Assembly (NCBI RefSeq): GCF_033472595.1
Contig: NZ_CP137642.1
Location: 124,001 to 188,000, forward strand
Source: Methanoculleus receptaculi
GTDB lineage: Archaea; Halobacteriota; Methanomicrobia; Methanomicrobiales; Methanoculleaceae
Length of the DNA: 64,000 nucleotides
Direction of reading: 5' to 3'
Part shown: in pieces, positions 1-64,000 of the stretch
Numbering within the stretch: position 1 is the stretch's first letter
Layout: each line of letters begins with the position of its first letter
Position numbers and translations under genes: made by a program
The notes under the pieces: model-generated
What the model saw: only the letters and a program-made list of their open reading frames with translations
Told to the model about the DNA's origin: nothing
Databases searched by the model: none

Positions 1-1388
1 ACACCGACCATCCCAACCCCTCTGCGAGAGTCATTCGTCATCGCGAGTATGAATGCCGGTACCTCATCCGTGGGTGTGTTCTCAGGTATGATCCCAACAC
101 TCTTCTCGATCTTCGGTTTGAAGAGATAGACATCCTCAAAGATGAAGATAAGCGGCATCTTTCCGATGGCGTGGTGTTTGAGCCCGGTCACCTCACGGAA
201 TATCCTGACCGACCTTGGTGCGGCCTCATCATCAAGGGTGATGGCGATAACACGCTCGGGGGGTTCGGTCCTGACGCTGACCTCACCGGCGGCAAGAACC
301 TCAAGCGTCGTCTCGGGGGTCTGGCCGACGACGACGCGATCGCCTCCGGCTACATCGGTGATGAGGGAGATTCCGCGCCTCTCGGCAACCTCCTTTGCCT
401 CATCCACCGCAAGACCGATCAGATCAAACCGTTCCGGCTCCGCCCGGATTGCCAGAATGTCACCCTCGCCGGCAAACCGGGCAAGTTCTATGCCGTGGGC
501 GACCTGGCCTACAACGGTATGTGCCGGACTTGGTGATACACCCTGAGTGTAGATGTAGACCGATCCCCTGGATTTTCCCGATGTCCTGACCGTGACAGTC
601 CCTTCAAGCCTTGAACGGGGAAGTTCCGCCGGGACGGCTGTCGGGACGAGGTGTGTATCAGAGATATAGGTGCTGCTTGAACGATCCACTCTGAACCTCC
701 CGTCCTGCACTGAGAGAAGGAAGTACTCAACGCTTCTCGCGGCTGTGGTATCGATCTCTTCTTTGCTGAAACCCTGCACATCAACCTCCAGGTAGGAGAT
801 GACCTGCATCCCATCCTCAAGCGGAAACCCTGCATCGTGGGTGATGATGGCGTGGGAGCGGTCGGTACTCTGGAGCACACGTTCGACCGCCGTTATCTGA
901 TCACCCTCCCCGAACCGATCGATCACGCCACGGCCGGTGACGACCCGGCCGACAACACCGCCCCCTCTCGGGGCACCGTGGTCGGCAACATGCCTGATGC
1001 GCGCGAAGATCAGGTATGACCTGGAGGGATCGTAGCCGCCGCATCCCAGTATCACGTCTCCGCGCTCGTAATGCCAGGGTTCCCGCACAGGCCGGATATC
1101 TGACTTGAACGGCCCGAAAGCAGCGGCATAGCGATCCTGCCAGTGCAGGCGCAGCCGCCCCGTGATCTCTGGCTGAAGGAGACGGCTGGCTACCGCAGGA
1201 TCCGACGTCTCGATCACCAGACCTCCCGCTGTGGTGGTCAACCTGATCTCCGCCGACTCGGCCGCGCCCTCCTCTACTCTCGGACGTATGATGGCAACGC
1301 TGCACTGCCAGTCCCATCCCAAAAGAAGATCGCCAAGAGACGAACCCTCTGGAACCTCAACACGTTTGCCGTCCAGGTGGATCTCCAT
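1..1388 (-). CDS. methanogenesis marker protein 3 (3' part; runs off left edge)
   Basis: The minus frame is open from an ATG at 1388 to the window edge (about 463 codons), so the C-terminus is missing. The product begins MEIHLDGKRVEVPEG and resembles methanogenesis marker protein 3 (UPF0288), a family found only in methanogens and of uncertain role; an internal stretch looks peptidyl-prolyl isomerase-like. A GAGGTG ribosome site lies just upstream, overlapping the stop of atwA, and the ATG is 10 bases past that stop, so the two are co-transcribed. Linkage to atwA suggests a part in methyl-coenzyme M reductase maturation or activation (inference). In-frame continuity was checked at both ends of the open stretch. 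Confidence 0.85.
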   Translation of the reverse strand, partial: MEIHLDGKRVEVPEGSSLGDLLLGWDWQCSVAIIRPRVEEGAAESAEIRLTTTAGGLVIETSDPAVASRLLQPEITGRLRLHWQDRYAAAFGPFKSDIRPVREPWHYERGDVILGCGGYDPSRSYLIFARIRHVADHGAPRGGGVVGRVVTGRGVIDRFGEGDQITAVERVLQSTDRSHAIITHDAGFPLEDGMQVISYLEVDVQGFSKEEIDTTAARSVEYFLLSVQDGRFRVDRSSSTYISDTHLVPTAVPAELPRSRLEGTVTVRTSGKSRGSVYIYTQGVSPSPAHTVVGQVAHGIELARFAGEGDILAIRAEPERFDLIGLAVDEAKEVAERRGISLITDVAGGDRVVVGQTPETTLEVLAAGEVSVRTEPPERVIAITLDDEAAPRSVRIFREVTGLKHHAIGKMPLIFIFEDVYLFKPKIEKSVGIIPENTPTDEVPAFILAMTNDSRRGVGMVG

Positions 1389-1398
1389 CACGCGCACC

Positions 1399-3012
1399 TC
1401 AGGTGGTTTCGGCCCCACCCATCACCTTTCGTTCATCTTCGGTGAGATGAGCGAGCACCTCTTCGGTCGGACCCATCTGGATGATCTTGCCTCCCCGCAT
1501 GAGAACCACGCGATCACAGATATCTCGCACAAAATCAATGTCGTGTGAGACCACGATGAACGTCTCATCCATCTCTTCGCGGGAGTGGAGGATTGAGTGC
1601 TTCACATCGAGCTTCGTGATGGGATCCATCGTACCGGTCGGCTCGTCAAGGACAACAAGCCTGGGTTCGCGGATGAGCACCTGGGCGAGAGCCACCCGAT
1701 GTTTCTCCCCTTCAGAGAGCTGACCCGGATAACGGTCCAGGATCTCCCTGCTCTTTTCTGGCGTAAACCCGGCCATACCGAGCGTGATGACCGCCTTGCG
1801 CATTGCCAGTTCTTTCGGGAATTCAAGACCGATCGCGTCGGTAAGGTTGTCCAGCACAGTCCTGTGGGGATAGAGGTCATACTCCTGGTGGAGAAGCCCG
1901 ATGTAGGCCTTCGCCCGGCCGCGGTTCTCAATGCCGGGTTTTGTCATATCGATCCATTCGTCCCCGATCCGGATGTTCATCTCACCGGTTGTGGGCTCAA
2001 GGATCCCGGCTATGATCCGGGAGAGGGTCGTCTTGCCGGCACCGCTCTTGCCGATTATCCCGAAGATCTCCTTCTCGTAGACCTCAAAGGAGACGCCATT
2101 GACCGCCCGAACAACGCCGCGGTCGATGGAGAGGTAACGCTTGACGATGTCCCGGGCTACCAGGATCTTCTCACCCACCTCCGCTACCCTGTGCTCCTCG
2201 GTGTCGCTGTAGTTCTCCATGAACCTCTGGATCACGTTCTCAGGAACTCCGATCTCCACGATCTCGCCGTTCTCAAGAAGTATTGCCCTGTCAGCAACCT
2301 CATCGATGACGTGTGAGAAGTGCGACGTGACAACCATACTCATATTGTTCGCCTGCGCGCTCTCGATGAGCATCCGGTGGACAAGTGTGGCGGTCTCGGG
2401 GTCGAGCGTCCCGGTCGGTTCGTCAGCAAAAAGGATAAACGGGTTTTTTGCAAGTTGCCTGGCAAGCACCACCCGCTGTTTCTCGCCGCCCGAGAGGTCC
2501 CTCGCGATATGCATCATCCTATGTGAGAGTCTGACCTGGTCAATGAGGTCAGCCGCCCTGCTGATGGCCTTCTCACTCGGGTAACCGATATCATCGAGCG
2601 CCCGCAGGACGTTTTCTATCACACGGTCGTCGCCATAGAGCGCGAACGTCCGCTGGAACATGATGGCAGTCCTTCGCATGATCCGGCGTTTCATCGGTGC
2701 GTTCTCTTCAGCCCAGAAGTCGAGATCCACCGGCCTAAGTTCGCCACCGCAGGCGGGACACGGTTTTCCTCGCTCGCGCGGGGTACCGATGTAATCACAC
2801 CTCTCACAGGCTGCGATGTGGTAGATGATTGCGCCTCCTGTTGGGGGCTGGTCAACACCCCGCATCAGGTGCATAAGAACGGTCTTGCCGGCACCGCTCC
2901 TTCCTATTATGCCGACAGTCTCCCCCTCTGCTACCTCGAAATTAATGTTTTTGAGTACGGTAGTTCCGTTGAACTCCATGCAGAGGTCTTTCACCGTAAT
3001 AAGTGGTGTCAT
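1399..3012 (-). CDS. atwA: methyl-coenzyme M reductase system component A2 (ABC ATPase)
   Basis: This is a duplicated ABC ATPase with no membrane part. In the family, component A2 gives ATP-dependent reductive activation of the nickel F430 centre of methyl-coenzyme M reductase. Both halves have full motifs: Walker A GRSGAGKT, signature LSGGEKQR and Walker B LFADEPTG in the first; GKSGAGKT, LSEGEKHR and VLDEPTG in the second. Between Walker A and the signature of the first half is an insert with two CxxC pairs (CERC, CPAC), likely a zinc or Fe-S knuckle typical of A2. I chose the ATG at 3012 because GAGG lies 8 bases before it; an in-frame ATG at 3051 has no ribosome site. It lies between the HAD gene and mmp3 in one transcript. 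Confidence 0.93.
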   Translation of the reverse strand: MTPLITVKDLCMEFNGTTVLKNINFEVAEGETVGIIGRSGAGKTVLMHLMRGVDQPPTGGAIIYHIAACERCDYIGTPRERGKPCPACGGELRPVDLDFWAEENAPMKRRIMRRTAIMFQRTFALYGDDRVIENVLRALDDIGYPSEKAISRAADLIDQVRLSHRMMHIARDLSGGEKQRVVLARQLAKNPFILFADEPTGTLDPETATLVHRMLIESAQANNMSMVVTSHFSHVIDEVADRAILLENGEIVEIGVPENVIQRFMENYSDTEEHRVAEVGEKILVARDIVKRYLSIDRGVVRAVNGVSFEVYEKEIFGIIGKSGAGKTTLSRIIAGILEPTTGEMNIRIGDEWIDMTKPGIENRGRAKAYIGLLHQEYDLYPHRTVLDNLTDAIGLEFPKELAMRKAVITLGMAGFTPEKSREILDRYPGQLSEGEKHRVALAQVLIREPRLVVLDEPTGTMDPITKLDVKHSILHSREEMDETFIVVSHDIDFVRDICDRVVLMRGGKIIQMGPTEEVLAHLTEDERKVMGGAETT

Positions 3013-3052
3013 ATTGAGGTCCTCGCTAAACTGATCTTTCTGTGGTATCATA

Positions 3053-3904
3053 TTAGGGTTTATATTGTTGCACTTTCTTCCCGGTTGCCGGGGCGCCGGA
3101 GAGTAGTTCCGCCACGATGCCAGGCACCTCGCTGACGTTGTGGATCACCCGGTCAACAGTCGCATAAAGGATATCCGGTTTCCGGTCGGACTGCTGCTCT
3201 GTGAGCACCGCAAGGTCTGCTTTCTGGAAGGCGTTAAGGTCGTTTATGGCATCCCCCACCATAACAACCCTATCGTATTGAGATTTTAGCTCTTCCACGA
3301 CCCTTGCCTTCATCGAGGGGGTTGCAACACCATAAACCCGTTCCCTGGGTATGCCAAGATAGTCCCCCATCCGCTCGAGTTTCTCAAGCCGGTCGCCCGA
3401 TGCGATATATACTGGAACGCCAATGCGGTGCAGTTCGCTGATTGCCTCTCTCGCACCATCAAAAGGTCTCCCGCCGGTTGTCACCGTGAACTCTATGCCA
3501 GGGATGTCCATGTTAAGGATCACGCCGCTGTTCATGGTAATGATGGACTCCTGCTTGCAGCACGACCAGACCTTGCGGATGCACGCCTGCAGGTCGCTCA
3601 CACGAGCGTTTTTGTCGCTGTAGAGGACATGGGCGACCTCTTCAGCGGGGATGACCCTCCTGGAGCAGGCTACACCGAACCCGATCGAGTGCTCGGAGAG
3701 GAACTCAGATAGGAGTTGATCTCCAGGCGCGTCCATGACATCACGCGAATGGAGATGGAGAACGACGAGGACTCGTGCCTCGGCACCGAAAGTGAGTGTC
3801 GTGGTCTCGACCCCGGTCAACATCTCGCCACGAAGGACATCGCGCGCTACGCGGTATGTCCGCAGGAGTGTGCCCGCACTATCAAATACAACGGCAACCG
3901 ACAT
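3053..3904 (-). CDS. soluble HAD-family phosphatase linked to atwA
   Basis: A 283-residue HAD protein of the P-type-ATPase-like soluble group. Motif I is FDSAGTLL near residue 8: the nucleophile Asp is present, but the second Asp of the usual DxD is Ala, as in P-type ATPases (DKTGT). Motif II is near ASGD, and the C-terminal motif GDAINDL matches GDxxND, so the metal site looks intact. The central part holds a divergent cap. The substrate is unknown. It is the first gene of the minus-strand set leading into atwA and mmp3, divergent from the isomerase gene 46 bases away. Co-transcription suggests a methanogenesis-related role (inference). Confidence 0.7.
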   Translation of the reverse strand: MSVAVVFDSAGTLLRTYRVARDVLRGEMLTGVETTTLTFGAEARVLVVLHLHSRDVMDAPGDQLLSEFLSEHSIGFGVACSRRVIPAEEVAHVLYSDKNARVSDLQACIRKVWSCCKQESIITMNSGVILNMDIPGIEFTVTTGGRPFDGAREAISELHRIGVPVYIASGDRLEKLERMGDYLGIPRERVYGVATPSMKARVVEELKSQYDRVVMVGDAINDLNAFQKADLAVLTEQQSDRKPDILYATVDRVIHNVSEVPGIVAELLSGAPATGKKVQQYKP

Positions 3905-3950
3905 CTGCTCTCACGTCAATAAGTCTATGTGGTCTGAGGTCATCTCTTGA

Positions 3951-4889
3951 ATGAGAACCATGCTACTGAGTGAGACGGCAGAAAGCATAAAGAATATGGA
4001 GATCCGGGGCGCCGGTAGGATCGCACGGGCGGCGGTGGAAGCACTGGCTGATTACGCGAGAAGTCTCGATGTATCCGATCCGGCGGTATTCAGGCAGGAG
4101 ATGAAGAAAGCGGCCGGGATCCTTATCGAGACGAGACCAACCGCCGTCTCGCTCCCAAACGCTGTAAGGAGCGTTATAAGAGCGCTGGATGAGTTTGAGT
4201 CGGTGGAAGCCGCAAAGAAGGCTGTCCTTTCACGGGCGGCGGAGTTCATTCAGCGCTCCGAGCATGCGGTTGAGCGGATAGCAGAGATCGGAGCACGCCA
4301 TATCTCTGACGGTGATATCCTCCTTACCCACTGCAACTCCGAGGCGGCGCTCGGGTGCATCCTGGAGGCACATCGTCAGGGTAAAGATATAGAGGTCTAC
4401 GCAACGGAGGTTCGCCCGCGGGGCCAGGGTCTCATCACGATAAGGACTCTGAACGAGGCCGGAATCCCTACAAACTACATTGTCGACTCGGCGGTCCGCC
4501 ACTTCATCAACGAGGTTGACATGGTCTTTGTCGGTGCCGACGCGATCGCGGTGAACGGGGCGGTGGTAAACAAGATCGGGACCGCCCAGATCGCGCTTGC
4601 GGCACACGAGGCAAGAACAAATTTCATCGTTGCCGCCGAGACCTACAAGTTCGCGCCGAGGACGATCCTGGGGGAGTTGATCGAGATAGAGGAGCGCGAT
4701 CCTGCCGAGGTGCTGCCGCGAGAGGTTGCGGAGGAACTCCCCTATGTCAGGGTGAGAAACCCGGCTTTCGATGTGACTCCTGCTGACTACATCGATCTGA
4801 TAGTCACAGAGCAGGGTGCGATCCCGCCGGAACTTGCGTTCACGGTGATCCGGGATTACCTGGGATGGACGATCGAGGAGTGGCGGTAG
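3951..4889 (+). CDS. ribose 1,5-bisphosphate isomerase
   Basis: A 312-residue member of the aIF2B/MtnA fold with features of archaeal ribose-1,5-bisphosphate isomerase, which makes ribulose 1,5-bisphosphate for type III RubisCO in the AMP degradation pathway. The family's conserved cysteine appears in THCNSEAAL and the conserved aspartate in FVGADAI; the region around RGQGLITIRTL is also typical. An ATG at 3960 is an equally possible start. It sits alone, divergent from the HAD gene, with transposase debris starting about 25 bases after its stop. Neither RubisCO nor AMP phosphorylase is in the window. An eIF2B-like regulatory role is less likely given these residues. Confidence 0.85.
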   Translation: MRTMLLSETAESIKNMEIRGAGRIARAAVEALADYARSLDVSDPAVFRQEMKKAAGILIETRPTAVSLPNAVRSVIRALDEFESVEAAKKAVLSRAAEFIQRSEHAVERIAEIGARHISDGDILLTHCNSEAALGCILEAHRQGKDIEVYATEVRPRGQGLITIRTLNEAGIPTNYIVDSAVRHFINEVDMVFVGADAIAVNGAVVNKIGTAQIALAAHEARTNFIVAAETYKFAPRTILGELIEIEERDPAEVLPREVAEELPYVRVRNPAFDVTPADYIDLIVTEQGAIPPELAFTVIRDYLGWTIEEWR

Positions 4890-4912
4890 GTCTGTCGGGG
4901 TGGCATACAGGA

Positions 4913-5926
4913 CGCTCAAAGGTCAAAGCAAACGCCTCTCCAAAGAAATCTATGACCAGGGGAGAACTCAAGCGCAGGATCAAGAAACTCCTTGAGACGG
5001 CGAAAAAGGTTGATGAAGAAGAGAGGGAGTTATTTGGAACCGGTTCCCCGTTCACCATTCCAGAGGAATGTGCCGATGATCCTGACCTGATGAAGAAGAT
5101 CGAGAAACTTGTATCAGCCTACAACCGTCTTGTTGAATCCGGTGAAAGACGCATTAACCTCACCGATGAAGATGCCAACCTTATGATATGCAAGAAGTCC
5201 TGTCTTGCTGCGTATAATGTTCAGACGGCGGTGGATGATAGAGCCAATCTCATCGTTGCTGTTGATCTCACGACCGAAGAAACCGATTACCATCAACTCA
5301 TTCGTTCCAATGGTTGAACAGGTCGTGAAGAATACTTCCAGTGCGCCTGCTGTCATCAGTGCCGATCCCGGTTATGCCACCTTTGACAACTATGCATTCC
5401 TGAAAGAGAATGGGTTATATGGTCTGATTCCAGATTCAAGGCATTTTGTTGATACGTATGGGAGACCGAAATATTACCCGAAGTCGCTATTCAGGTATGA
5501 CCCTGAGAACGACTGGTATACCTGTCCAGCTGGAAGGATAATGAAATTTATTGCGACACAGAAGAACAGGAAAAAGTGGCAATTGTGCCCGGTGTCCCCT
5601 CCACCTGAGTTGTAAAACGTCGTTGCAGCGAACGATCACACGGCATCCCCAGGAGGGGGCTGAAAGATGAGATGAGAGCCCGGTTGGCAACTCCTGTTGG
5701 AAAGAAGGGAATATGCCAAACGGATCACTGTGGCTGAGGCTCCGTTTGGAAATATGAAATGGAATAAACGTTGGACTCAATAAGTCATCGGGGTAAGAGG
5801 AAGGTGAAAGATGAGTGGATTCTTCATGCAATAGGGCACACTCTTGGTCTCATATGTAGACTTGTGTCGGTTGAACAGGTTCAACATCTCAAATCGGTCA
5901 ATTTTTTGAGGACTTTGCCCCGGTAA
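4913..5926 (+). pseudogene. IS1182-type transposase remnant (5' truncated, multiple frameshifts)
   Basis: The reading starts with the family-like SKVKANASPKKSM and goes on through AAYNVQTAVDD, ISADPGYATFDN and YTCPAGRIM. Near 5695 the frame changes, giving EYAKRITVAEAPFGNMKWN, and after another break VKDEWILHAIGHTLGLICR, ending at the TAA at 5924. These are pieces of one DDE transposase of the IS1182 group spread over at least three frames. The N-terminal half is absent, with the join close to the isomerase stop. The segment is clearly richer in A+T than its neighbours, consistent with transfer. I found no convincing terminal inverted repeats, so it is an inactive relic. Confidence 0.8.
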
Positions 5927-6412
5927 CAGGTGAATGATGGGTCTTCTTCATCGGTTTTTTCGTGTGGAGGTTGGTATCGGCGTCACCGGGGTGGGGCAGA
6001 TGATGGATCTGAACATTTAAGGATCAGGTTTGGTGCTCAGGGATGTGGTGGTGGGGTAACATGCTCATGACAAAACGGGGAATTCTGTCCCAGCCTGGAA
6101 GGATAGGTTTCATAAGCGGCAGAAACCCTGCATGCATGAATGGTTAACCCGCTCCTCCCGGAGAGATCGGGCACATGAGGTTGAATGCATCCTGGATCCC
6201 TCTCTGTCTCCCGGTCATCTCTGCTGTCATCACCCGGCCATCTGCCAGGGCGACCTTCCTCCACCTTTCAAGTTCGAGCAACACCCCCTCCACCAAGTTT
6301 TGGGGAGTGGCACAAGCGTGCGCCTGAAGGGCGCGGGAGTTAAGGCATGAAGCATCCCCGATTCGCCTGCAAACAGTGTCACAGGGGGTGAGGTGAGAGA
6401 AAACTCCCCCAA
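5927..6412. other. non-coding gap downstream of the antiporter operon
   Basis: No gene can be supported here. Short open frames exist on both strands but lack ribosome sites and family-like sequence. The stretch around 6290-6400 (GCGCCTGAAGGGCGCGGG and flanks) has partly self-complementary runs and could be the end of a lost small transposon or a structured transcript, but nothing proves it. The antiporter operon ends at 6413 on the minus strand and the transposase relic ends at 5926. Confidence 0.4.
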
Positions 6413-8209
6413 TCACGTTAAACTGAAGAGGAAGTAGAGGAACACAAGGATGCAGACGAATATGATCCCGTAGCTCCCGCCCCAGATGCTCGTCTGGATC
6501 TCCGGGTAATTATCTCTCAAGAAGACAAGATCCTTCTCGTATGCTGCTGACCTTTCCAGACCCCAAAAAATCCGCACGAACGGCAGAGCAAGGGTCTTCC
6601 ACGCGATCTGGATGGCAGCCGCCGGGTTTGCCGAGACGTGCTGGAAAAACGCCACCACACGTCCTATCCCGCGGCCTATAGCATCCGTGACCTCTACAAG
6701 CGGGTGTGAGGAGAACCACACGACCGCCCGGCCTGCCTGGATATAAAGGGTGTCTATATCGGTCTCGAACCCGCCCCATGAGCGCCTGAGCGGACGCACG
6801 AGGGCCAGGAGCACCCCTGCAACAGCAAATATACCCGCAGACTCAAGCAGGTGCGAGGCGGCGAAGGGGTGAGCGGGTGTCCCGCCGGGGAGGAGGTCCG
6901 TCAGGAGGTGCGGGAATAGCCCTATTGCAACACAGAGGATGGCGGTTGCCCCCATCGCCAGCAGCATCGGGACCGGCGGATCCCTCGGGAGGATACCCTC
7001 CCGCGTACCTTCGGCCGGGCGGAAGAACCCGAGGTAGAGGATCCGGAAGACGTAGATTACGGTTATTACGGCCGATACCATTAGGATTGGTGCAAGATAG
7101 GGCACCGCTCCTGCCGCCTCGATTGCCATACCCTTGCTGACCGCACCGTTCAGCCCCGGGAGGCCCGCGAGAGCAAGGCCGCCGATGAGAGCGGAGAGAG
7201 TGGTCACCGGCATCGTCCGCCAGAGCCCGCCCATCTCCGAGAGCCTGTGCGAACCGGTTCTGAGTATGACCGCGCCCGCCGCCATGAACAGCAGCGACTT
7301 GAAGAGTATGTCGTTGACCATGTGGGCAAGCCCGGCGTCCACCCCTGCCACCGACCCCACGCCGATGCCCGCGACCATATAACCCACCTGGCTGATGATC
7401 GAGTAGCCCAGGAGTCGGCGGAGATCGTCCTGCATGAGCGCGAACACGGCACCGTAGAGCGCCATCGCCCCGCCCATCCAGGCGACCGCAACACCCCATC
7501 CACCCACTCCGGCAAGCAGGAAGACCGCGGCTTTCGTCGTGAAGATGGAGAGAGCGACCGATCCGACAACCGATGCCTTGGGGTACGCGTCGGGCAGCCA
7601 GGTATGAATGGGGATGAACGCCGCGTTCATGCCGATCCCGATCAGCATGAAGACCAGAGCGGGGCCATCCGCCACCGGACCGATGGCAGCGCTCCCGCTG
7701 GCGGACAGCGTGTAGACGATCCCGGCCAGAAGGCACGCCCCGCCAAAGACGTGGTAGAGGATGTAGCGGTAACCGGCAGCGGAGGAGCCGGGCGATCTCG
7801 ATGACCAGATGATTGCAATCGACGCAACGGCAAGCGCCTCCCAGAATACGAAGACGGTGATGAAGTCCCCGGCGTAGACCACCCCCATCGCCGCTGCAAT
7901 CGAGGCCAGGATACCGATCGTCTCCACGAGCGGGAGGTCCCGGTATACCGCGTAGACCAGGACGAGGAGACCCGAGATGGCGAAGATACCGCCCGCCAGG
8001 TCTCGCACGGGGTCAACCGTCAGAAGAACCGTATCGATCCCCGGCAGAACCCGGATCACAATCTCCGGCACCGCGGGCGAGAGTCCAAGTGTTAGGCCAA
8101 GCCCGACAACCCCTATAAACAGCGTCCATGCCTTCCTGGCCCCGCCGGCGAGGAGGGGGAGGAAGAGGATCCCGATCAGGTAGATTAAGGCTGGTGGTAA
8201 CCCGGTCAT
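6413..8209 (-). CDS. Mrp-type Na+/H+ antiporter, third large NuoL/M/N-type subunit
   Basis: A 598-residue polytopic membrane protein of the proton-conducting complex I/Mrp family, last gene of the operon. It has the conserved helix pattern with HTWLPDAYPKA, the lysine-bearing FTTKAAVF, and LMQDDLRRLLGYSIISQVGY, all hallmarks of the NuoM/MnhD group. The extra C-terminal region after about residue 450 ends in a final membrane helix near residues 578-597. It overlaps the previous gene by 4 bases. Likely role: part of a membrane complex exchanging Na+ for H+. Assignment to subunit A or D by sequence alone is not firm, as all three large subunits share this fold. Confidence 0.85.
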   Translation of the reverse strand: MTGLPPALIYLIGILFLPLLAGGARKAWTLFIGVVGLGLTLGLSPAVPEIVIRVLPGIDTVLLTVDPVRDLAGGIFAISGLLVLVYAVYRDLPLVETIGILASIAAAMGVVYAGDFITVFVFWEALAVASIAIIWSSRSPGSSAAGYRYILYHVFGGACLLAGIVYTLSASGSAAIGPVADGPALVFMLIGIGMNAAFIPIHTWLPDAYPKASVVGSVALSIFTTKAAVFLLAGVGGWGVAVAWMGGAMALYGAVFALMQDDLRRLLGYSIISQVGYMVAGIGVGSVAGVDAGLAHMVNDILFKSLLFMAAGAVILRTGSHRLSEMGGLWRTMPVTTLSALIGGLALAGLPGLNGAVSKGMAIEAAGAVPYLAPILMVSAVITVIYVFRILYLGFFRPAEGTREGILPRDPPVPMLLAMGATAILCVAIGLFPHLLTDLLPGGTPAHPFAASHLLESAGIFAVAGVLLALVRPLRRSWGGFETDIDTLYIQAGRAVVWFSSHPLVEVTDAIGRGIGRVVAFFQHVSANPAAAIQIAWKTLALPFVRIFWGLERSAAYEKDLVFLRDNYPEIQTSIWGGSYGIIFVCILVFLYFLFSLT

Positions 8210-9705
8210 GGTATCACCGATCCCGTGATCTCTTCAATAGCGATCTCAACAAGGTCCATAAACGGCACTGCGGGATATAAGAAGATCAACACCGATGCCA
8301 CCGTCGTCAGAATGATCGGGACGAGCATCAGGAGAGGCGGTTCGCTGACGGAATCAAGCGAGCGCTCGTCATCCGGCGAGGCGACCAGCATAGTATGGAT
8401 TATCGGGAAGAAGTAAGCGGCGTTTAAGACCGTGCTTGCGACCAGGACCAGCAGCAGAATCGGCACACCGCCTTCAACCGCCCCGAGTGCCAGGTATACC
8501 TTGCTGATGAGCCCTGAGAACGGAGGCAGACCACAGATCCCGATCGCAGCACCTGAGAACATCACGGCCGTAACCGGCATCTTCCTGCCGATACCCTTCA
8601 TATCGGAGATCCGCTCTCTCCCTGCAGCAACAATGACCGCTCCCGCAACAAAGAAGAGCGTGATCTTGAGGAAGGCGTGGATGGGGATGTGCGCCATCGC
8701 TCCGGTCATCCCGGCGACGGAGAGCATAGAGACGCCGAGAAGTATGTATGAGAGCTGGCTCACCGTCGAGTAGGCAAGCCTCCGCTTGAGGTTATCCTCA
8801 GTCAGGGCGAAGAGGGACGCGGTTATGATTGTAAACGAGGCTATAACGGCAAGGAGCGTCCCGAGACCGAGCGAGGCCAGGAGATCCAGCCCGTAGACCC
8901 ACCCCGCGATCCTGACGACCCCAAAGACCCCCGCCGTGACGACGGCTACAGCGTGGAGGAACGCGCTCACCGGTGTCGGGGCGACCATCGCCGCAGGAAG
9001 CCAGCCGTGGAGAGGCATCCAGGCCGCCTTCACGAAGCCCACCATGAAGAGGATGAAGAGTATCTGGAGGATGAGAGGCGGTGCCGACCCGGCAAGGAAC
9101 CCACCCGGGGCAAACCCGGTTGTCCCGGTGAGGATATAGGTCAGGACGACCGCCGCCAGCAGGAAGACACCCCCGATAAGGAGGTAGGCCAGGTACTTCC
9201 TCCCCGCTGCCATCGCCTCCGGAGTCTCGACATGGACAACGAGAGGATAGGTGATGATGGTCAGGATCTCGTAGAAGACGAGAAGCGTCACCAGGTTCGC
9301 CGAGAACGCTATCCCGATTGCGGAGGCTATCGCAACTGCAAGGCAGAAGAAGAACCTTGTCTGTGCGTGCTCCTTAAGCGAACGCATGTAGCCAATGGAG
9401 TAGAAGGAGTTCAGCAGCCAGAGGATGGCAGCGGTGAGGGCAAAGACCATCCCGAACGCGTCCACCCGCAGCGCCAGATCCCCGCCGGGCAGGAGCGGGA
9501 TGAGCGAGACCGCGATCCTCTCACCGGCCAGGATCGAGGGGAGCATGGCGACGACAGAGACGAGCATCGCCACCGCGGCCGCCACCGTGAACCCGTCCCG
9601 TATGTTCTCGTGCCGTCCACAGACCAGGATCATCACCGCCGCCAGGAGCGGGATCACCACGGTTACCACCGGGAGCAGACCGGTTGCATCCACCATCTCA
9701 GGCAC
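8206..9705 (-). CDS. Mrp-type Na+/H+ antiporter, second large subunit (MnhD-like)
   Basis: A 499-residue polytopic protein of the NuoL/M/N family. Visible family blocks are YEILTIITYPLV (helix with the conserved Glu), WMPLHGWLPAAMVAPTPVSAFLHAVAVV, and LTEDNLKRRLAYSTVSQLSY. The LHAVAVV helix is closer to NuoL/MnhA N-terminal modules than in the neighbouring paralogues, so it may take the place of the MnhA core. It overlaps both neighbours by 4-8 bases, a sign of translational coupling. Ion translocation in the membrane arm of an Mrp-like complex is expected. Confidence 0.87.
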   Translation of the reverse strand: MPEMVDATGLLPVVTVVIPLLAAVMILVCGRHENIRDGFTVAAAVAMLVSVVAMLPSILAGERIAVSLIPLLPGGDLALRVDAFGMVFALTAAILWLLNSFYSIGYMRSLKEHAQTRFFFCLAVAIASAIGIAFSANLVTLLVFYEILTIITYPLVVHVETPEAMAAGRKYLAYLLIGGVFLLAAVVLTYILTGTTGFAPGGFLAGSAPPLILQILFILFMVGFVKAAWMPLHGWLPAAMVAPTPVSAFLHAVAVVTAGVFGVVRIAGWVYGLDLLASLGLGTLLAVIASFTIITASLFALTEDNLKRRLAYSTVSQLSYILLGVSMLSVAGMTGAMAHIPIHAFLKITLFFVAGAVIVAAGRERISDMKGIGRKMPVTAVMFSGAAIGICGLPPFSGLISKVYLALGAVEGGVPILLLVLVASTVLNAAYFFPIIHTMLVASPDDERSLDSVSEPPLLMLVPIILTTVASVLIFLYPAVPFMDLVEIAIEEITGSVIP

Positions 9706-11203
9706 CCCCGAGCAGCAGTGAGACGGCAGGAGCGACGATCTCTATAAGGGGTTCGACGAAGATGCCGAGCAGCAGACAGAGGAAACTCAGGATGACCATC
9801 GGGACGAGCATCGAGAGGGGCGCCTCGCGCACCGCAGGCGCCGGGCAGTGATCGCCGCCGGCCTCGTGGTGGCTCGAGGCGCTGAAGTAAGCGACCTCGA
9901 TGAACCGCCAGATGTAGCCGACCGCGAGGAGTGACCCCGCCAGGAGGACGGCCGCATAGACCCAGTAACCCGCTTCAAGCGCCCCCATGACCAGATAATA
10001 CTTGCTTGCAAACCCGATTGTTGGGGGGACACCGATCATCGACGCCCCGGCAAGGGCGAACGCCGCACAGGTGACCGGCATCGTTGCTGCAATGCCTTTG
10101 AGGTCGGAGAACCTGGACGTCCCCAGCCGGTATATGATCACCCCCGCGACCATGAAGAGGCAGCCTTTCATCACGGCATGGCCGAGGATATGCAGGAGAC
10201 CGCCTTCCAGTGCGATCTGGTTTGCAACGCCGAGCGCAAAGACGATGTAGCCGATCTGGCTGACGCTCGAGTATGCGAGCATCCGTTTGAGGTCATCCTG
10301 TGCGATGGCCAGCACCGCTCCGGCGACTATCGCGACCGCTGCTATGAGGAGGATGAGTTCGGTCACAGGGACGGTCTCGACGAAGTATGCCATCGTGAAG
10401 ACCGAGAATACGACCCGGAACATCGCATAGACGCTCACCTTGGCCATCACGGTCGAGATCAGGACGGTCACGGCGGACGGGGCTTCCGTGTAGGCGTCGG
10501 GGAGCCAGAGATGGAGCGGGAAGAGTGCGACCTTTATGGAGAACCCGATGATCAGGAGGAGAAACGCGGTATGAACTGTTGCAAGCCCATATGACGCAGG
10601 GAGAAGACGGGCAATGTCTGCCATGTTCAGTGTCCCGGTCGCAACATAGAGGTTCCCGATGCCGAGCAGGACAAAACCTCCTGCAATCGAGCCAAGAATC
10701 AGGTAGTTTAAGGCCGCAACATAGGCGCGCGGCCGTCTGGCGGAGGCAATCAGGGTGTATGCGGCGATGGACGAGATCTCCAGGAAGACGTAGAGGTTAA
10801 AGATGTCCCCTGTGATCGTCATTCCGACAAGACCGGTCACAAGGATCTGGAAGAGGACGTAGAACGAGACGATCTTCTCCGGTTCGATCTCCTTCTCGAC
10901 GCTCCGTCGCGCATATACCGCCGCCGCAACGGCCAGGAAGAGAATGATCGGCAGGATGTAGCTGTTGAAGGTATCGATGACAAACTCAATCCCGAGCGGT
11001 GGCGCCCATCCCCCGAGATGGTAGTGGATCGTCCCCTGCCGCATCACCTCGATAAGGAGGGCGATCCCGCCCACGAACTGGAAGAGTATCGTTGCAAGCG
11101 TGATCGGGTAGCAGAACCGACGGTCATGCCAGCCAAGCAGGAGTATTAGGAGCGCCGAAAGTATGGGGACGGTGATCAGGATAACCGGGAGGTGTTCGAT
11201 CAT
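9698..11203 (-). CDS. mnhD: Mrp-type Na+/H+ antiporter subunit D
   Basis: A 501-residue NuoN/MnhD-type membrane protein. The conserved blocks are FLEISSIAAYTLIA, FPLHLWLPDAYTEAPSAVTVLISTVMAKVSVYA and IAQDDLKRMLAYSSVSQIGYI, giving the Glu and Lys residues used for ion transfer in this family. It follows mnhC with a 4-base overlap and is in turn followed by two further large paralogues. This is the best match to a canonical subunit D of the three. Confidence 0.9.
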   Translation of the reverse strand: MIEHLPVILITVPILSALLILLLGWHDRRFCYPITLATILFQFVGGIALLIEVMRQGTIHYHLGGWAPPLGIEFVIDTFNSYILPIILFLAVAAAVYARRSVEKEIEPEKIVSFYVLFQILVTGLVGMTITGDIFNLYVFLEISSIAAYTLIASARRPRAYVAALNYLILGSIAGGFVLLGIGNLYVATGTLNMADIARLLPASYGLATVHTAFLLLIIGFSIKVALFPLHLWLPDAYTEAPSAVTVLISTVMAKVSVYAMFRVVFSVFTMAYFVETVPVTELILLIAAVAIVAGAVLAIAQDDLKRMLAYSSVSQIGYIVFALGVANQIALEGGLLHILGHAVMKGCLFMVAGVIIYRLGTSRFSDLKGIAATMPVTCAAFALAGASMIGVPPTIGFASKYYLVMGALEAGYWVYAAVLLAGSLLAVGYIWRFIEVAYFSASSHHEAGGDHCPAPAVREAPLSMLVPMVILSFLCLLLGIFVEPLIEIVAPAVSLLLGGA

Positions 11204-11577
11204 CGCCTCTTCACCGCCTTTAACAGACCGGCCTCATCGATGACACCATACTCCTCGTATATCCGGACGATCAGCGCAAGACCGACCGCGGTCACACTCA
11301 CACCGACGACGATCGCGGTAAGTATCAGGACGTGCGGGATGGGGTTGACGTATATGGCCTCCATCCCTTCAGGGAGGTAGATCGGGGCTATACCGCCTTC
11401 CACCTCGGCAAGCGAGATGTAGAAGAGGAAGATCGCGGTCTGGAAGATGTTGAGCCCGATGAGTTTCTTTACCAGGTTCTCTTTTGCAATCAACGCATAT
11501 AGCCCGATCATCATCAGGATGATTACCATCCAGTAGTTGTAGTGCGAGAGGAATGCCTCAACGACCGTTTCCATCAC
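11200..11577 (-). CDS. mnhC: Mrp-type Na+/H+ antiporter subunit C (NuoK-like)
   Basis: A 125-residue protein with three predicted membrane helices, homologous to NuoK/MnhC. Typical features are IGLYALIAKENLVKKLIGLNIFQTAIFLFYI near the N-terminus and HVLILTAIVVGVSVTAVGLALIVRI near the C-terminus, including the buried Glu/Lys region. It is in the standard position between B and D, with ATGA-type overlaps on both sides. Confidence 0.9.
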   Translation of the reverse strand: MMETVVEAFLSHYNYWMVIILMMIGLYALIAKENLVKKLIGLNIFQTAIFLFYISLAEVEGGIAPIYLPEGMEAIYVNPIPHVLILTAIVVGVSVTAVGLALIVRIYEEYGVIDEAGLLKAVKRR

Positions 11578-12005
11578 GGAGCCTCACCTCCCCTATCGGA
11601 GATATCCGAGATTATCGAGACCATCACCGCCATCACGGTGATCCCGATCCCCATCTCGACCGCGTCAATCAGGTATCCATGGAGATGGGCCACCCCAAGC
11701 GCCGACTCGACTGCTCCGTACTCCAGGTAATTCCCGCCAGCGGCGAGGCAGAGAAAGCCGATACCTGCATAGATAGCAACCCCGATGACGGAGTAGATCA
11801 TGAGCCACTTCTTTCCAAGCCGCTTCTCGACGCCCGATAATCCGAAAGCGATGAACATCATAATGAACGATGCAGCAAAGACGACACCGCCCTGGAACCC
11901 TCCACCAGCTCCCACCGCACCATGCACTATGACGTAGAGGGCAAAGACCTGTATAAACGGCACCGAAAGCCGGGATACCGTCCGGATGACGACGTTCTCC
12001 CTCAA
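11574..12005 (-). CDS. mnhB: Mrp-type Na+/H+ antiporter subunit B (MnhB/MbhF)
   Basis: A 143-residue membrane protein with the MnhB signature: PFIQVFALYVIVHGAVGAGGGFQGGVVFAA, i.e. the HGAVGAGGGFQGGV loop that defines this family. Four helices are visible. It overlaps mnhC downstream and the MbhE-like gene upstream, so it belongs to the same polycistronic message. It is a structural subunit of the antiporter membrane arm. Confidence 0.9.
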   Translation of the reverse strand: MRENVVIRTVSRLSVPFIQVFALYVIVHGAVGAGGGFQGGVVFAASFIMMFIAFGLSGVEKRLGKKWLMIYSVIGVAIYAGIGFLCLAAGGNYLEYGAVESALGVAHLHGYLIDAVEMGIGITVMAVMVSIISDISDRGGEAP

Positions 12006-12277
12006 AGTCGTCCACCCCGCCTGAGCAGGAGAGCGACCGCTATCCCTGCAGTGAAGATCACCACTATCTCTCCAAGCGTATCGAACCCACGGTAACTCGC
12101 AAGTATTGCTGTAACGATGTTCTCGACCCCGACATCATGGATGGCCAGATCGATGTAGAGCTTGCCGGTATAGCGAGTGGCCGGGGCGTCAGGGTCGCCG
12201 AAAGCCGGCATATCCTCGACCGCCCAGAAGAGGACCACGCCTATGAAGAGAACTGCAAGCAGAGCCTTTACGTTCAA
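12002..12277 (-). CDS. Mrp antiporter small subunit, MbhE-like
   Basis: A 91-residue protein with a helix at each end. It matches the MbhE-type subunit seen in stand-alone Mrp operons and membrane-bound hydrogenases: a membrane helix, a polar loop with the DMPAFGDPDAP region, then NIVTAILASYRGFDTLGEIVVIFTAG. In bacterial Mrp this corresponds to part of the fused C-terminus of MnhA. It overlaps its neighbours by 4 bases on both sides. Confidence 0.82.
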   Translation of the reverse strand: MNVKALLAVLFIGVVLFWAVEDMPAFGDPDAPATRYTGKLYIDLAIHDVGVENIVTAILASYRGFDTLGEIVVIFTAGIAVALLLRRGGRL

Positions 12278-12519
12278 TCTGAAGATCTCCTTTCGGTTCG
12301 TGCTATGGCCGCAATGAAGAGAACGGTGGTTACCCCTGCCCCCACCGCCGCCTCGGTGAAGGCGACGTCGGCGGCGTTCATCTCCGACCAGAGCACCGTC
12401 ATTATCAGTGAGTAGGCGGCAAGGATGATCGTTGCGTGGAGGAGGTCGCGGACGGTTATCGCCGCGATCGCGCAGATTATCATAAAGAGGAGGAGGGCAA
12501 AGTCAAGCGCCCAGATCAT
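12274..12519 (-). CDS. DUF4040 / MbhD-like antiporter subunit
   Basis: An 81-residue protein with three short helices carrying the DUF4040 pattern: AITVRDLLHATIILAAYSLIM and NAADVAFTEAAVGAGVTTVLFIAAI. In bacterial Mrp this domain forms part of the C-terminus of MnhA; here it is a separate gene, as in Mbh-type operons. It is translationally coupled (4-base overlaps) to mnhG upstream and the MbhE-like gene downstream. Confidence 0.87.
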   Translation of the reverse strand: MIWALDFALLLFMIICAIAAITVRDLLHATIILAAYSLIMTVLWSEMNAADVAFTEAAVGAGVTTVLFIAAIARTERRSSD

Positions 12520-12830
12520 CGCCGTTCATCCCCCTTCTCCCAGGGTTCAGTCCCGCAGGTATGCGCTGCATTCATGATGGCATGCACCGCCGTCGGCGAG
12601 GTTATGAATATGAAAAGCACCAGGAGGAGCATCTTCATCGTAAGCAGGCTCACCCCCTCGTAGAGGATGAAGCCAAACAGCATCATCCCCTCCCCCATCG
12701 TGTCGCACTTGCCAGTCGCGTGAACACGGGTATAGAGATCGGGAAGCCTGAGAAGACCTATGGCGCCGACGACCATGAAGAAGAGGCCGACGATGATGAA
12801 GATGCTGGCCAGAGTGTTCAGCAGATGCAC
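12516..12830 (-). CDS. mnhG: Mrp-type Na+/H+ antiporter subunit G
   Basis: A 104-residue protein with three helices. The MnhG signature GAIGLLRLPDLYTRVHATGKCDTMGEGMMLFGF is clear (the LPDxYxRxHAxxKxxT motif). It starts inside the end of mnhF (13-base overlap) and ends overlapping the DUF4040 gene, so it is part of the same operon. It is a small structural subunit of the antiporter. Confidence 0.92.
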   Translation of the reverse strand: MHLLNTLASIFIIVGLFFMVVGAIGLLRLPDLYTRVHATGKCDTMGEGMMLFGFILYEGVSLLTMKMLLLVLFIFITSPTAVHAIMNAAHTCGTEPWEKGDERR

Positions 12831-13081
12831 CCCTCCTTGAGGTATCTGGCGACTGCAAGCGTCGCTATGAAGTTTATCATCGCATAGACGATCGCGATGT
12901 CCAGGAAGATCGGCCGCCCGTATATGAGGCCAATGAGTACCAGGATGATGATAGTCGTTGTTCCGATCGTGTTCACCGCGATCAGCCGGTTCTCAACGCC
13001 GGGGCCGATAACCACCCGGTAGAGACAGAGAAAGATCGTCAATATGAGTACGATCACACTGGCATAGAAGAGATCGATCAT
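12818..13081 (-). CDS. mnhF: Mrp-type Na+/H+ antiporter subunit F
   Basis: An 87-residue three-helix protein with the MnhF pattern: CLYRVVIGPGVENRLIAVNTIGTTTIIILVLIG followed by FLDIAIVYAMINFIATLAVARYL. The GPxxxNRxxAxNxIGT loop is diagnostic. It overlaps mnhE upstream by 4 bases and mnhG downstream. Confidence 0.92.
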   Translation of the reverse strand: MIDLFYASVIVLILTIFLCLYRVVIGPGVENRLIAVNTIGTTTIIILVLIGLIYGRPIFLDIAIVYAMINFIATLAVARYLKEGCIC

Positions 13082-13632
13082 TCTTCACCCTCACAAAAGA
13101 CGTGCGCAAGGCTGTTCTGCAAGCCCCTCTCTTTGAGGAGGGATTCTTCCGCCGCCCCCCGGACAAGGGCGTGCACCGTGTATCTCCCACCGGCCACCTC
13201 GACTGTCACCGTCCCCGGCGTCAGCGTGATCGCGTTTGCAAACGCTGTACGCAGGATGTCGTTTTGAAACGGTGTATCGACTGTGATGATACCGGGATCG
13301 ATCGGCATACGAGGGTGGAGGACGCGGTATGCTACGTCGATGTTGGCGAGGACGATACCCAGCATCAGCCGCGGGAGATAGGCGACGAACCGGATGAATG
13401 CCCCGACCGACCGCAAAATGCCGGTCTCATCGGAGAGGAAGAGAAGATCGGTTGATATAAGGGCCACGACGGCGCAACATACGATCCCGGCGCCGATGTA
13501 GAACGGTTCCAGGTAGCCCGACAGGATATACCAGAATAGCATCAATACCGCAAATGTGATAATATACTGCGACACCGACGGCCTTTTCCTACCAGAAGAC
13601 AACGCACACCCTCTCTTGCACAGTGTTAACAC
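13078..13632 (-). CDS. mnhE: Mrp-type Na+/H+ antiporter subunit E (first gene of operon)
   Basis: A 184-residue protein with N-terminal membrane helices and a soluble C-terminal part with TPFQNDILRTAFANAITLTPGTVTVEV, the MnhE signature. The start used is a GTG at 13632; an in-frame GTG at 13575 (VSQYIITFAVLM) would give a more typical MnhE N-terminus. A TATA-like TTTTTATAC lies about 20-30 bases upstream of 13632 on the minus strand, which favours a very short leader and this start. The gene order E-F-G-DUF4040-MbhE-B-C-D follows membrane-bound hydrogenase operons, but no hydrogenase genes are attached. Confidence 0.85.
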   Translation of the reverse strand: MLTLCKRGCALSSGRKRPSVSQYIITFAVLMLFWYILSGYLEPFYIGAGIVCCAVVALISTDLLFLSDETGILRSVGAFIRFVAYLPRLMLGIVLANIDVAYRVLHPRMPIDPGIITVDTPFQNDILRTAFANAITLTPGTVTVEVAGGRYTVHALVRGAAEESLLKERGLQNSLAHVFCEGEE

Positions 13633-14174
13633 CCTTACTTTGAGAGGGCAGCGTATAAAAACTGTGCTTTGGCGCTCCTTTGCAAGCCATTATCCCTCAC
13701 CGATCCCCCATCCATGACCTTTACGCGCGGGTTGTGCAACCATAGAAAACCCAGGAGCCCGTCACGCCGTCCTGCTTCTCAATCACCCACTCATCTGATG
13801 CATTCGATCAACGGATCCGGGGTACAAACTCAACCCTTTTCCACGGTTGGAGTGTGGAGCCCATTGGATCAACGATTCCGTGATATAAACACCCCACCTT
13901 TTTCCGGTAACATTGTGCAGAACTCATCAAACCGGTTCGATCATGGTTTGATGCTCCCACATCAGCACCGGACACCGGACCAAGGGGGAATCGCCTCTCG
14001 AGGAATGGCTGACGGGAAAGAGGAAGGACGAAACCACTCCAGGCGAGGGCAAAATCCGGGAACAGGGCGGTTGATTCTAATTGCCAGGGGAAATAGCCCC
14101 CATCTCCACCGGTATGTCGCGCGCACCGAAGAATAACAACCCTTAAGAAGGTGATCAGAGAGTATTACTCAAAA
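13633..14174. repeat. intergenic region with an imperfect direct repeat
   Basis: This 540-base gap separates the antiporter operon (leftward) from the ADP-ribosylglycohydrolase (rightward). It contains two imperfect copies of one unit about 60 bases apart, near 13805-13845 and 13865-13905. Each begins GATCAACG, has a GTACAAAC or ATATAAAC TATA-like box, then a C-rich and T-rich run ending CC. These may be duplicated promoters or operators. The operon's own TATA-like box is near 13651. No coding sequence is supported. Confidence 0.4.
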
Positions 14175-15086
14175 ATGCTCGACCAGTTCAGGGGCTGCCT
14201 TCTCGGGGCCGCCATCGGTGACGCGCTCGGTATGGCACGGGAGACAGCACCCCCCAACTTCCAGCGCCTCCACACGGGCTACCGCCGCGCCTGGCGGGGA
14301 CACCCGAACGCCGGGCTTAAACCGGGGCAGTTCACCGACGACACCCAGACGATGCTCCTTGTGGCCGGGATGCTTGCAGAGAGCACCTACTCAGAACAGG
14401 AGTACGCTGCAGCCCTTGCCCGGATGTATATGAACGGAGAACTCCGGTTCCCTGACGCCGCAGTTGACGCCGCGTGCCGCCACATCCTCCTCTCAGGTGA
14501 AGTCTCGGGATCGAAGGGGGTCTACTCCAGCACCGCCGGCTGCACAGGTATCGCCGTCCCGTTCGGTCTCTTCTATGACGACCCGATCGACGTGGCCGAA
14601 CGGGTGGTCAAGGCCTGCAGCGTCACCCACACCCATCCAGCAGCACACGCTGGAGCGGTCAGCGTCGCGATGCTTGTCCACCACGCCGTCCGTGGCCGGC
14701 CCGACGCCATCACCCTTGCCGGGAAACACGCCACGCTTGAGGACGTCACACTTGGCAACAGGATCCGCGACGCCCTGAATCTGGAGCAGGAAGGGATCAG
14801 CCTGGAGGGTGCATTCTCGGTGATAGGGAACGATGTAACCGTCTACCAGACCATCCCGCTTGCATTTTTCCTGATCAGCCGCATAAAAGATGTCCCAATT
14901 CTCCTCACAACCGCCGCCAATATCGGGGGGAACACCGACACCATCACATTCATCTGCGGTGCCTACGTTGGCGCGGTTTACGGGAGATCCGCCCTCCCAC
15001 AGGGTCTCCTGGAAGGGCTTGAGGGAAAAGACGAGATTGAATCCGTGGCTGCCCGGCTCTATCAGCGCTACACCGCAAAGCCTTAA
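14175..15086 (+). CDS. ADP-ribosylglycohydrolase family protein
   Basis: A 303-residue protein of the ADP-ribosyl-(dinitrogen reductase) hydrolase family. The di-magnesium site motifs are present: GDALGM near the N-terminus, TDDTQTML near residue 55, and GGNTDTI near residue 255, with the conserved aspartates in place. The family removes ADP-ribose from proteins or small molecules; the target here is unknown. I prefer the ATG at 14175 over an upstream in-frame GTG at 14151, since homology begins at MLDQFRGCLLGAAIGD. It lies just ahead of the arginine operon but is probably a separate unit. A decayed copy of its 5' end is at 35.7 kb. Confidence 0.85.
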   Translation: MLDQFRGCLLGAAIGDALGMARETAPPNFQRLHTGYRRAWRGHPNAGLKPGQFTDDTQTMLLVAGMLAESTYSEQEYAAALARMYMNGELRFPDAAVDAACRHILLSGEVSGSKGVYSSTAGCTGIAVPFGLFYDDPIDVAERVVKACSVTHTHPAAHAGAVSVAMLVHHAVRGRPDAITLAGKHATLEDVTLGNRIRDALNLEQEGISLEGAFSVIGNDVTVYQTIPLAFFLISRIKDVPILLTTAANIGGNTDTITFICGAYVGAVYGRSALPQGLLEGLEGKDEIESVAARLYQRYTAKP

Positions 15087-15111
15087 GATTCTATAATAGA
15101 GACTCAATCTT

Positions 15112-16098
15112 ATGGAGATTGCGATTATCGGCGCATCCGGCTACACCGGTGGTGAGTTGATGCGACTGCTGCTGAACCATCCGTCAGCGGAGGTCGCCGT
15201 TGCAACATCCCGGCGACTTGACGGCACCCCCGTCGCATCCGTCCACCCCCACCTCCGTGGTCTGACCGATCTTGTCTTCCGGAACACCGAAGCCGGCGAT
15301 ATCGATGCCGACTTTGTCTTCCTGGCCGTCCCCCACACCGCGGCGATGAAGGTTGCCGGAACGCTGGTAGAGCGTGGGATAAAGGCCGTCGACCTCTCGG
15401 CCGACTACCGCCTCCCGAAGGACGTGTATGAAAAGGTCTATGGCATGACCCACCAGGCCTACTTTGAGGCCCCCTACGGCCTGACAGAACTCCACCGGGA
15501 CGAGATCAGGGGCGCCCATTTCGTCGCAAACCCGGGGTGTTTCCCGACCGGTGCGACGCTTGCAGCAGCGCCGCTTGCAGAGTTCGCCCACACCATAATC
15601 TACGACTCAAAGACCGGGGTCTCCGGCGCAGGAAACACCCCCTCTGAGACCACTCACTACCCCAATGTCGGCGACAACTTCAGCGCCTACAAATGGACAA
15701 CCCACCGCCACCTTGCCGAGATGAGGCAGGAGATTGCGAGGCTCGGTTCGGGTGCAAGATGTTACTTCACGCCACATCTCCTCCCCGTGAACCGGGGCAT
15801 CCTGACAACCGCCCACATCCTCCTATCCGAACCGATGGAGCAGAAGGAGGTCGAGGCGCTCTACAGGCGTTACTATGCAGACGAGTTCTTCGTCCGATAC
15901 CAGAAACCGACACTTGCAGCCGTCCGCGGGACGAACTTCTGCGACGTTGCGGTGGAGAGCGAGGGCGACCGGGTCGTCGCGGTCTCGGTGATCGACAACC
16001 TGGTCAAGGGAGCGAGCGGTCAGGCGATCCAGAACATGAACCTTATGTGCGGGTTTGCGGAAGACGCAGGTCTCCGGTTCGCCGGGATGCTCCCCTGA
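15112..16098 (+). CDS. argC: N-acetyl-gamma-glutamyl-phosphate reductase
   Basis: A 328-residue NADP-dependent reductase for the third step of arginine (ornithine) synthesis. The N-terminal [14 protein letters not shown] is the Rossmann loop, and NPGCFPTG carries the catalytic cysteine. A C-terminal His motif ([13 protein letters not shown]) completes the site. Length is normal. It is the first gene of the argC-CBS-argJ-argB operon; a TATA-like TTCTATAATAG lies about 25-30 bases upstream of the ATG, suggesting a near-leaderless transcript. Confidence 0.95.
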
Positions 16099-16108
16099 GG
16101 TGATGGTG

Positions 16109-16597
16109 ATGTTGAAGGTAAAAGATATCATGACCCCGAACCCTGTGACCGTCCGGGTCGACTCGCCTATTCGTGAGGCAGCGGGACTGCTCCGTAAGTA
16201 TCATATCGGTGGGCTTCCTGTGATGGACGGCGACCGGGTAGCGGGGATCATCACCGAGACGGATATCCTCTCGCTTCTGGACGTTGGCGACCTCTCCGAT
16301 GACCTCTGGCTTCCCTCGCCGCTCGAGGTGATCGAGATCCCTGTAAGGGAGTTTATCAACTGGGAGAGGACAAAGAGGGCGCTCACCGATATAAGCAACA
16401 TGGAGGTGCGGCGAGTGATGAGCAGCCCGGTTATCGCGATCGATGAGGAGGCTGATATCTCCGAGGCGGCATCCCTGATGCTCCACGAAGGGATCGCCCG
16501 CCTTCCGGTGCTCCGCGATGGGAAACTGATCGGGATCGTCACCAGGGCGGATATCGTCAACGGTCTCGGGGCGTCTGCCGGCGAGGAGAGAGCGTGA
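16109..16597 (+). CDS. CBS-domain pair protein in the arginine operon
   Basis: A 162-residue protein made almost only of two CBS domains: MLKVKDIMTPNPVTV to about residue 55, and RRVMSSPVIAIDEEADIS to about residue 150 with the second repeat ending RLPVLRDGKLIGIVTRADIV. Such pairs bind adenine nucleotides or S-adenosylmethionine and act as sensors. The ATG at 16109 is chosen because GAGGTG ends 6 bases upstream; several alternative starts lie just before it. It is wedged between argC (10 bases) and argJ (4-base overlap), which suggests energy-dependent tuning of arginine synthesis (inference). Confidence 0.85.
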   Translation: MLKVKDIMTPNPVTVRVDSPIREAAGLLRKYHIGGLPVMDGDRVAGIITETDILSLLDVGDLSDDLWLPSPLEVIEIPVREFINWERTKRALTDISNMEVRRVMSSPVIAIDEEADISEAASLMLHEGIARLPVLRDGKLIGIVTRADIVNGLGASAGEERA

Positions 16598-17733
16598 AGA
16601 GTATCTGTGCGGTCGAAGGCGTCACCGCCGCGGGGATCAGGGAAGGAAAGTACGGGCTTGCTCTTATCCGGGCGAGCGGAACCGCGGCCGGTGTCTTTAC
16701 GTCCAACCTGGTTCGAGCCGCCCCGGTCGAGTTGATGATGGAGCGGCTGCAAAAGGGAGCGCTCGAGGCCATCGTCGTCAACAGCGGGTGCGCTAACGCC
16801 TACACCGGCGAGCGGGGCTACCGCGACGCAAAGGAGATGGCCGCCATCGCAGCCTCTTCGCTTGGCCTTGAACCGGAGTCGGTCGGTGTCGCAAGCACCG
16901 GGGTGATCGGGCGATACCTGGATCTCCCCCGCATCCGGGAGCAGTGCAGCCGGGTATCGCCGCTCCTTGCCCGGAACAGCGATGCAGAGGATGCAGCAGC
17001 GCGGGCGATCATGACCACCGACACCTTCCCAAAACATGCCCTCTTCAGGACAGAGTCATTTACCGTCGGCGGTATCGCCAAGGGGAGCGGGATGATAGCC
17101 CCGAACATGGGAACGATGCTTGCGTTCATCTACACCGACGCGGATGTAGAGGCGGGGATGCTCCAGGAGATCCTGCGGCAGGCGTCCCGCCGATCGTTCA
17201 ACCGTGTGGTGGTCGACGGTGATACAAGCACAAACGACGCGGCGTTCTGCACCGCGACCGGCGCCGCAGGCCGGGTCGACCGCGACGACCTGGCGAGGGG
17301 CATCGAGGCAGTCTGCCGCGACCTTGCCATCCAGATCGCCCGCGACGGTGAAGGGGCAACAAAACTCCTGAAGGTCACCGTCCGCGGCGCCCCCGACGAG
17401 GAGGCGGCAGCGGCAGTTGCAAGGACAATCGTCGCCTCCCCGCTAGTAAAGACCGCCGTCTATGGCGAAGACCCGAACTGGGGCCGGGTCGTCGCGGCAG
17501 CGGGCAGGGCTGGTGTGGAGTTTGACCCATACGCGGTCTCGCTCCGGATCGGGGACGTGACCCTTGTTTGCCGTGGTGAGATCGTCGCCGAACTTGAGGC
17601 CGCGAGAGCAGCGATGCACGGTGATACCGTCGTGTTCGACCTTGACCTTGCCGTCGGGGATGGGCAGGCGACAGCGTGGGGATGCGACCTCACCGAGAGG
17701 TACGTGGAGATCAACGGGAAGTATACGACATGA
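16594..17733 (+). CDS. argJ: bifunctional ornithine acetyltransferase / N-acetylglutamate synthase
   Basis: A 379-residue ArgJ. The autocleavage site that splits the precursor into alpha and beta chains is visible in [16 protein letters not shown], with the nucleophilic threonine in the GTML tetrad. [12 protein letters not shown]-like sequence ([16 protein letters not shown]) and GDTSTNDA are other family blocks. The enzyme recycles the acetyl group from N-acetylornithine to glutamate. It overlaps the CBS gene by 4 bases and argB by 4 bases. A GTG start is used. Confidence 0.95.
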
Positions 17734-18599
17734 AGCGAGAAGACGTGCTGATGGAGGCTCTCCCCTACATCCAGAAGTTCTACGGTAAGACGATCGTGAT
17801 CAAGCTCGGCGGCCACGCGATGGTCGATCAGAAGATCCTGGAGACGGTGATCAGGGACGCCGTCCTCCTCCACTACGTGGGGATGAAGGTCGTCCTTGTC
17901 CACGGCGGGGGGCCCGAGATCACCGCCAAGATGAAGGCGATGGGCAAGGAACCGAAGTTCGTCGGCGGCCTGCGGATCACTGACCCCGAGACGCTGGAGA
18001 TCGCCCAGATGGTGCTGGTGGGAAAGATCAACGACGGGATCGTCTCCCTCATCGCAAACTGCGGCACCCGCGCGGTCGGGATCTCAGGAAACGACGGCAA
18101 CCTTCTCATCGCCAGGAAGATGGAACCCCAGAGGGTGCAGATCGGGGAAACCTTCGAGGAGGTCGATCTTGGACATGTCGGCGAGATCGAGGAGGTCGAC
18201 CCCGAGGTGCTCCACTGTCTCCTCGCCCAGAACTACATCCCGGTAGTGGCGCCGATCGCCATCGACCGCCAGGGGCAGAGCCTGAACATCAACGCCGACA
18301 CCGCGGCGGCCGAGATCGCGATTGCACTCAAGGCATACAAACTGGTCAACCTGACCGACGTCGATGGGGTTATGGATGCCGACCGGAAGAAGGTCTACCA
18401 CCGTCTATCACTCGCCGATGCGGAGGCGATGATCGGGAGAGGGGTCATCGCCGGCGGGATGATCCCGAAACTCGAGGGGTGCATGAAAGCGATCAGGAAC
18501 GGTGTCACGAGCGCCCACGTTGTCAACGGCAACCGGGAGCACAACCTCCTCCTCGAACTCTTCACCGACGAGGGCGTCGGGACGATGATCACCCCCTGA
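17730..18599 (+). CDS. argB: acetylglutamate kinase
   Basis: A 289-residue amino-acid kinase. Family features are KLGGHAMVD at the N-terminus (phosphate loop), [24 protein letters not shown] and the C-terminal [14 protein letters not shown] nucleotide-binding block. It phosphorylates N-acetylglutamate, the substrate step before ArgC. The start at 17730 forms an ATGA overlap with the argJ stop; a longer in-frame extension exists upstream but would read through argJ. The gene ends the arginine operon and converges with the chorismate mutase gene 10 bases away. Confidence 0.95.
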
Positions 18600-18609
18600 C
18601 TTCTTTTAA

Positions 18610-18894
18610 TCAGGGCAGGTTGCCGTCGCCGCTGCACTCCCGCTGCCGCTCCTCGCTCATCTCGACAAGGATCTCAAAGATCCTGCGGACGGCGATGGGG
18701 TCTATCCGGCTCTCGGCTGCGCGGGTGAAGACCCGGTCGATGACCGCCATCCTCTGCGCCTCGTCACGGAGTGGCAGACCCATCTCACGCTTGATCCTGG
18801 CAACCTCCGCCGCAAGGTTCTGCCGCTCCGCAATCAGATCGATGATCTTCTCGTCTATCTCACGGATCTCGTTCCTGACCGCATCAAGGGACAT
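18610..18894 (-). CDS. chorismate mutase (AroQ type)
   Basis: A 94-residue all-helical protein: MSLDAVRNEIREIDEKIIDLIAERQNLAAEVARIKREMGLPLRDEAQR is the AroQ fold, with the conserved Arg in the first helix, the RxxLAxxVxxIK block and the D..R near the end of helix 2. It converts chorismate to prephenate for Phe/Tyr synthesis. The ATG at 18894 fits family length; an upstream extension to 18978 is unlikely. It is divergent from the M50 gene. Confidence 0.85.
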   Translation of the reverse strand: MSLDAVRNEIREIDEKIIDLIAERQNLAAEVARIKREMGLPLRDEAQRMAVIDRVFTRAAESRIDPIAVRRIFEILVEMSEERQRECSGDGNLP

Positions 18895-18990
18895 ACAACA
18901 ATGATTGAACGCGGGGGTCGGATAAACCTGACGGCTCTTTGCATCGGCGAGGCGAAGGATATTATCGTGGAGTGACAAACGAGGTACCGG

Positions 18991-19575
18991 ATGCTGGAAC
19001 GAATACCGCCTCGCGAGAGAAGAGATCTCCTTATAGCGTGGCTTGCCATATCAATAGCCTTCACCCTGATCTACATCAGGGGGGGCGTAAACGTCGCGGG
19101 ACTGGTCTTCTTCTTTGTGATGTCGCTTATAACGGTGGGTGTTGCCTTCGTCCTCCACGAACTGGCGCACAAGTTCTCCGCCATGCGCTACGGCTACTGG
19201 GCAGAGTTTCAGAAGGACAACCAGATGCTCCTGGTTGCCGTGGTTATGGCGGCGCTTGTGGGTATCGTCTTTGCGGCGCCGGGGGCAACCTACATCTACG
19301 GAAACGCAACCCGGACGGAGAACGGCCGGATATCGGCAGCAGGCCCGATAACAAACCTCCTCCTCTGCATACCCTTCGCGGCCCTCTGGCTCCTCGGCGG
19401 CGATCTCCTGGCCATCGTCGGTCTGGTCGGGCTCCGGGTCAACGCGATGATCGCAACCTTCAACATGCTCCCGATAAGTGTCCTTGACGGACGCAAGGTT
19501 CTGGCCTGGAACCCGGCGGTCTTTGCCGTGCTCATGGCCGCTTCCCTGGGGATCCTGGTCTGGTCACTCCTTTGA
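18991..19575 (+). CDS. M50-family intramembrane zinc metalloprotease
   Basis: A 194-residue polytopic membrane protein. HELAH at residues 56-60 is the zinc-binding HExxH motif, and NMLPISVLDGRKV near residues 160-175 supplies the third ligand (NxxPxxxxDG), so this is a site-2-protease-like enzyme of the minimal type without PDZ or CBS domains. Five or six helices are visible. Such proteases cut membrane-bound substrates; the target is unknown. It stands alone between divergent and convergent neighbours. Confidence 0.88.
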   Translation: MLERIPPRERRDLLIAWLAISIAFTLIYIRGGVNVAGLVFFFVMSLITVGVAFVLHELAHKFSAMRYGYWAEFQKDNQMLLVAVVMAALVGIVFAAPGATYIYGNATRTENGRISAAGPITNLLLCIPFAALWLLGGDLLAIVGLVGLRVNAMIATFNMLPISVLDGRKVLAWNPAVFAVLMAASLGILVWSLL

Positions 19576-19624
19576 GTGGAGTGACATCACCCAGGAACTT
19601 TATTGGGGATAAAAGCGCGTTATT

Positions 19625-20260
19625 TCAGGTTCCCGGCGCGCTGGACAGACTCTCTTCCTCCATCCTCTTGAGGAGTTCGACCACGCGCCGCCCTTTCTCG
19701 TGCGCTTCCGTAAGGGCGGTTGGATGCCCCTCAATCCCGCCGTAACGGTCGAGATCGTTTGCGATGACGTTGTCCCAGTAATCGAACCCGGTTGTGTTGA
19801 AGAACGCGGTGACGGCCGGGAACGCCGCGTCAAAGACGTTCTCCCAGCCAAGCCCCGCGGTCGAGACGAAGATCCCTTTACGGCGTCGGATCTGATTGGC
19901 CGGGTAGTAGAGGTTCTTAAGGATAAACTTGCGGGCCCAGAGGAACTGGGTGCGGTCGATCAGCCCCTTCGTCTCCGCCGTGATCCCCATCGAGTAGATG
20001 GGGGATGCAAGAACAAGGACATCGGCATCAGCGATCTTATCAAATACAGGTGTGAGGCTGTCCCTGATCACGCACACCCCCGTTTTGTGGCAGGCGTTGC
20101 AGCCGCGGCACGAGGCGTAGTCAAGCGACCGGAGGATGACCTTCTCGATGCTGCCCGCGGCCTCCGCCGCGCCATCGAGCACGGCGTCGAGCAGCGTCTC
20201 GGTGTTTCCGTGCCGCCGCGGACTGCCGGAGATCCCGAGGACTTTTATGGGTCTTCTCAT
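19625..20260 (-). CDS. flavodoxin-fold iron-sulfur flavoprotein (copy 2)
   Basis: A 211-residue NADPH-dependent FMN reductase-fold protein. The N-terminal GISGSPRRHGNTETLL binds the FMN phosphate, and SCRGCNACHKTGVC gives a Cx2Cx2Cx5C set like the compact 4Fe-4S site of archaeal iron-sulfur flavoproteins. ASPIYSMGITAETKGLIDR is the usual flavin-edge loop. It overlaps the upstream paralogue by 4 bases, so the two are co-translated and may form a heteromer. Likely role: electron transfer or O2/H2O2 reduction as known for the Isf family. Confidence 0.85.
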   Translation of the reverse strand: MRRPIKVLGISGSPRRHGNTETLLDAVLDGAAEAAGSIEKVILRSLDYASCRGCNACHKTGVCVIRDSLTPVFDKIADADVLVLASPIYSMGITAETKGLIDRTQFLWARKFILKNLYYPANQIRRRKGIFVSTAGLGWENVFDAAFPAVTAFFNTTGFDYWDNVIANDLDRYGGIEGHPTALTEAHEKGRRVVELLKRMEEESLSSAPGT

Positions 20261-20868
20261 GCGGCACGAACCTCCCGGAGGCGCGCCGCGACCTCACGCG
20301 CCAGTCGCCCGGCATCGTCTTTCGCCGTGGGGTGGCGCTCGATCGCGCCCTTCTCATCGACACCGTTTATCATCAGGTACCTGATATCCCTGTTCGGTAT
20401 ATCGACGACCTGGAAGAAGCATTTCACCGAGGGGATGGCCGCATCAAATACGTTCTCCCAGTTTTGCCCGGCCGCCGAGAGGAAGACTCCCACCCGTTTT
20501 CCTTTCCTTTCGGGCGGGACGACTGGCAGGTGGAGAACGTACTTCCTTGAGCGGAAGACCTGGGCGCGGTCGACCAGGATCTTCGCCTGCGCGGCAAGCC
20601 CCATGCAGTAGATGGGTGACGCAAGGATGATGCAGTCGGCCGCGATTATCCTGTCGTGGGCGTAGTCCATGTAGTCCCGCTGGACGCAACGGTTGAGTCT
20701 CTCGCAGGCGTTGCAGCCGCGGCACGGCCTGATATCGACCTCGGGGATGACGATCTTCTCGATGGAACAGCCTTCCGCCTCCATTCCCTCAAGCACCCAG
20801 TCAAGCAGGGTCTCGGAGTTGCCGTGGCGGCGGGGCGAGGCCGAAAACGCGAGGACGTCTATGGTCAT
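20257..20868 (-). CDS. flavodoxin-fold iron-sulfur flavoprotein (copy 1)
   Basis: A 203-residue paralogue of the next gene, with FSASPRRHGNSETLL and PCRGCNACERLNRC (Cx2Cx2Cx5C). The same FMN and 4Fe-4S binding is expected. It is the first gene of a two-gene unit. Its first 15 codons and upstream region (20823-20912) occur again, 89 of 90 bases identical, at 35884-35973 inside a mosaic pseudogene. A third, more distant relative is at 39231-39842. Confidence 0.85.
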   Translation of the reverse strand: MTIDVLAFSASPRRHGNSETLLDWVLEGMEAEGCSIEKIVIPEVDIRPCRGCNACERLNRCVQRDYMDYAHDRIIAADCIILASPIYCMGLAAQAKILVDRAQVFRSRKYVLHLPVVPPERKGKRVGVFLSAAGQNWENVFDAAIPSVKCFFQVVDIPNRDIRYLMINGVDEKGAIERHPTAKDDAGRLAREVAARLREVRAA

Positions 20869-20912
20869 ACATGATGTGTTGTCCCGGCGGAGGCAAAAAA
20901 CGTGACGGGACT
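20823..20912. repeat. 90-bp segment duplicated at 35884-35973
   Basis: This segment covers the start of the flavoprotein gene and its upstream flank. It is repeated in the same orientation at 35884-35973 with one difference (A at 20905, C at 35966). Sequence diverges at once after position 20912. The copy here is the functional context, since it carries the start of an intact gene. Confidence 0.9.
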
Positions 20913-20917
20913 TGTTT

Positions 20918-21165
20918 TCACTGCACCTTCTCCTGCGACAGCCCGATCGCGAGCGTGTAGCAGAGGCCGATCATCACGAGCATGAACGGGAACGCCGCGG
21001 TGATCGCCATCACCTGGAGCGGATCAAGCCCCCGGTGAGGGGGAGGACGCCCATGATGCCGTCGAGGAGCCACCCGGAGACGGTTCTCGCAGTACCCACC
21101 CAGATCACGGATGCAACGACTGCAACAAGCGGGGGACGAGCGGGGGACGAGCGGCGAGAACCGGC
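20918..21165 (-). pseudogene. BCCT-family transporter C-terminal remnant
   Basis: Two overlapping minus frames make up the end of a BCCT (betaine/carnitine/choline) carrier: VAVVASVIWVGTARTVSG and GVLPLTGGL in one frame, then DPLQVMAITAAFPFMLVMIG and CYTLAIGLSQEKVQ in the next. The last transmembrane helices of that family read GGL-ALQ...PF...; here one base shift in the run near 21030 breaks the frame. All upstream parts are missing, so this is a relic of an osmolyte importer. Confidence 0.65.
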
Positions 21166-21280
21166 TCCGGGGAAGAGAGGCGATGATCTTACCTGACACA
21201 CTGCACCGTCCGGGACGTGAACCGGGGACGCGGTTCGGCTGTCGGATCCTGTAACTCTTCCTGAGAAGTTACCTCCTTAC

Positions 21281-21314
21281 TATATACGATTTCTGTCATG
21301 ATCGTCTACACGTC
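21281..21314 (-). promoter_or_regulatory. ACGTGTAG-BRE-TATA element, copy 1
   Basis: Read on the minus strand: ACGTGTAGACG, then GACAGAAATCG, then TATATAG. One of five near-identical elements between 21.2 and 26.5 kb. It lies upstream of the BCCT relic and is followed by an inverted repeat (GTAACT...AGTTAC, 21251-21272). BRE-like GACAGAAA just before the TATA box fits an archaeal promoter. Confidence 0.55.
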
Positions 21315-21461
21315 GGGTCACGGTCGGTTAAAGAGAGGCAGCCAGCGCCCGTTATCGCTCTGACACTATGCAGGGGCCGGGGGCAGTATAGCTCCCATTC
21401 ATCCTTCGTCCGGGTGAGGGAAGCTCGCTTTTATCGATGGGCGGCCTGAAAATCGTTGGTA

Positions 21462-21950
21462 TCAGCTGTGGAGTACCGCCGAGAGGTTCAACAACCTCTC
21501 ATGGACGGTCGATGTGAGCTCGAACCGCCCTTCTCCGGGTTCAGACGGGGAGCAGGATACGCTCAACGTTCCGGAATTGATACCTTCTGATTCCTGAGTT
21601 GTGCTGTGTGGCATCCCCGCAGGGTCCCAGACCGTTAGGGTGAAGGTGGCTTTCTTTGCGCTGCTTGGTTTATTTTCTTGGTCACTTCTCCACGAGACAG
21701 TGAAGGTGCTTGCTTCCATCCCCGTCTCGATCAAGGAGATGGCGTTTGAAGAAGTTGTGTTTGCCCCGAAGTCGGCCGACCCCTCGCCAAGGAAGAAGAC
21801 ACCACGTGAGTTACTGTCCTGAAAGACGATTTTGCCGCTGGACGTAGTGGTGTTAACGGCAACATCCTCCTGGGCGGATGAGATCACATATGCCAGAGCA
21901 CCAACAAGACCTATCATCAGGATGATGATGCACGCTATTTTCCTGTTCAA
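21462..21950 (-). CDS. secreted or membrane-anchored lineage-specific protein, paralogue of next gene
   Basis: A 162-residue protein with an N-terminal hydrophobic segment (IACIIILMIGLVGALAYVI) that acts as signal or anchor; the rest is polar and beta-rich. No known family is recognised. Its C-terminal half matches the neighbour at 22000-22518: FTLTVWDPAGMPHSTTQ against YRLTVYDALGVAHTTQ, followed by SGTLSVSCSPSEPGEG against SGTISVSFNSQGSGDA. The start is a TTG at 21950, supported by GGAGTGA 8 bases upstream; no in-frame ATG fits. Confidence 0.7.
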   Translation of the reverse strand: MNRKIACIIILMIGLVGALAYVISSAQEDVAVNTTTSSGKIVFQDSNSRGVFFLGEGSADFGANTTSSNAISLIETGMEASTFTVSWRSDQENKPSSAKKATFTLTVWDPAGMPHSTTQESEGINSGTLSVSCSPSEPGEGRFELTSTVHERLLNLSAVLHS

Positions 21951-21999
21951 AAGGTCATCACTCCGCTTTAAAAATAGTGCAGCCTAGAGATGCACCTGT

Positions 22000-22518
22000 T
22001 TAGACATAATCGAGGTCGCCAATGTAGGGGCCACCTGTCGCCGTCGTCGTATCGAACCAGTTGTGCGTCTCGCACCAGAGTTCGTACTGGGCATCGCCGC
22101 TGCCCTGCGAATTGAAGCTCACGCTGATGGTGCCGCTGGTCGCCCAGTCGACCCGCTTTTGGGTAGTGTGCGCCACGCCCAGAGCATCATAGACCGTCAG
22201 GCGGTAGATCGCTCCCTGACCGTCGTTGTCCACATCGTTAACATTACTGTATGTTGCTGTGAAGGTGTTCTGCCCGGCTGGAGCAGTGACTGATCCCACA
22301 CCGGCCACGCTTGCTGTGTCGCCGTCGCCATCTGTTGACATGCTTCCCAGGTGTATTGTGGCCCGAGCCCCGGCATCATCTGTGCCCACCATAGGGGGTA
22401 TTTCTCCGACTTCGATGTTCTCCTGATCGGTCTGGGCTGCAGAAACAACCCCGGCAGATACTGATACAAATAGCATCAGTACTGCCAAAACCGAGAGAAA
22501 TCTGTTTCGGCTTTCCAT
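22000..22518 (-). CDS. secreted lineage-specific protein with signal peptide
   Basis: A 172-residue protein with a clean signal peptide (FLSVLAVLMLFVSVSAGVVSAA, cleavage after the AA near residue 28). The mature part is Thr/Gly/Asp-rich and has Ca-binding-like DGDGD and DVDNDGQG runs, then a beta domain shared with the 21462-21950 protein. No family is recognised. It follows a long structured leader (22519-22690) and an upstream ACGTGTAG promoter element, the same arrangement as the phospholipase-like gene at 26.7 kb. Export to the cell surface is inferred. Confidence 0.75.
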   Translation of the reverse strand: MESRNRFLSVLAVLMLFVSVSAGVVSAAQTDQENIEVGEIPPMVGTDDAGARATIHLGSMSTDGDGDTASVAGVGSVTAPAGQNTFTATYSNVNDVDNDGQGAIYRLTVYDALGVAHTTQKRVDWATSGTISVSFNSQGSGDAQYELWCETHNWFDTTTATGGPYIGDLDYV

Positions 22519-22690
22519 TTTCTGTTTCCTCCATTATTACAGCACCGGAGGAGAGAGAACGTACCTATAAGTAAAGGTAATAACAACCCTCCTTTTGCCT
22601 CCGGGCATGCGGGGTCCATCATCCTGTAGTGAACCGCGGATGTGTGGCCCCGCGACTTATGCGAATGCCTGATGCCGGCATCCGCACTGC
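22519..22690 (-). promoter_or_regulatory. structured 5' leader, copy C
   Basis: On the minus strand this leader contains a hairpin at 22685-22661 (GCGGATGCC against GGCATTCGC with one G-U), GCGGGG (22653-22648) able to pair with CCCCGC (22614-22609), CATCC (22642-22638) able to pair with GGATG (22624-22620), a UGCC-CGGA-GGCA mini-hairpin and an ACTTA motif 38 bases after GCATGC. The start codon is 54 bases past ACTTA. The same layout occurs at 26.5 kb and 31.05 kb, so this is a candidate cis-regulatory RNA. Confidence 0.6.
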
Positions 22691-22705
22691 AACCTCAACG
22701 TCGGG

Positions 22706-22739
22706 CTATTTACCTTTTCTCTCACTTCTCTCTACATGT
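22706..22739 (-). promoter_or_regulatory. ACGTGTAG-BRE-TATA element, copy 2
   Basis: Minus strand: ACATGTAGAGAG, GAGAGAAAAGG, TAAATAG. The TATA-like box is about 25 bases past the core. It precedes leader C and the secreted-protein gene at 22518; the core to GCATGC distance is 129 bases, against 130 in the 26.5 kb copy. Confidence 0.55.
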
Positions 22740-22865
22740 TCGCTGTCTTCTTCGGAAAGCGGAAGGCTGGATACATCCTGCACGGCCCACGGAGCAGGAG
22801 AGGGTCCCGGCCGGAACCGGGAGTGCCGGGGCTCCATACTCGGTCCTGCTCCCCCCTGGGCGTGG

Positions 22866-23831
22866 TCACCGGATATCCATCCGCATGAACCTCGTGTACG
22901 CGACGGCGAAGAAGGCGACGGGATAGATGGTCAGGGCCGCAACGCTCGACCATATCTCGCCGAGCGTATCTTCAAGGGTTGCCCCTGGAGAGTTGCTGAT
23001 CCCCTGGATGAGGGCGTTGACGGCCATCTGCGGCGAGAGGAGGTTGACGGCACTCTCGATTACCTTCATCTGCTTGGAGTATGCCGCGATCTCCGCCTGG
23101 TAGCCTTCCGATTGGGTATCCCCGTCGTATGCAGCGGGGTCGGGTTCCTCCATCATGAGGGCCGTGCCGATATTCGCGGTGGCGAAGGGGACCAGGAAGA
23201 CGAGGAGGATGAAGACAACCACCGAAAGGAGCAGGGCGCTGCCGCTCTCCCGGCAGAGGGTGGAGAGGGCGAGCGCGATGGAGAAGAACGTCACGAGGAA
23301 GAGGAGGGTGACGCCGGCATAGGTCAGGATCATCCAGAGATCGCCGGGGGCGGGCACGATCGAGAAGACGAGGAGCAGCGCGGTGGAGATGGCGAGCACG
23401 CTCCCGACGACGAGGGCAAGCAGCGCAACGCCCCCGAGCGCCTTGCCGTTGATGATCTCGTCGCGGTAGACCGGGTGGGAGAGCAGGCTTTTGAGCGATC
23501 GGGACTCCTTCTCCCTGGAGACCCGGTCGAACCCGAGCGCAAGCGCAAGGAGGCCCCCGTAGGAGACCAGCGTCCGAAACATCGAGGAGTAAACGCCCTC
23601 GACCGGCGGTTTTGCGGGCATCATCATCCGCCCCGGTTCATCGAACCGGTCATCCATCGTCGCCAGTTGCTGGGCATACCTATCCAGGTCTCTCTCGTAG
23701 CTCCCGACCCCGCTGTAGGTTCCCACCAGGGCGATTGTGAGGAACAGGGCGAGGATCACCAGAAACCGCCAGCCCGTGATCTGGTCGGCAAACTCTTTTT
23801 TGGCCACGATGACGACCCGTTCCGCCGTCAT
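22866..23831 (-). CDS. ABC-2 type transporter permease (orphan)
   Basis: A 321-residue protein with six predicted helices and a large extracytoplasmic loop after the first helix. GFDRVSREKESRSLKSLLSHPVYRDEIINGKALG is the conserved cytoplasmic motif of ABC-2/NosY-type permeases. No ATPase gene lies next to it, so it must use a partner elsewhere or be a relic of a larger operon. Its start codon overlaps the stop of a 32-codon open frame (ATGA). An ACGTGTAG promoter element lies upstream at 24031-24064. The substrate is unknown. Confidence 0.8.
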   Translation of the reverse strand: MTAERVVIVAKKEFADQITGWRFLVILALFLTIALVGTYSGVGSYERDLDRYAQQLATMDDRFDEPGRMMMPAKPPVEGVYSSMFRTLVSYGGLLALALGFDRVSREKESRSLKSLLSHPVYRDEIINGKALGGVALLALVVGSVLAISTALLLVFSIVPAPGDLWMILTYAGVTLLFLVTFFSIALALSTLCRESGSALLLSVVVFILLVFLVPFATANIGTALMMEEPDPAAYDGDTQSEGYQAEIAAYSKQMKVIESAVNLLSPQMAVNALIQGISNSPGATLEDTLGEIWSSVAALTIYPVAFFAVAYTRFMRMDIR

Positions 23832-23926
23832 GCGTTATCACCGGTCAGTGTACATACATCTATCTTCATGCTCGTTCTCCGTCCGTGGTCGCAAGAGTAC
23901 CGCAGGCCCACGACAATACGCGGCAT
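23828..23926 (-). CDS. possible 32-residue leader peptide before the ABC permease
   Basis: A short frame beginning MPRIVVGLRYSCDHG ends with a TGA that overlaps the ATG of the permease gene. A TATA-like CACTTTAAGG is just 8-15 bases upstream of its ATG. The coupling geometry is the only support; no homology is recognised and it may be chance. Confidence 0.25.
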   Translation of the reverse strand: MPRIVVGLRYSCDHGRRTSMKIDVCTLTGDNA

Positions 23927-24030
23927 CGCCCCTTAAAGTGACAACCGAGGTTTTTCCGCCGCCCGGAACGGGCAAGGGTTACTCAGATGCACTTCCACGG
24001 GTGTTGCCGTCTTGAGACTGGATCGTTACT

Positions 24031-24064
24031 CCATATACCTTTTCTCTCACATTCCTCTACACGT
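24031..24064 (-). promoter_or_regulatory. ACGTGTAG-BRE-TATA element, copy 3
   Basis: Minus strand: ACGTGTAGAGG, GAGAGAAAAGG, TATATGG. It lies about 200 bases upstream of the ABC permease. Between them are a CCCG-UUCC-CGGG hairpin, an AACC-UC-GGUU hairpin and ACTTTAA, which resemble a diverged form of the structured leader of copies A-C. Confidence 0.5.
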
Positions 24065-24203
24065 CGTGGCGTGAGAGGAGTGGATCCGACCAGTGGCCGT
24101 GGTAAACTGACGATACTCTGCACCAGTCACTTTTCGGAAACTTCAAGCCCGGCCGGTCCCATACTGACTTTAACCACGCCGGTTCCATCGGCCCGGAACT
24201 ACC

Positions 24204-24896
24204 ATGAGACGACCGATCCTTGCCGTTATCGTCGGAGTAATAGCTGTCTACGCCTGCATGCACTTCTTCATCTTACCGGAGGCCCCGGACGTCACCCGTA
24301 TCGAGAATATCACCCATCTTGAGTCCCCGGCATACCATCCGGCCATCCTGGCTCTCTGGGAGATCGCCGTCGAGAGCACCGGCGTCGAGAACGAGTCGGC
24401 GAGACTGCTGCAACTTGAGGTCAATCTCGCCGAAGACGGAGCGATCCGGGTAATATGGCTCTACTTCTACGGGATGGAGGCTGGCGAGCAGCACGGCTAC
24501 GAGGCGTATGTGGGGCCGGGCGGAACGGTATCGGCTAAATCGCAGAAGTTCAATTTTTCCGTGCAGGGGGTGCACCCCCTCGAACTCTTGCGGGAGGTCG
24601 ACGCTATCGCCCTGGAAGATATTCCCTTCCGGGACCGGGGTATGAGGCTTCTTGTGAGCGTGAACGCGTACGGGGACCACTACAACGAGACCCGGGGAAG
24701 GCTCTACGAGGTCTCGAAGGGGGCGTTCATGCCGGTGAAAGAGGCGACGTTTGGTCCGGACGTATCCTGGTACACCATCACGATCATCCCGAACTCGGGT
24801 GCGGGGTCCCCGCCGTCCGGAGAAGAACTTCCGGACTGTATTATTGCGTTCACCCGGCAAGACCTCGCGGCGGCCGACTCTGTGATCTATGGATAG
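24204..24896 (+). CDS. membrane-anchored protein of unknown function
   Basis: A 230-residue protein with a single N-terminal hydrophobic segment (PILAVIVGVIAVYACMHFFIL) and an otherwise soluble domain, so probably anchored with the bulk outside. No recognised family. It has Asn-rich sequons (NITH, NFSV, NETR) fitting a glycosylated exported domain. It is followed by the convergent regulator gene at 24990. Codon use and ATG choice look normal. Confidence 0.65.
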   Translation: MRRPILAVIVGVIAVYACMHFFILPEAPDVTRIENITHLESPAYHPAILALWEIAVESTGVENESARLLQLEVNLAEDGAIRVIWLYFYGMEAGEQHGYEAYVGPGGTVSAKSQKFNFSVQGVHPLELLREVDAIALEDIPFRDRGMRLLVSVNAYGDHYNETRGRLYEVSKGAFMPVKEATFGPDVSWYTITIIPNSGAGSPPSGEELPDCIIAFTRQDLAAADSVIYG

Positions 24897-24989
24897 GTGG
24901 GCGTGCGAAACCGACAGAGCCGGGACTCGTTCACCGTCTCCAGCCCGGGCGCCCCCGGATTGTTCAGCCCACCCCTGGGTGACGAGGGT

Positions 24990-25736
24990 CTAGCCGGTTG
25001 CGTCCACGCTCCTGTCCGCCCTGGAATGCCGCACAACATCATGCCCGGGGAAGTATCGCACCATCCTTCCGTCCTTCTCGCTCCGGACGGCACCACTCTG
25101 GATGAGCAGCGCCATATGCCAAGTCACCGATGCACCGGTGATACCGAGCGCGGATGCGACTTCTTTTCGCATCATCCCCGGATTCCGGCCGAGAAGATCG
25201 AGCATTCTTTTTCTCGTCTCGTTGAGGGGATAGGCGCCTCTCTTGCCTTCGCGGGCCGCCCTGCTGTTTGTATAGTACCGCAAAAACCCGTGGTCGTTCT
25301 CCGATACTATCTGCCCCGTCTCGCAGAGGATCTCAATGTGGTACCGGAGCGTTCCAACGCTAACCCCCAGCCTGCGGGAGAGCGTAGCATGGTTGATTCC
25401 GGGGTTCTCCCGGATGCAGAGGTACGCCGCACGGCGAGTGTCGTGTTCGAGGGCATTCTTTCTGGAGATCCTCCTCTGACCGAGAACGAGCCATACGGAC
25501 ACCGATATGAGGAACTGCACCGGGAGGAAGAGCAGGGGTGCGGTCATGAAGACGAAGTCGAGCAGGATCAGTTTCAACGGTATATTCCAGACATACTCCA
25601 GGATCGGATCGTCCGGTACCATCTCTGGAAACTCACCCTCGCTCAGTATGGTGCTGGTGGCGCTCCCGGGGGTGATGAGCAACGTGAAGACGATGAGGAA
25701 CAGTGCGAACCTCGCGAGGGCGGGTTGGTTCACCAT
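24990..25736 (-). CDS. membrane-linked winged-helix transcriptional regulator
   Basis: A 248-residue protein with two N-terminal hydrophobic segments (residues about 8-25 and 55-83) and two winged helix-turn-helix units: IRENPGINHATLSRRLGVSVGTLRYHIEIL (about residues 110-140) and LLGRNPGMMRKEVASALGITGASVTWHMALL (about 185-215). This layout is common in methanogen regulators that sense at the membrane. The ATG at 25736 is preceded by a strong TATA box (TTTTTTATATTTA, about 20 bases upstream), so the message is nearly leaderless; upstream frame extension is rejected. It could control the surrounding secreted-protein genes through the repeated ACGTGTAG element (inference). Confidence 0.8.
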   Translation of the reverse strand: MVNQPALARFALFLIVFTLLITPGSATSTILSEGEFPEMVPDDPILEYVWNIPLKLILLDFVFMTAPLLFLPVQFLISVSVWLVLGQRRISRKNALEHDTRRAAYLCIRENPGINHATLSRRLGVSVGTLRYHIEILCETGQIVSENDHGFLRYYTNSRAAREGKRGAYPLNETRKRMLDLLGRNPGMMRKEVASALGITGASVTWHMALLIQSGAVRSEKDGRMVRYFPGHDVVRHSRADRSVDATG

Positions 25737-25776
25737 GAGGAGAATTAGACGGCCGTAAATATAAAAAAGATTTGAT

Positions 25777-26213
25777 TTATTCCGCCGCGGCTTCAAAGAA
25801 ATAACTCTGCGTATCCTGGACTTCTTCCCCATAAACCTGGAACCGCCACATCCCGGCCTCCGGAGAGGAGATCCGTGTGCGGATCTGCGCGTCTTTATCA
25901 CCATCCAGATCGGTGTCGTGATAGTAGGCGTAGGTGCTTCCGCTCGGCAAGATGATCTTCAGCGTCAACGACTGCTGGGAATGAACCAGTCCAGGTTCAC
26001 AAACAGCGTTGAACTCCCGGGAGGCACATTCGCGCTGTGATGGTTCGTCTCCCCCTGCTGTATAGAATAGAAGGCACAAATACCGGCGTCGCCTGTCGGG
26101 GCCTCTCCTCCCGGGGCGGTTTTCACGCTACATTCGCTGCTCCCGGCAAAAGCCGACGGCACCATCAGGACCGGTGCAAGCATCAGTGCAAAGAAGTGGT
26201 TGTATGTCATCAT
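25777..26213 (-). pseudogene. secreted protein with frameshift
   Basis: The first frame starts with a signal peptide (MMTYNHFFALMLAPVLMVPSAFA) and a Cys-containing domain to SSTLFVNLDW; the second carries on as SQQSLTLKIILPSGSTYAYY and ends at TQSYFFEAAAE. Together they form a beta-sandwich-like exported domain (FVNLDW...SLTLKIILPSG pattern seen in archaeal surface proteins). One frame shift near 25980 separates them; it could be a real mutation or a sequence error. The ATG at 26213 is about 30 bases past the TATA box of promoter copy 4. Confidence 0.6.
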
Positions 26214-26240
26214 ACTACGGGAGAACTTCTCAAATGCCTT

Positions 26241-26273
26241 CACTTAAGTTTTCTGTCGATCCTCTCTACACGT
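26241..26273 (-). promoter_or_regulatory. ACGTGTAG-BRE-TATA element, copy 4
   Basis: Minus strand: ACGTGTAGAGAGGATC, GACAGAAA, ACTTAAG. The expected transcription start (about 25 bases past the TATA-like box) falls at or next to the ATG of the secreted-protein gene at 26213. This geometry supports reading the element in this orientation as a promoter. Confidence 0.6.
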
Positions 26274-26445
26274 TCCCGGGTCCGGCGCAGACCAGTTTCC
26301 CGGTAGTCGGACCCGCGCGATATTTGAGAGGAGTGTGCGGGGCGGGTACCGGTGCCGCCCCTCCCTCCACTGCATGGGCTCCCCGTCGCTCGATACAGCA
26401 CAAATCCGGCACGCTTCTGGGACCAAAAGAGATCAAGCCGTCCCA

Positions 26446-26480
26446 ACGTGTAGAGAGGTTCGACAGAAATCGTTTATAGC
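26446..26480 (+). promoter_or_regulatory. ACGTGTAG-BRE-TATA element, copy 5
   Basis: Plus strand: ACGTGTAGAGAGGTTC, GACAGAAATCG, TTTATAG. It faces away from copy 4 and drives the phospholipase-like gene through structured leader A. The predicted start of transcription (about 26500) is at the foot of the first leader hairpin. Confidence 0.6.
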
Positions 26481-26499
26481 AGAACGTTGAGCTCTCAAT

Positions 26500-26666
26500 C
26501 GTGGGATACCGGAACCGGTATCCCGAAGCGCGGGGGTCCCTCCATCCACGGTTGACGCCCGGATGATAGAGCCCCGCATGCCCGGAGGCAAAGGGAACGT
26601 ACGCATTCCGTGTACTTAAAATGTGTGCCTCTTCTGTCCTCCGGGAAGGAATCGAGGAGAACAATC
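26500..26666 (+). promoter_or_regulatory. structured 5' leader, copy A
   Basis: It contains a perfect hairpin GGGATACCGG-AA-CCGGTATCCC (26503-26524), GCGGGG (26530-26535) able to pair with CCCCGC (26572-26577), CATCC (26543-26547) with GGATG (26561-26565), then UGCC-CGGA-GGCA and ACTTA at 26614, exactly 38 bases after GCATGC (26576). The ATG of the gene is 53 bases past ACTTA. Similar leaders are at 22.6 and 31.05 kb. The ACTTAAAA motif could also be a second TATA box. Confidence 0.6.
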
Positions 26667-27666
26667 ATGAATGAACTACGCAGGATTGGAAGAATATCCA
26701 TCCTCTTGGGAGTGCTGCTTTGTGTAGCACTTATATCGACAGCGAGCGCAGGGGAGGTTACTCTTGGAGCGTTCATTTCTGCAAGATGAGGCGGCGCTTG
26801 ATCATTACGCGCACCTATCCCCCGATGAGCAAACGATAGTGCTCAAAGCGTTAGAGGAGACATACTCAGAGAGCAAATTTGAGGAGACCACCGCAGAACT
26901 GAAGAAGATCAGGGATGGAACGTCAGCGCTGGAAGAGACAGAAAAGCGGGAACTACTGGCATCGGTAATCGCCAGTGTGTTTACCTACTATTGTCCGGAC
27001 ACTTCTCGTCAGATAAGCCCCATGTGGGGTGGTGCAATTGGTGAGAATCCTGACGGGGTTCACAATGCCCTTGCTGGGATTGCCGGGCAAAAGAGGGGCT
27101 GGGGATACTCACAGACAAAAATATTGGATGCAAACTCGAGAGACCCAGATACCTGGGGTCTTGTGCAGATGGTCGAGCACTATCTGGACGGTGCCCCATT
27201 CTTCAGCAACGCCCCGGATAAATGCAGTTATTACGCAAATGAAGCGAGGACCCAGATGAGGTCGAACCCCTATAGTGAGTCTGCCTGGCGGTGCCTATCC
27301 TGGTCGATGCATTATATGAGCGATCTGTCCATGCCGTGGCATACTCAGGGTGCAGCCGATCCGGCACAGCTGGCGACGCATACCCTTTATGAGGGATACG
27401 TGCAGGAAAAGTTCACCGATCCTGAGTATGGGTTTAAAGCGGCTCTTGTGTCGGCCCCTAATACCTGGGTCGTAATATCTGACCCCGCTTCGAGTGCGCG
27501 ATCTCTAGCATCCTACTCTTCAGCAAGGTATTCTGGACTTCAATTGAAGATTGTGACTATTCCTTTTGGGTGGGGAGAAGATGACTGGGTCAAGTCGACA
27601 ACCAAAGATCTCTTGAAAGAGGGTCTCAAGTATAACATGGGTCTCGTCGAGTACGCGACACACTAA
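26667..27666 (+). pseudogene. secreted zinc-dependent phospholipase C / P1-nuclease-like protein, frameshifted after signal peptide
   Basis: The ATG at 26667 encodes a signal peptide (ISILLGVLLCVALISTASA) in one frame that stops at 26788. The mature protein runs in another frame from about 26764: ERSFLQDEAALDHYAHLSPDE to the end. SMHYMSDLSMPWHTQG contains HxxxDxxxxxH-like zinc ligands (HYMSDLSMPWH) as in the zinc-dependent phospholipase C / S1-P1 nuclease fold. A single base change near 26760 breaks an otherwise complete 330-residue secreted protein. It may be a real loss, a sequence error, or on/off variation. It sits behind promoter copy 5 and leader A. Confidence 0.65.
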
Positions 27667-27685
27667 CCAAAACCTTTTTGGTGAA

Positions 27686-28369
27686 ATGATGAACGAGCAA
27701 CGTAAGAAAATCCGGAAAGCTATACTGATCGGGCTCGCCGCGGTCTGCATCCTCGCCCTGATGATCTTCCTCATCTTCCTTGCTGTTGGGTTCGTCGAGA
27801 TCATCTCACCGAATAACTCCTACGCGATCGAGATCACCGGCCTATCCAGTCTTGCCGTGAACGGCATCGCCACGGTCATGGTCCCGATCCCGGCGAATGT
27901 GGATGGTGTTCCGGCGATGTCGGAGGAGGTGCTTACTAGTCGTTATCAGGCCTTCGGATGGCAGACGGCGGTCCGGGAGACACCGTGTGGGAAGATGCTC
28001 GCGTTCACGACGACGGACGACTACGCGCCCGGTATCTCCGTATCGTCTGGTGAGTTCGAGAAGAAAGAAGAACCCCGGCTGCTCGTCCCTGTGCTTGCGA
28101 CGCCCGATAACATGAGCGTCGAAGAGTTCAGCCGAACATCGGGCGGGACCTACACCACGGTCGTCTTCCTCGACGGCTTCATCCCGCCGCCGGAGAACGC
28201 CACCCCGATCACGTTCAACCTCAGGTACCAGGGAGGCGGAGGCATGAAACACCTGATAAAGGAGAATGTCTGGACGGCGACGGTGAATGCGACCGTTCCG
28301 GGCACAGCATCCGGGTTCATCCCGGTCCCGGCCGAATATCATGTCACTCCCGGGGGGCTTTATCTTTGA
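27686..28369 (+). CDS. membrane-anchored protein of unknown function
   Basis: A 227-residue protein with one strong N-terminal helix (ILIGLAAVCILALMIFLIFLAVGFVEII) and an external beta-rich domain with sequons (NNSY, NMSV). No family is recognised. ATG at 27686 or 27689. It is followed directly by the META-domain protein (11 bases), so the two probably share a message. Confidence 0.65.
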   Translation: MMNEQRKKIRKAILIGLAAVCILALMIFLIFLAVGFVEIISPNNSYAIEITGLSSLAVNGIATVMVPIPANVDGVPAMSEEVLTSRYQAFGWQTAVRETPCGKMLAFTTTDDYAPGISVSSGEFEKKEEPRLLVPVLATPDNMSVEEFSRTSGGTYTTVVFLDGFIPPPENATPITFNLRYQGGGGMKHLIKENVWTATVNATVPGTASGFIPVPAEYHVTPGGLYL

Positions 28370-28380
28370 CGGGCGAACCC

Positions 28381-29574
28381 ATGCGAAAGAACTCCCGGCG
28401 GGCCGTGAGGGTCGCTCTCGCCGGACTGCTTGTATTCGTCGTCTGCCTGGGAGTTCTCGTTTTCACGCACTCTGCAGGGGCCCGGGACGATACTCGATTG
28501 CCGCCGGACGGAAACCCATCGTTGCCGGCGAATGATAATCAATCCCCGCTATCCGGGCGGTCATGGCATCTTACCTCCTATTGGACGGAGGAAGGAGCCG
28601 TCCCCGTCATCGAGAAAACGGACCCAATCATCGCGTTCACCGACGCCGGGCGGGTCAGCGGCACCTCCGGGTGCAACATCTTCTTCGGCGGCTATGGCCT
28701 CTCCGGCAGCAGGCTCAGGATCCACGAGATAGAATCGACAAAGATGACCTCGACCCCTGAGGTGCTCGACCAAGAGAAAGCGTTCTTCGCACTGCTCATG
28801 GAAACGGAGACCTACACAATAGACGGTGACTGCCTCCGGTTGTTCGATGCATCCGGAAGGGAGATCCTCTCCTTCACCAGTCAGACACAACCGCTCCAGG
28901 GAAAAGCGTGGTATCTCTGGTCCCCGCGGAACGATACGGGAGGGGCCGTTCAGGACCCGGGTACCGACCTGATTTCATTGCAGTTTCTGGATGAAAGCCA
29001 GTTCCGGGGGACCGCCGCGGGCACCGATTACTGCGGGACGTATGAAGCGCCCGGGGATACCATCCGGTTCGGGCCGGTGGAGGGGTGGGCTGAATTGCCC
29101 GAATGGTACTCATCGCTCCTGAAACAGGCGCACGGTTACCGGATAACCGGGGCTCAACTCGATATCAGGAACGAGAACGGTCACTCCATCATGTCGTTTA
29201 CCCGGATGCCCCCTTCACTGGTCTCGGCCGACTGGTATCCGCAACAGTACCGGGCGGCGGATGGATCCGTCCTCCTGCCGCCAGAGGAGACGTTCGAAAT
29301 GGTATACTTTACCCCGGATGGCAACGTCTTTGGAACCATCCGCGGAATCCAGTTCACCGCGCAGTATGACGCAGACAACTCATCGATATCGTTTGGTCCC
29401 GTATCCCTGCTAATCCCGGAAAGCGACGATCCCGGAAAAGCGAGTGAATCACGGGAGATGATCGAGTCGATATTCCGGGAGGCAAGAACATACCTGGTCC
29501 AGAACGGCACGCTGGAACTCTCTTCCGGCGACGGGAAACCCCTGGTGACGATGGCGAACATGCCTGCGGTATAA
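28381..29574 (+). CDS. secreted protein with three META (HslJ-like) repeats
   Basis: A 397-residue protein: an N-terminal helix (VALAGLLVFVVCLGVLVFTHSAG) then three META-type domains. The first (about residues 55-165) has SWHLTSY, TSGCNIFFGGY and STKMTS, the classic META pattern. The second (about 170-285) begins GKAWYLW and retains GTDYCGTYEA; the third (about 290-395) begins SADWYPQQ and is the most changed. META domains are small beta folds in heat-inducible and surface proteins. I use the ATG at 28381 rather than an overlapping TTG. Three units in one protein is unusual. Confidence 0.75.
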   Translation: MRKNSRRAVRVALAGLLVFVVCLGVLVFTHSAGARDDTRLPPDGNPSLPANDNQSPLSGRSWHLTSYWTEEGAVPVIEKTDPIIAFTDAGRVSGTSGCNIFFGGYGLSGSRLRIHEIESTKMTSTPEVLDQEKAFFALLMETETYTIDGDCLRLFDASGREILSFTSQTQPLQGKAWYLWSPRNDTGGAVQDPGTDLISLQFLDESQFRGTAAGTDYCGTYEAPGDTIRFGPVEGWAELPEWYSSLLKQAHGYRITGAQLDIRNENGHSIMSFTRMPPSLVSADWYPQQYRAADGSVLLPPEETFEMVYFTPDGNVFGTIRGIQFTAQYDADNSSISFGPVSLLIPESDDPGKASESREMIESIFREARTYLVQNGTLELSSGDGKPLVTMANMPAV

Positions 29575-29714
29575 GCGGGGTGCCGTCCGGGGACCCCGGC
29601 GACCCTATGAATCTGGGCGGTACAGGAATCTGGAGCAGAATACGCCAACAAAGGTGAATGGAAATAGGACGGGCCTATCTCAGCGGGATTGGGTGAAATC
29701 ACAGAGGAGATCTC

Positions 29715-30164
29715 ATGAAATCGAAAAACAACAAACATTTGCTCATTATGGGGGCTCTTGCGTTCATCGGCGTTATCCTCTTCGTTGCGACGGTCGTGCT
29801 CGGGTATACCGCCTTCTTCGCCTGGCTCGAAGCAAGCGGTGGATCCCCGATATTGGACGTCTGGGAGATCAGGGACGAACTGCCGCCGGAAAATGCATCG
29901 ATCATCCACCTGACCGAGAAAGACTTTGAGCAGCACCCGGCGCTCGACTCCGCGATCCGGGGCGACAACCGGGATCCTGGAGCCTGGTATCAGGGGGACA
30001 CACCGTACGGTGTCCTCGACAAGCGAACGATCGGGAGTGCTCCGGTGACGTATGTGGAACGGGGAGTACTTATCGAGTCGTTCGGTCCCGATGTCGAGGC
30101 AAGGTACCAGCCGTACCTAGAATACGAGGGTGCGTATTACTACTTCCTCACCCTGATCCCCTAG
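29715..30164 (+). CDS. membrane-anchored protein, tandem paralogue 1
   Basis: A 149-residue protein with an N-terminal helix (LLIMGALAFIGVILFVATVVLGYTAFFAW) and a soluble external domain. It is clearly related to the next gene: HLTEKDFEQHPALDSAIRGDNRDPGAW against PLTEKDFADHPALDAVIRGEERNPSAW, and both end YEGAYYYFLTLIP or YEGAYYVVLTTWP. GGAGA lies just before the ATG (cagaGGAGAtctc). Function unknown; the pair is a recent tandem duplication. Confidence 0.72.
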   Translation: MKSKNNKHLLIMGALAFIGVILFVATVVLGYTAFFAWLEASGGSPILDVWEIRDELPPENASIIHLTEKDFEQHPALDSAIRGDNRDPGAWYQGDTPYGVLDKRTIGSAPVTYVERGVLIESFGPDVEARYQPYLEYEGAYYYFLTLIP

Positions 30165-30191
30165 GGTCGTGTCAAAAAGGTGGCTATCGGA

Positions 30192-30638
30192 ATGGAAGAA
30201 GATAAGAATCCGAAATCAAGGAACCAGCTCAAAACGGCAGGAATCGTTCTCGCCTGCGGCCTCGTCGGTGTCGTTGCCGTCGTCCTCGGCTTCATGCTCG
30301 CCGACGCCCTCATCGTCTATGCTTACGAGAGTTCAGGCGAGCAGCCGATGCTCTATGTCATGGAACGTGCGGAGCCGGGGGAGAGCACGATCGTCCCCCT
30401 GACCGAGAAGGACTTTGCCGATCACCCGGCGCTCGATGCGGTCATCCGGGGCGAGGAACGGAACCCCTCAGCGTGGGAGTGGGGCTACCGGGACCAGCGT
30501 GTCATTGGGGGAACTAAGGTCTCGTACCGGGAGAGCAAGGCGCTCCACGATGCCTACGGTCCCCAGGGGGAGAGGGGACTGTACCCGCTCATGGAGTACG
30601 AGGGTGCGTATTACGTGGTCCTGACGACGTGGCCGTGA
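30192..30638 (+). CDS. membrane-anchored protein, tandem paralogue 2
   Basis: A 148-residue paralogue of the preceding gene, with helix AGIVLACGLVGVVAVVLGFMLADALIVYAY after a charged N-terminus (MEEDKNPKSRNQ). The shared core is LTEKDF..HPALD..IRG..R.P.AW and the shared tail YEGAYY. ATG at 30192 chosen because a GTG/ATC run before it lacks a ribosome site. Only 27 bases separate the two genes, so they are likely co-transcribed. Confidence 0.72.
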   Translation: MEEDKNPKSRNQLKTAGIVLACGLVGVVAVVLGFMLADALIVYAYESSGEQPMLYVMERAEPGESTIVPLTEKDFADHPALDAVIRGEERNPSAWEWGYRDQRVIGGTKVSYRESKALHDAYGPQGERGLYPLMEYEGAYYVVLTTWP

Positions 30639-31162
30639 AGGGGAGTCACCGTCGCCCGTGCTCGATATGCATCGCCTCTTTCCACGGGGGAGGCAAGTCG
30701 GAGGGAGTGAACTGAACCACAACATCAGTCTGGGCGTCACCGCCTGGCCTCGGGCCACCCTATCCAGCTATTATCCAGCCTTAGAGGCCGACTGCGGGAA
30801 AATCCCGGGAGGTATCATCCTCCCCCCTCAGCGAAGAAAAGGTTTGGGTTTTTCTGTTCCGAACCGATTCTCCAGAGATCGGGTGAGTGCATCCTTTCGG
30901 GCACACCCCCGGCGGGGACGGGGGCACACTGCCGTGCGATCGCCCCACAATGAGATGGTTTAAGATGATTTCGGAAAAAACCGAACGATGCTGCTGATTT
31001 TATATGTTCTAACGACCCAGAATTGGATTGGGTGCCGCGTGCGGTGCCCGCTCGTGTGCGGGGGCTGCCCACCCCCTGGTCTGACGCCCGGATGACGCGC
31101 CCCGCATGCCCGGAGGCAAAGGAAACGTAGGCGTTCTGTGCACTTAGATGTGTGATTCTTCA
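30639..31162 (+). promoter_or_regulatory. non-coding gap holding structured leader, copy B (about 31027-31162)
   Basis: Between 30639 and 31020 I see no gene. A palindrome TTCGG-AAAAAA-CCGAA (30970-30985) precedes a TATA box (TTTATATG, 30998-31005). The leader follows: hairpin GGGTGCCG-CGTG-CGGTGCCC (31030-31049, two G-U wobbles), GCGGGG (31058-31063) with CCCCGC (31100-31105), GCATGC at 31104 and ACTTA at 31142, again 38 bases apart. It shares a 75-base near-identical block with leader A (around 31082-31155 and 26554-26627). No secreted-protein gene follows at the expected distance. Confidence 0.55.
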
Positions 31163-31267
31163 ATGGATTCAAGCGACGATGCCTGGATGACGTTTGATGA
31201 GGTAAAGAGCGAGGGTGGGTGCACAGAGGCCTTTTGTTCAGCCTGTGGGGCGGCGGCATGCCTATAG
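31163..31267 (+). CDS. possible 34-residue ORF after leader B
   Basis: A short frame MDSSDDAWMTFDEVKSEGG ending with a Cys-rich tail (TEAFCSACGAAACL), 17 bases past the ACTTA motif of leader B. No ribosome site and no homology. It may be a small protein or the remnant of the gene the leader once served. Confidence 0.2.
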   Translation: MDSSDDAWMTFDEVKSEGGCTEAFCSACGAAACL

Positions 31268-31445
31268 GAGGAGATAGGCCTTATGGTGATCACAGCGTTG
31301 CCTGTGTAGGTTATCTATACGGAGGACTGGGTGTCCATACATGACACATGGGATACTCAGATCCATAACGTAGTCTATAGTAACCGGTGGGGTGCCATGG
31401 CGACCTGGGTGAGGCCCTGACCCCTCTTTATGGTGGTAGATCCAG

Positions 31446-32234
31446 ATGAAATCCCTGAAAACCGATAGAACCAGCAAATTCGCATTCATTCTCCTCCTGA
31501 TCGCTATCGGTGCTTTCGGTATCCTCCTGCTCATTGACCTCCTCGCCATCGGTCCTGGGTATCCTCCCCCTGAGGCCCTGCAGAAATGGTATATCCCGCA
31601 GCCCCGGTATGAGTATGCGGAGAACGGCTCTGTCGCCGTAAATAGAACGATCGATGGGAATGTTGTCCTGCTCGGCGATATCGAAGACGGGTGTCCATCC
31701 TTATTCCCGGTCCTCTCACGGCACTGCAGCTATGCAATGTATGTCGACACCGTGTCGGGTGATCGGTATCTGGTCGTCAACTGGTACTTCGATGATAAGG
31801 CAGACCTCTTACAGGCTGAGATGGTCCTCTGCAGCCACCTCCGAGCATCTGGGAATGTCTCTTCCGCTGAGCTGTTCCTCTCCAAAGAACCTGATTTATC
31901 ACAGGGGGAACCGATCTTTAGTCCCGTTGCCGTAACAAAATTCGATAACGAAACGTCTTTTGGTTATTTCACCGTTGTTGAGAAGCCGCTGTCCCCGGAG
32001 CACGACGATTACTTCGTTGTTTACTATGGGGTGATCGGGCCGGCTATTCTCCCTGATCACACTGCTACCCTGGAGAATCTTATGCTCCGGAGTTATTCGC
32101 TTCATGGTGCAAGGCCGCTCGCACCCTGCTCGGCACAGGAAGCGGCAACAGGGTCTACGCATTCCGTGTGCGAAGGCATGCCCCTCTCGCCCCGGGCAGC
32201 GAAATCTCCCGGGATAGTACATAGGAGGTCTTAA
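31446..32234 (+). CDS. membrane-anchored protein of unknown function
   Basis: A 262-residue protein with an N-terminal helix (FAFILLLIAIGAFGILLLIDLLAI) followed by a soluble domain with sequons (NGSV, NRTI, NVSS, NETS). No family is recognised. The last 50 or so residues (after YSLHGARP) are unlike the rest and look low in constraint, so the true protein may have been longer or differently ended. The following gene begins 1 base past its stop and has a good ribosome site. Confidence 0.6.
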   Translation: MKSLKTDRTSKFAFILLLIAIGAFGILLLIDLLAIGPGYPPPEALQKWYIPQPRYEYAENGSVAVNRTIDGNVVLLGDIEDGCPSLFPVLSRHCSYAMYVDTVSGDRYLVVNWYFDDKADLLQAEMVLCSHLRASGNVSSAELFLSKEPDLSQGEPIFSPVAVTKFDNETSFGYFTVVEKPLSPEHDDYFVVYYGVIGPAILPDHTATLENLMLRSYSLHGARPLAPCSAQEAATGSTHSVCEGMPLSPRAAKSPGIVHRRS

Positions 32235-32235
32235 A

Positions 32236-32967
32236 ATGCCACGAAAGATCGGTGCACTCGTCTGTCTCGCTCTCGCGATCATAGCCAGGTGCGCATGGGT
32301 TCTTGGTCAGGGCCAGACCCCGGCGAATCCTCTTCCCGCCGTGGCGGGCGCAGGTGAAGGTACATACTCTCTCGCCACAGAGTTCCCGGAAGTGCAGGAT
32401 TCGTATACGCTTTACCGGGTGGTTCCGGTCACCATCACGGAGGATCGGGTCCGGGAGATTGCAGAGTGGTTCGGGCTCTCGGGAGAATCGAAAGCGGTCA
32501 GCGAGGTGACCGGGGAGTTCCTCCTTGTCGACGTCTCGAAGGAGCCGGAGGAGCAGGTATCGGTGTATGCACATTCCGGCGCCGTGGCCTACCACATCCT
32601 TGACCTGGAACTGCCGACCGAAGTGACCCAGCAGCCCGATCTCCCAACGAACGCGGAGGCAGAGAAGATTGCTCTTGCATTCCTGGAGAAAAACGGCATG
32701 AAGTCGCCGGACGCCCGGGTCGTGAAGACCGAGGTGAACCAGAAGCAGGAGGTCTGGAAATCCGGCGGCAGCGAACCGGAGGTGTCGTATGACATCACCA
32801 AGGCAGTCAGGTTCGGCCGGTCGCTCGACGGGCTGCCGGTCTACGGCGATGAATTCGCGGCGATCCTGGGCGACGGCGGTGAGGTCGTCGGACTCGCGAA
32901 GACCTGGCGGGAGGTGGCACCGGATGGGAATGTCAGCCTCCGGTCTCCCGAGGAGGGGAAGCAGTGA
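32236..32967 (+). CDS. secreted protein of unknown function
   Basis: A 243-residue protein with a signal-like N-terminus (IGALVCLALAIIARCAWVLGQ) and a Glu-rich soluble part. TAGGAGGT lies 8 bases before the ATG. The region TITEDRVREIAEWFGLSGE and the C-terminal VRFGRSLDGLPVYGDEFAAILGDGGEVVGL suggest two alpha-beta repeat units like those of PepSY/YpeB-type secreted domains, but I cannot name the family. It is probably co-transcribed with the preceding gene. Confidence 0.65.
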   Translation: MPRKIGALVCLALAIIARCAWVLGQGQTPANPLPAVAGAGEGTYSLATEFPEVQDSYTLYRVVPVTITEDRVREIAEWFGLSGESKAVSEVTGEFLLVDVSKEPEEQVSVYAHSGAVAYHILDLELPTEVTQQPDLPTNAEAEKIALAFLEKNGMKSPDARVVKTEVNQKQEVWKSGGSEPEVSYDITKAVRFGRSLDGLPVYGDEFAAILGDGGEVVGLAKTWREVAPDGNVSLRSPEEGKQ

Positions 32968-33043
32968 GATCCGCCCTTCTTCCCCGGTTTTTAAAGGCCC
33001 ATAGGAGAAATCTGCCCGCGGATGCGCCATCCGGAGCACATGC

Positions 33044-33181
33044 ATGACCGAATTCGGCTTTACTCAGGCGGTTCGTGTGACCCTGGAGACCGTAGTTTCC
33101 CTGGGTCCGGTCTATCTCTTCCTTATCGCCACATTTGCCGTTGTTTTCTTTCTCTGGTACGCCTGGCCCCGCCTCCGGTAA
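33044..33181 (+). CDS. 45-residue single-helix membrane protein
   Basis: A small frame starting MTEFGFTQAVRVTLETVVS with one strong helix (VYLFLIATFAVVFFLWYAW) and a basic end (PRLR). No clear ribosome site, though a plausible initiation distance from the preceding transcript. It fills most of the gap before the 33208 gene. Support is from composition and hydropathy only. Confidence 0.4.
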   Translation: MTEFGFTQAVRVTLETVVSLGPVYLFLIATFAVVFFLWYAWPRLR

Positions 33182-33207
33182 CCAAAACGAGCAGAGGGGT
33201 AGAGAAC

Positions 33208-34155
33208 ATGGGAAAAAGAATCGGAATGCGAGCTCTCTCTATACTCTTGGCAGTAATGCTGGTGAGCGTGGTGGTGCCTGCAGTGAGTGCCTGGACGGAA
33301 AACGATCCGATCTGTATCGAAGATCAAGCCAAAGTCCAGGGATTATTCGAACCTGTCGACGAAGACATCCGTGTGATTGCCGCAGAGAATTTGGTGGTAT
33401 CCGATCGTGCGAGTTCAGTGAGATGTTCTGAATTGTTATCGGAAATCATGGAGAAATATGACCAAAACCTTGAGGACATTATCTCCATTCTGGAGAAGGC
33501 CACAGATGTTCAACCTGACGAGAAGGACCGAACCGTTCTGAAGGAAGTGATTGTCGGTGAGCATTTCAGACGAGTGTGCGACGAAATACTGATGGAACAG
33601 CGTGATCTTCGGGAGGAGGACGCTGTGATCGTCCAGCCGCAGATCCTTGGTGTTGCGGATTGTCAGGAAGATATGGATAAGATGCTAGCAGGAACAGACC
33701 GGTGGGATACCTTCATCCTGGCCCAGTGCTCGCCGGATGTGTACGGCGGAATCGGACTTGACGGTGCAAACCTACCTTACTTGGTAAATGGAGGCAATAA
33801 CCTCTATGAAGTGGGTGTCTGGCCTGGCAGCCCGACCACATATCAGCTGCGCTATTATGACGAGGATCACCCGAGCCCGGTGACGGATATCGAGTATGAC
33901 GCTTTTAGGCTTTTATACTACGGGACCCTTGAAGACCGTGCCCTGTTTGATGTCACGGGCTCCCAGATCTACTTCAGGTATTGTTGGAATGATGGTTACA
34001 CGTATGCCTGGCTCTATGGAATTCATGGGTATCAGTACAGGCCCAAGACCTCCGTGATCTACACCAGCAATATCTGGAACCATGATATCGACACTTACAA
34101 CAGCAACCCGAATATCGGGCAGCTTGTCATGTCGGTGCCCTACATTCAACAGTAA
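33208..34155 (+). CDS. secreted protein of unknown function
   Basis: A 315-residue protein with a signal peptide (ALSILLAVMLVSVVVPAVSAW, cleavage after VSA). Residues about 35-150 are helical and acidic; the C-terminal half is aromatic and beta-rich (YDAFRLLYYGTLEDRALFDVTG, YAWLYGIHGYQYRP). Six or more cysteines in the mature part may form disulfides. GAGGGGT precedes the ATG at 33208, which fixes the start. No family is recognised. Confidence 0.72.
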   Translation: MGKRIGMRALSILLAVMLVSVVVPAVSAWTENDPICIEDQAKVQGLFEPVDEDIRVIAAENLVVSDRASSVRCSELLSEIMEKYDQNLEDIISILEKATDVQPDEKDRTVLKEVIVGEHFRRVCDEILMEQRDLREEDAVIVQPQILGVADCQEDMDKMLAGTDRWDTFILAQCSPDVYGGIGLDGANLPYLVNGGNNLYEVGVWPGSPTTYQLRYYDEDHPSPVTDIEYDAFRLLYYGTLEDRALFDVTGSQIYFRYCWNDGYTYAWLYGIHGYQYRPKTSVIYTSNIWNHDIDTYNSNPNIGQLVMSVPYIQQ

Positions 34156-34205
34156 CCTCTTTTTTAATTCGAGTAAATGAGAAATTGGGAAAACAGGCTG
34201 TAATC

Positions 34206-35345
34206 ATGGAGACCACAACCTTTCACTACCCCCGAAGAAGTGCAAAATATGTAATACTCATTCTTCTTTTAGCGTTAACCATACCGTTCTTTGCTGGATG
34301 CACTGATAGGGGGCATAGAGACCTCACTCTGGACACATGGATCCTCAAGACCAATTCGGACGGATCCCTCCAGTGGACTGCGTTCGTCGACGGCGACCCG
34401 AACGGCAGAGGGCAGGCGATGATTCAGACCCGCGACGGCGGGTACGCAATCACGGGCACGGGAACGAACGCCGATGTGAACGGCCCGGTCCCCCGCATCG
34501 TTACTCTCGACAGAGACGGGAATGTCATATCAACCATGACCTTCGGTATGTCGCCGGATTACGGCAGCTCGCTGGTCGAGGCACCGGGCGGCGGATACGT
34601 CGTTGCCACGTATTCTGGGTTTCTAACACGGGTGGATGAAGATGGGAACGTCCTCTGGAGTACGTCGCTCGGCGGCGGGAGCGACTGGTGGAAGGTCGTC
34701 GGGGCGCCGGGCGGCGGGTATGCTGTAGCCGGGGATACCAGGATCGTCAAGGTAGGCGAGGACGGGGAGATCGCATGGACTGCAGCGTTTGAAACCGGCC
34801 TAAACGTTGGTACGATCGCTGCGATACCCTCGGGAGGTTTCATCGCAGGAGGGACCACCGGAGCGGATGTATGGGTCGCAAGACTCGATGCAGAGGGAAA
34901 TACCGTCTGGGATGAGACGCTCGGGAGCCGGTCGCGCGATGACCTCTACGTTGTCCGCATCTCCCCTGCCGGGACCTACGATCTCGTCTATGGCACCGTC
35001 CTTGATGCAAGAAATGAAACTGCTGACGGGCGATTTACGGAGACGATCGAAGCCTCTCTTGCCGCGGACGGCAGGCTGATCGGGGAAAGACCATTGAATG
35101 CCTCCCGGGTCATCGTCGCGACGGAGGACGGCGGATATGCATATGCCGGTTTTATCGTTCCCGAGTTTATCGGACTCCAGCCGCAGGGCTATCCGGGATC
35201 CCCCCTTCACGTTGTCAGGCTCGATGACGAGGGAATGGTCGCATGGGATGCATCGTACGACATCGGAGATGATAGATCGGTTGTCTCGATCATCCGGACG
35301 TCGGACGATGGGGTTGCAGTCCTCGGGAGTGTATATGATTTCTGA
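34206..35345 (+). CDS. secreted beta-propeller lipoprotein-like protein
   Basis: A 379-residue protein with an N-terminal lipobox-like sequence (LALTIPFFAGC) and then six or so repeats of about 45 residues of the form DGGYAITGTG / PGGGYVVATYSG / DGNVLWSTSLGG, the blade pattern of archaeal and bacterial PQQ/WD40-like propellers that read WxLKxxxDGxxxW. It is likely lipid-anchored outside the cell, binding or sensing. The last blade ends early (VLGSVYDF), so the C-terminus may be shortened. A 5' fragment of a paralogue follows at 35400. Confidence 0.78.
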   Translation: METTTFHYPRRSAKYVILILLLALTIPFFAGCTDRGHRDLTLDTWILKTNSDGSLQWTAFVDGDPNGRGQAMIQTRDGGYAITGTGTNADVNGPVPRIVTLDRDGNVISTMTFGMSPDYGSSLVEAPGGGYVVATYSGFLTRVDEDGNVLWSTSLGGGSDWWKVVGAPGGGYAVAGDTRIVKVGEDGEIAWTAAFETGLNVGTIAAIPSGGFIAGGTTGADVWVARLDAEGNTVWDETLGSRSRDDLYVVRISPAGTYDLVYGTVLDARNETADGRFTETIEASLAADGRLIGERPLNASRVIVATEDGGYAYAGFIVPEFIGLQPQGYPGSPLHVVRLDDEGMVAWDASYDIGDDRSVVSIIRTSDDGVAVLGSVYDF

Positions 35346-35399
35346 GCGCTTTATATTCCATACTACACCTTTTTACAACCCATCGAGGAGCATGATTCG

Positions 35400-35582
35400 A
35401 TGAAAACAGCTCAGGGGATAATCCGGACCTTGGAAGTGGTTGCCGCGCTCATCCTGCTAACCGTCGCCGCCGGATGCTTCGATCGGCCGCTGACCCCAGG
35501 CCATCGCACGCTGGAGGGGGACGTCTGGGTGCTGAAACTGGACGATGCCGGGGACCATGCAGGATCGGGTAGGGTATCTTAA
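35400..35582 (+). pseudogene. truncated paralogue of the propeller lipoprotein
   Basis: 60 residues only: a signal/lipobox (VVAALILLTVAAGCFDRP) followed by GDVWVLKLDDAGDHAG, which is the first propeller strand of the preceding gene (DTWILKTNSDGSLQW). The frame then stops. The remainder is missing, so this is a 5' stub from a deleted tandem duplicate. Confidence 0.65.
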
Positions 35583-35707
35583 CCGCACCCGGTCAACCTG
35601 AATGCCTGTAACCCGGGTGCCCCGGCCTTGCGGTCGCTGAAAAAGGCGTCCGGGGAAAGAGATCTCCGGCGAGAGTGATTCTCCCTCGCCTGCCCATGCA
35701 GTGCGTG

Positions 35708-35973
35708 GTAACGCGCGCGCGGAACAACAACGCTTAAGAGCAACCGTACGAGAGTTACCACCCAAGATGCGCGATCAGTTCAAAGGCTGCTGCCTCCTCG
35801 AGGCCGCCATCGGGGATGTGCTCGGCATGCGCGGGAGAGCACCCTTCCCGACCTCCAGCGCCTCCAGGAAAGATACCGGCGGACGTGGCGGCGGGGCGAG
35901 GCCGAAAACGCGAGGACGTCTATGGTCATACATGATGTGTTGTCCCGGCGGAGGCAAAAAACGTGCCGGGACT
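35708..35973 (+). pseudogene. mosaic pseudogene: ADP-ribosylglycohydrolase 5' end joined to flavoprotein upstream segment
   Basis: From about 35708 to 35895 the sequence follows 14117-14295 (upstream flank plus start of the ADP-ribosylglycohydrolase): ATGCGCGATCAGTTCAAAGG against ATGCTCGACCAGTTCAGGGG, with GCCATCGG-GA-GTGCTCGG against GCCATCGGTGACGCGCTCGG. From 35884 to 35973 it is 89/90 identical to 20823-20912. The join lies in a shared GTGGCG run. Frame and function are lost. Confidence 0.8.
35884..35973. repeat. 90-bp segment duplicated from 20823-20912
   Basis: Second copy of the block described at 20823-20912, in the same orientation, with one base difference. Near-identity against strong divergence of the adjoining glycohydrolase part shows that the two halves of the mosaic have different ages. 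Confidence 0.9.
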
Positions 35974-36159
35974 CTTCTCACCCCGGAACCCTCTTTCCTG
36001 CGTGAGCGCGGACGGCGGGATGCGAGAACCGTCGCGGAAATCCCGGGGGTGACAGAGAAAGAGGAGTTGAGAGGATGGAGGAGTCACCTCGAAAAGGTGG
36101 CGCTCGAAGAAAACTCAAAACAGGTCGTGTAAAACGCCCTATTTCGGCAACCACGGCAA

Positions 36160-36434
36160 ATAACGGGGCTGAGCCTGGTGGGTTTTCTGTCTCGATATAG
36201 ACCTGGACGAATGCTACAAAAAACTACATGATGCCCTTTGGGCCACAAGCATACCCTATTAAAATAGTCGGGTGGCCATTTCTCCTGGGGTAGTGAAGGC
36301 TGACCCCTTTTTGGGACCTGAGCCCGTGCAAAAAACTAACCCAGCCATCGTTTCGGAAGCATACCTGCATCAGCGAATGCGTATACGAAAACGCTCCTGA
36401 AGCGTTTTGGAGCTACCCCATCTCGTGAGGTATT
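36160..36434 (+). ncRNA. candidate bridge RNA region of the IS110 element
   Basis: The 270 bases before the transposase are non-coding. They contain a GGCT..CCCC-TTTTT-GGG..AGCC stem-loop (about 36289-36318) and a perfect AAAACGCT-CCTGA-AGCGTTTT hairpin (36388-36408). IS110-group elements carry a long non-coding left end that encodes the bridge RNA guiding target and donor recognition, and a very short right end, the same asymmetry seen here (about 20 bases after the stop). Exact ends and guide loops are not determined. Confidence 0.4.
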
Positions 36435-37718
36435 ATGAAGGAACCAACCATAGCATGTGGAATCGATGTTCACAAGATGTTTCTCCAGGTCTGCATTCTC
36501 TCACGATCTGGAGAAGCCTCTCAGCATCGCTTCCACAACACTCTCAATGGGATTCTGGCACTAAAAGACCTTGTGCTTGCTGAAGGGTGTGAGATCGTTG
36601 CCATGGAATCGACCGGGATCTACTGGTATCGACTCTTCCTGGAACTCGAGTCAGATATTCGAACGATTGTTGCCAACGCGCGTCAGATCAAGAGTATCCC
36701 AGGACGCAAGACAGACATGAACGATGCCCGATGGATTGCCGAACTCGCTCTCCACGGGTTGATCCGGCCCTCCCGGATCTTTCCCCGGCGCGATCGTGAG
36801 TTCCGGGATCTGACCCGCAACCGGGAGACACTGGTCAGAACCCGGACAACCATCAAGAACCGGATTCATAAGATCCTGGATAGCGCGGGTATCCGCCTGA
36901 ACCTGGCGCTCAAAGATCTTTTCGGGAAATCAGGTCGTCATCTCCTCTCAGGTCTTGCCGAACAGAAGGACCTGGAGACCACCCTCGCGACTATCCCCTC
37001 GCCCCGGATCCTCCGCCGTGCCGATCAACTCCGGGAGATCCTCCAGGGTAGCCCACTCTCCCCCATCCAGTTGCATCTCCTTACGACCCAGTTGCATCTG
37101 CTTGAGGAGATCGAGGAGAAGATCGCTCATCTGGATGAGTTGATCCTTGCCTCGCTCGAGGATCCCCAGCTGGAGGCAGTCGCGATCTGTACCTCGGTGC
37201 CGGGGATCAGCATCACCGCAGCAACAACAATTCTCGCAGAACTGGGTGATGTCCGGGATTTCTCCACCGCGAGTCGTCTGGTTTCTTGGGCTGGGTTGGC
37301 ACCGTCGGTCTATCAATCTGCTGATACCCAGGTGTGCGGCAAGATCACGAAACAGGGGTCAAAGAGTCTCCGCTGGATCCTGGTGCAGGCGGCCCAGGCG
37401 GCCAGCCGGACTACAGGTACTGTCTTCTCCTCCTTCTTCCGGCGGATCGCCTACCGCCGAGGGAGGAATAAGGCAATTGTTGCTCTCGCCCGGAAGATCC
37501 TCAGTATCCTGTGGCATCTCCTGGTGAACCGGGAATCCTACGTCGAACCGGGACTCAAGAGGGTGCGGAAACTCCCGGCGCGCATGACCCTGCCGAAGAT
37601 CTCGATTGATGATGCCGTCGAAACCCTGTTGAGGGCGGGGTACCGAATTTACTCGCCTGAGAACCAAAAGTCAACCGCTGAGGGGGTGAGAGCGGAGAGG
37701 GCCACCCACCCCCTTTGA
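36435..37718 (+). CDS. IS110-family transposase (bridge-RNA-guided recombinase)
   Basis: A 427-residue DEDD recombinase. The RuvC-like domain has D11 (CGIDVHK), E58 (AMESTGIYW), D94 and D97 (RKTDMNDARW). After a coiled stretch, the C-terminal Tnp domain shows VPGISITAATTILAELGD, DFSTASRLVSWAGLAPS, and YQSAD, with a candidate catalytic serine. Length is within the family range and no frame breaks are seen, so it may be active. It sits between the mosaic pseudogene and the peroxiredoxin gene; the transposase stop is only 23 bases from the next gene's end. Confidence 0.93.
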   Translation: MKEPTIACGIDVHKMFLQVCILSRSGEASQHRFHNTLNGILALKDLVLAEGCEIVAMESTGIYWYRLFLELESDIRTIVANARQIKSIPGRKTDMNDARWIAELALHGLIRPSRIFPRRDREFRDLTRNRETLVRTRTTIKNRIHKILDSAGIRLNLALKDLFGKSGRHLLSGLAEQKDLETTLATIPSPRILRRADQLREILQGSPLSPIQLHLLTTQLHLLEEIEEKIAHLDELILASLEDPQLEAVAICTSVPGISITAATTILAELGDVRDFSTASRLVSWAGLAPSVYQSADTQVCGKITKQGSKSLRWILVQAAQAASRTTGTVFSSFFRRIAYRRGRNKAIVALARKILSILWHLLVNRESYVEPGLKRVRKLPARMTLPKISIDDAVETLLRAGYRIYSPENQKSTAEGVRAERATHPL

Positions 37719-37741
37719 CATTTTCATACGAAAGTGGGTTT

Positions 37742-38386
37742 TTAGATCTGCTTAAAGCAGAGGTACCAGTCCTTGCACTCGTAACCTTCCTTCAACCGTC
37801 TCTCGATCTCTGCCGGCGTCTTTGGAGCCGGCACGACAACCTTGTCTCCCGGCTGCCAGTTCGCCGGTGTCGCGACACCGTGCACGTCCGAGGTCTGGAG
37901 GGCTTTTATGAGGCGGAGGATCTCTGGCATGGACCGGCCGTTGGACGCAGGGTAGTAGATCATTGCACGAAGGATCCCCCTCTCGTCGATGAAGAAGACC
38001 GCCCTGATGGTCGCGGTGGTGCCCTCTTTGCCATGGATCATCCCGTAACGCCGGGCGACCTTCATGTCTAGGTCGGCGATGACCGGAAACGGGATCTCAA
38101 CCCCCATCTTCTCCTTGATGCTCCGAACCCACGCAAGGTGCGAGTGGACGCTGTCGATGGAGAGACCAATGAGCTGGACGTTCAGCCTCGCAAGTTCGTC
38201 GGCGATATCGGTGAACGCTATGAACTCGGTTGTGCAGACCGGCGTAAAGTCGGCCGGGTGAGAGAAGAGTATGACCCATTTCCCCTTGAAATCGGAGAGT
38301 TTCAGGGGGCCATGGGTTGTCAGCGCCTCAAACTCCGGCGCCGGTTCGCCGATCACAGGCATCCTGTTCTGTTCTTCAGGCTCCAT
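37742..38386 (-). CDS. peroxiredoxin (Prx6-like)
   Basis: A 214-residue peroxiredoxin. The peroxidatic cysteine is in FTPVCTTEF (about residue 51), with the conserved Thr and downstream Arg (VRSIKEKMGVEIPFPVIAD). The C-terminal extension YECKDWYLCFKQI holds two more cysteines that may resolve the sulfenic acid, as in archaeal thioredoxin peroxidases. It reduces H2O2 and organic peroxides. An in-frame ATG at 38362 would give the more usual start (MPVIGEPAPEF). It is co-transcribed with the AhpD-like, desulforedoxin and zinc ribbon genes. Confidence 0.92.
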   Translation of the reverse strand: MEPEEQNRMPVIGEPAPEFEALTTHGPLKLSDFKGKWVILFSHPADFTPVCTTEFIAFTDIADELARLNVQLIGLSIDSVHSHLAWVRSIKEKMGVEIPFPVIADLDMKVARRYGMIHGKEGTTATIRAVFFIDERGILRAMIYYPASNGRSMPEILRLIKALQTSDVHGVATPANWQPGDKVVVPAPKTPAEIERRLKEGYECKDWYLCFKQI

Positions 38387-38389
38387 AAC

Positions 38390-38740
38390 TCATCTCTGTG
38401 CGCGTTTGCCGAAATACTCCTCGAGGGCGGTCTTGCCGTGGACGTAGGCCGGCATCCCTGCCAGCAGGAACGCAACCCGCAGTCCCTCCTCGATCTCCTC
38501 CTTCGATACACCAAGGTTTGCCGCTCCGGCCATCTGAGCGCGGACAGCGTGCCCATCCCGGAGCGCCGCTGCAATCGCGATCGCGATGACCTTCTTTGTC
38601 TGCCTTGAGAGGGCGCCATCATCCCAGATCACCTGGTCAAGCCCCATAACCTTTGCATAGAGGTCTGGATCGGTCTCCTTGAGATCCTTAAAGATCACGG
38701 GAACCTTTCCTATCTTCTCCTCGAGTTTCTTCTCATCCAT
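38390..38740 (-). CDS. carboxymuconolactone decarboxylase / AhpD-like protein lacking cysteines
   Basis: A 116-residue helical protein of the CMD/AhpD fold (LSRQTKKVIAIAIAAALRDGHAVRAQMAGAANLGVSKEEIEEGLRVAFLLAGMPAY). In AhpD enzymes a CxxC lies where this protein reads HAVRAQ; it has no cysteine at all, so it cannot act as a thiol peroxidase reductase in the usual way. The ATG at 38740 has GGAGTGA upstream. Its position next to peroxiredoxin still points to redox defence; the mechanism is open. Confidence 0.82.
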   Translation of the reverse strand: MDEKKLEEKIGKVPVIFKDLKETDPDLYAKVMGLDQVIWDDGALSRQTKKVIAIAIAAALRDGHAVRAQMAGAANLGVSKEEIEEGLRVAFLLAGMPAYVHGKTALEEYFGKRAQR

Positions 38741-38745
38741 CTCAA

Positions 38746-38871
38746 TCACTCCTCAAGCACCATAGGTTCGCCGCAGCAGACCAGCTCGCCGCCGCCGACT
38801 TCCAGCACCTGGACGACGTTTCCGCAGATCTCGCAGCGGTAAACCTGACCTTCCGCCGATACGTTCACCAT
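38746..38871 (-). CDS. free-standing desulforedoxin-like protein
   Basis: A 41-residue protein: CEIC near the N-terminus and [11 protein letters not shown] near the end, i.e. CxxC plus CC, the rubredoxin-like iron site of desulforedoxin and of the N-terminal domain of desulfoferrodoxin. Here it is not fused to the superoxide reductase domain. The stop is 5 bases before the AhpD-like start. It likely carries electrons to peroxide- or superoxide-reducing partners of the cluster. Confidence 0.8.
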
Positions 38872-38882
38872 TCATCTCACCT

Positions 38883-39125
38883 TCAGGATTTCCCTGGCTT
38901 CTTCCTCTCAGGAGGGTTCATGACATCCTCCGGTGTCTTGATGTCCGGCCTTATGTGGGTCATCGGAAGGCAGTTGTACATCTCACAGGCACAGGATGGG
39001 CACCTGACGAGATCCTGGTCTGTGCTGTCGATCAGGATCTCGCGCCCGCAGTCTATGCAGATATACCTGCCAGGGCCTGGCTTCTCTCCTGCCTTTGCTG
39101 TCTTTTTCGTCTCTGGTTCAACCAT
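38883..39125 (-). CDS. rubredoxin-like zinc ribbon protein
   Basis: An 80-residue protein with two CxxC pairs (CIDCGREI and CPSCACEM) separated by about 17 residues, giving a zinc ribbon or rubredoxin-like knuckle, with basic and proline-rich ends. It is the first gene of the minus-strand redox operon. Exact role unknown; a rubredoxin role is possible but spacing fits a zinc ribbon better. Confidence 0.75.
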   Translation of the reverse strand: MVEPETKKTAKAGEKPGPGRYICIDCGREILIDSTDQDLVRCPSCACEMYNCLPMTHIRPDIKTPEDVMNPPERKKPGKS

Positions 39126-39230
39126 TGATATTCACCAGAGCGATAATTACCGCGCAAGGTATTTAGCAGTTCCCCTTGCTCATTGGGGCATCCGCATCCT
39201 ATTAATAGACTCACGCGCAACCCTCCAATC

Positions 39231-39842
39231 ATGCCAGGGAAGGTAGTCGCGCTGCTTGGAAGCCCGCTCCTTGACGGAAACACCGCCTATCTCCTCGATG
39301 AAGCCATCAGGGGCGCAGAGGAGGCGGGTTGCGAGGTCGAGAAGATCGAGGTCGCTCACCTCGATATCATGCCCTGCATGGAGTACTTCCAGTGCATGGG
39401 TAGCGAAAACTGCCTGATCGAGGATGGTATGGAGAGATACTTCAAGATGTTCCGGGAGATGGACGGGCTGATCATAGCCACGCCCGTTATGACGATGGGC
39501 ATCCCGGGGAGACTCAAGTCGTTCATGGACAGGTTCCAGGTCTTCTACATGGCGAAGTACCACCGGGGCCGCTCTTTCATCACGCCCGAACGGCGGAAAA
39601 AACGCAGGATGCTCTTCATCTCGATCGCCGGGATGAACCTGCCGTCCGTCTTTGACGGCGCAAAAGCAACCGCACGGGCGTTTGGAGAGATCATCGACTG
39701 TCCCTACCGGGACGAGGTGCTCCAGAACGACATGGACACGATCCGGGACATACGGACGCGCCCGGAGGTTGTTGAGGCGGCCTACCGGAAGGGCTTCGAA
39801 CTCGGCCGGCTGCTGGGGGAGGAGTCTGAAGGCTCGATGTGA
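39231..39842 (+). CDS. flavodoxin-fold NADPH-dependent FMN reductase family protein
   Basis: A 203-residue relative of the 19.6-20.9 kb flavoproteins: LLGSPLLDGNTAYLLDEA binds FMN phosphate, and TPVMTMGIPGRLKSFMDR is the flavin loop. Its cysteine region (PCMEYFQCMGSENC) has Cx5Cx5C spacing rather than the compact Cx2Cx2C, so a 4Fe-4S site is uncertain. ATG at 39231 is preceded by a TATA-like CCTATTAATAG about 25 bases upstream. Its 3' end overlaps the convergent CDF transporter gene by 61 bases. Confidence 0.8.
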   Translation: MPGKVVALLGSPLLDGNTAYLLDEAIRGAEEAGCEVEKIEVAHLDIMPCMEYFQCMGSENCLIEDGMERYFKMFREMDGLIIATPVMTMGIPGRLKSFMDRFQVFYMAKYHRGRSFITPERRKKRRMLFISIAGMNLPSVFDGAKATARAFGEIIDCPYRDEVLQNDMDTIRDIRTRPEVVEAAYRKGFELGRLLGEESEGSM

Positions 39843-40726
39843 ACGACAACGTCGGCAAGCCCCGGCACAGCCTCTTTAAGTCGGCGCTCAACCTCGGCCG
39901 AGATCTCGTGCGCCTGAAAGACAGGAGTCTCGGGGTCCACGGTTACGTGGATGTCGGCAAGGATCTCGTCGGGTTTGCCACGGCACCTGAATTCGTGGCA
40001 GCCGGTGACGCCGGGCGTCTCCATCACCACCATCTGGATAAGTTCGGGATCGCAGAGGATGTTCATCGTGTCGACGAGAACCTCTGCGGCCTCGTAGAGG
40101 ACCCTGAACCCCATCCTGGCGATCAGGAGACCGATACCGAGAGCGATGATGGGATCGGCCTGCGGATAGCCAAGACTGACAGCCAGGAACCCGCTGAGAA
40201 CTGCCAGAGAAACGAAAACATCGCTCAGGGTGTGTCGCGAGTCGGCGACCAGGATCTGGCTCCCGTACTCAAGACCCTTCTTCCGTTCGTAGGTGGAGAC
40301 ACCGATATTGATGATGAGCGTCCCGAACATGACAGAGACGGTGACCACCGTTATATCCGGGATGACGGGCTCGACGAGTCTCTGGACGCCCCCGTAGATG
40401 ATGCCGGCGGCGGTCAGGAGAAGCATCAGGCCGATCACCTGGGTGGCGAGCGTCTCGATCTTGCCATGGCCGTAGGGATGCCCGGTGTCAGGGGGTTTCC
40501 CGGCGAAGTAGAGTGCGGTTATCCCGACCACGTTTGAGAAAGAGTCAAACCCGGAGTGAACGGCATCCGCCACCATGCTCGCCGAACCGGCGAGGAAGCC
40601 AAAGACAGCTTTTGCAAGCGCAACTGCGAGATTCAGAACAAGGATGAGGATTAATATCCGCCGCACCTGGATCTGGACCTCCGATCTTTTGCCTCCTGAC
40701 CGCTGACGGGTCGCATCCTCCCCCAT
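39782..40726 (-). CDS. cation diffusion facilitator (CDF) transporter
   Basis: A 314-residue CDF exporter. Six helices are present; the metal site residues are in ADAVHSGFDSFSN (HxxxD type, helix II) and ADSRHTLSDVFVS (HxxxD, helix V), and HPYGHGKIETLA is the conserved loop. The cytoplasmic C-terminal domain (about residues 210-300) carries further His residues. It pumps Zn2+, Fe2+ or Mn2+ out of the cell against H+; HxxxD in helix II is often seen with Fe/Zn-transporting members. The last residues overlap the convergent flavoprotein gene. Confidence 0.88.
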   Translation of the reverse strand: MGEDATRQRSGGKRSEVQIQVRRILILILVLNLAVALAKAVFGFLAGSASMVADAVHSGFDSFSNVVGITALYFAGKPPDTGHPYGHGKIETLATQVIGLMLLLTAAGIIYGGVQRLVEPVIPDITVVTVSVMFGTLIINIGVSTYERKKGLEYGSQILVADSRHTLSDVFVSLAVLSGFLAVSLGYPQADPIIALGIGLLIARMGFRVLYEAAEVLVDTMNILCDPELIQMVVMETPGVTGCHEFRCRGKPDEILADIHVTVDPETPVFQAHEISAEVERRLKEAVPGLADVVVHIEPSDSSPSSRPSSKPFR

Positions 40727-40874
40727 ACACCATGATAAGTATGCGAGTGGTATAGGGTTTTCCGAAAAGACCGCATGAACCCCGCCGCTACAGGCATACC
40801 GGCCTGGGGATCAAACGTCACTTCTGCTAAACGGGGTGAAAGATTTAATACGGGCATCCAGAAAAGAGTTCATC

Positions 40875-41375
40875 ATGTCAACAGAAGAAAACGCTCAGAA
40901 AGCGTTCGCAGGCGAGTCTCAGGCAAACCGGAAGTACTCAGCCTTCGCCGAGAAGGCAGGCGCCGAAGGTTACTCAACGGTGGCAAAGATCTTCAAGGCG
41001 GCAAGCGAGGCCGAGGCCATCCATGCAAAACGGATCCTCTTCCTCCTGGACGCCGTAGGAACCACGGAGGAGAACCTGAAGACCGCGATGGAGGGTGAGA
41101 ACTACGAGTTCACGGAGATGTACCCCGCGTTTGTAGCCGAGGCAAAGAAGGAACGCAAAAACGAGGCCTCGATCGTCTTCACCCACGCGATGCGTGCCGA
41201 AGAGGTGCACGCAAACATCTACCTCCAGGCGCTCGAGGCCGTCCGGGACGGAAAAGACCTGGATGCGGAGAAGGTCTTCCTCTGCCCCGTCTGCGGCAAC
41301 ATCGAACTCGGCACGGCACCGGAGAAGTGCCCCATCTGCGGTGTTCCGCAACGGATGTTCCGCGAGATCCAGTAA
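40875..41375 (+). CDS. rubrerythrin
   Basis: A 166-residue rubrerythrin. The N-terminal four-helix bundle holds the diiron ligands (AFAGESQANRKY; SEAEAIHAKR; EEVHANIY) and the C-terminal domain is a rubredoxin-like knuckle (CPVCGN and CPICGV). It reduces H2O2 to water in anaerobes. ATG at 40875 is selected over an upstream frame extension; a TATA-like TTTAATACGG lies about 25 bases upstream. It fits the oxidative-stress setting of this region. Confidence 0.93.
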   Translation: MSTEENAQKAFAGESQANRKYSAFAEKAGAEGYSTVAKIFKAASEAEAIHAKRILFLLDAVGTTEENLKTAMEGENYEFTEMYPAFVAEAKKERKNEASIVFTHAMRAEEVHANIYLQALEAVRDGKDLDAEKVFLCPVCGNIELGTAPEKCPICGVPQRMFREIQ

Positions 41376-41456
41376 CCTCTCTTCTTCTTTTCAACCAGAT
41401 CTCACACCGCTCTCTCCCCCGCAAGTTAAATACTCTCTCAGTGTTATTTCTTCACC

Positions 41457-42635
41457 ATGGCAGGCGTGAAGGTCTACACGACTGAGAGCTGTCCCTACTG
41501 CCGGATGGTTCAGGCGTTCCTCCGGAAGTACGGCATCGATTATGAGGTCGTGGATGTAGGGAAGGACCGCGAGGCGGCGCGGGAGATGATCCGGATCTCG
41601 GGGCAGCGAGGGGTGCCGGTCACGGTGGTCGGCGATGAGGTGATCGTAGGGTTCGATGCAAAGAGGCTCCGCGAGGTCTTCGGGACGGCAGCGATCGACC
41701 GGGTCTACGATACGGTCATCGTGGGTGCCGGCCCCGCCGGGCTGACGGCCGCGGTCTACTCTGCCCGCAAACTCCTCAAGACGGTCGTGGTCTCGGAGGA
41801 TATCGGTGGGCAGGCTGCCTGGAGCTGGATGGTCGAGAACTACATGGGCTTTACGGCAATCACGGGCGAGGAACTCGTCCGTAAGTTCGAGGAGCAGGTC
41901 AGGGAGTTCGATGTCAGCCTTGAACTTGACAGCGTCCAGAGTATCGCAAGAGAGAGCGATCTCTTTCTCGTCAGGACAGCCTCCGGGAACGTATTCAAGT
42001 GCCGGACGGTTATCCTGGCCCCTGGAAAAGAGCCAATGACGCTCGACCTCCCTGGTGAGACAAGACTGATGGGACGCGGAATCTCGATCTGCGCGACCTG
42101 TGACGCTCCGCTCTTCCGGGGTATGCCTGTTGCCGTCGTCGGCGGTGGGAACACGGCTGCCCAGACCGCTGTCGAGATGGCGAAGATAGCAAGTTCCGTG
42201 GCGATGATCGTCAGAAGTGACCTCCGTTGCGACGAGGTCTACGCCACCCGCGCAAAGGAACTCGGTGTGCAGATCTACCTCCACCACGAGGTGACGGCAC
42301 TCCACGGCCACGACGCCCTGACCGGGATCACGATCCACGACAGAGAGACCGGGAAGGAGACCGTTCTCAACGTCGCAGGGCTGTTCCTGGCCATAGGGCT
42401 CATGCCAAGGACAGGGTTCCTTGGTGACCTGGTGGCTTTGAACGAGATGGGCGAGATCCTGATAGACGTGAACACTCACACAAACGTTCCCGGGATCTTT
42501 GCCGCCGGGGACGCAACCTGCGTCCGGGCCAAACAGATCATCGTCGCCGCCGGTGAGGGGGCGAAGGCAGCGATCGAGGCGCATGACCACATCCTGGAGC
42601 AGGGGCTCTCCGGCAACAACAACTTTGGGGGGTAG
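41457..42635 (+). CDS. glutaredoxin-thioredoxin reductase fusion
   Basis: A 392-residue protein. Residues 1-75 form a glutaredoxin-like domain with CPYC (YTTESCPYCRM). From about residue 85 it is a complete thioredoxin reductase: FAD site GAGPAGLTAAVYSAR, active-site CATCDAPLF (CxxC), NAD(P) site GGGNTAAQTAVEM, and a second FAD motif near IFAAGDATCV. In CATCDA the usual Gly after Asp is Ala. The fusion suggests electrons pass directly from the reductase to the attached glutaredoxin. A TATA-like TTAAATACTC lies near 41427-41436. Confidence 0.9.
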   Translation: MAGVKVYTTESCPYCRMVQAFLRKYGIDYEVVDVGKDREAAREMIRISGQRGVPVTVVGDEVIVGFDAKRLREVFGTAAIDRVYDTVIVGAGPAGLTAAVYSARKLLKTVVVSEDIGGQAAWSWMVENYMGFTAITGEELVRKFEEQVREFDVSLELDSVQSIARESDLFLVRTASGNVFKCRTVILAPGKEPMTLDLPGETRLMGRGISICATCDAPLFRGMPVAVVGGGNTAAQTAVEMAKIASSVAMIVRSDLRCDEVYATRAKELGVQIYLHHEVTALHGHDALTGITIHDRETGKETVLNVAGLFLAIGLMPRTGFLGDLVALNEMGEILIDVNTHTNVPGIFAAGDATCVRAKQIIVAAGEGAKAAIEAHDHILEQGLSGNNNFGG

Positions 42636-42670
42636 ATGAACTCCACCGCCAATACAGGAGGAGGAAAAAG

Positions 42671-43552
42671 ATGACGCTTGAAGAGGCACTCCGTATCCGC
42701 GGGGCCTTTAAGGAGGCCGGTATGCCGGCACAGGTCAGGGATATGACCACCGTCCTGGAGCAGATGACCTTTGTAATGGGGACTATAGGGAGTACCAGAT
42801 CGCTTCTGAAAGAACGGCTCGCGCAACTCGAGGAGGAAGATGAAGACGCCGGAAGCCTGCAAGTGACCAACCTTGAGATCGTGGAGAAGGTCGCCGGGGT
42901 CATCGCCGGGATAATGGAACGATATAAACCGGGCGATCCTCTACCCTGGACGGGTTTATCCGGGATAGGCGGGGAGACAGGACGGCAACCTCCCTGGAAG
43001 GATAAGATGCAGTGGTTCATAGCAATCTCGACGCTGAAGGGAAACGGCCTGGCCAGAGAAGAGGACGGTAGGGTGATCCTGCAGAAGCATGCAGACCCCG
43101 GGAGCCTCGTGATGGCTCTGCCGGAGGATATCATAGAGGGTATCGACCCCGAGATCCTCAAAGACCGCGGAATCACTGCGAACATGACCGTCTCGTCGGT
43201 GCCCGAATACCGGCTGTTGTTCGACCCTCGGGCGATCCTGGAAGCAGATCTCGAGAATATCGACGATCTTGCAGTGCAACTCGATCTCGATCCTGACACC
43301 TACGCGGCGTTCCGTGAGGCGGTCTTCCTGAAACAACTTGTTGCCACGAGGGTGCAGGAGATCATCGAGGAATGCGGAACCCTGGCTCCGGAGGAGGTTG
43401 CAAGGATCCTGAAAGAGAGCGTTGTAGAAGATCCCGACGGAATATGGACGATATCGCTGAATCTCTCCACGGAGTTTGTGAAAGGCGTCCTTGATGACCT
43501 CAGGAAGATTGGCCTGCTAAGTAAGAAGGGCACCGGATTCCGCGCAGTGTAG
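42671..43552 (+). CDS. conserved protein of unknown function with a C-terminal winged-helix-like region
   Basis: A 293-residue soluble protein, ATG with a GGAGGA ribosome site 9 bases upstream. No family is recognised. The N-terminal 60 residues are helical and acidic (EEALRIRGAFKEAG...). The C-terminal part (CGTLAPEEVARILKESV...FVKGVLDDLRKIGLLSKKGTGFRAV) reads like a winged helix. It lies just after the thioredoxin reductase fusion (35 bases), so a redox-linked or regulatory role is possible but not shown. Confidence 0.6.
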   Translation: MTLEEALRIRGAFKEAGMPAQVRDMTTVLEQMTFVMGTIGSTRSLLKERLAQLEEEDEDAGSLQVTNLEIVEKVAGVIAGIMERYKPGDPLPWTGLSGIGGETGRQPPWKDKMQWFIAISTLKGNGLAREEDGRVILQKHADPGSLVMALPEDIIEGIDPEILKDRGITANMTVSSVPEYRLLFDPRAILEADLENIDDLAVQLDLDPDTYAAFREAVFLKQLVATRVQEIIEECGTLAPEEVARILKESVVEDPDGIWTISLNLSTEFVKGVLDDLRKIGLLSKKGTGFRAV

Positions 43553-43740
43553 ACCTGCCGGCGCCAAGACCGAAATTTCGTTACAGTCCCAACTGACTAT
43601 AGAGTCCACCCACGAATGGCTCTTCGATACGCATCAGGGAGCGGTAAGACTCAACAGGCACCTTTTTTTATCACCAGGGAGCGAAGATCTCTCCTCATGT
43701 TGCGGCCGTGGAGACGCCCCGATCGCTTCATGGGGGTGTG

Positions 43741-44349
43741 GTGAGCGTGATCGAGGATACCCTTCGTGGAAGGACGAACGGGATGCTGGCACGGACGGCG
43801 GGCCTGATCAGCCGGACGGGGGTTACCCCGAACGCTCTCACGGTGGCAGGGTTTCTCGGGATGGCGGCCGCGGGTCTCCTCTGCGCCGGGGGATCGTTCG
43901 CCGCCGCGGGCCTCCTCGTTGCTGCATCCTCTGTCTTTGACGCCCTGGACGGGGCGCTTGCCCGGATTACAGGGGCCGTTACCCCCTTCGGCGCCTTCCT
44001 TGATTCGTTCCTGGACCGTTACGCTGAGGCTGCGGTCTATGCCGGGCTGCTCGTCTACTACGCCGGCGCCTCAATCCCCTGGGGGGTTGAGGCTGCGTTT
44101 GCCGCCGCTATAGGCTCGCTGATGGTGAGTTACGCCCGCGCCAGAGCGGAGGGGATCGGTGTAGACTGCCGGGCCGGTCTCTTCGCCCGGGCGGAGCGAA
44201 TCGTGGTCCTGATCATCGGGCTCCTGACCGGTCTTGTCCTCCCAGCTCTCGTAATTCTGGCGATCGCAACGAACGCCACCGCGATCGAGCGGCTCATCCT
44301 TGTGAGGCGGGCTACGCTCGCCCCGCCACAACCCCCGGGCGCACAGTGA
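43741..44349 (+). CDS. CDP-alcohol phosphatidyltransferase (archaetidylinositol phosphate synthase-like)
   Basis: A 202-residue membrane enzyme. The signature DALDGALARITGAVTPFGAFLDSFLDR fits D-x2-D-G-x2-A-R-x8-G-x3-D-x3-D, the metal-binding site of CDP-alcohol phosphotransferases. About six helices. In archaea this group makes the polar heads of archaeal phospholipids, probably archaetidylinositol phosphate. GTG at 43741 has GGGGGTG upstream; an in-frame GTG at 43708 is an alternative. It stands upstream of purA. Confidence 0.85.
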   Translation: MSVIEDTLRGRTNGMLARTAGLISRTGVTPNALTVAGFLGMAAAGLLCAGGSFAAAGLLVAASSVFDALDGALARITGAVTPFGAFLDSFLDRYAEAAVYAGLLVYYAGASIPWGVEAAFAAAIGSLMVSYARARAEGIGVDCRAGLFARAERIVVLIIGLLTGLVLPALVILAIATNATAIERLILVRRATLAPPQPPGAQ

Positions 44350-44478
44350 CCTTTTGGGGCATTTCGTACACACGGAGAAGACCGGCATAATCACGAGAAT
44401 TACAAGTGAACTACCCGTTGACCGGGCACATTCGATGTTTTTATCAGCATGTATCGCTCTACCCTACATGATAGAACA

Positions 44479-45489
44479 ATGAGTTGCAGTATTATCGTCG
44501 GCGGGTTCTTTGGTGACGAGGGCAAAGGAAAGATCGTGGCCCACATCGCTCATCACGATAGGCCATCCATCATCTCCAGAGGGGGTGTAGGTCCAAACGC
44601 TGGACATACCGTTAGAGTCGGAGAGAAGGATTACGGTGTCCGGATGGTCCCATCGGGGTTCGTATACCCGGATGCAACCCTCATGATCGGGAGCGGCGTG
44701 CTCGTCGACCCCCGGGTCTTCCTTCATGAGATCGACCTGGTTGGTGCCCGTGACAGGATCTTCATCGACGGTCGCTGCGGCATCATCGAGGAGGAGCATG
44801 TTGCACGCGACAGGGAGAGCGAGCACCTCAGGGACAGGATCGGGAGCACCGGGACAGGTTGTGGCCCGGCAAACGCCGACCGCGTCCTCAGACTGGGCAG
44901 GCAGGCAAAAGATCTCCCGGAACTCTCTGATTTTATCACCGATGTTGCAGAGAGGATCAACCTGGCTCTGGACAACGATGAGGTGGTTCTCCTGGAAGGG
45001 ACACAGGGCTTCGGGATATCTCTCTACTTCGGGACTTACCCCTTCGTGACCAGCAAGGACACCTCCGCCTCGCAGATCGCCGCCGACAACGGTGTTGGTC
45101 CGACCCGGATCGACGATGTCATCGTCGTCTTCAAGGCCTACCCGACCCGGGTCGGTGAGGGGCCGTTCCCCACCGAGATGTCGATGGAACGGTCGCACAA
45201 ACTCGGGATCGAGGAGTTCGGCACAGTGACACACCGCCAGCGGCGTATCGGCACCTGGGATGGGGAGATGGCCCGCTACTCTGCGATGATCAACGGCTGC
45301 ACCCAGGCGGCGATCACCGGCATAGACCGGGTCGACCCTGCCTGTTTTGGCGTAACGGACTACAACAAACTGACAAAACCGGCGATGGAGTTCATCGAGC
45401 AGGCAGAAGAGGACATAGGCAGGCCTGTAACCCTGATCTCGACCGGGCCCGAACTCTCCCAGATCATCGATCTGAGAGGTGAAGTATGA
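44479..45489 (+). CDS. purA: adenylosuccinate synthetase
   Basis: A 336-residue short archaeal-type Pur[13 protein letters not shown] is the GTP-binding P-loop with catalytic Asp, GPNAGHTV follows, and the remaining family blocks ([45 protein letters not shown]) are complete. It joins IMP and Asp for AMP synthesis. The ATG at 44479 (MSCSIIVGG) is preferred to an upstream in-frame start. It ends overlapping the Trm112-like gene by 4 bases (ATGA). Confidence 0.94.
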
Positions 45490-45671
45490 GAAAAAACCTG
45501 ATGGAGATCCTCTGCTGCCCTGTCTGCAAGAGTGAACTCACGCTCTCCGTGACCGAAGAGAGCGGGGAGGAGGTGCTTGAGGGCAGCCTCAGGTGTCCAG
45601 CGTGCGGCGTCGATTACCCCATAAGCGAGGGTATCCCAAACCTCCTCCCGCAGACCGGTTGTGAGGACTGA
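45486..45671 (+). CDS. Trm112-like methyltransferase partner (zinc-binding)
   Basis: A 61-residue protein with the Trm112 pattern: [18 protein letters not shown] with CxxC, then [20 protein letters not shown] with a second CxxC. The family binds and activates several methyltransferases (tRNA, protein release factor). It overlaps the end of purA and precedes the membrane protein gene by 9 bases, so it lies in the purA operon. Confidence 0.85.
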
Positions 45672-45680
45672 AGAGAGCAG

Positions 45681-46205
45681 ATGCCTGAGATTCATCTAAA
45701 CCGCCGGGGGATCAACTCCATTGAGGTGCCAAAGGAGGTTGAGGTAACGGTGGGGAGCGATCTCGTCCTGGATCTCATCAACCACGGTTCGCCGCTGCAC
45801 ATCACCCTCGCCTCAACGAACTCCTCGGCCTTCACCGGATTCTTCCACGAGAACCTCTACGTGAACGGGACAGAGGAGTTTCACATACCTATCAAGGAAG
45901 ACGCTCCTCCAGGTTTCTTTACCCTCCAGGTCGTCACCGGCTACGGGACCCGACGGCAGGAGTTCCGCGTCGTCGTCAGGGGGCGGCCGGAACCGGCGCC
46001 AGAACCGAGAGGGACGCCCGCTCAGGCAACCGAACTTGCTCCGTCGAGGGGTTTGCATTACTCCCTCAGCATCCTCATCCTCGTTATTGCCGCCGTTGTA
46101 CTCTACGGGCTCTGGGTTGTCTACCGGGCTGATCTCCTGAACGCCGCTGCGTTCGTGGCGCTGCTCCTCGGGGTCATCCTTGCATGGTTGCGGCGGCGTT
46201 CGTAG
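45681..46205 (+). CDS. membrane protein with an extracytoplasmic beta domain
   Basis: A 174-residue protein with an N-terminal beta-rich domain of about 100 residues (EVPKEVEVTVGSDLVLDLINHGSPLHITL...), a Pro-rich linker (PEPAPEPRGTPAQA) and two C-terminal helices (LSILILVIAAVVLYGLWVVY and AAFVALLLGVILAWL). The layout is that of archaeal membrane proteins of unknown function (DUF7524-like); I cannot give a role. It overlaps cbiB by 22 bases. Confidence 0.7.
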   Translation: MPEIHLNRRGINSIEVPKEVEVTVGSDLVLDLINHGSPLHITLASTNSSAFTGFFHENLYVNGTEEFHIPIKEDAPPGFFTLQVVTGYGTRRQEFRVVVRGRPEPAPEPRGTPAQATELAPSRGLHYSLSILILVIAAVVLYGLWVVYRADLLNAAAFVALLLGVILAWLRRRS

Positions 46206-47104
46206 TTGCCGCGGCGCTGCTGGTTGACCGTCTGGTCGGTGATCCGCAGTCCCGATACCATCCTGTGGCGCTCCTGGGCCGGTTCATCGGCTGGTGGGGG
46301 GTTCCGGCGCGTTACCCCCGGAGCCTCCAGCGGGCGGCAGGGGTTGCCGGGGCTTTTCTGACCGCCGCGCTCTTTGCCGCACCGTTTGCCCTCGTCCAGG
46401 TTGCGGCGCCGCTGTGGGTATACCTCATCATTGCACCCTTCCTGCTCAAGGCCACTCTTGCCTGGCGGGCGCTTGAAGAACACACGGCGGCCGTGGTTCG
46501 GGCGCTCAAAGAGGGGGGGATCGATGCCGGCCGGGCATCCGCCGGGATGATGGTGAGCCGGGATACGGCGCACCTCGATCAGGAGCACATCCTCTCGGCC
46601 GCATATGAATCCATGACCGAGAACCTTGTCGACAGCATCGTCTCGCCGCTCCTCTACTTTGGTCTGTTCGGGCTTGTGGGCGCCGCGGTATTCCGGGCGG
46701 TCAACACCATGGATGCTATGCTCGGCTACCGGGACGAAAGGCTCCGGCTGGGATGGTTTCCGGCCCGTGCCGATGACATCGCAAACTTCATCCCGGCAAG
46801 GCTCACCGGGCTGGTCCTTCTCGCCTACTTTGCGGCAAAGGGCCGGTTCACCCCCGCCATTGAGGTGCTCCGCCGGGATGCAAAGAATCGACCGGGGTTC
46901 AATGGCGGGATCCCAATGGCCGTCATCGCCGGCGGGGTTGGGATCAGGTTCGAGAAACCCGGTGTCTACACCATAGGCAACCCGGAGAGAACGCTTGAAG
47001 AGGCGGGTGCCGGGATTGTCTCTGCGGTCAGAGCGGCAGTGATCCTGGTTGCCATCCTTGAGATAGCCACAGTATTTTTATTGTGGTTCATGAGCTATAC
47101 ATGA
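46184..47104 (+). CDS. cbiB: adenosylcobinamide-phosphate synthase
   Basis: A 306-residue polytopic CbiB/CobD protein: LVDRLVGDPQSRYHPVALLGRFIGWW at the N-terminus, MVSRDTAHLDQEHILSAAYESMTENLVDSIVSPLLYF in the middle, and FNGGIPMAVIAGGVGIRFEKPGVYTIG near the end are the family blocks. It attaches the aminopropanol arm in cobamide synthesis, needed for methanogenic methyl transfer. The start codon lies within the previous gene. Confidence 0.92.
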   Translation: MVAAAFVVAAALLVDRLVGDPQSRYHPVALLGRFIGWWGVPARYPRSLQRAAGVAGAFLTAALFAAPFALVQVAAPLWVYLIIAPFLLKATLAWRALEEHTAAVVRALKEGGIDAGRASAGMMVSRDTAHLDQEHILSAAYESMTENLVDSIVSPLLYFGLFGLVGAAVFRAVNTMDAMLGYRDERLRLGWFPARADDIANFIPARLTGLVLLAYFAAKGRFTPAIEVLRRDAKNRPGFNGGIPMAVIAGGVGIRFEKPGVYTIGNPERTLEEAGAGIVSAVRAAVILVAILEIATVFLLWFMSYT

Positions 47105-47107
47105 GTA

Positions 47108-48004
47108 ATGAAACTTGAGGAACTCAGATTTGGCACCGAGCTCATCAAGCGCGGCTTTGCGTCGATGCAGAAGGGGGGCGTCATCATGGACGTGGTCAAC
47201 GCAGAGCAGGCGCAGGTCGCCGAGGATGCCGGTGCCGTCGCCGTCATGGCACTTGAGCGCGTCCCGGCCGATATCAGAGCAACCGGTGGCGTGGCCCGCA
47301 TGGCCGACCCGCAGAAGATAATCGAGATCATGGATGCGGTCTCCATCCCGGTGATGGGGAAAGTCCGGATCGGCCATTTCGTCGAGGCACAGGTTCTGGA
47401 AGCCCTCGGCGTGGATATGATCGACGAGAGTGAGGTGCTGACCCCGGCGGACGAGCAGTTCCACATCGATAAGACCAGGTTCTCGATACCGTTTGTCTGC
47501 GGCGCCCGCGACCTCGGGGAGGCGCTGCGCCGGATCAACGAGGGAGCGGCGATGATCCGGACGAAGGGCGAGGCAGGAACCGGCAACGTTGTGGAGGCGG
47601 TCCGCCATATGCGGGCGATCATGGGCGGGATCCGGGCGTTGAAAGGTATGGATAATCAGGAACTCATCACCCGTGCCCGCGAGATCGAGGCGCCTGCTGA
47701 CCTGGTCATCGAGTGTGCGAAACTCGGCAGACTGCCGGTGGTGAACTTCTCCGCAGGCGGTATCGCGACCCCTGCCGACGCGGCGCTGATGATGCAGCTC
47801 GGCGCCGATGGGGTATTCGTCGGGTCGGGGATCTTCAAATCCTCAAACCCGGAGGCGACCGCCAGGGCGATCGTGGAGGCGGTTAACCACTACGACGACG
47901 CAAAGGTCATCGCCGAAGTGAGCAAGGGGCTCGGCGAGGCGATGAAGGGTCTTGACGTCCATCTCCTCCGCGAAGACGAGGTGTTGCAGACCCGTGGACG
48001 TTAA
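47108..48004 (+). CDS. pdxS: pyridoxal 5'-phosphate synthase lyase subunit
   Basis: A 298-residue TIM-barrel Pdx[43 protein letters not shown], and [13 protein letters not shown] are the conserved blocks, with the catalytic lysines in place. It condenses ribose 5-phosphate, glyceraldehyde 3-phosphate and ammonia to PLP. It begins 3 bases after cbiB and overlaps pdxT by 11 bases, so the two subunits are translated together. Confidence 0.96.
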
Positions 48005-48572
48005 AGTTGGCGTTCTCGCGCTTCAGGGCGATGTAACCGAGCACATAACGGCGTTTCGGGAGGCTCTCACCGAGAGGCCGGGTTCCTCTGTCGTCCCCGT
48101 CCGAAAGGCTGCAGACCTGGCAGGGCTCGACGCGCTCGCGATACCCGGCGGCGAGTCCACCACCATCTCCAGGCTGATCGAGAAGAACGGGTTGTATGAG
48201 GCGCTCAGGGAGTTTGAGGGCGGGGTATTTGCGACCTGCGCAGGTATGGTGCTTGTGGCAGAGAGGGTGGATGACCCCCGTGTGCGGCCTCTCGGCCTCA
48301 TCCCTATGCGTGTCGAGCGGAACGCCTTCGGGCGGCAGGTCGACTCCCGCGAGGCGATGCTGGAGGTGAAGGGGCTTGAAGAACCTTTCAGGGCGGTCTT
48401 CATCCGGGCGCCGGTGGCAACGGAGGCAGGTCGCGGTGTCGAGGTGCTTGCCCGCATCCCCGAGGGGATTGTTGCCGTCCGGCACGACCGGCATATGGCG
48501 TTCGCCTTCCACCCGGAGCTTGGAGGGGATCTCCGCCTGCACCGGATGTTCTTAGAGGTTCTCGGGGTATAA
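47994..48572 (+). CDS. pdxT: pyridoxal 5'-phosphate synthase glutaminase subunit
   Basis: A 192-residue class I glutamine amidotransferase: [11 protein letters not shown] at the N-terminus, IPGGESTTI, the catalytic cysteine in ATCAGMVLV, and the His/Glu pair near [10 protein letters not shown]. It supplies ammonia to PdxS. The start is GTG at 47994 ([13 protein letters not shown]), within the end of pdxS; an upstream extension is rejected. Confidence 0.95.
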
Positions 48573-48583
48573 GGGCCGGAAAC

Positions 48584-48979
48584 TCACTCTTTTTCCTGGT
48601 TTCCGGCCGCACGAATCCGCCGCGTCCAGACCCTGCGCCCCATCTCGGTGAGGCTGTAGATGATCCAGTTCCCCTGCGCCTCGCCGGTGATAAGCCCCGT
48701 CTTCTTCAGGACGGAGAGGTGGTAGGAGAGTTTTGAATCGGCTATCCCGAGCACCGCCTTGATTACACAGACGCAGAGAGGCTGGATGGCGAGCATCGCC
48801 AGGATCTTGAGACGGAGCGGGTCGGCAAGCGCGCGGTGGATGCTGCTCTCCCGCTCCAGCGCCTCATCACGCGGCAACTGCTCCACCAGTCCTGTGATAC
48901 CGCCGCACCGGCATAGAGACTCCTCGACCTCCGGGGGAATGTGGACATCTTCCACGCACTCTCGTTTCTTTGCCGTCAC
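48584..48979 (-). CDS. arsR: ArsR/SmtB-family metalloid-sensing repressor
   Basis: A 131-residue winged-helix regulator: ALADPLRLKILAMLAIQPLCVCVIKAVLGIADSKLSYHLSVLKKTGLI is the ArsR core, and the LCVC pair near residue 69 matches the arsenite-binding ELCVCDL motif (though PLCVCVI here). An N-terminal extension has further Cys (SLCRCGG). It should release operators when As(III) or Sb(III) binds. Its TATA-like box GGTATATAC is at about 49015-49026. It is divergent from the arsC-like gene. Confidence 0.88.
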   Translation of the reverse strand: MTAKKRECVEDVHIPPEVEESLCRCGGITGLVEQLPRDEALERESSIHRALADPLRLKILAMLAIQPLCVCVIKAVLGIADSKLSYHLSVLKKTGLITGEAQGNWIIYSLTEMGRRVWTRRIRAAGNQEKE

Positions 48980-49277
48980 TGTAACCTTTCCGATTCACAG
49001 TGGTATGAAAAGAAACAGTATATACCTTTTTTCCAGGCTGGCCCACGCTCTATCCTCCCTGAATGCATCCCGTCCGTTCAACACCCCGGCCTCAAAAGAT
49101 AGACGACCGGGAGGGGAGGGGGGTCGCCCTGGAAGGGGGTGAGACTGCTGACGGTTTTGCCGGGTAAATACCCGGTCTCGGGGACGGTTCACGGGTCTAC
49201 ACCCGCCTCCGCCAGGGGAGGCGAAAACCATATTCAGAGACGCCTCTTATCGAGAGCAGGTATGAGGTGAACATGTG

Positions 49278-49688
49278 ATGAAGAAGAGAGTGCTCTTTGT
49301 CTGCACCCGCAACTCCGCCCGCTCGCAGGTGGCGGAAGGCTGCCTGAACGCCAGGTATGGCGACCGTTACCAGGGCTTCTCCGCCGGCACCAGACCCGGC
49401 AGACTGAATCCTTACGCGGTCAGAGCCATGACCGAGATCGGAATCGATATCTCCGGCCACCGCGCAAAGGATCTCGGTGAGTTCGACGGGCGGGAAATGG
49501 ACGTCCTCGTCGCCGTCTGCGAGGGAGGGCTCTGCCCTATCTTCCCCTGGGCGGTGGAGGAGGTCCACCGGGGGTTCCCGGACCCATCGGGACTCACCGG
49601 CACCGACGAGGAGATAATGGCCGGAATCCGGCGTATCCGGGACGAGATCACCTCCCGGATCGACACGACGTTCGGGGCATCGGGATAG
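49278..49688 (+). CDS. arsenate reductase / low-molecular-weight phosphatase family (ArsC-like)
   Basis: A 136-residue protein with the PTPase loop CTRNSARSQ (CX5R variant) and the C-terminal DPSG (Asp loop, FPDPSGLTGTDEE). This is the thioredoxin- or glutaredoxin-coupled arsenate reductase group. Two further cysteines (CEGGLC) could relay the disulfide. An in-frame ATG at 49275 is equally possible. It is first on the plus strand of the arsenic cluster. The region from 48980 to 49277 between it and arsR holds the divergent promoters. Confidence 0.87.
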   Translation: MKKRVLFVCTRNSARSQVAEGCLNARYGDRYQGFSAGTRPGRLNPYAVRAMTEIGIDISGHRAKDLGEFDGREMDVLVAVCEGGLCPIFPWAVEEVHRGFPDPSGLTGTDEEIMAGIRRIRDEITSRIDTTFGASG

Positions 49689-49752
49689 CAGTTTTGGCGA
49701 GGGCCAGGGTCATGCACCGGCCTTTCGGTAAACTCCGGCAACTTCAGGAAAG

Positions 49753-49819
49753 TTCGATTTTTGTTGAATTAGAAAACTTGATACCCATGTAGCACAGAAG
49801 TAATTCAAACAAAATTGAA
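49753..49819. promoter_or_regulatory. two palindromic operator-like sites ahead of the Cys-rich peptide and permease
   Basis: Two copies of a TTCRA-N6-TTGAA palindrome: TTCGA-TTTTTG-TTGAA at 49753-49768 and TTCAA-ACAAAA-TTGAA at 49804-49819. They start 51 bases apart, about five helical turns. The whole region also folds as a long imperfect inverted repeat. ArsR/SmtB proteins bind AT-rich palindromes of this general kind. Regulation by the neighbouring ArsR is inferred. Confidence 0.5.
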
Positions 49820-49855
49820 ACTATGGGAAAACCCGCCAGGACGGACGTGATGATC

Positions 49856-50011
49856 ATGGCAGACAAAAGTGAGAATAAAAAGGCTGATGGAATCGGTTCA
49901 AGGCTAAAAAAGAGCATCTTTTCCTCCGGATGCGGCTGCAGCGAGGGCTGCTGTGGCACCAGGATTGTCCCGAAGGAGAAGAAGGAAGGGTCAGCAACGA
50001 AAGAGGAGTAA
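49856..50011 (+). CDS. small Cys-rich protein of the arsenic cluster
   Basis: A 51-residue protein with a charged N-terminus and the cluster SSGCGCSEGCCGTRIVPKE: five cysteines in a short run, fit for binding As(III) or soft metals. It is 24 bases before the permease gene. A longer frame from 49823 also exists, but I prefer the ATG at 49856. Likely a metal chaperone (inference). Confidence 0.65.
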   Translation: MADKSENKKADGIGSRLKKSIFSSGCGCSEGCCGTRIVPKEKKEGSATKEE

Positions 50012-50035
50012 ACGCCCGGCAGCGGAGCAACCTGG

Positions 50036-50941
50036 ATGGATATCCTGACCCCACTTGCCACCGCCGGGCAGTTCTTCGTCACGATAGCCGCCGAACTGGT
50101 CCTGCTCTTTGTCGGGATCACGTTCCTCGTCGGGTTGCTCCAGGCCTACATCCCGGAAGAGCGGATCCGGGGCGTGCTTGCCGGGCGGCGGCAGGGTGTC
50201 GGGAATGTCCTTTCCGCCATCTTCGGGGCGCTCACCCCGTTCTGCTCCTGCTCGACGATCCCCATCCTGCTCGGGCTTCTTGACGTCGGCATCCCGTTCG
50301 GGGTCTGCATGTCGTTCCTGCTCGCGTCCCCGCTCTTGAACCCGGTGATCCTCGCCCTTCTCGTCGCGCTCGTCGGGGTCGTCCCGACAGCCATCTACGC
50401 CGCCTTCACCTTCACGGCCGCAGTCGTGCTCGGCTGGCTCCTCGGCCGGCTCGGCTACGAGCGATACGTAAAGGACGTCATGGTTGAAGGGAGGCCGGAA
50501 CCGTGCGACTGCAACAGCAGCCACGGAACGCGGATTCGCGGTGCGTTCTCCTTCGCCGTCCGTCTCTTCCGGCAGGTCTTCCCCTACCTCATCCTCGGCG
50601 CGGGGATCGGGGCGTTCATCTACGGGTTCGTCCCCGGAGACCTGATCATCGCGGTCGCAGGACCGGGGAACCCCCTCGCCATACCACTGGCGGCGGTCAT
50701 AGGGATACCGATGTACATCCGGGCAGAGACGCTCATCCCGATCAGCGCCGTCCTTCTCGAGAAGGGTATGGGGATCGGCGCCGTGATGGCGCTGATCATC
50801 GGCGGCGCGGGGGCGAGCATTCCGGAGGTGACGCTTCTCGCGGCAATCTTTGAGCGGAGGCTGGTCGCCGCCTTTGTGGCGACGATCCTCACGGTCGCCG
50901 TCCTTGCCGGCGTCCTCTTCCAGGTGCTCAGCGTGATCTGA
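50036..50941 (+). CDS. permease of the ArsP/DUF318 family (putative metalloid exporter)
   Basis: A 301-residue protein with eight or more helices. TPFCSCSTIPIL is the hallmark CxC loop of the DUF318/ArsP permeases, repeated in shape by IPMYIRAETLIPI in the second half. A His/Cys-containing loop near residue 155 (CDCNSSHG) follows. Related permeases export organoarsenicals or As/Sb/Hg species. Its place between arsC-like and ACR3 supports that role. Confidence 0.82.
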   Translation: MDILTPLATAGQFFVTIAAELVLLFVGITFLVGLLQAYIPEERIRGVLAGRRQGVGNVLSAIFGALTPFCSCSTIPILLGLLDVGIPFGVCMSFLLASPLLNPVILALLVALVGVVPTAIYAAFTFTAAVVLGWLLGRLGYERYVKDVMVEGRPEPCDCNSSHGTRIRGAFSFAVRLFRQVFPYLILGAGIGAFIYGFVPGDLIIAVAGPGNPLAIPLAAVIGIPMYIRAETLIPISAVLLEKGMGIGAVMALIIGGAGASIPEVTLLAAIFERRLVAAFVATILTVAVLAGVLFQVLSVI

Positions 50942-50961
50942 ACAGACCATGGAGCAGACAG

Positions 50962-51231
50962 GATGAATCTGGAGATGAGACTGTATACCCTGCTGCCACA
51001 GATGCCCTGCGGCATGTGACCGGAAAGGGCCAGAGTCGGGAGGTCAATTGTGGGGCTAAAGATGCTTGATGCGGTCTTTGCAGAGGTCGCCGCCTGGAGA
51101 TCAGAGATGACACCGCTCTCGGCGCAGAACTGGTTTCGATGGTGCGCGAGCATGACTAAATCCCAACCGATGCCGCGGGGCTGTATGCCGCCGCACCCTG
51201 GGAGAAGTTTCACGCCGACCGGGGGTGACCG
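50962..51231 (+). pseudogene. decayed Fe-S protein fragment
   Basis: Pieces of a possible Fe-S domain are seen across frames: MNLEMRLYTLLPQMPCGM (like the LPxxxCGxC start of small Fe-S domains), then CGLC and RDDTALGAELVSMVREHD followed after a stop by IPTDAAGLYAAAPWEKFHAD. Two stops and a frame break prevent translation as one protein. It lies between the permease and ACR3 genes, so one gene of this operon has been lost. Confidence 0.4.
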
Positions 51232-52356
51232 ATGATGAGCGGCCGAAACAAGATACAGACGGAGAACGCTGCCGGTTCGCGGCTCTCCCTCCTCGACCGC
51301 TACCTGACCCTCTGGATCGTCCTTGCGATGGGCGCCGGAATCGCAATCAGCTACTTCTTCCCCGGGGTGCCTGCAGCAATCACAGGGTTCTCGGTCGGGA
51401 CAACATCGATCCCTATCGCCATCGGCCTGATCCTGATGATCTACCCGCCACTTGCAAAAGTCCGTTACGAGGATCTGGGACGGGTCTTTCGCGACCGAAA
51501 GGTGCTCGGTCTCTCCATCGTTCTGAACTGGGTCGTAGGCCCGGTTCTGATGTTCTTCCTGGCAGCGGTCTTCCTTGCAGGCCAACCGGAGTTCATGTAC
51601 GGTCTGATCCTGGTGGGACTTGCCCGGTGCATCGCGATGGTGATCGTATGGAACGACCTTGCATGCGGCGACCGCGACTACTGTGCCGCCATCGTGGGTT
51701 TAAACTCCGTATTCCAGGTATTCTTCTACGCCCTCTACGCTTACGTCTTTATCACAGTCCTGCCCCCGCTTCTCGGCATAGCGGCAGGTACAGCGGTGCC
51801 GATAACGATCGCGAGCGTCGCGGCAACAGTCTTTGTCTTCCTCGGCATCCCTTTCATCGCCGGGTTTATGACACGGGTTACGCTCCTGCAACTGAAAGGG
51901 CATGTCTGGTATGATACGCGGTTTATCCCTCGTATATCGCCGATCACGCTCTTTGCCCTCCTGTTTACGATCGTCGTGATCTTCTCAACCCAGGGCGGAA
52001 ACATCGTCGCACTTCCCCTGGATGTCCTGCGGATCGCCATCCCGCTTGCGATCTACTTCCTGTTGATGTTTTTCGTCTCGTTCTGGCTCTCCTGGAGACT
52101 CAGGGTGGATTACGGCAGGGCAACAGCGCTCTCGTTTACGGCGGCGAGCAACAACTTCGAACTCGCCATCGCTGTTGCCATAGGGATCTTCGGGATCGGG
52201 TCGGGGGTGGCGTTTGCCACCGTCATAGGTCCGCTGATCGAGGTGCCGGTGCTCATGTCCCTGGTGAACGCGGCGCTCCGACTCCGCGATCGGTGGTATG
52301 GTGAGGAGGCGACAGGAAGATGTCCCGTCGATGCCAATGGAGGAGATACAGCATGA
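51232..52356 (+). CDS. acr3: ACR3-family arsenite efflux transporter
   Basis: A 374-residue polytopic protein with ten predicted helices, starting [28 protein letters not shown], the ACR3 signature. The conserved cysteine of helix IV is in [17 protein letters not shown] and further family blocks ([20 protein letters not shown]) are intact. It pumps arsenite out of the cell, driven by the proton gradient. GGGGGTGA precedes the ATG. It overlaps the DUF2703 gene by 4 bases. Confidence 0.95.
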
Positions 52357-52745
52357 AGAAAGAACTTATCATCGAATGGAAACACGTTGGAGAGGATCTC
52401 GATACCACCTGCGAACGGTGCCACGATACTGGAACGGCTCTCAAAGCGGTTATCTCGGAGATCACTACAATCCTTGAGATGGAAGGTGTCAGCGTCAGGC
52501 TGATCGAGACCGTGCTCCCGGCAACGGCCGTTGAAGAGTCAAATTCCCTCCTCTTCAACGGTGTACCGATCGAGGAACTGCTGGAAGGCGTGGAGGTGAT
52601 CTCGACACCCTGCGCCTCCTGCGCCTGCATAACCTGCGAGGAGGATACGGAGTGCAGGGCGCTCCGCTACAGCGGCGAGGACTACGAGGCCATCCCGCCG
52701 GAACTGATCGGGCGGGCGGTCGCAAGAGCGCTCGAGATGGAGTGA
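52353..52745 (+). CDS. DUF2703 domain protein
   Basis: A 130-residue protein: [24 protein letters not shown] at the N-terminus and [21 protein letters not shown] further on. The many cysteines (CERC, CASCAC, C) resemble a thiol/thioredoxin-like metal-handling domain. DUF2703 proteins are frequent in archaeal arsenic or mercury clusters. The ATG overlaps the ACR3 stop. Role unknown; probably metalloid transfer or reduction. Confidence 0.82.
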
Positions 52746-52752
52746 TGCCGCG

Positions 52753-53094
52753 ATGGAGCCCATAACCCTGGTCACCTGCTCCGGGCTCTCCAGCACAGGG
52801 AAGGTGACCGCCAGGGCCGGAATGGTGGTCCTGCAGCGGTTTCCGGGCAGCGTTGAGGAGTGTATCCCGGCAGCCAGGCTCCAGGAACCGCCATGCGGCA
52901 GAATTCTCGCCCTGGACGGCTGCGAAGATGCCTGTGCACTCAAAAAACTCCGGGAGACCGGGGTGATGCCTGACCTCCACATCGTCGCGACCGAGTGCGG
53001 GATCGTGAAAAACGGGATGGAGGAGCCGCGGTTCGACGAGATCGAACGGCTGGCGGCGGCCGTGATCGCGGCCCTCCGGGACGGGAGGAAGTGA
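52753..53094 (+). CDS. DGC-domain putative zinc/metalloid-binding protein
   Basis: A 113-residue protein with TCSGLSSTGKVTARAG near the N-terminus and LDGCEDACALKKL, the DGC motif. It has several conserved Cys and is common near metal resistance genes. Ends at 53094, three bases before the truncated permease. Starts 7 bases after the DUF2703 stop, so it is the last gene of the arsenic operon. Confidence 0.8.
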   Translation: MEPITLVTCSGLSSTGKVTARAGMVVLQRFPGSVEECIPAARLQEPPCGRILALDGCEDACALKKLRETGVMPDLHIVATECGIVKNGMEEPRFDEIERLAAAVIAALRDGRK

Positions 53095-53096
53095 GA

Positions 53097-53556
53097 CAAG
53101 GGGGTTCCGGAAGAGCCCCTGGAACGATGCGCCGGAGAGGGAGAGTCCTCCCCCGACGAGCATCGCCGCTATCACCCGCGGAAGCCTGATCCGGAAGACG
53201 ACCGTCTGCTCTGATACCCCCCAGGTCTGCTCGAAGGAGGGGAGGACGACCTGATGACCTGAGAGTGTGGAGAGCAGGGTTGATGTCCCATCGAGGAGCG
53301 CGTTCGCCGTTCCGATGGTGAGGATCCGGAAGGTCTCCACAGGGTCCATCATGTACCTCCCGACGAACAGGGAGACGAATAAGAGGACGACCGGGAGGAT
53401 ATAGATCGCCCTCTCTACCGGGATTAGCCGGAGGACGGTCTCAGAGATCGGTGTCGCGCTGCGGGAGACCAAACGCGGAGGATTGGTCGTGATGTTCCTT
53501 TTTGGCTCCTGCCCCGCTTCTGTGATCGTTTCTCTCCCGCAGGTCATCTCGCGCAC
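53097..53556 (-). pseudogene. FecCD/BtuC-family ABC permease, 3' truncated
   Basis: The frame reads a normal FecC N-terminus: helix AIYILPVVLLFVSLFVGRYM, then [41 protein letters not shown]. In the family this continues as PDILGVSAGA..., but here it breaks off after LVS at the boundary with the arsenic operon and runs antisense into the DGC gene. About two thirds of the siderophore/cobalamin importer subunit is missing. No binding protein or ATPase is nearby. Confidence 0.7.
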
Positions 53557-54007
53557 TCCCCCCTCATACCACGTTTGTATATGAAGTTTATTTAATTCTC
53601 GGTTAATATAAATGATATAACGTTTACTTCACTGGTAAAAGTGTTTGGTTGAAACCCGTTCCGGGCGTGATGCAGAACCACGCACGCCAGGAGTCATAAC
53701 CTCCAACCACTGGTGCATGGGGTGCCGGATCAAAAGGGGGTGAGCCGACCGGATGGCCGGACGCGACCGGTCCCCACGGCCCATCAATACATCGGCGGCG
53801 AGCCCGGCGGGGAAGACAACTCGGATCTCTCCTGCGAACCACCTGCGATCAAAACAGGCTGCATTCATGCGTGCAGCACCTTCGCTCCGTCTTATGCACG
53901 ATCCAGGGTATGAAAAAGAGCGGGTGGTATGTTCTTGACAGCGCGCGTTGTTATCGCCTGCGCTTTCGAACGTGACGTGCGGGCCAGGAGGAAGACCCGC
54001 ACCACCC
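53557..54007. other. gap without a supported gene
   Basis: An AT-rich stretch near 53572-53630 (TTTGTATATGAAG, TTAATATAAATGATATAACG) could hold the promoter of the truncated permease. The rest has short overlapping frames on both strands without ribosome sites, signal peptides or recognised families. Confidence 0.4.
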
Positions 54008-54727
54008 CTATGGGCTATAGCATCTCCGGAGGATTATCGGGCTGTTTTGTGAGGCTCCGGCAGCGGCCGCATCCGCAACCAGCAAAGAGAGACAGGGGAT
54101 GCAATCCGCCTGCGGTGCTGCTGGCGTGACCCTGGAGAACGCCTGCGCCTCCCGCCATTCCCAGACCGCATCCATCACGGCATCGGCCGTCGCCATGACG
54201 CTCGCTGCCCCCACGTCCACCACGACGGCGTTCTTGATGTTCCAGCGCTCGACAACCGTGTGGAGCAGCCTGCGCCTGACCGTCCAGATCATCGGTGGAT
54301 GAGGATGACCGACCAGTCGATCGAGGCTGTCCGCCCAGACCGCACCCTGCAGTTCAAACCTCCCGACCTCGTCAACCACCAGCAGATCGGTAGACCGGGG
54401 ATCGGGCGGCGCGAGCGCTCTCCGCCCGAACGCGAGCGCTTCCGGCCGGAAGTAGAAACGGCCGTGAACCTCGCACCGAGGGTCGGGGTCGATAGAGCAG
54501 AGTTCCTCGTGTTCACCGGTGGCCAGGTCGACCAGCGTGAATCCCGATCTCCTGCCGTCCCGCACATGGCCTGGGGCAATGATCCCCCTCACCCGAACAT
54601 TTGCCCCGACGATGAGCCCCAGAACCTGGTGCAGGAACGTCGTCTTGCACTGACCCTGTTCGCCGGTGATGATGAATACCGGCGGCCTGCCGTTCATATA
54701 GGAGTAGACGTTCGCTCCAGAGTACAT
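54008..54727 (-). CDS. nucleoside-triphosphatase-like P-loop protein
   Basis: A 239-residue protein resembling archaeal nucleoside triphosphatases (THEP1-type). FIITGEQGQCKTTFL is the Walker A region, but the Gly before Lys is Cys (GQCKTT). LLVVDEVGRFEL is Walker B, followed by VWADSLDRLV. A Cys-bearing tail (CIPCLSLLVADAAAAG) is present. It could hydrolyse NTPs or act on RNA. ATG at 54727 or 54697 (MNGRPPVF). TATA-like TTTATAC is about 20-30 bases upstream. Confidence 0.7.
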   Translation of the reverse strand: MYSGANVYSYMNGRPPVFIITGEQGQCKTTFLHQVLGLIVGANVRVRGIIAPGHVRDGRRSGFTLVDLATGEHEELCSIDPDPRCEVHGRFYFRPEALAFGRRALAPPDPRSTDLLVVDEVGRFELQGAVWADSLDRLVGHPHPPMIWTVRRRLLHTVVERWNIKNAVVVDVGAASVMATADAVMDAVWEWREAQAFSRVTPAAPQADCIPCLSLLVADAAAAGASQNSPIILRRCYSP

Positions 54728-54875
54728 ACATATACTTCCGGGCTGCCTGTATAAATCAGTTTTACGTGCAGGTATTGTTGGGCAAATATAGTTAACATGC
54801 GTGGCCGGCCCCGCGCCGATACCCCCGCCGCAGTATAAATGTGGTAGCGGACAATATCATACGGAGTTAATGGCC

Positions 54876-55364
54876 ATGGCAGAGAAGAGAGTCGTGCTCC
54901 ACACGACAATGGGCGATATAACGATCCGGCTCTACAATGATATGCCGGTGACCGCCGGAAACTTCGAAAAACTGGTCCGTTCTGGTTTCTACGACGGCAC
55001 TGTGTTTCACCGTGTGATCGACGGGTTCATGATCCAGGGTGGTGATCCCACCGGCACCGGAAGCGGCGGGCCGGGCTATACCATCCCCGACGAGTTCGTG
55101 AAGGGCCACTCGAACCAGCGGGGCACGATCGCGATGGCGAACACCGGCCGCCCGAACACCGGCGGCAGCCAGTTCTTCATAAACCTGGTAGATAACGCCT
55201 ACCTCGACTGGGACGACCCACGCACGCCGAGCGCCCACCCGGTCTTTGGTGAGGTGGTCGGGGGGATGGACGTCGTTGACAGGATCGGGAAGGTGAAGAC
55301 GGACTCCGCTGACAGACCAAAGGTCGCCGTCCGGATAACGAAGGCTGAAGTCGTGGAGCGATGA
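54876..55364 (+). CDS. cyclophilin-type peptidyl-prolyl cis-trans isomerase
   Basis: A 162-residue single-domain cyclophilin: VVLHTTMGDITIRLYNDMPVTAGNFEKLV, FHRVIDGFMIQGGDPTGTGSGGPGY and MANTGRPNTGGSQFFI are the family motifs with the catalytic Arg and Phe. It speeds proline isomerisation in the cytoplasm. The ATG at 54876 has GGAG about 10 bases upstream; the ATG at 54870 is also possible. A 4-base overlap with the RNase III-like gene suggests an operon. Confidence 0.93.
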   Translation: MAEKRVVLHTTMGDITIRLYNDMPVTAGNFEKLVRSGFYDGTVFHRVIDGFMIQGGDPTGTGSGGPGYTIPDEFVKGHSNQRGTIAMANTGRPNTGGSQFFINLVDNAYLDWDDPRTPSAHPVFGEVVGGMDVVDRIGKVKTDSADRPKVAVRITKAEVVER

Positions 55365-55831
55365 ACCAGTGGGAGAACAGCAACCGCAACCTGCGGGCGG
55401 TAGAGGAGCGGATTGGCTACACATTCCGCAACCCCTCCCTGCTTGAGCGGGCGCTAACCCGCCTGGCCTGCACCCTGGAGACCGGTCTTCCCCCGGAGAT
55501 GCACATGGACGCCCTGGCAACCCTCGGCGACGCCGTGATCAACGTCGCGGTCGTGGAGGCTGTGGTGGCGGAGGGGGTGCACGACAAGGGCGCGATCACC
55601 AACCGGAAGATGAACCTGGTGAACATGTCCAGGCTCCGCGCCCTTGCAGAAGAGATCGGCCTTGCCGAGCATGTCCGGTGGGGAAAGGGTGAAGCCGCCC
55701 AGAGGGTCTGGACATCCGGCCGGGTTCTCGCCGAATGCCTGGAAGCGCTCATAGGCGCTGTCTATCTGGACGGCGGTATGGAGCCGGCCGCGGAGGTGCT
55801 CCGGCGGCTCGGGCTCATCAAGAGGGCTTAA
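55361..55831 (+). CDS. RNase III-like domain protein with altered catalytic residues
   Basis: A 156-residue protein of one RNase III fold and no dsRNA-binding domain. The signature that in RNase III reads NERLEFLGD is here MDALATLGD: the usual catalytic Glu is Ala while the Asp is kept. In the second half, ECLEALIGAVYLDGG stands for ADxVEALIGAxYLD, so Asp is Glu there. Two of the four metal ligands are thus changed. It may be a weak nuclease or a binding protein. It is co-translated with the cyclophilin and converges with the MFS gene. Confidence 0.75.
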   Translation: MNQWENSNRNLRAVEERIGYTFRNPSLLERALTRLACTLETGLPPEMHMDALATLGDAVINVAVVEAVVAEGVHDKGAITNRKMNLVNMSRLRALAEEIGLAEHVRWGKGEAAQRVWTSGRVLAECLEALIGAVYLDGGMEPAAEVLRRLGLIKRA

Positions 55832-57117
55832 AGACCCTCCTCTTTTTCCTTCTCCGGCGCCGGAACCCTGGACGGCGGGCGCATCAGGAGCCAGGCGATG
55901 ATAAAACCGACGACGGCAAGGGCCGCAACCAGCGGGAAGACACCGAGGTATGTCCCGCTCGCCGTCCGGATGAACCCGGCAACCTGCGGCCCGGCGATGG
56001 CCCCCGCACCGTAGGCCAGGAAGACAACTCCGTAACAGCGCGGGTAGTCACACGTCCCGAAGTACGAGGCCGTCGCCGTCGGCGCGATGGCGAGCCAGCC
56101 ACCCAGGCATCCCCAGAGTATGGCGAACGCAATGATGTAAGACGGCACCCCCGGTACAAGCCAGAGCAGAAGAGATGCCACCGCTATAAGCGCAAAAGTC
56201 AGCATCGCAGTCTTCTGCGGGGTTATACGGTCGGTGAGGCTTCCGAAGACCGGGCGGCCAAGGCCGTTGAATATGGCGAAGAACCCGACGAGAGCTGTCG
56301 CGAGCGCGGCACTGACCCCGGCAACCTCCGTTCCAACCGGCTGCGCGATAGAGATGGCTGTCAACCCGGCCAGGCAACCGATGAAATAACAGGCAAAGAG
56401 CCCGTAGAATGTCCCCGTCCGGAGCATCGTGCCCCGATCACACTCACAGGCCGGTGCGCTGCCACTGCCGGGCGGCGGAGGCGTCCAGCCGGCGGGTCGC
56501 CAGCCGGCCGGTGGGAACCGTAGCGGCAGGGCCGAGAGAACCAGCAGGACGATGAAGGCGATGCCGAAGATCCGGAATGTTGTCATAACACCGTAGGCAG
56601 CGATCAGGGCTCCAGCAATGTTTGCGGTGATAAAGGCCGAGAACCCGAACCCGAGCAGTGTGAGCCCAACCGCAAACCCCCTGCGGTCAGGGAACCACTG
56701 GGTGGCCACAGCGACCGGCACCCCATAGGTGATACCGACCCCGAGGCCTCCGATCACCCCATAGACAATGTATAGGGCCTCGACCGAAGATACCGTCGAT
56801 GCCAGGAGCCAGCCGAAACCGGTGAGGATCCCGCCAACTATCGTCACATTCCTTGGGCCGTAGCGTTCGATGTACTTCCCGGCAAGCGGCATCGCTATCG
56901 CGAAGAACGCCAGGAAGACCGAGAACGGGAGGAGGACCTCCCCGGCCGTCACATGCCGGCCGAGCACCTCCGTGAAGTGCGCGGCAAGTGGCGCGGTGAA
57001 GACGCTCCAGGCGTATATGCTCCCAAGGCAGAGGTTGATTATGAGCCCAAGGGCGACCAGCCCCCACCGTCCCTTCTCTGCGCGCATACCGAAGATCGCT
57101 GGTGTTGTATCGGGCAT
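55828..57117 (-). CDS. OFA-family MFS transporter
   Basis: A 429-residue, 12-helix MFS protein starting GRWGLVALGLIINLCLGSIYAWSVFTAPLAAHF, the oxalate/formate antiporter (OFA) family start. GGLGVGITYGVPVAVATQWFPDRRGFAVGLTLLGFGFSAF and GRPVFGSLTDRITPQKT (the MFS A-like loop) are intact. It likely moves small carboxylates such as formate, acetate or oxalate. It lies immediately after the acetyl-CoA synthetase gene on the same strand, suggesting acetate uptake for assimilation (inference). Confidence 0.85.
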   Translation of the reverse strand: MPDTTPAIFGMRAEKGRWGLVALGLIINLCLGSIYAWSVFTAPLAAHFTEVLGRHVTAGEVLLPFSVFLAFFAIAMPLAGKYIERYGPRNVTIVGGILTGFGWLLASTVSSVEALYIVYGVIGGLGVGITYGVPVAVATQWFPDRRGFAVGLTLLGFGFSAFITANIAGALIAAYGVMTTFRIFGIAFIVLLVLSALPLRFPPAGWRPAGWTPPPPGSGSAPACECDRGTMLRTGTFYGLFACYFIGCLAGLTAISIAQPVGTEVAGVSAALATALVGFFAIFNGLGRPVFGSLTDRITPQKTAMLTFALIAVASLLLWLVPGVPSYIIAFAILWGCLGGWLAIAPTATASYFGTCDYPRCYGVVFLAYGAGAIAGPQVAGFIRTASGTYLGVFPLVAALAVVGFIIAWLLMRPPSRVPAPEKEKEEGL

Positions 57118-57123
57118 GGAGAC

Positions 57124-59026
<1,903 letters not shown>

Positions 59027-59047
59027 ATCTCCTCCTTCCATCTTCAA

Positions 59048-59324
59048 TCATCTTCCGGGCTCGCTTGTTCGGCCCGTGGTCGTGCTACCATGCATACCGG
59101 TCGCCGGCAACCGGTGCCGGTCCCCGCCGGGAGCGTAACACCGGTCTCTTCCGTACGCGACCGCCACTGTATTTTACATGATTAATAATGTATAATATGT
59201 GATAAACTTTGCGGCCACCGGAACAACGGGGATGGGAGGCGGGGTCTTGTGCAAAGGACGCGGAGGGGCGGATGCCGATCTCCGGCCTGCCCCCAATTCG
59301 CAGATGTCAAAAAAGGATGAGTCC
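59048..59324. other. promoter gap between acs and the CobN-like gene
   Basis: This holds the acs promoter on the minus strand: the AT-rich stretch 59175-59210 has TATA-like runs (TATATTATACATTATT on the minus strand). No gene is supported. The CobN-like gene ends at 59325. Confidence 0.5.
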
Positions 59325-62300
59325 TTACCGTTGCTTAAGCCTGAACCCGGCGGCTATTGCGCCGACGACCAGGATAACCAGCATCACGGGAATGAGGGGC
59401 GTGCTGGAGGTCGGACCGGTAACCGCGTCCTGCACCTCCCGCATCACGTGGCCGCTCACCTCCTGTGCGGCCTTCGCCATATCGCCGGCCATTTTATCGA
59501 GGGTCTTCCCGACCCCCGATGCACCCGTCGTGTTGGTGGCCTGGTCTCCCGTTCCGGAAGGAATCGGTGTGAACGTGGGGAGCGGCGATGAGGAGGAGCG
59601 GGAGGATGGGCGTTTGCCGCTGCTGCCGGAATCGGGCGCCTGGGGTGCGGGGATCTGGCTCTGGATGTAGGCCTCCAGCTGGAGGTTGCCGCAGGTGTGG
59701 TGGCAGCATGTCATCCCATGGAGTTCGACCGACTGCTGGAACTCCTGTGCGAGGTGCTGCAGAACTTTGCTATCCGCATCCCAGTAGCCTTTTCGTGCCG
59801 TCTCCATCATCCGTGCGAGCATGGACTGGTAGGCATACGGGTTGTCCTTAAAGAATTCGGAGAGGCCAAGGTGGTGCTCGTCCTTCACATAGACGTCAAA
59901 CACCCTGTTCCAGATATCCGACCCGATGATCTCGGGATTCGTCACGGTCCAGCCCCAGAGGTTCTGCAGGAACTCTCCATCCATACATCTCGCACCTGCA
60001 TACCCGTGCTCCATCATCCCCTCAATCCATTTCGGGTTGAAATACCGGGCATCGAGTTCTCGTAAGATGAACTCCTTCAACGTTGTCGTCTCCGGTTTGC
60101 CTGCAGCCCTGAGGTCGGTGATGAACGTCTCCGGCGCCGTCCCTGTAAGGTAGCGTACGGCAAGGGAGAGCGCCCCGACGTACTGGAAGCAGTCATCGTT
60201 ATCCACGAGGCCGTAGAGGTTCGAACTCCTGGTGTGCACCGCTGCCTCAACACCGCCAAGGTTTGCACGGAAGAGGTCTGTACCTGGCTCGCCCCACGTG
60301 CCAGATCCGTAGACGTAGCCCATCTTGTTGATGAAGAGCTCCGCAAGCTTTGCCTCGTCGGTCCACGTCCCGCTGGCGTCGATCGCGGAGGATAGCCCTG
60401 TTCCGTATGCTCCGGGTGCGGACGAGAATATCCGTGCCGTAGAAAGGCTCCGTGCGGCAGCCTCGTCGTAGCCGCCGGCAAGGAGATGCTGGTAGAGTGC
60501 CTCGCTGTGCCGCTTCACGTAGTTAGGGTATTCGCTCTCTTCGGCCTGTGCAGCGAGCCTGACGGCCTCGTCGAGGAGCTCGATCTTGTCCGCGAACGTA
60601 TCCCGGTACAGTCCCGATGCGAGGAAGAGCACGTCGATCCTCGGCCGCCCGAGCTCCCCAGATGGAATAAGTTCCAGGCTCTTCACGTTTCCTTTGCTCC
60701 AGACGGGCCTCACGCCGAGCAGGTAAAGGGCTTCCGATTCCGTCACTCCCTCGTGGCGCATCGCCTCACACGCCCAGAGGACGAAGGCCACCTTCTCCGG
60801 GTATGCTCCGTCATGCGCATCCCGGTACTGCCTGAGCATCTCGTCCGCCATCTGCATGCCCACGTTCCACGCTTCCTGTGTCGGCATGGTCCGCGAATCG
60901 AAGGAATGGAAGTTGTTGCCCGTAGGGAGGCTGTGCGGGCTCCTGATCGGATCGCCGCCCGTCTTCGGCGGGGTAAAACCGCCGTCGAGTGCGTTGATGA
61001 TCGCCGGAATCTCAACGGTGCAGGCCGCAATATCCATCTGGTAGCGGGTCGCGGTATTCAAATCTGCCGTCACATCGGCAGAGACCCCGCCGAGGATGGA
61101 TTGCTGTGCCGCCTCCGGTCCTGTGCCGTTGACAAGTACCTCATGGAGCAGGGCCTCGATGACGGTGCAGTTTCCGTGCGCTGCCGAGAGGCTATGCGGG
61201 TCGGGGTAGATCATACCAACGTGCTCTTCAAACTCCTCGCCGAGCATCGCCCGGACAAGCGAGACCAGTTCGTCCCCTTCCGGCGGCTCTCCAAGGATAT
61301 GCAGACCGTACGGGATGAGCTCGTCGCCAAGTTTGTGGAGGTACTGATGAAGGTCGCTGGTAATGAACGCGGCGAACTCTTCCTCCGACATCGCCTTGAT
61401 CCCCTCGACCGTGCGATCAAGGTTATCGCAGATGTTCATCTCCTCACAAAGTTCAGTGATGCTCTTCCTGTACTCCCCCTTCAGCGTCGCATTTACGGTG
61501 CCGTAGGCGTGGACCTTCTCGTGGAGGACCGCGAAGTTGCCATAGAGTCCTGCCGTGACGATCGGGGGGGTGAGGTGATCCACGATGACCGCATTTCCTC
61601 TCCGCTTGGCCTGCGTCCCCTCTCCGAGCCCGTCCATGATGTAGGGGTAGATGTTCGGGCAGTCCCCGATGAGGAGGGGCGGCCAATCTGTTGCGGAGAG
61701 GGCGCGCTCTTTGCCCGGGAGCCATTCGTGTGTCCCGTGCCTGCCGAAATGGACGATGGCGTCTGCCCCAAATTCGTTCCGGAGCCAGAGGTAGAAGGCG
61801 ATATACTGGTGGTGTGGCGGGAGATCTTTGTCATGGTAGAGTATCTCCTCGTTCTGCAGCCAGCCCCGAGTCGGCTGCGGCGCGAGCAGTACGTTGCCGA
61901 AAGATATTGTGGGGATCACCAGGTACTCCTTCCCGCCGTTCTGGTAGACCATAATCTCACCCGGCGGCTCGCCCCACTTCTCAATAACCTCATGCTGCCT
62001 CTCTGCAGGCAGGCTGTGGAACCATCCGGCGTAGATCTCTGCAGGGAGCAAAACAACGTCTCCGTCCTTTACCATACGGTCGAGCTCCCCGGGGGCCCAG
62101 GTGCCGACGTTTCTTCCCTGGAGGAGCATCAGGTCGAGGAGGACGTCTTCGTCCGGGACCTCGCCGGCTACCGAGTAGCCCTCCGCCTTCATGGCGTTGA
62201 GGAGGCTCGTGAGGCTCGGCACGATATCAAGGTAACTTGCGCCGAGGTTGTTCTTCCCTCCCCCGTGGTTGTAGTAGATGACGGCGATGCGCTTGTCGGG

Positions 62301-64000
62301 GTTTGCAGTATGCCGGAGCTTCCCGAGTGCCAGAACCCTGTCGGCGAGCCAAGCAACCTGCTCGTCGACGGGTGTGATCGGGCGAAACCCGATCGCTTCT
62401 GTCTCGGGGTCGATTCCCCTCCCGGCGGTCCAGATGAACTCTGTCTGGCCGTCAAGTTCGGGCATCGCGATCGAGTAACCGATCTTTGAAGCGGTGATGC
62501 CGTCGGTGCCTTCCGCCCACTCTTCAGGGGTCTTTGAGTAATCAACAAGTGCGTTGATGATCGGGATGTTGTAGGCTGCCAGTTCCGCAATTCCCCGTTC
62601 GGCGTTCTCACCGGACCCGTAAAACCTGAAGCACCTGATATTGACGATGGCGTCGATGACCGGCGTCCCGTTCCTGACGAAGAACCGGTCGATCACGTGA
62701 GGGTTTTTATGATCGAGGAAGACCGGGAGGATGTTCGCTCCCCTGGCTTCAAATGCTCTCATGATAGCGTCATCACCGCGAAGATCGCCGGAACGGTAGT
62801 GACTGTCATAGAAGATGATGCCGATGGTCGGTTTTGCCGGATCATACATGGAGTACCACGCCAGATAGTCATCCAGGTTCTCAAACGGTTCCCCGCTGTC
62901 GGGATGGTAGATGCATTCCTGGGGGATGGTGATCGGATCCTTCACCGGGACGTCGGCCCCGCATAACCTGGCACTAATGTAGTCGATCAGCCTGAGCGCA
63001 TTCTCGGGACAGTTGTTGTCCCAGTAGGTCTCCACTGCCGGGTGGGCGGTCATATCGACGGTTCCGAGGGATTCATGCGTCCCTCCATGAAGGACCATTA
63101 TCGGAATCCCGAGGGCAGTGGCGTCCTTTACCGCCGGTTCGATGATATCTATTCCGGCCCCGAACATCTCAAGAAAGATGAGGTCATAGCCGGTGAGGTT
63201 GAGATCGGCAGGCAGGTTCTTTGAGGGATAGACCGTGACGTTTGCAGTGCTCTTCGCAGCTGCATCGATGTACATCGGGACATAACTCTCTCCACCGATG
63301 ATCATGACGATCCTGATCGCCTCTTGTGGTGATTGTGGAGGATCCACGGGTGTTGAGTTCCCGAAGCAGGTGTTGTCGATATACAGGAGCATGTTCAGGA
63401 TATTACCGTCACCCCCGTACTGCCAGTATCGGCTGATGTTCTGGTCCGCGGGCATACCGAATATAGTATCCGGGGAAAGGCCATAGAGGATGATCGTTGC
63501 GTTCTCACCGGCTGTGCCGTTGATACGCGCAGCGGTCTCATTGCCGATGGACGCGGCAAAGATAAGCGGTTCCCCGGCGAAATCGTGCAGCAGTGCCTCT
63601 TCTTCGGAGAAGAGGGAGACGTTCAACGGGACGCTCCCGGTCACATTGGTGATCGCTGCCCTCCTCTGGCTGTCGCCCGTGACGATCGCGATCCTGTTCT
63701 CCACAGCGGCCTCCCGCACTGTTTCGATCGTGTTCCCTTCACCAGCAGGAGTTCCAGAGTCCCCCAACGGGAGCGGGCCGCCGGCGGTTGCAGTCGGGAT
63801 CGGGGTCCCCGTTGCGTTCCCGGATTCGTCAGGGAGTGGCGTCTCCTCCACCTCTTCAGGGGCTGCAGGCTCCTCTGTTCCGGCCGCTTCCGGCATCGAA
63901 GGACTTTCAACCGGGTTCCGGGTATCCAGCCCGTTCGTTCCATTCTCCGAAACTTCTTCGCTCCCGGCTGGGTCCGCGGCGCCTTCACCTGCCGCAGGCG
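59325..64000 (-). CDS. CobN-like cobaltochelatase subunit with extracytoplasmic features (5' end beyond window)
   Basis: The frame is open from the right edge (64000) to the TAA at 59325, over 1550 codons, so the N-terminus is missing; the first Met in the window (63896) is not likely the start. The middle matches the CobN/magnesium-chelatase H family: IIFYDSHYRSGD, NIRCFRFYG, YYNHGGGKNNLGASYLD, HFGRHGTHEWLPGKE, IVDHLTPPIVTAGLYG. The N-terminal part is Pro/Thr/Glu-rich and full of N-glycosylation-like sequons (NATG, NVTG, NGTAGENATI). The C-terminus is Ser/Pro-rich and ends in a helix (IPVMLVILVVGAIAAGFRL). This suggests a surface-anchored protein rather than a cytosolic chelatase. Confidence 0.85.
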   Translation of the reverse strand, partial: PAAGEGAADPAGSEEVSENGTNGLDTRNPVESPSMPEAAGTEEPAAPEEVEETPLPDESGNATGTPIPTATAGGPLPLGDSGTPAGEGNTIETVREAAVENRIAIVTGDSQRRAAITNVTGSVPLNVSLFSEEEALLHDFAGEPLIFAASIGNETAARINGTAGENATIILYGLSPDTIFGMPADQNISRYWQYGGDGNILNMLLYIDNTCFGNSTPVDPPQSPQEAIRIVMIIGGESYVPMYIDAAAKSTANVTVYPSKNLPADLNLTGYDLIFLEMFGAGIDIIEPAVKDATALGIPIMVLHGGTHESLGTVDMTAHPAVETYWDNNCPENALRLIDYISARLCGADVPVKDPITIPQECIYHPDSGEPFENLDDYLAWYSMYDPAKPTIGIIFYDSHYRSGDLRGDDAIMRAFEARGANILPVFLDHKNPHVIDRFFVRNGTPVIDAIVNIRCFRFYGSGENAERGIAELAAYNIPIINALVDYSKTPEEWAEGTDGITASKIGYSIAMPELDGQTEFIWTAGRGIDPETEAIGFRPITPVDEQVAWLADRVLALGKLRHTANPDKRIAVIYYNHGGGKNNLGASYLDIVPSLTSLLNAMKAEGYSVAGEVPDEDVLLDLMLLQGRNVGTWAPGELDRMVKDGDVVLLPAEIYAGWFHSLPAERQHEVIEKWGEPPGEIMVYQNGGKEYLVIPTISFGNVLLAPQPTRGWLQNEEILYHDKDLPPHHQYIAFYLWLRNEFGADAIVHFGRHGTHEWLPGKERALSATDWPPLLIGDCPNIYPYIMDGLGEGTQAKRRGNAVIVDHLTPPIVTAGLYGNFAVLHEKVHAYGTVNATLKGEYRKSITELCEEMNICDNLDRTVEGIKAMSEEEFAAFITSDLHQYLHKLGDELIPYGLHILGEPPEGDELVSLVRAMLGEEFEEHVGMIYPDPHSLSAAHGNCTVIEALLHEVLVNGTGPEAAQQSILGGVSADVTADLNTATRYQMDIAACTVEIPAIINALDGGFTPPKTGGDPIRSPHSLPTGNNFHSFDSRTMPTQEAWNVGMQMADEMLRQYRDAHDGAYPEKVAFVLWACEAMRHEGVTESEALYLLGVRPVWSKGNVKSLELIPSGELGRPRIDVLFLASGLYRDTFADKIELLDEAVRLAAQAEESEYPNYVKRHSEALYQHLLAGGYDEAAARSLSTARIFSSAPGAYGTGLSSAIDASGTWTDEAKLAELFINKMGYVYGSGTWGEPGTDLFRANLGGVEAAVHTRSSNLYGLVDNDDCFQYVGALSLAVRYLTGTAPETFITDLRAAGKPETTTLKEFILRELDARYFNPKWIEGMMEHGYAGARCMDGEFLQNLWGWTVTNPEIIGSDIWNRVFDVYVKDEHHLGLSEFFKDNPYAYQSMLARMMETARKGYWDADSKVLQHLAQEFQQSVELHGMTCCHHTCGNLQLEAYIQSQIPAPQAPDSGSSGKRPSSRSSSSPLPTFTPIPSGTGDQATNTTGASGVGKTLDKMAGDMAKAAQEVSGHVMREVQDAVTGPTSSTPLIPVMLVILVVGAIAAGFRLKQR

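What the first reader, a model, noticed from the sequence alone, without database searches (positions are those of the whole stretch)
35708..35973. Mosaic pseudogene assembled from two loci in this window
The left part resembles 14117-14295 (start of ADP-ribosylglycohydrolase) with many changes, while the right part is 89/90 identical to 20823-20912 (start and flank of a flavoprotein gene). The join is in a short shared GTGGCG run. Different divergence on the two sides implies an old duplicate later overwritten at a microhomology, by gene conversion or template switching. It sits a few hundred bases from an IS110 element.
Basis: seen in the sequence. Interest (0 to 1): 0.52.

Follow-up and report, generated by a model that had tools for sequence, protein, structure and literature searches.

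The report
Edge of a 15-kb DNA insertion
What looked like a pseudogene stitched together from two nearby genes is most likely the right-hand edge of a 15-kb block of DNA from related species that recombined into the start of a gene in this methane-producing archaeon; the kind of event is ordinary, but its breakpoints can be read unusually well.

Summary
35884-35973 is 89/90 identical to 20823-20912, and 35764-35866 is 79% identical to 14172-14272. The origin is different from the one proposed. The sister genome G002 has no insert: its flavoprotein start runs straight into the sequence that lies right of the mosaic here (35974-36060) and on into the same IS110. The 15 kb between the two 90-bp copies is therefore an insertion flanked by direct repeats. 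Native-type sequence (91% to G002, 82% to G020) stops at 20806. Both 90-bp copies are foreign-type (95-96% to G020, 82% to G002). Native type resumes at 35974. In six relatives examined the insert's genes lie just upstream of the ADP-ribosylglycohydrolase gene, so the ADPRH stub is the insert's own neighbour, not a copy of the local gene (88% to relatives, 69% to own). The unequal divergence thus compares a foreign allele with a native gene on the left, and two copies of one foreign stretch on the right. Best model: single-crossover integration with about 100 bp of conversion. The exact route and donor are unproven, and the insert is itself a mosaic. Known kind of event; modest interest.

The parts
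14124..20909 (+). Native block: ADPRH gene (14151-15086, +), arginine-biosynthesis genes, two FMN-reductase-like flavoprotein genes (-)
   Evidence: 89.5% to G002 in one alignment, next to the mrp genes as in G002; about 76-90% in 250-bp steps to seven other species; Pfam ADP_ribosyl_GH and FMN_red
20257..20868 (-). Flavoprotein gene, intact; body native-type, first codons and upstream foreign-type
   Evidence: 20257-20806: 502/550 to G002, 452/550 to G020; 20809-20912: 85/103 to G002, 99/104 to G020
20823..20912 (.). Left copy of the 90-bp direct repeat (flavoprotein start and upstream), at the left edge of the insert
20913..21049 (-). Remnant of the 3' end of a BCCT transporter gene, which lies next to the flavoprotein gene in relatives
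   Evidence: 113/117 to G020/G031/G033/G004/G027 over 20913-21030, nested in that clade (99/98 support); Pfam BCCT for the full gene in G020
21028..35556 (.). Inserted variable region of secreted and membrane protein genes, mosaic, 85-99% to G020/G033/G006 in 500-bp steps where those match
35541..35894 (+). Foreign-type ADPRH stub: upstream region and about 45 codons, with indels that shift the frame
   Evidence: 78-79% to G020/G006/G027 over 35541-35894; 88% to G020/G024 and 69% to own ADPRH over 35722-35890; indels
35884..35973 (.). Right copy of the 90-bp direct repeat; foreign-type
   Evidence: 86/90 to G020, 73/89 to G002; 23 of 26 informative sites foreign-type
35974..36213 (.). Native upstream flank of the flavoprotein gene (right-hand side of the insertion site)
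   Evidence: 35974-36060: 73/86 to G002, 57/85 to G020; aligned with G002 up to the IS110 end
36214..37733 (+). IS110 element, transposase 36435-37718; older than the insertion
   Evidence: 99.3% over 1520 bp to a second copy in this genome; Pfam DEDD_Tnp_IS110 and Transposase_20; at the same place in G002 at 95%

Best explanation
35708-35973 is the right-hand boundary of a roughly 15-kb segment (about 20809-35973) that recombined into the 5' end of a flavoprotein gene. The segment came from other species of the same genus and carries a variable gene region plus the stub of the ADPRH gene that follows that region in relatives. Integration left the flavoprotein gene whole and its 5' end duplicated as 90-bp direct repeats. 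Shown: the empty site in the sister genome, the native/foreign/native switches, and the foreign affinity of both edges. Inferred: that the segment arrived with ADPRH already fused to the flavoprotein start, probably as a circle joined at 21028-21049 (BCCT end to start of the variable region), and that one crossover with about 100 bp of associated conversion made both repeat copies foreign-type.
For: Empty site: on one contig G002 has mrp genes (6394-13670), block 14124-20909, then 35886-36008 and IS110 36218-37741, without the 15 kb; 35974-36082 aligns with G002. Switch points: of 34 informative sites from 20600 to 20806, 21 are native-type, 9 foreign-type and 4 neither; from 20809 to 20912, 25 of 29 are foreign-type; on the right copy 23 of 26 are foreign-type; from 35974 to 35995, 6 of 9 are native-type (tallied by hand from its printout). 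Identities agree. The left flank 20913-21030 nests in the G020 clade. Native genes are 80-86% to relatives, the insert 85-99% in the 500-bp steps that match. The ADPRH stub fits relatives better than the own gene, and in G020, G006, G033, G030, G024 and G032 parts of the same variable region lie upstream of ADPRH. Junction unique: in a search of 100 genomes (G000 and 99 relatives) only G000 has a match across it.
Against: The insert is not uniform: 29.0-30.5, 32-33 and 35.0-35.9 kb are only 83-90% to the best of the seven relatives compared, and 29711-31117 is 90% to G002, so part of it may be native or from other donors. The ADPRH stub is more diverged from its nearest relatives (20/165) than the right repeat and BCCT remnant are (8/207; Fisher p 0.005), so it may be older. 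A tree that joins the stub with the own ADPRH is not rejected (p-AU 0.42). No genome searched holds either the ADPRH-flavoprotein junction (100 genomes) or the BCCT-variable-region junction (35 genomes) besides G000. G002 is a metagenome-assembled genome whose other IS110 flank differs. 9 of 34 sites left of 20807 look foreign-type.
Confidence: 0.75

Rival explanations
1. One reading: an old ADPRH duplicate in this genome, later overwritten on its right side by a 90-bp copy from 20823-20912 through gene conversion or template switching.
For: 89/90 against 69-79%. The right copy shares two sites with G002, at 35905 and 35931, against the G020-clade consensus, as the left copy does, so the two copies have a common recent source. 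Gene conversion in the polyploid haloarchaeon Haloferax volcanii is described in PMC8223754 (search listing and start of abstract seen).
Against: The left arm is not closest to the own ADPRH. The sequence right of the tract is the native flank of the flavoprotein gene itself, not unrelated DNA that was overwritten. The whole 15 kb between the copies is absent at this site in G002.
Confidence: 0.1
2. Homology-facilitated illegitimate recombination (a variant of the best explanation, same insertion by another route): linear foreign DNA paired by homology at the flavoprotein start on one side and was joined at the CGTGGCGG microhomology on the other, with later conversion between the two 90-bp copies.
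For: Homologous switch at 20806-20809 and microhomology join at 35884; the process is a named one in the literature (search listing only).
Against: It needs an extra conversion to make the right copy foreign-type from 35885 to 35973, and does not explain the BCCT-variable-region join at 21028-21049, which no searched relative has.
Confidence: 0.25
3. Tandem duplication and partial loss within this lineage: variable region plus ADPRH-flavoprotein block was doubled, then one half of each copy was lost.
For: The order of the stubs matches the order in relatives: variable region, ADPRH start, flavoprotein start.
Against: The flank 20809-21049 is foreign-type, the stub is 69% to the own gene, and sister G002 has no trace of a second copy at this site.
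Confidence: 0.07
4. Chimeric assembly of the window.
For: Reads were not available.
Against: The genome is one contig, 99.76% complete; the stub carries frame-shifting indels and private changes that a misjoin would not give; the right side continues as a diverged native flank.
Confidence: 0.03

Closest known systems
Single-crossover (Campbell-type) integration with associated gene conversion (general knowledge)
   Same: Insert flanked by direct repeats of the shared homology; target gene kept whole; native-foreign and foreign-native switch points
   Different: No plasmid, integrase or circle seen; both repeat copies are foreign-type, which needs a conversion tract of about 100 bp; the circle is inferred
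Homology-facilitated illegitimate recombination
   Same: Homology at one edge, microhomology at the other edge
   Different: Right-hand repeat would have to be converted afterwards; second join at 21028-21049 unexplained
Intermolecular gene conversion in polyploid archaea (PMC8223754, listing only)
   Same: Would make the two copies alike over the length of their homology
   Different: There, between copies of the chromosome; here between two sites 15 kb apart; ploidy of this organism not tested
IS110-family transposition
   Same: An IS110 lies 240 bp to the right
   Different: IS110 is at the same place in G002 and lies outside both repeats

Membership tests
Insertion by homologous recombination | Empty site in a close relative | tested here: met
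   G002 contig C3
Insertion by homologous recombination | Direct repeats at both edges | tested here: met
   20823-20912 and 35884-35973, 89/90
Insertion by homologous recombination | Switch from native to foreign type at each edge | tested here: met
Insertion by homologous recombination | Uniform foreign ancestry of the insert (expected for one donor, not strictly defining) | tested here: not met
   85-99% in patches, 29711-31117 90% to G002
Campbell-type integration of a circle | Same crossover point in both repeat copies | tested here: not met
   Left switch 20806-20809, right switch at the equivalent of 20912; a conversion tract must be assumed
Campbell-type integration of a circle | A circular donor molecule | not testable with these tools
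   Neither junction seen besides G000 (100 genomes; 35 genomes)
Copy assembled from two loci of this window (reader) | Left arm derives from the ADPRH gene at 14.1 kb | tested here: inconclusive
   69% to own, 88% to relatives, but p-AU 0.42 for stub with own gene
IS110-borne event | Breakpoints at IS110 ends | tested here: not met
   IS110 36214-37733 lies right of both repeats and is present in G002

The most novel reading that the evidence does not exclude
A circular DNA molecule excised from another Methanoculleus-like species, already carrying a deletion scar between ADPRH and the flavoprotein gene, entered this lineage and integrated by one crossover at the flavoprotein start, leaving a readable conversion tract of about 100 bp: a route by which secreted-protein regions move between methanogen species without any integrase.
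Probability: 0.35. Interest if true: 0.45.

Novelty: new member of a known kind. Interest (0 to 1): 0.3.

Why it matters
It shows how a mosaic 'pseudogene' can be only the edge of a much larger import, and gives base-level breakpoints for transfer of a variable, secreted-protein-rich region between methanogen species. It also warns that comparing two sides of a junction with copies in the same genome can mislead about age when one side is foreign.

Tried and rejected
Rejected: local copying from two loci, because relatives and G002 explain both arms better. Rejected: IS110 as the cause. Weakened: tandem duplication and loss.

Led nowhere: plasmid collection (no match); an exact 41-base pattern across the junction in genome contigs (0 matches; records of the own genome may be left out there); weak matches of 36011-36213 to the inside of BCCT genes (p 0.02-0.03), which I dropped after the better alignment to G002. 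An early test that 35974-36010 is related to the flavoprotein flank of relatives was positive (p 0.003 for the best of 14 rows and 0.007 for the sum; six of 31 rows had been dropped for lack of the anchor motif, and ten of the 24 rows scored were left out of its shuffle test) and is superseded by G002. Searching for the names of relatives gave 80 loci of the 120 found; only L136, L137 and L138 were compared with the G handles.

Full report
What was checked. The two similarities of the finding are real: 35884-35973 equals 20823-20912 at 89 of 90 positions, and 35764-35866 is 79% identical to 14172-14272. The 90-bp piece was found at just these two places in the 1,980,381-base genome. The genome is archaeal; the nearest named records of the flavoprotein gene are Methanoculleus. 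G002, G006 and G030 could be matched, over the stretches compared, to records titled Methanoculleus sp. isolate Yes49-05, Methanoculleus sp. FWC-SCC3 and Methanoculleus sediminis S3Fa.

Gene order in relatives. In a search of 100 genomes (G000 and 99 relatives) with 35640-36130, the left arm and the right arm match different places. Of 34 other same-genus genomes, 22 have both on one contig 6-13 kb apart in one orientation, 1 (G022) has them 168 kb apart on opposite strands, 5 have them on different contigs, and 6 have one of the two (counted by hand from its table). No genome but G000 has a match across the junction. In G020, G006, G033, G030, G024 and G032 the order is: parts of the variable region matching 26.5-35.6 kb of the window, then ADPRH, arginine genes, flavoprotein genes, then the genes matching 37.7-44.3 kb. 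Between flavoprotein and peroxiredoxin genes, G020 has a BCCT transporter gene. So the ADPRH stub sits where expected if it came along with the variable region.

The empty site. G002 is the sister among those compared: 89% over the mrp genes and the ADPRH-flavoprotein block, in that same order. On the same contig its flavoprotein start is followed directly by sequence that matches 35974-36060 and then by IS110. Nothing of 20913-35883 lies between. Parts of the variable region occur in G002 on another contig (29711-31117 at 90%). IS110 therefore predates the insertion. The far flank of this IS110 in G002 differs from the window and matches G000 at 633-638 kb, while the window's genes at 37.7-42.8 kb lie at the edge of another G002 contig. 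That may be a misjoin at IS110 in a metagenome assembly or a real rearrangement; it does not touch the left side.

Where the type switches. Identity to G002 / G020: 20257-20806, 502/550 and 452/550; 20809-20912, 85/103 and 99/104; 35884-35973, 73/89 and 86/90; 35974-36060, 73/86 and 57/85. Site by site the left copy turns foreign between 20806 and 20809, and the right copy turns native at 35974. Left of 20807 the sites are mixed (21 native, 9 foreign, 4 neither of 34), as expected if G002 has private changes (inference). 20913-21030 groups with G020, G031, G033, G004, G006 and G027 (support 99/98). Native regions: 15112-18600 is 84-86% and 37742-40667 80-83% to six relatives that are 87-97% among themselves. 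The insert is 85-99% to G020, G033 or G006 in the 500-bp steps that match, in patches.

The left arm. Over 35722-35890 the stub is 145/165 identical to G020 and to G024 and 114/165 to the own ADPRH; the own gene is the long branch, 0.48-0.53 against 0.21 for the stub. A relative-rate argument (inference): an unconstrained stub that had split from the own gene within this lineage should not be less changed than the working gene. But the AU test does not reject stub plus own gene (p 0.42), so the tree alone does not decide. Eight of 165 stub letters are seen in no relative (28 rows), against 0 of 90 for the right repeat (29 rows) (Fisher p 0.053). Against nearest relatives the stub differs at 20/165, the repeat and BCCT remnant together at 8/207 (p 0.005). 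The stub may thus be older or from a donor not sampled.

Why the two sides differ. On the left the finding compared a foreign allele with the native gene; on the right it compared two copies of one foreign stretch. No old duplicate and no late overwriting is needed.

How it may have worked. Both copies of the 90 bp are foreign-type, so a plain single crossover is not enough: a conversion tract of about 100 bp must be added (inference), or the incoming DNA had the stretch at both ends. The join at 21028-21049 of BCCT end and start of the variable region lies in a shared imperfect run and is found in none of the 34 other same-genus genomes as one match. With it, the incoming DNA could have been a circle (inference). 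Further small joins at short shared runs are seen at 21073-21076 and 35541-35556, a sign of repeated small deletions (inference). The alternative, homology on one side and microhomology on the other, remains open at about one in four.

Literature. I saw only search listings and starts of abstracts: PMC8223754 and PMC11276520 on gene conversion in Haloferax volcanii, PMC4632066 on gene conversion in methanogens; papers naming homology-facilitated illegitimate recombination; a listing for Methanoculleus with transfer and recombination. None was read; I make no claim that this event is unreported.

Verdict. A real, well-readable edge of an inter-species insertion; ordinary in kind.

Noticed in passing
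26530-26647, 30944-31161, and inverted 22590-22740: An interspersed repeat of about 120-200 bp inside the insert, with many copies in the variable regions of relatives.
   Followed up: no
36217-36266 and 36285-36334: Short pieces of the IS110 left end recur at 80-86% identity at seven other places of this genome (loci L005-L011); a tblastn with the transposase found nothing in those 3-kb loci. They might be relics or a shared RNA-coding end.
   Followed up: partly
L112 1-4400 and L120: In G002 the right flank of this IS110 is different from the window's and matches G000 at 633-638 kb: misjoin or IS110-linked rearrangement.
   Followed up: partly
35400-35582: A truncated lipoprotein-like ORF whose first part matches G024, G020 and G032 upstream of ADPRH, cut at a short shared run at 35541-35556.
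   Followed up: partly
G022 contig C8: ADPRH and flavoprotein starts lie 168 kb apart on opposite strands, unlike the other same-genus genomes with both on one contig.
   Followed up: no
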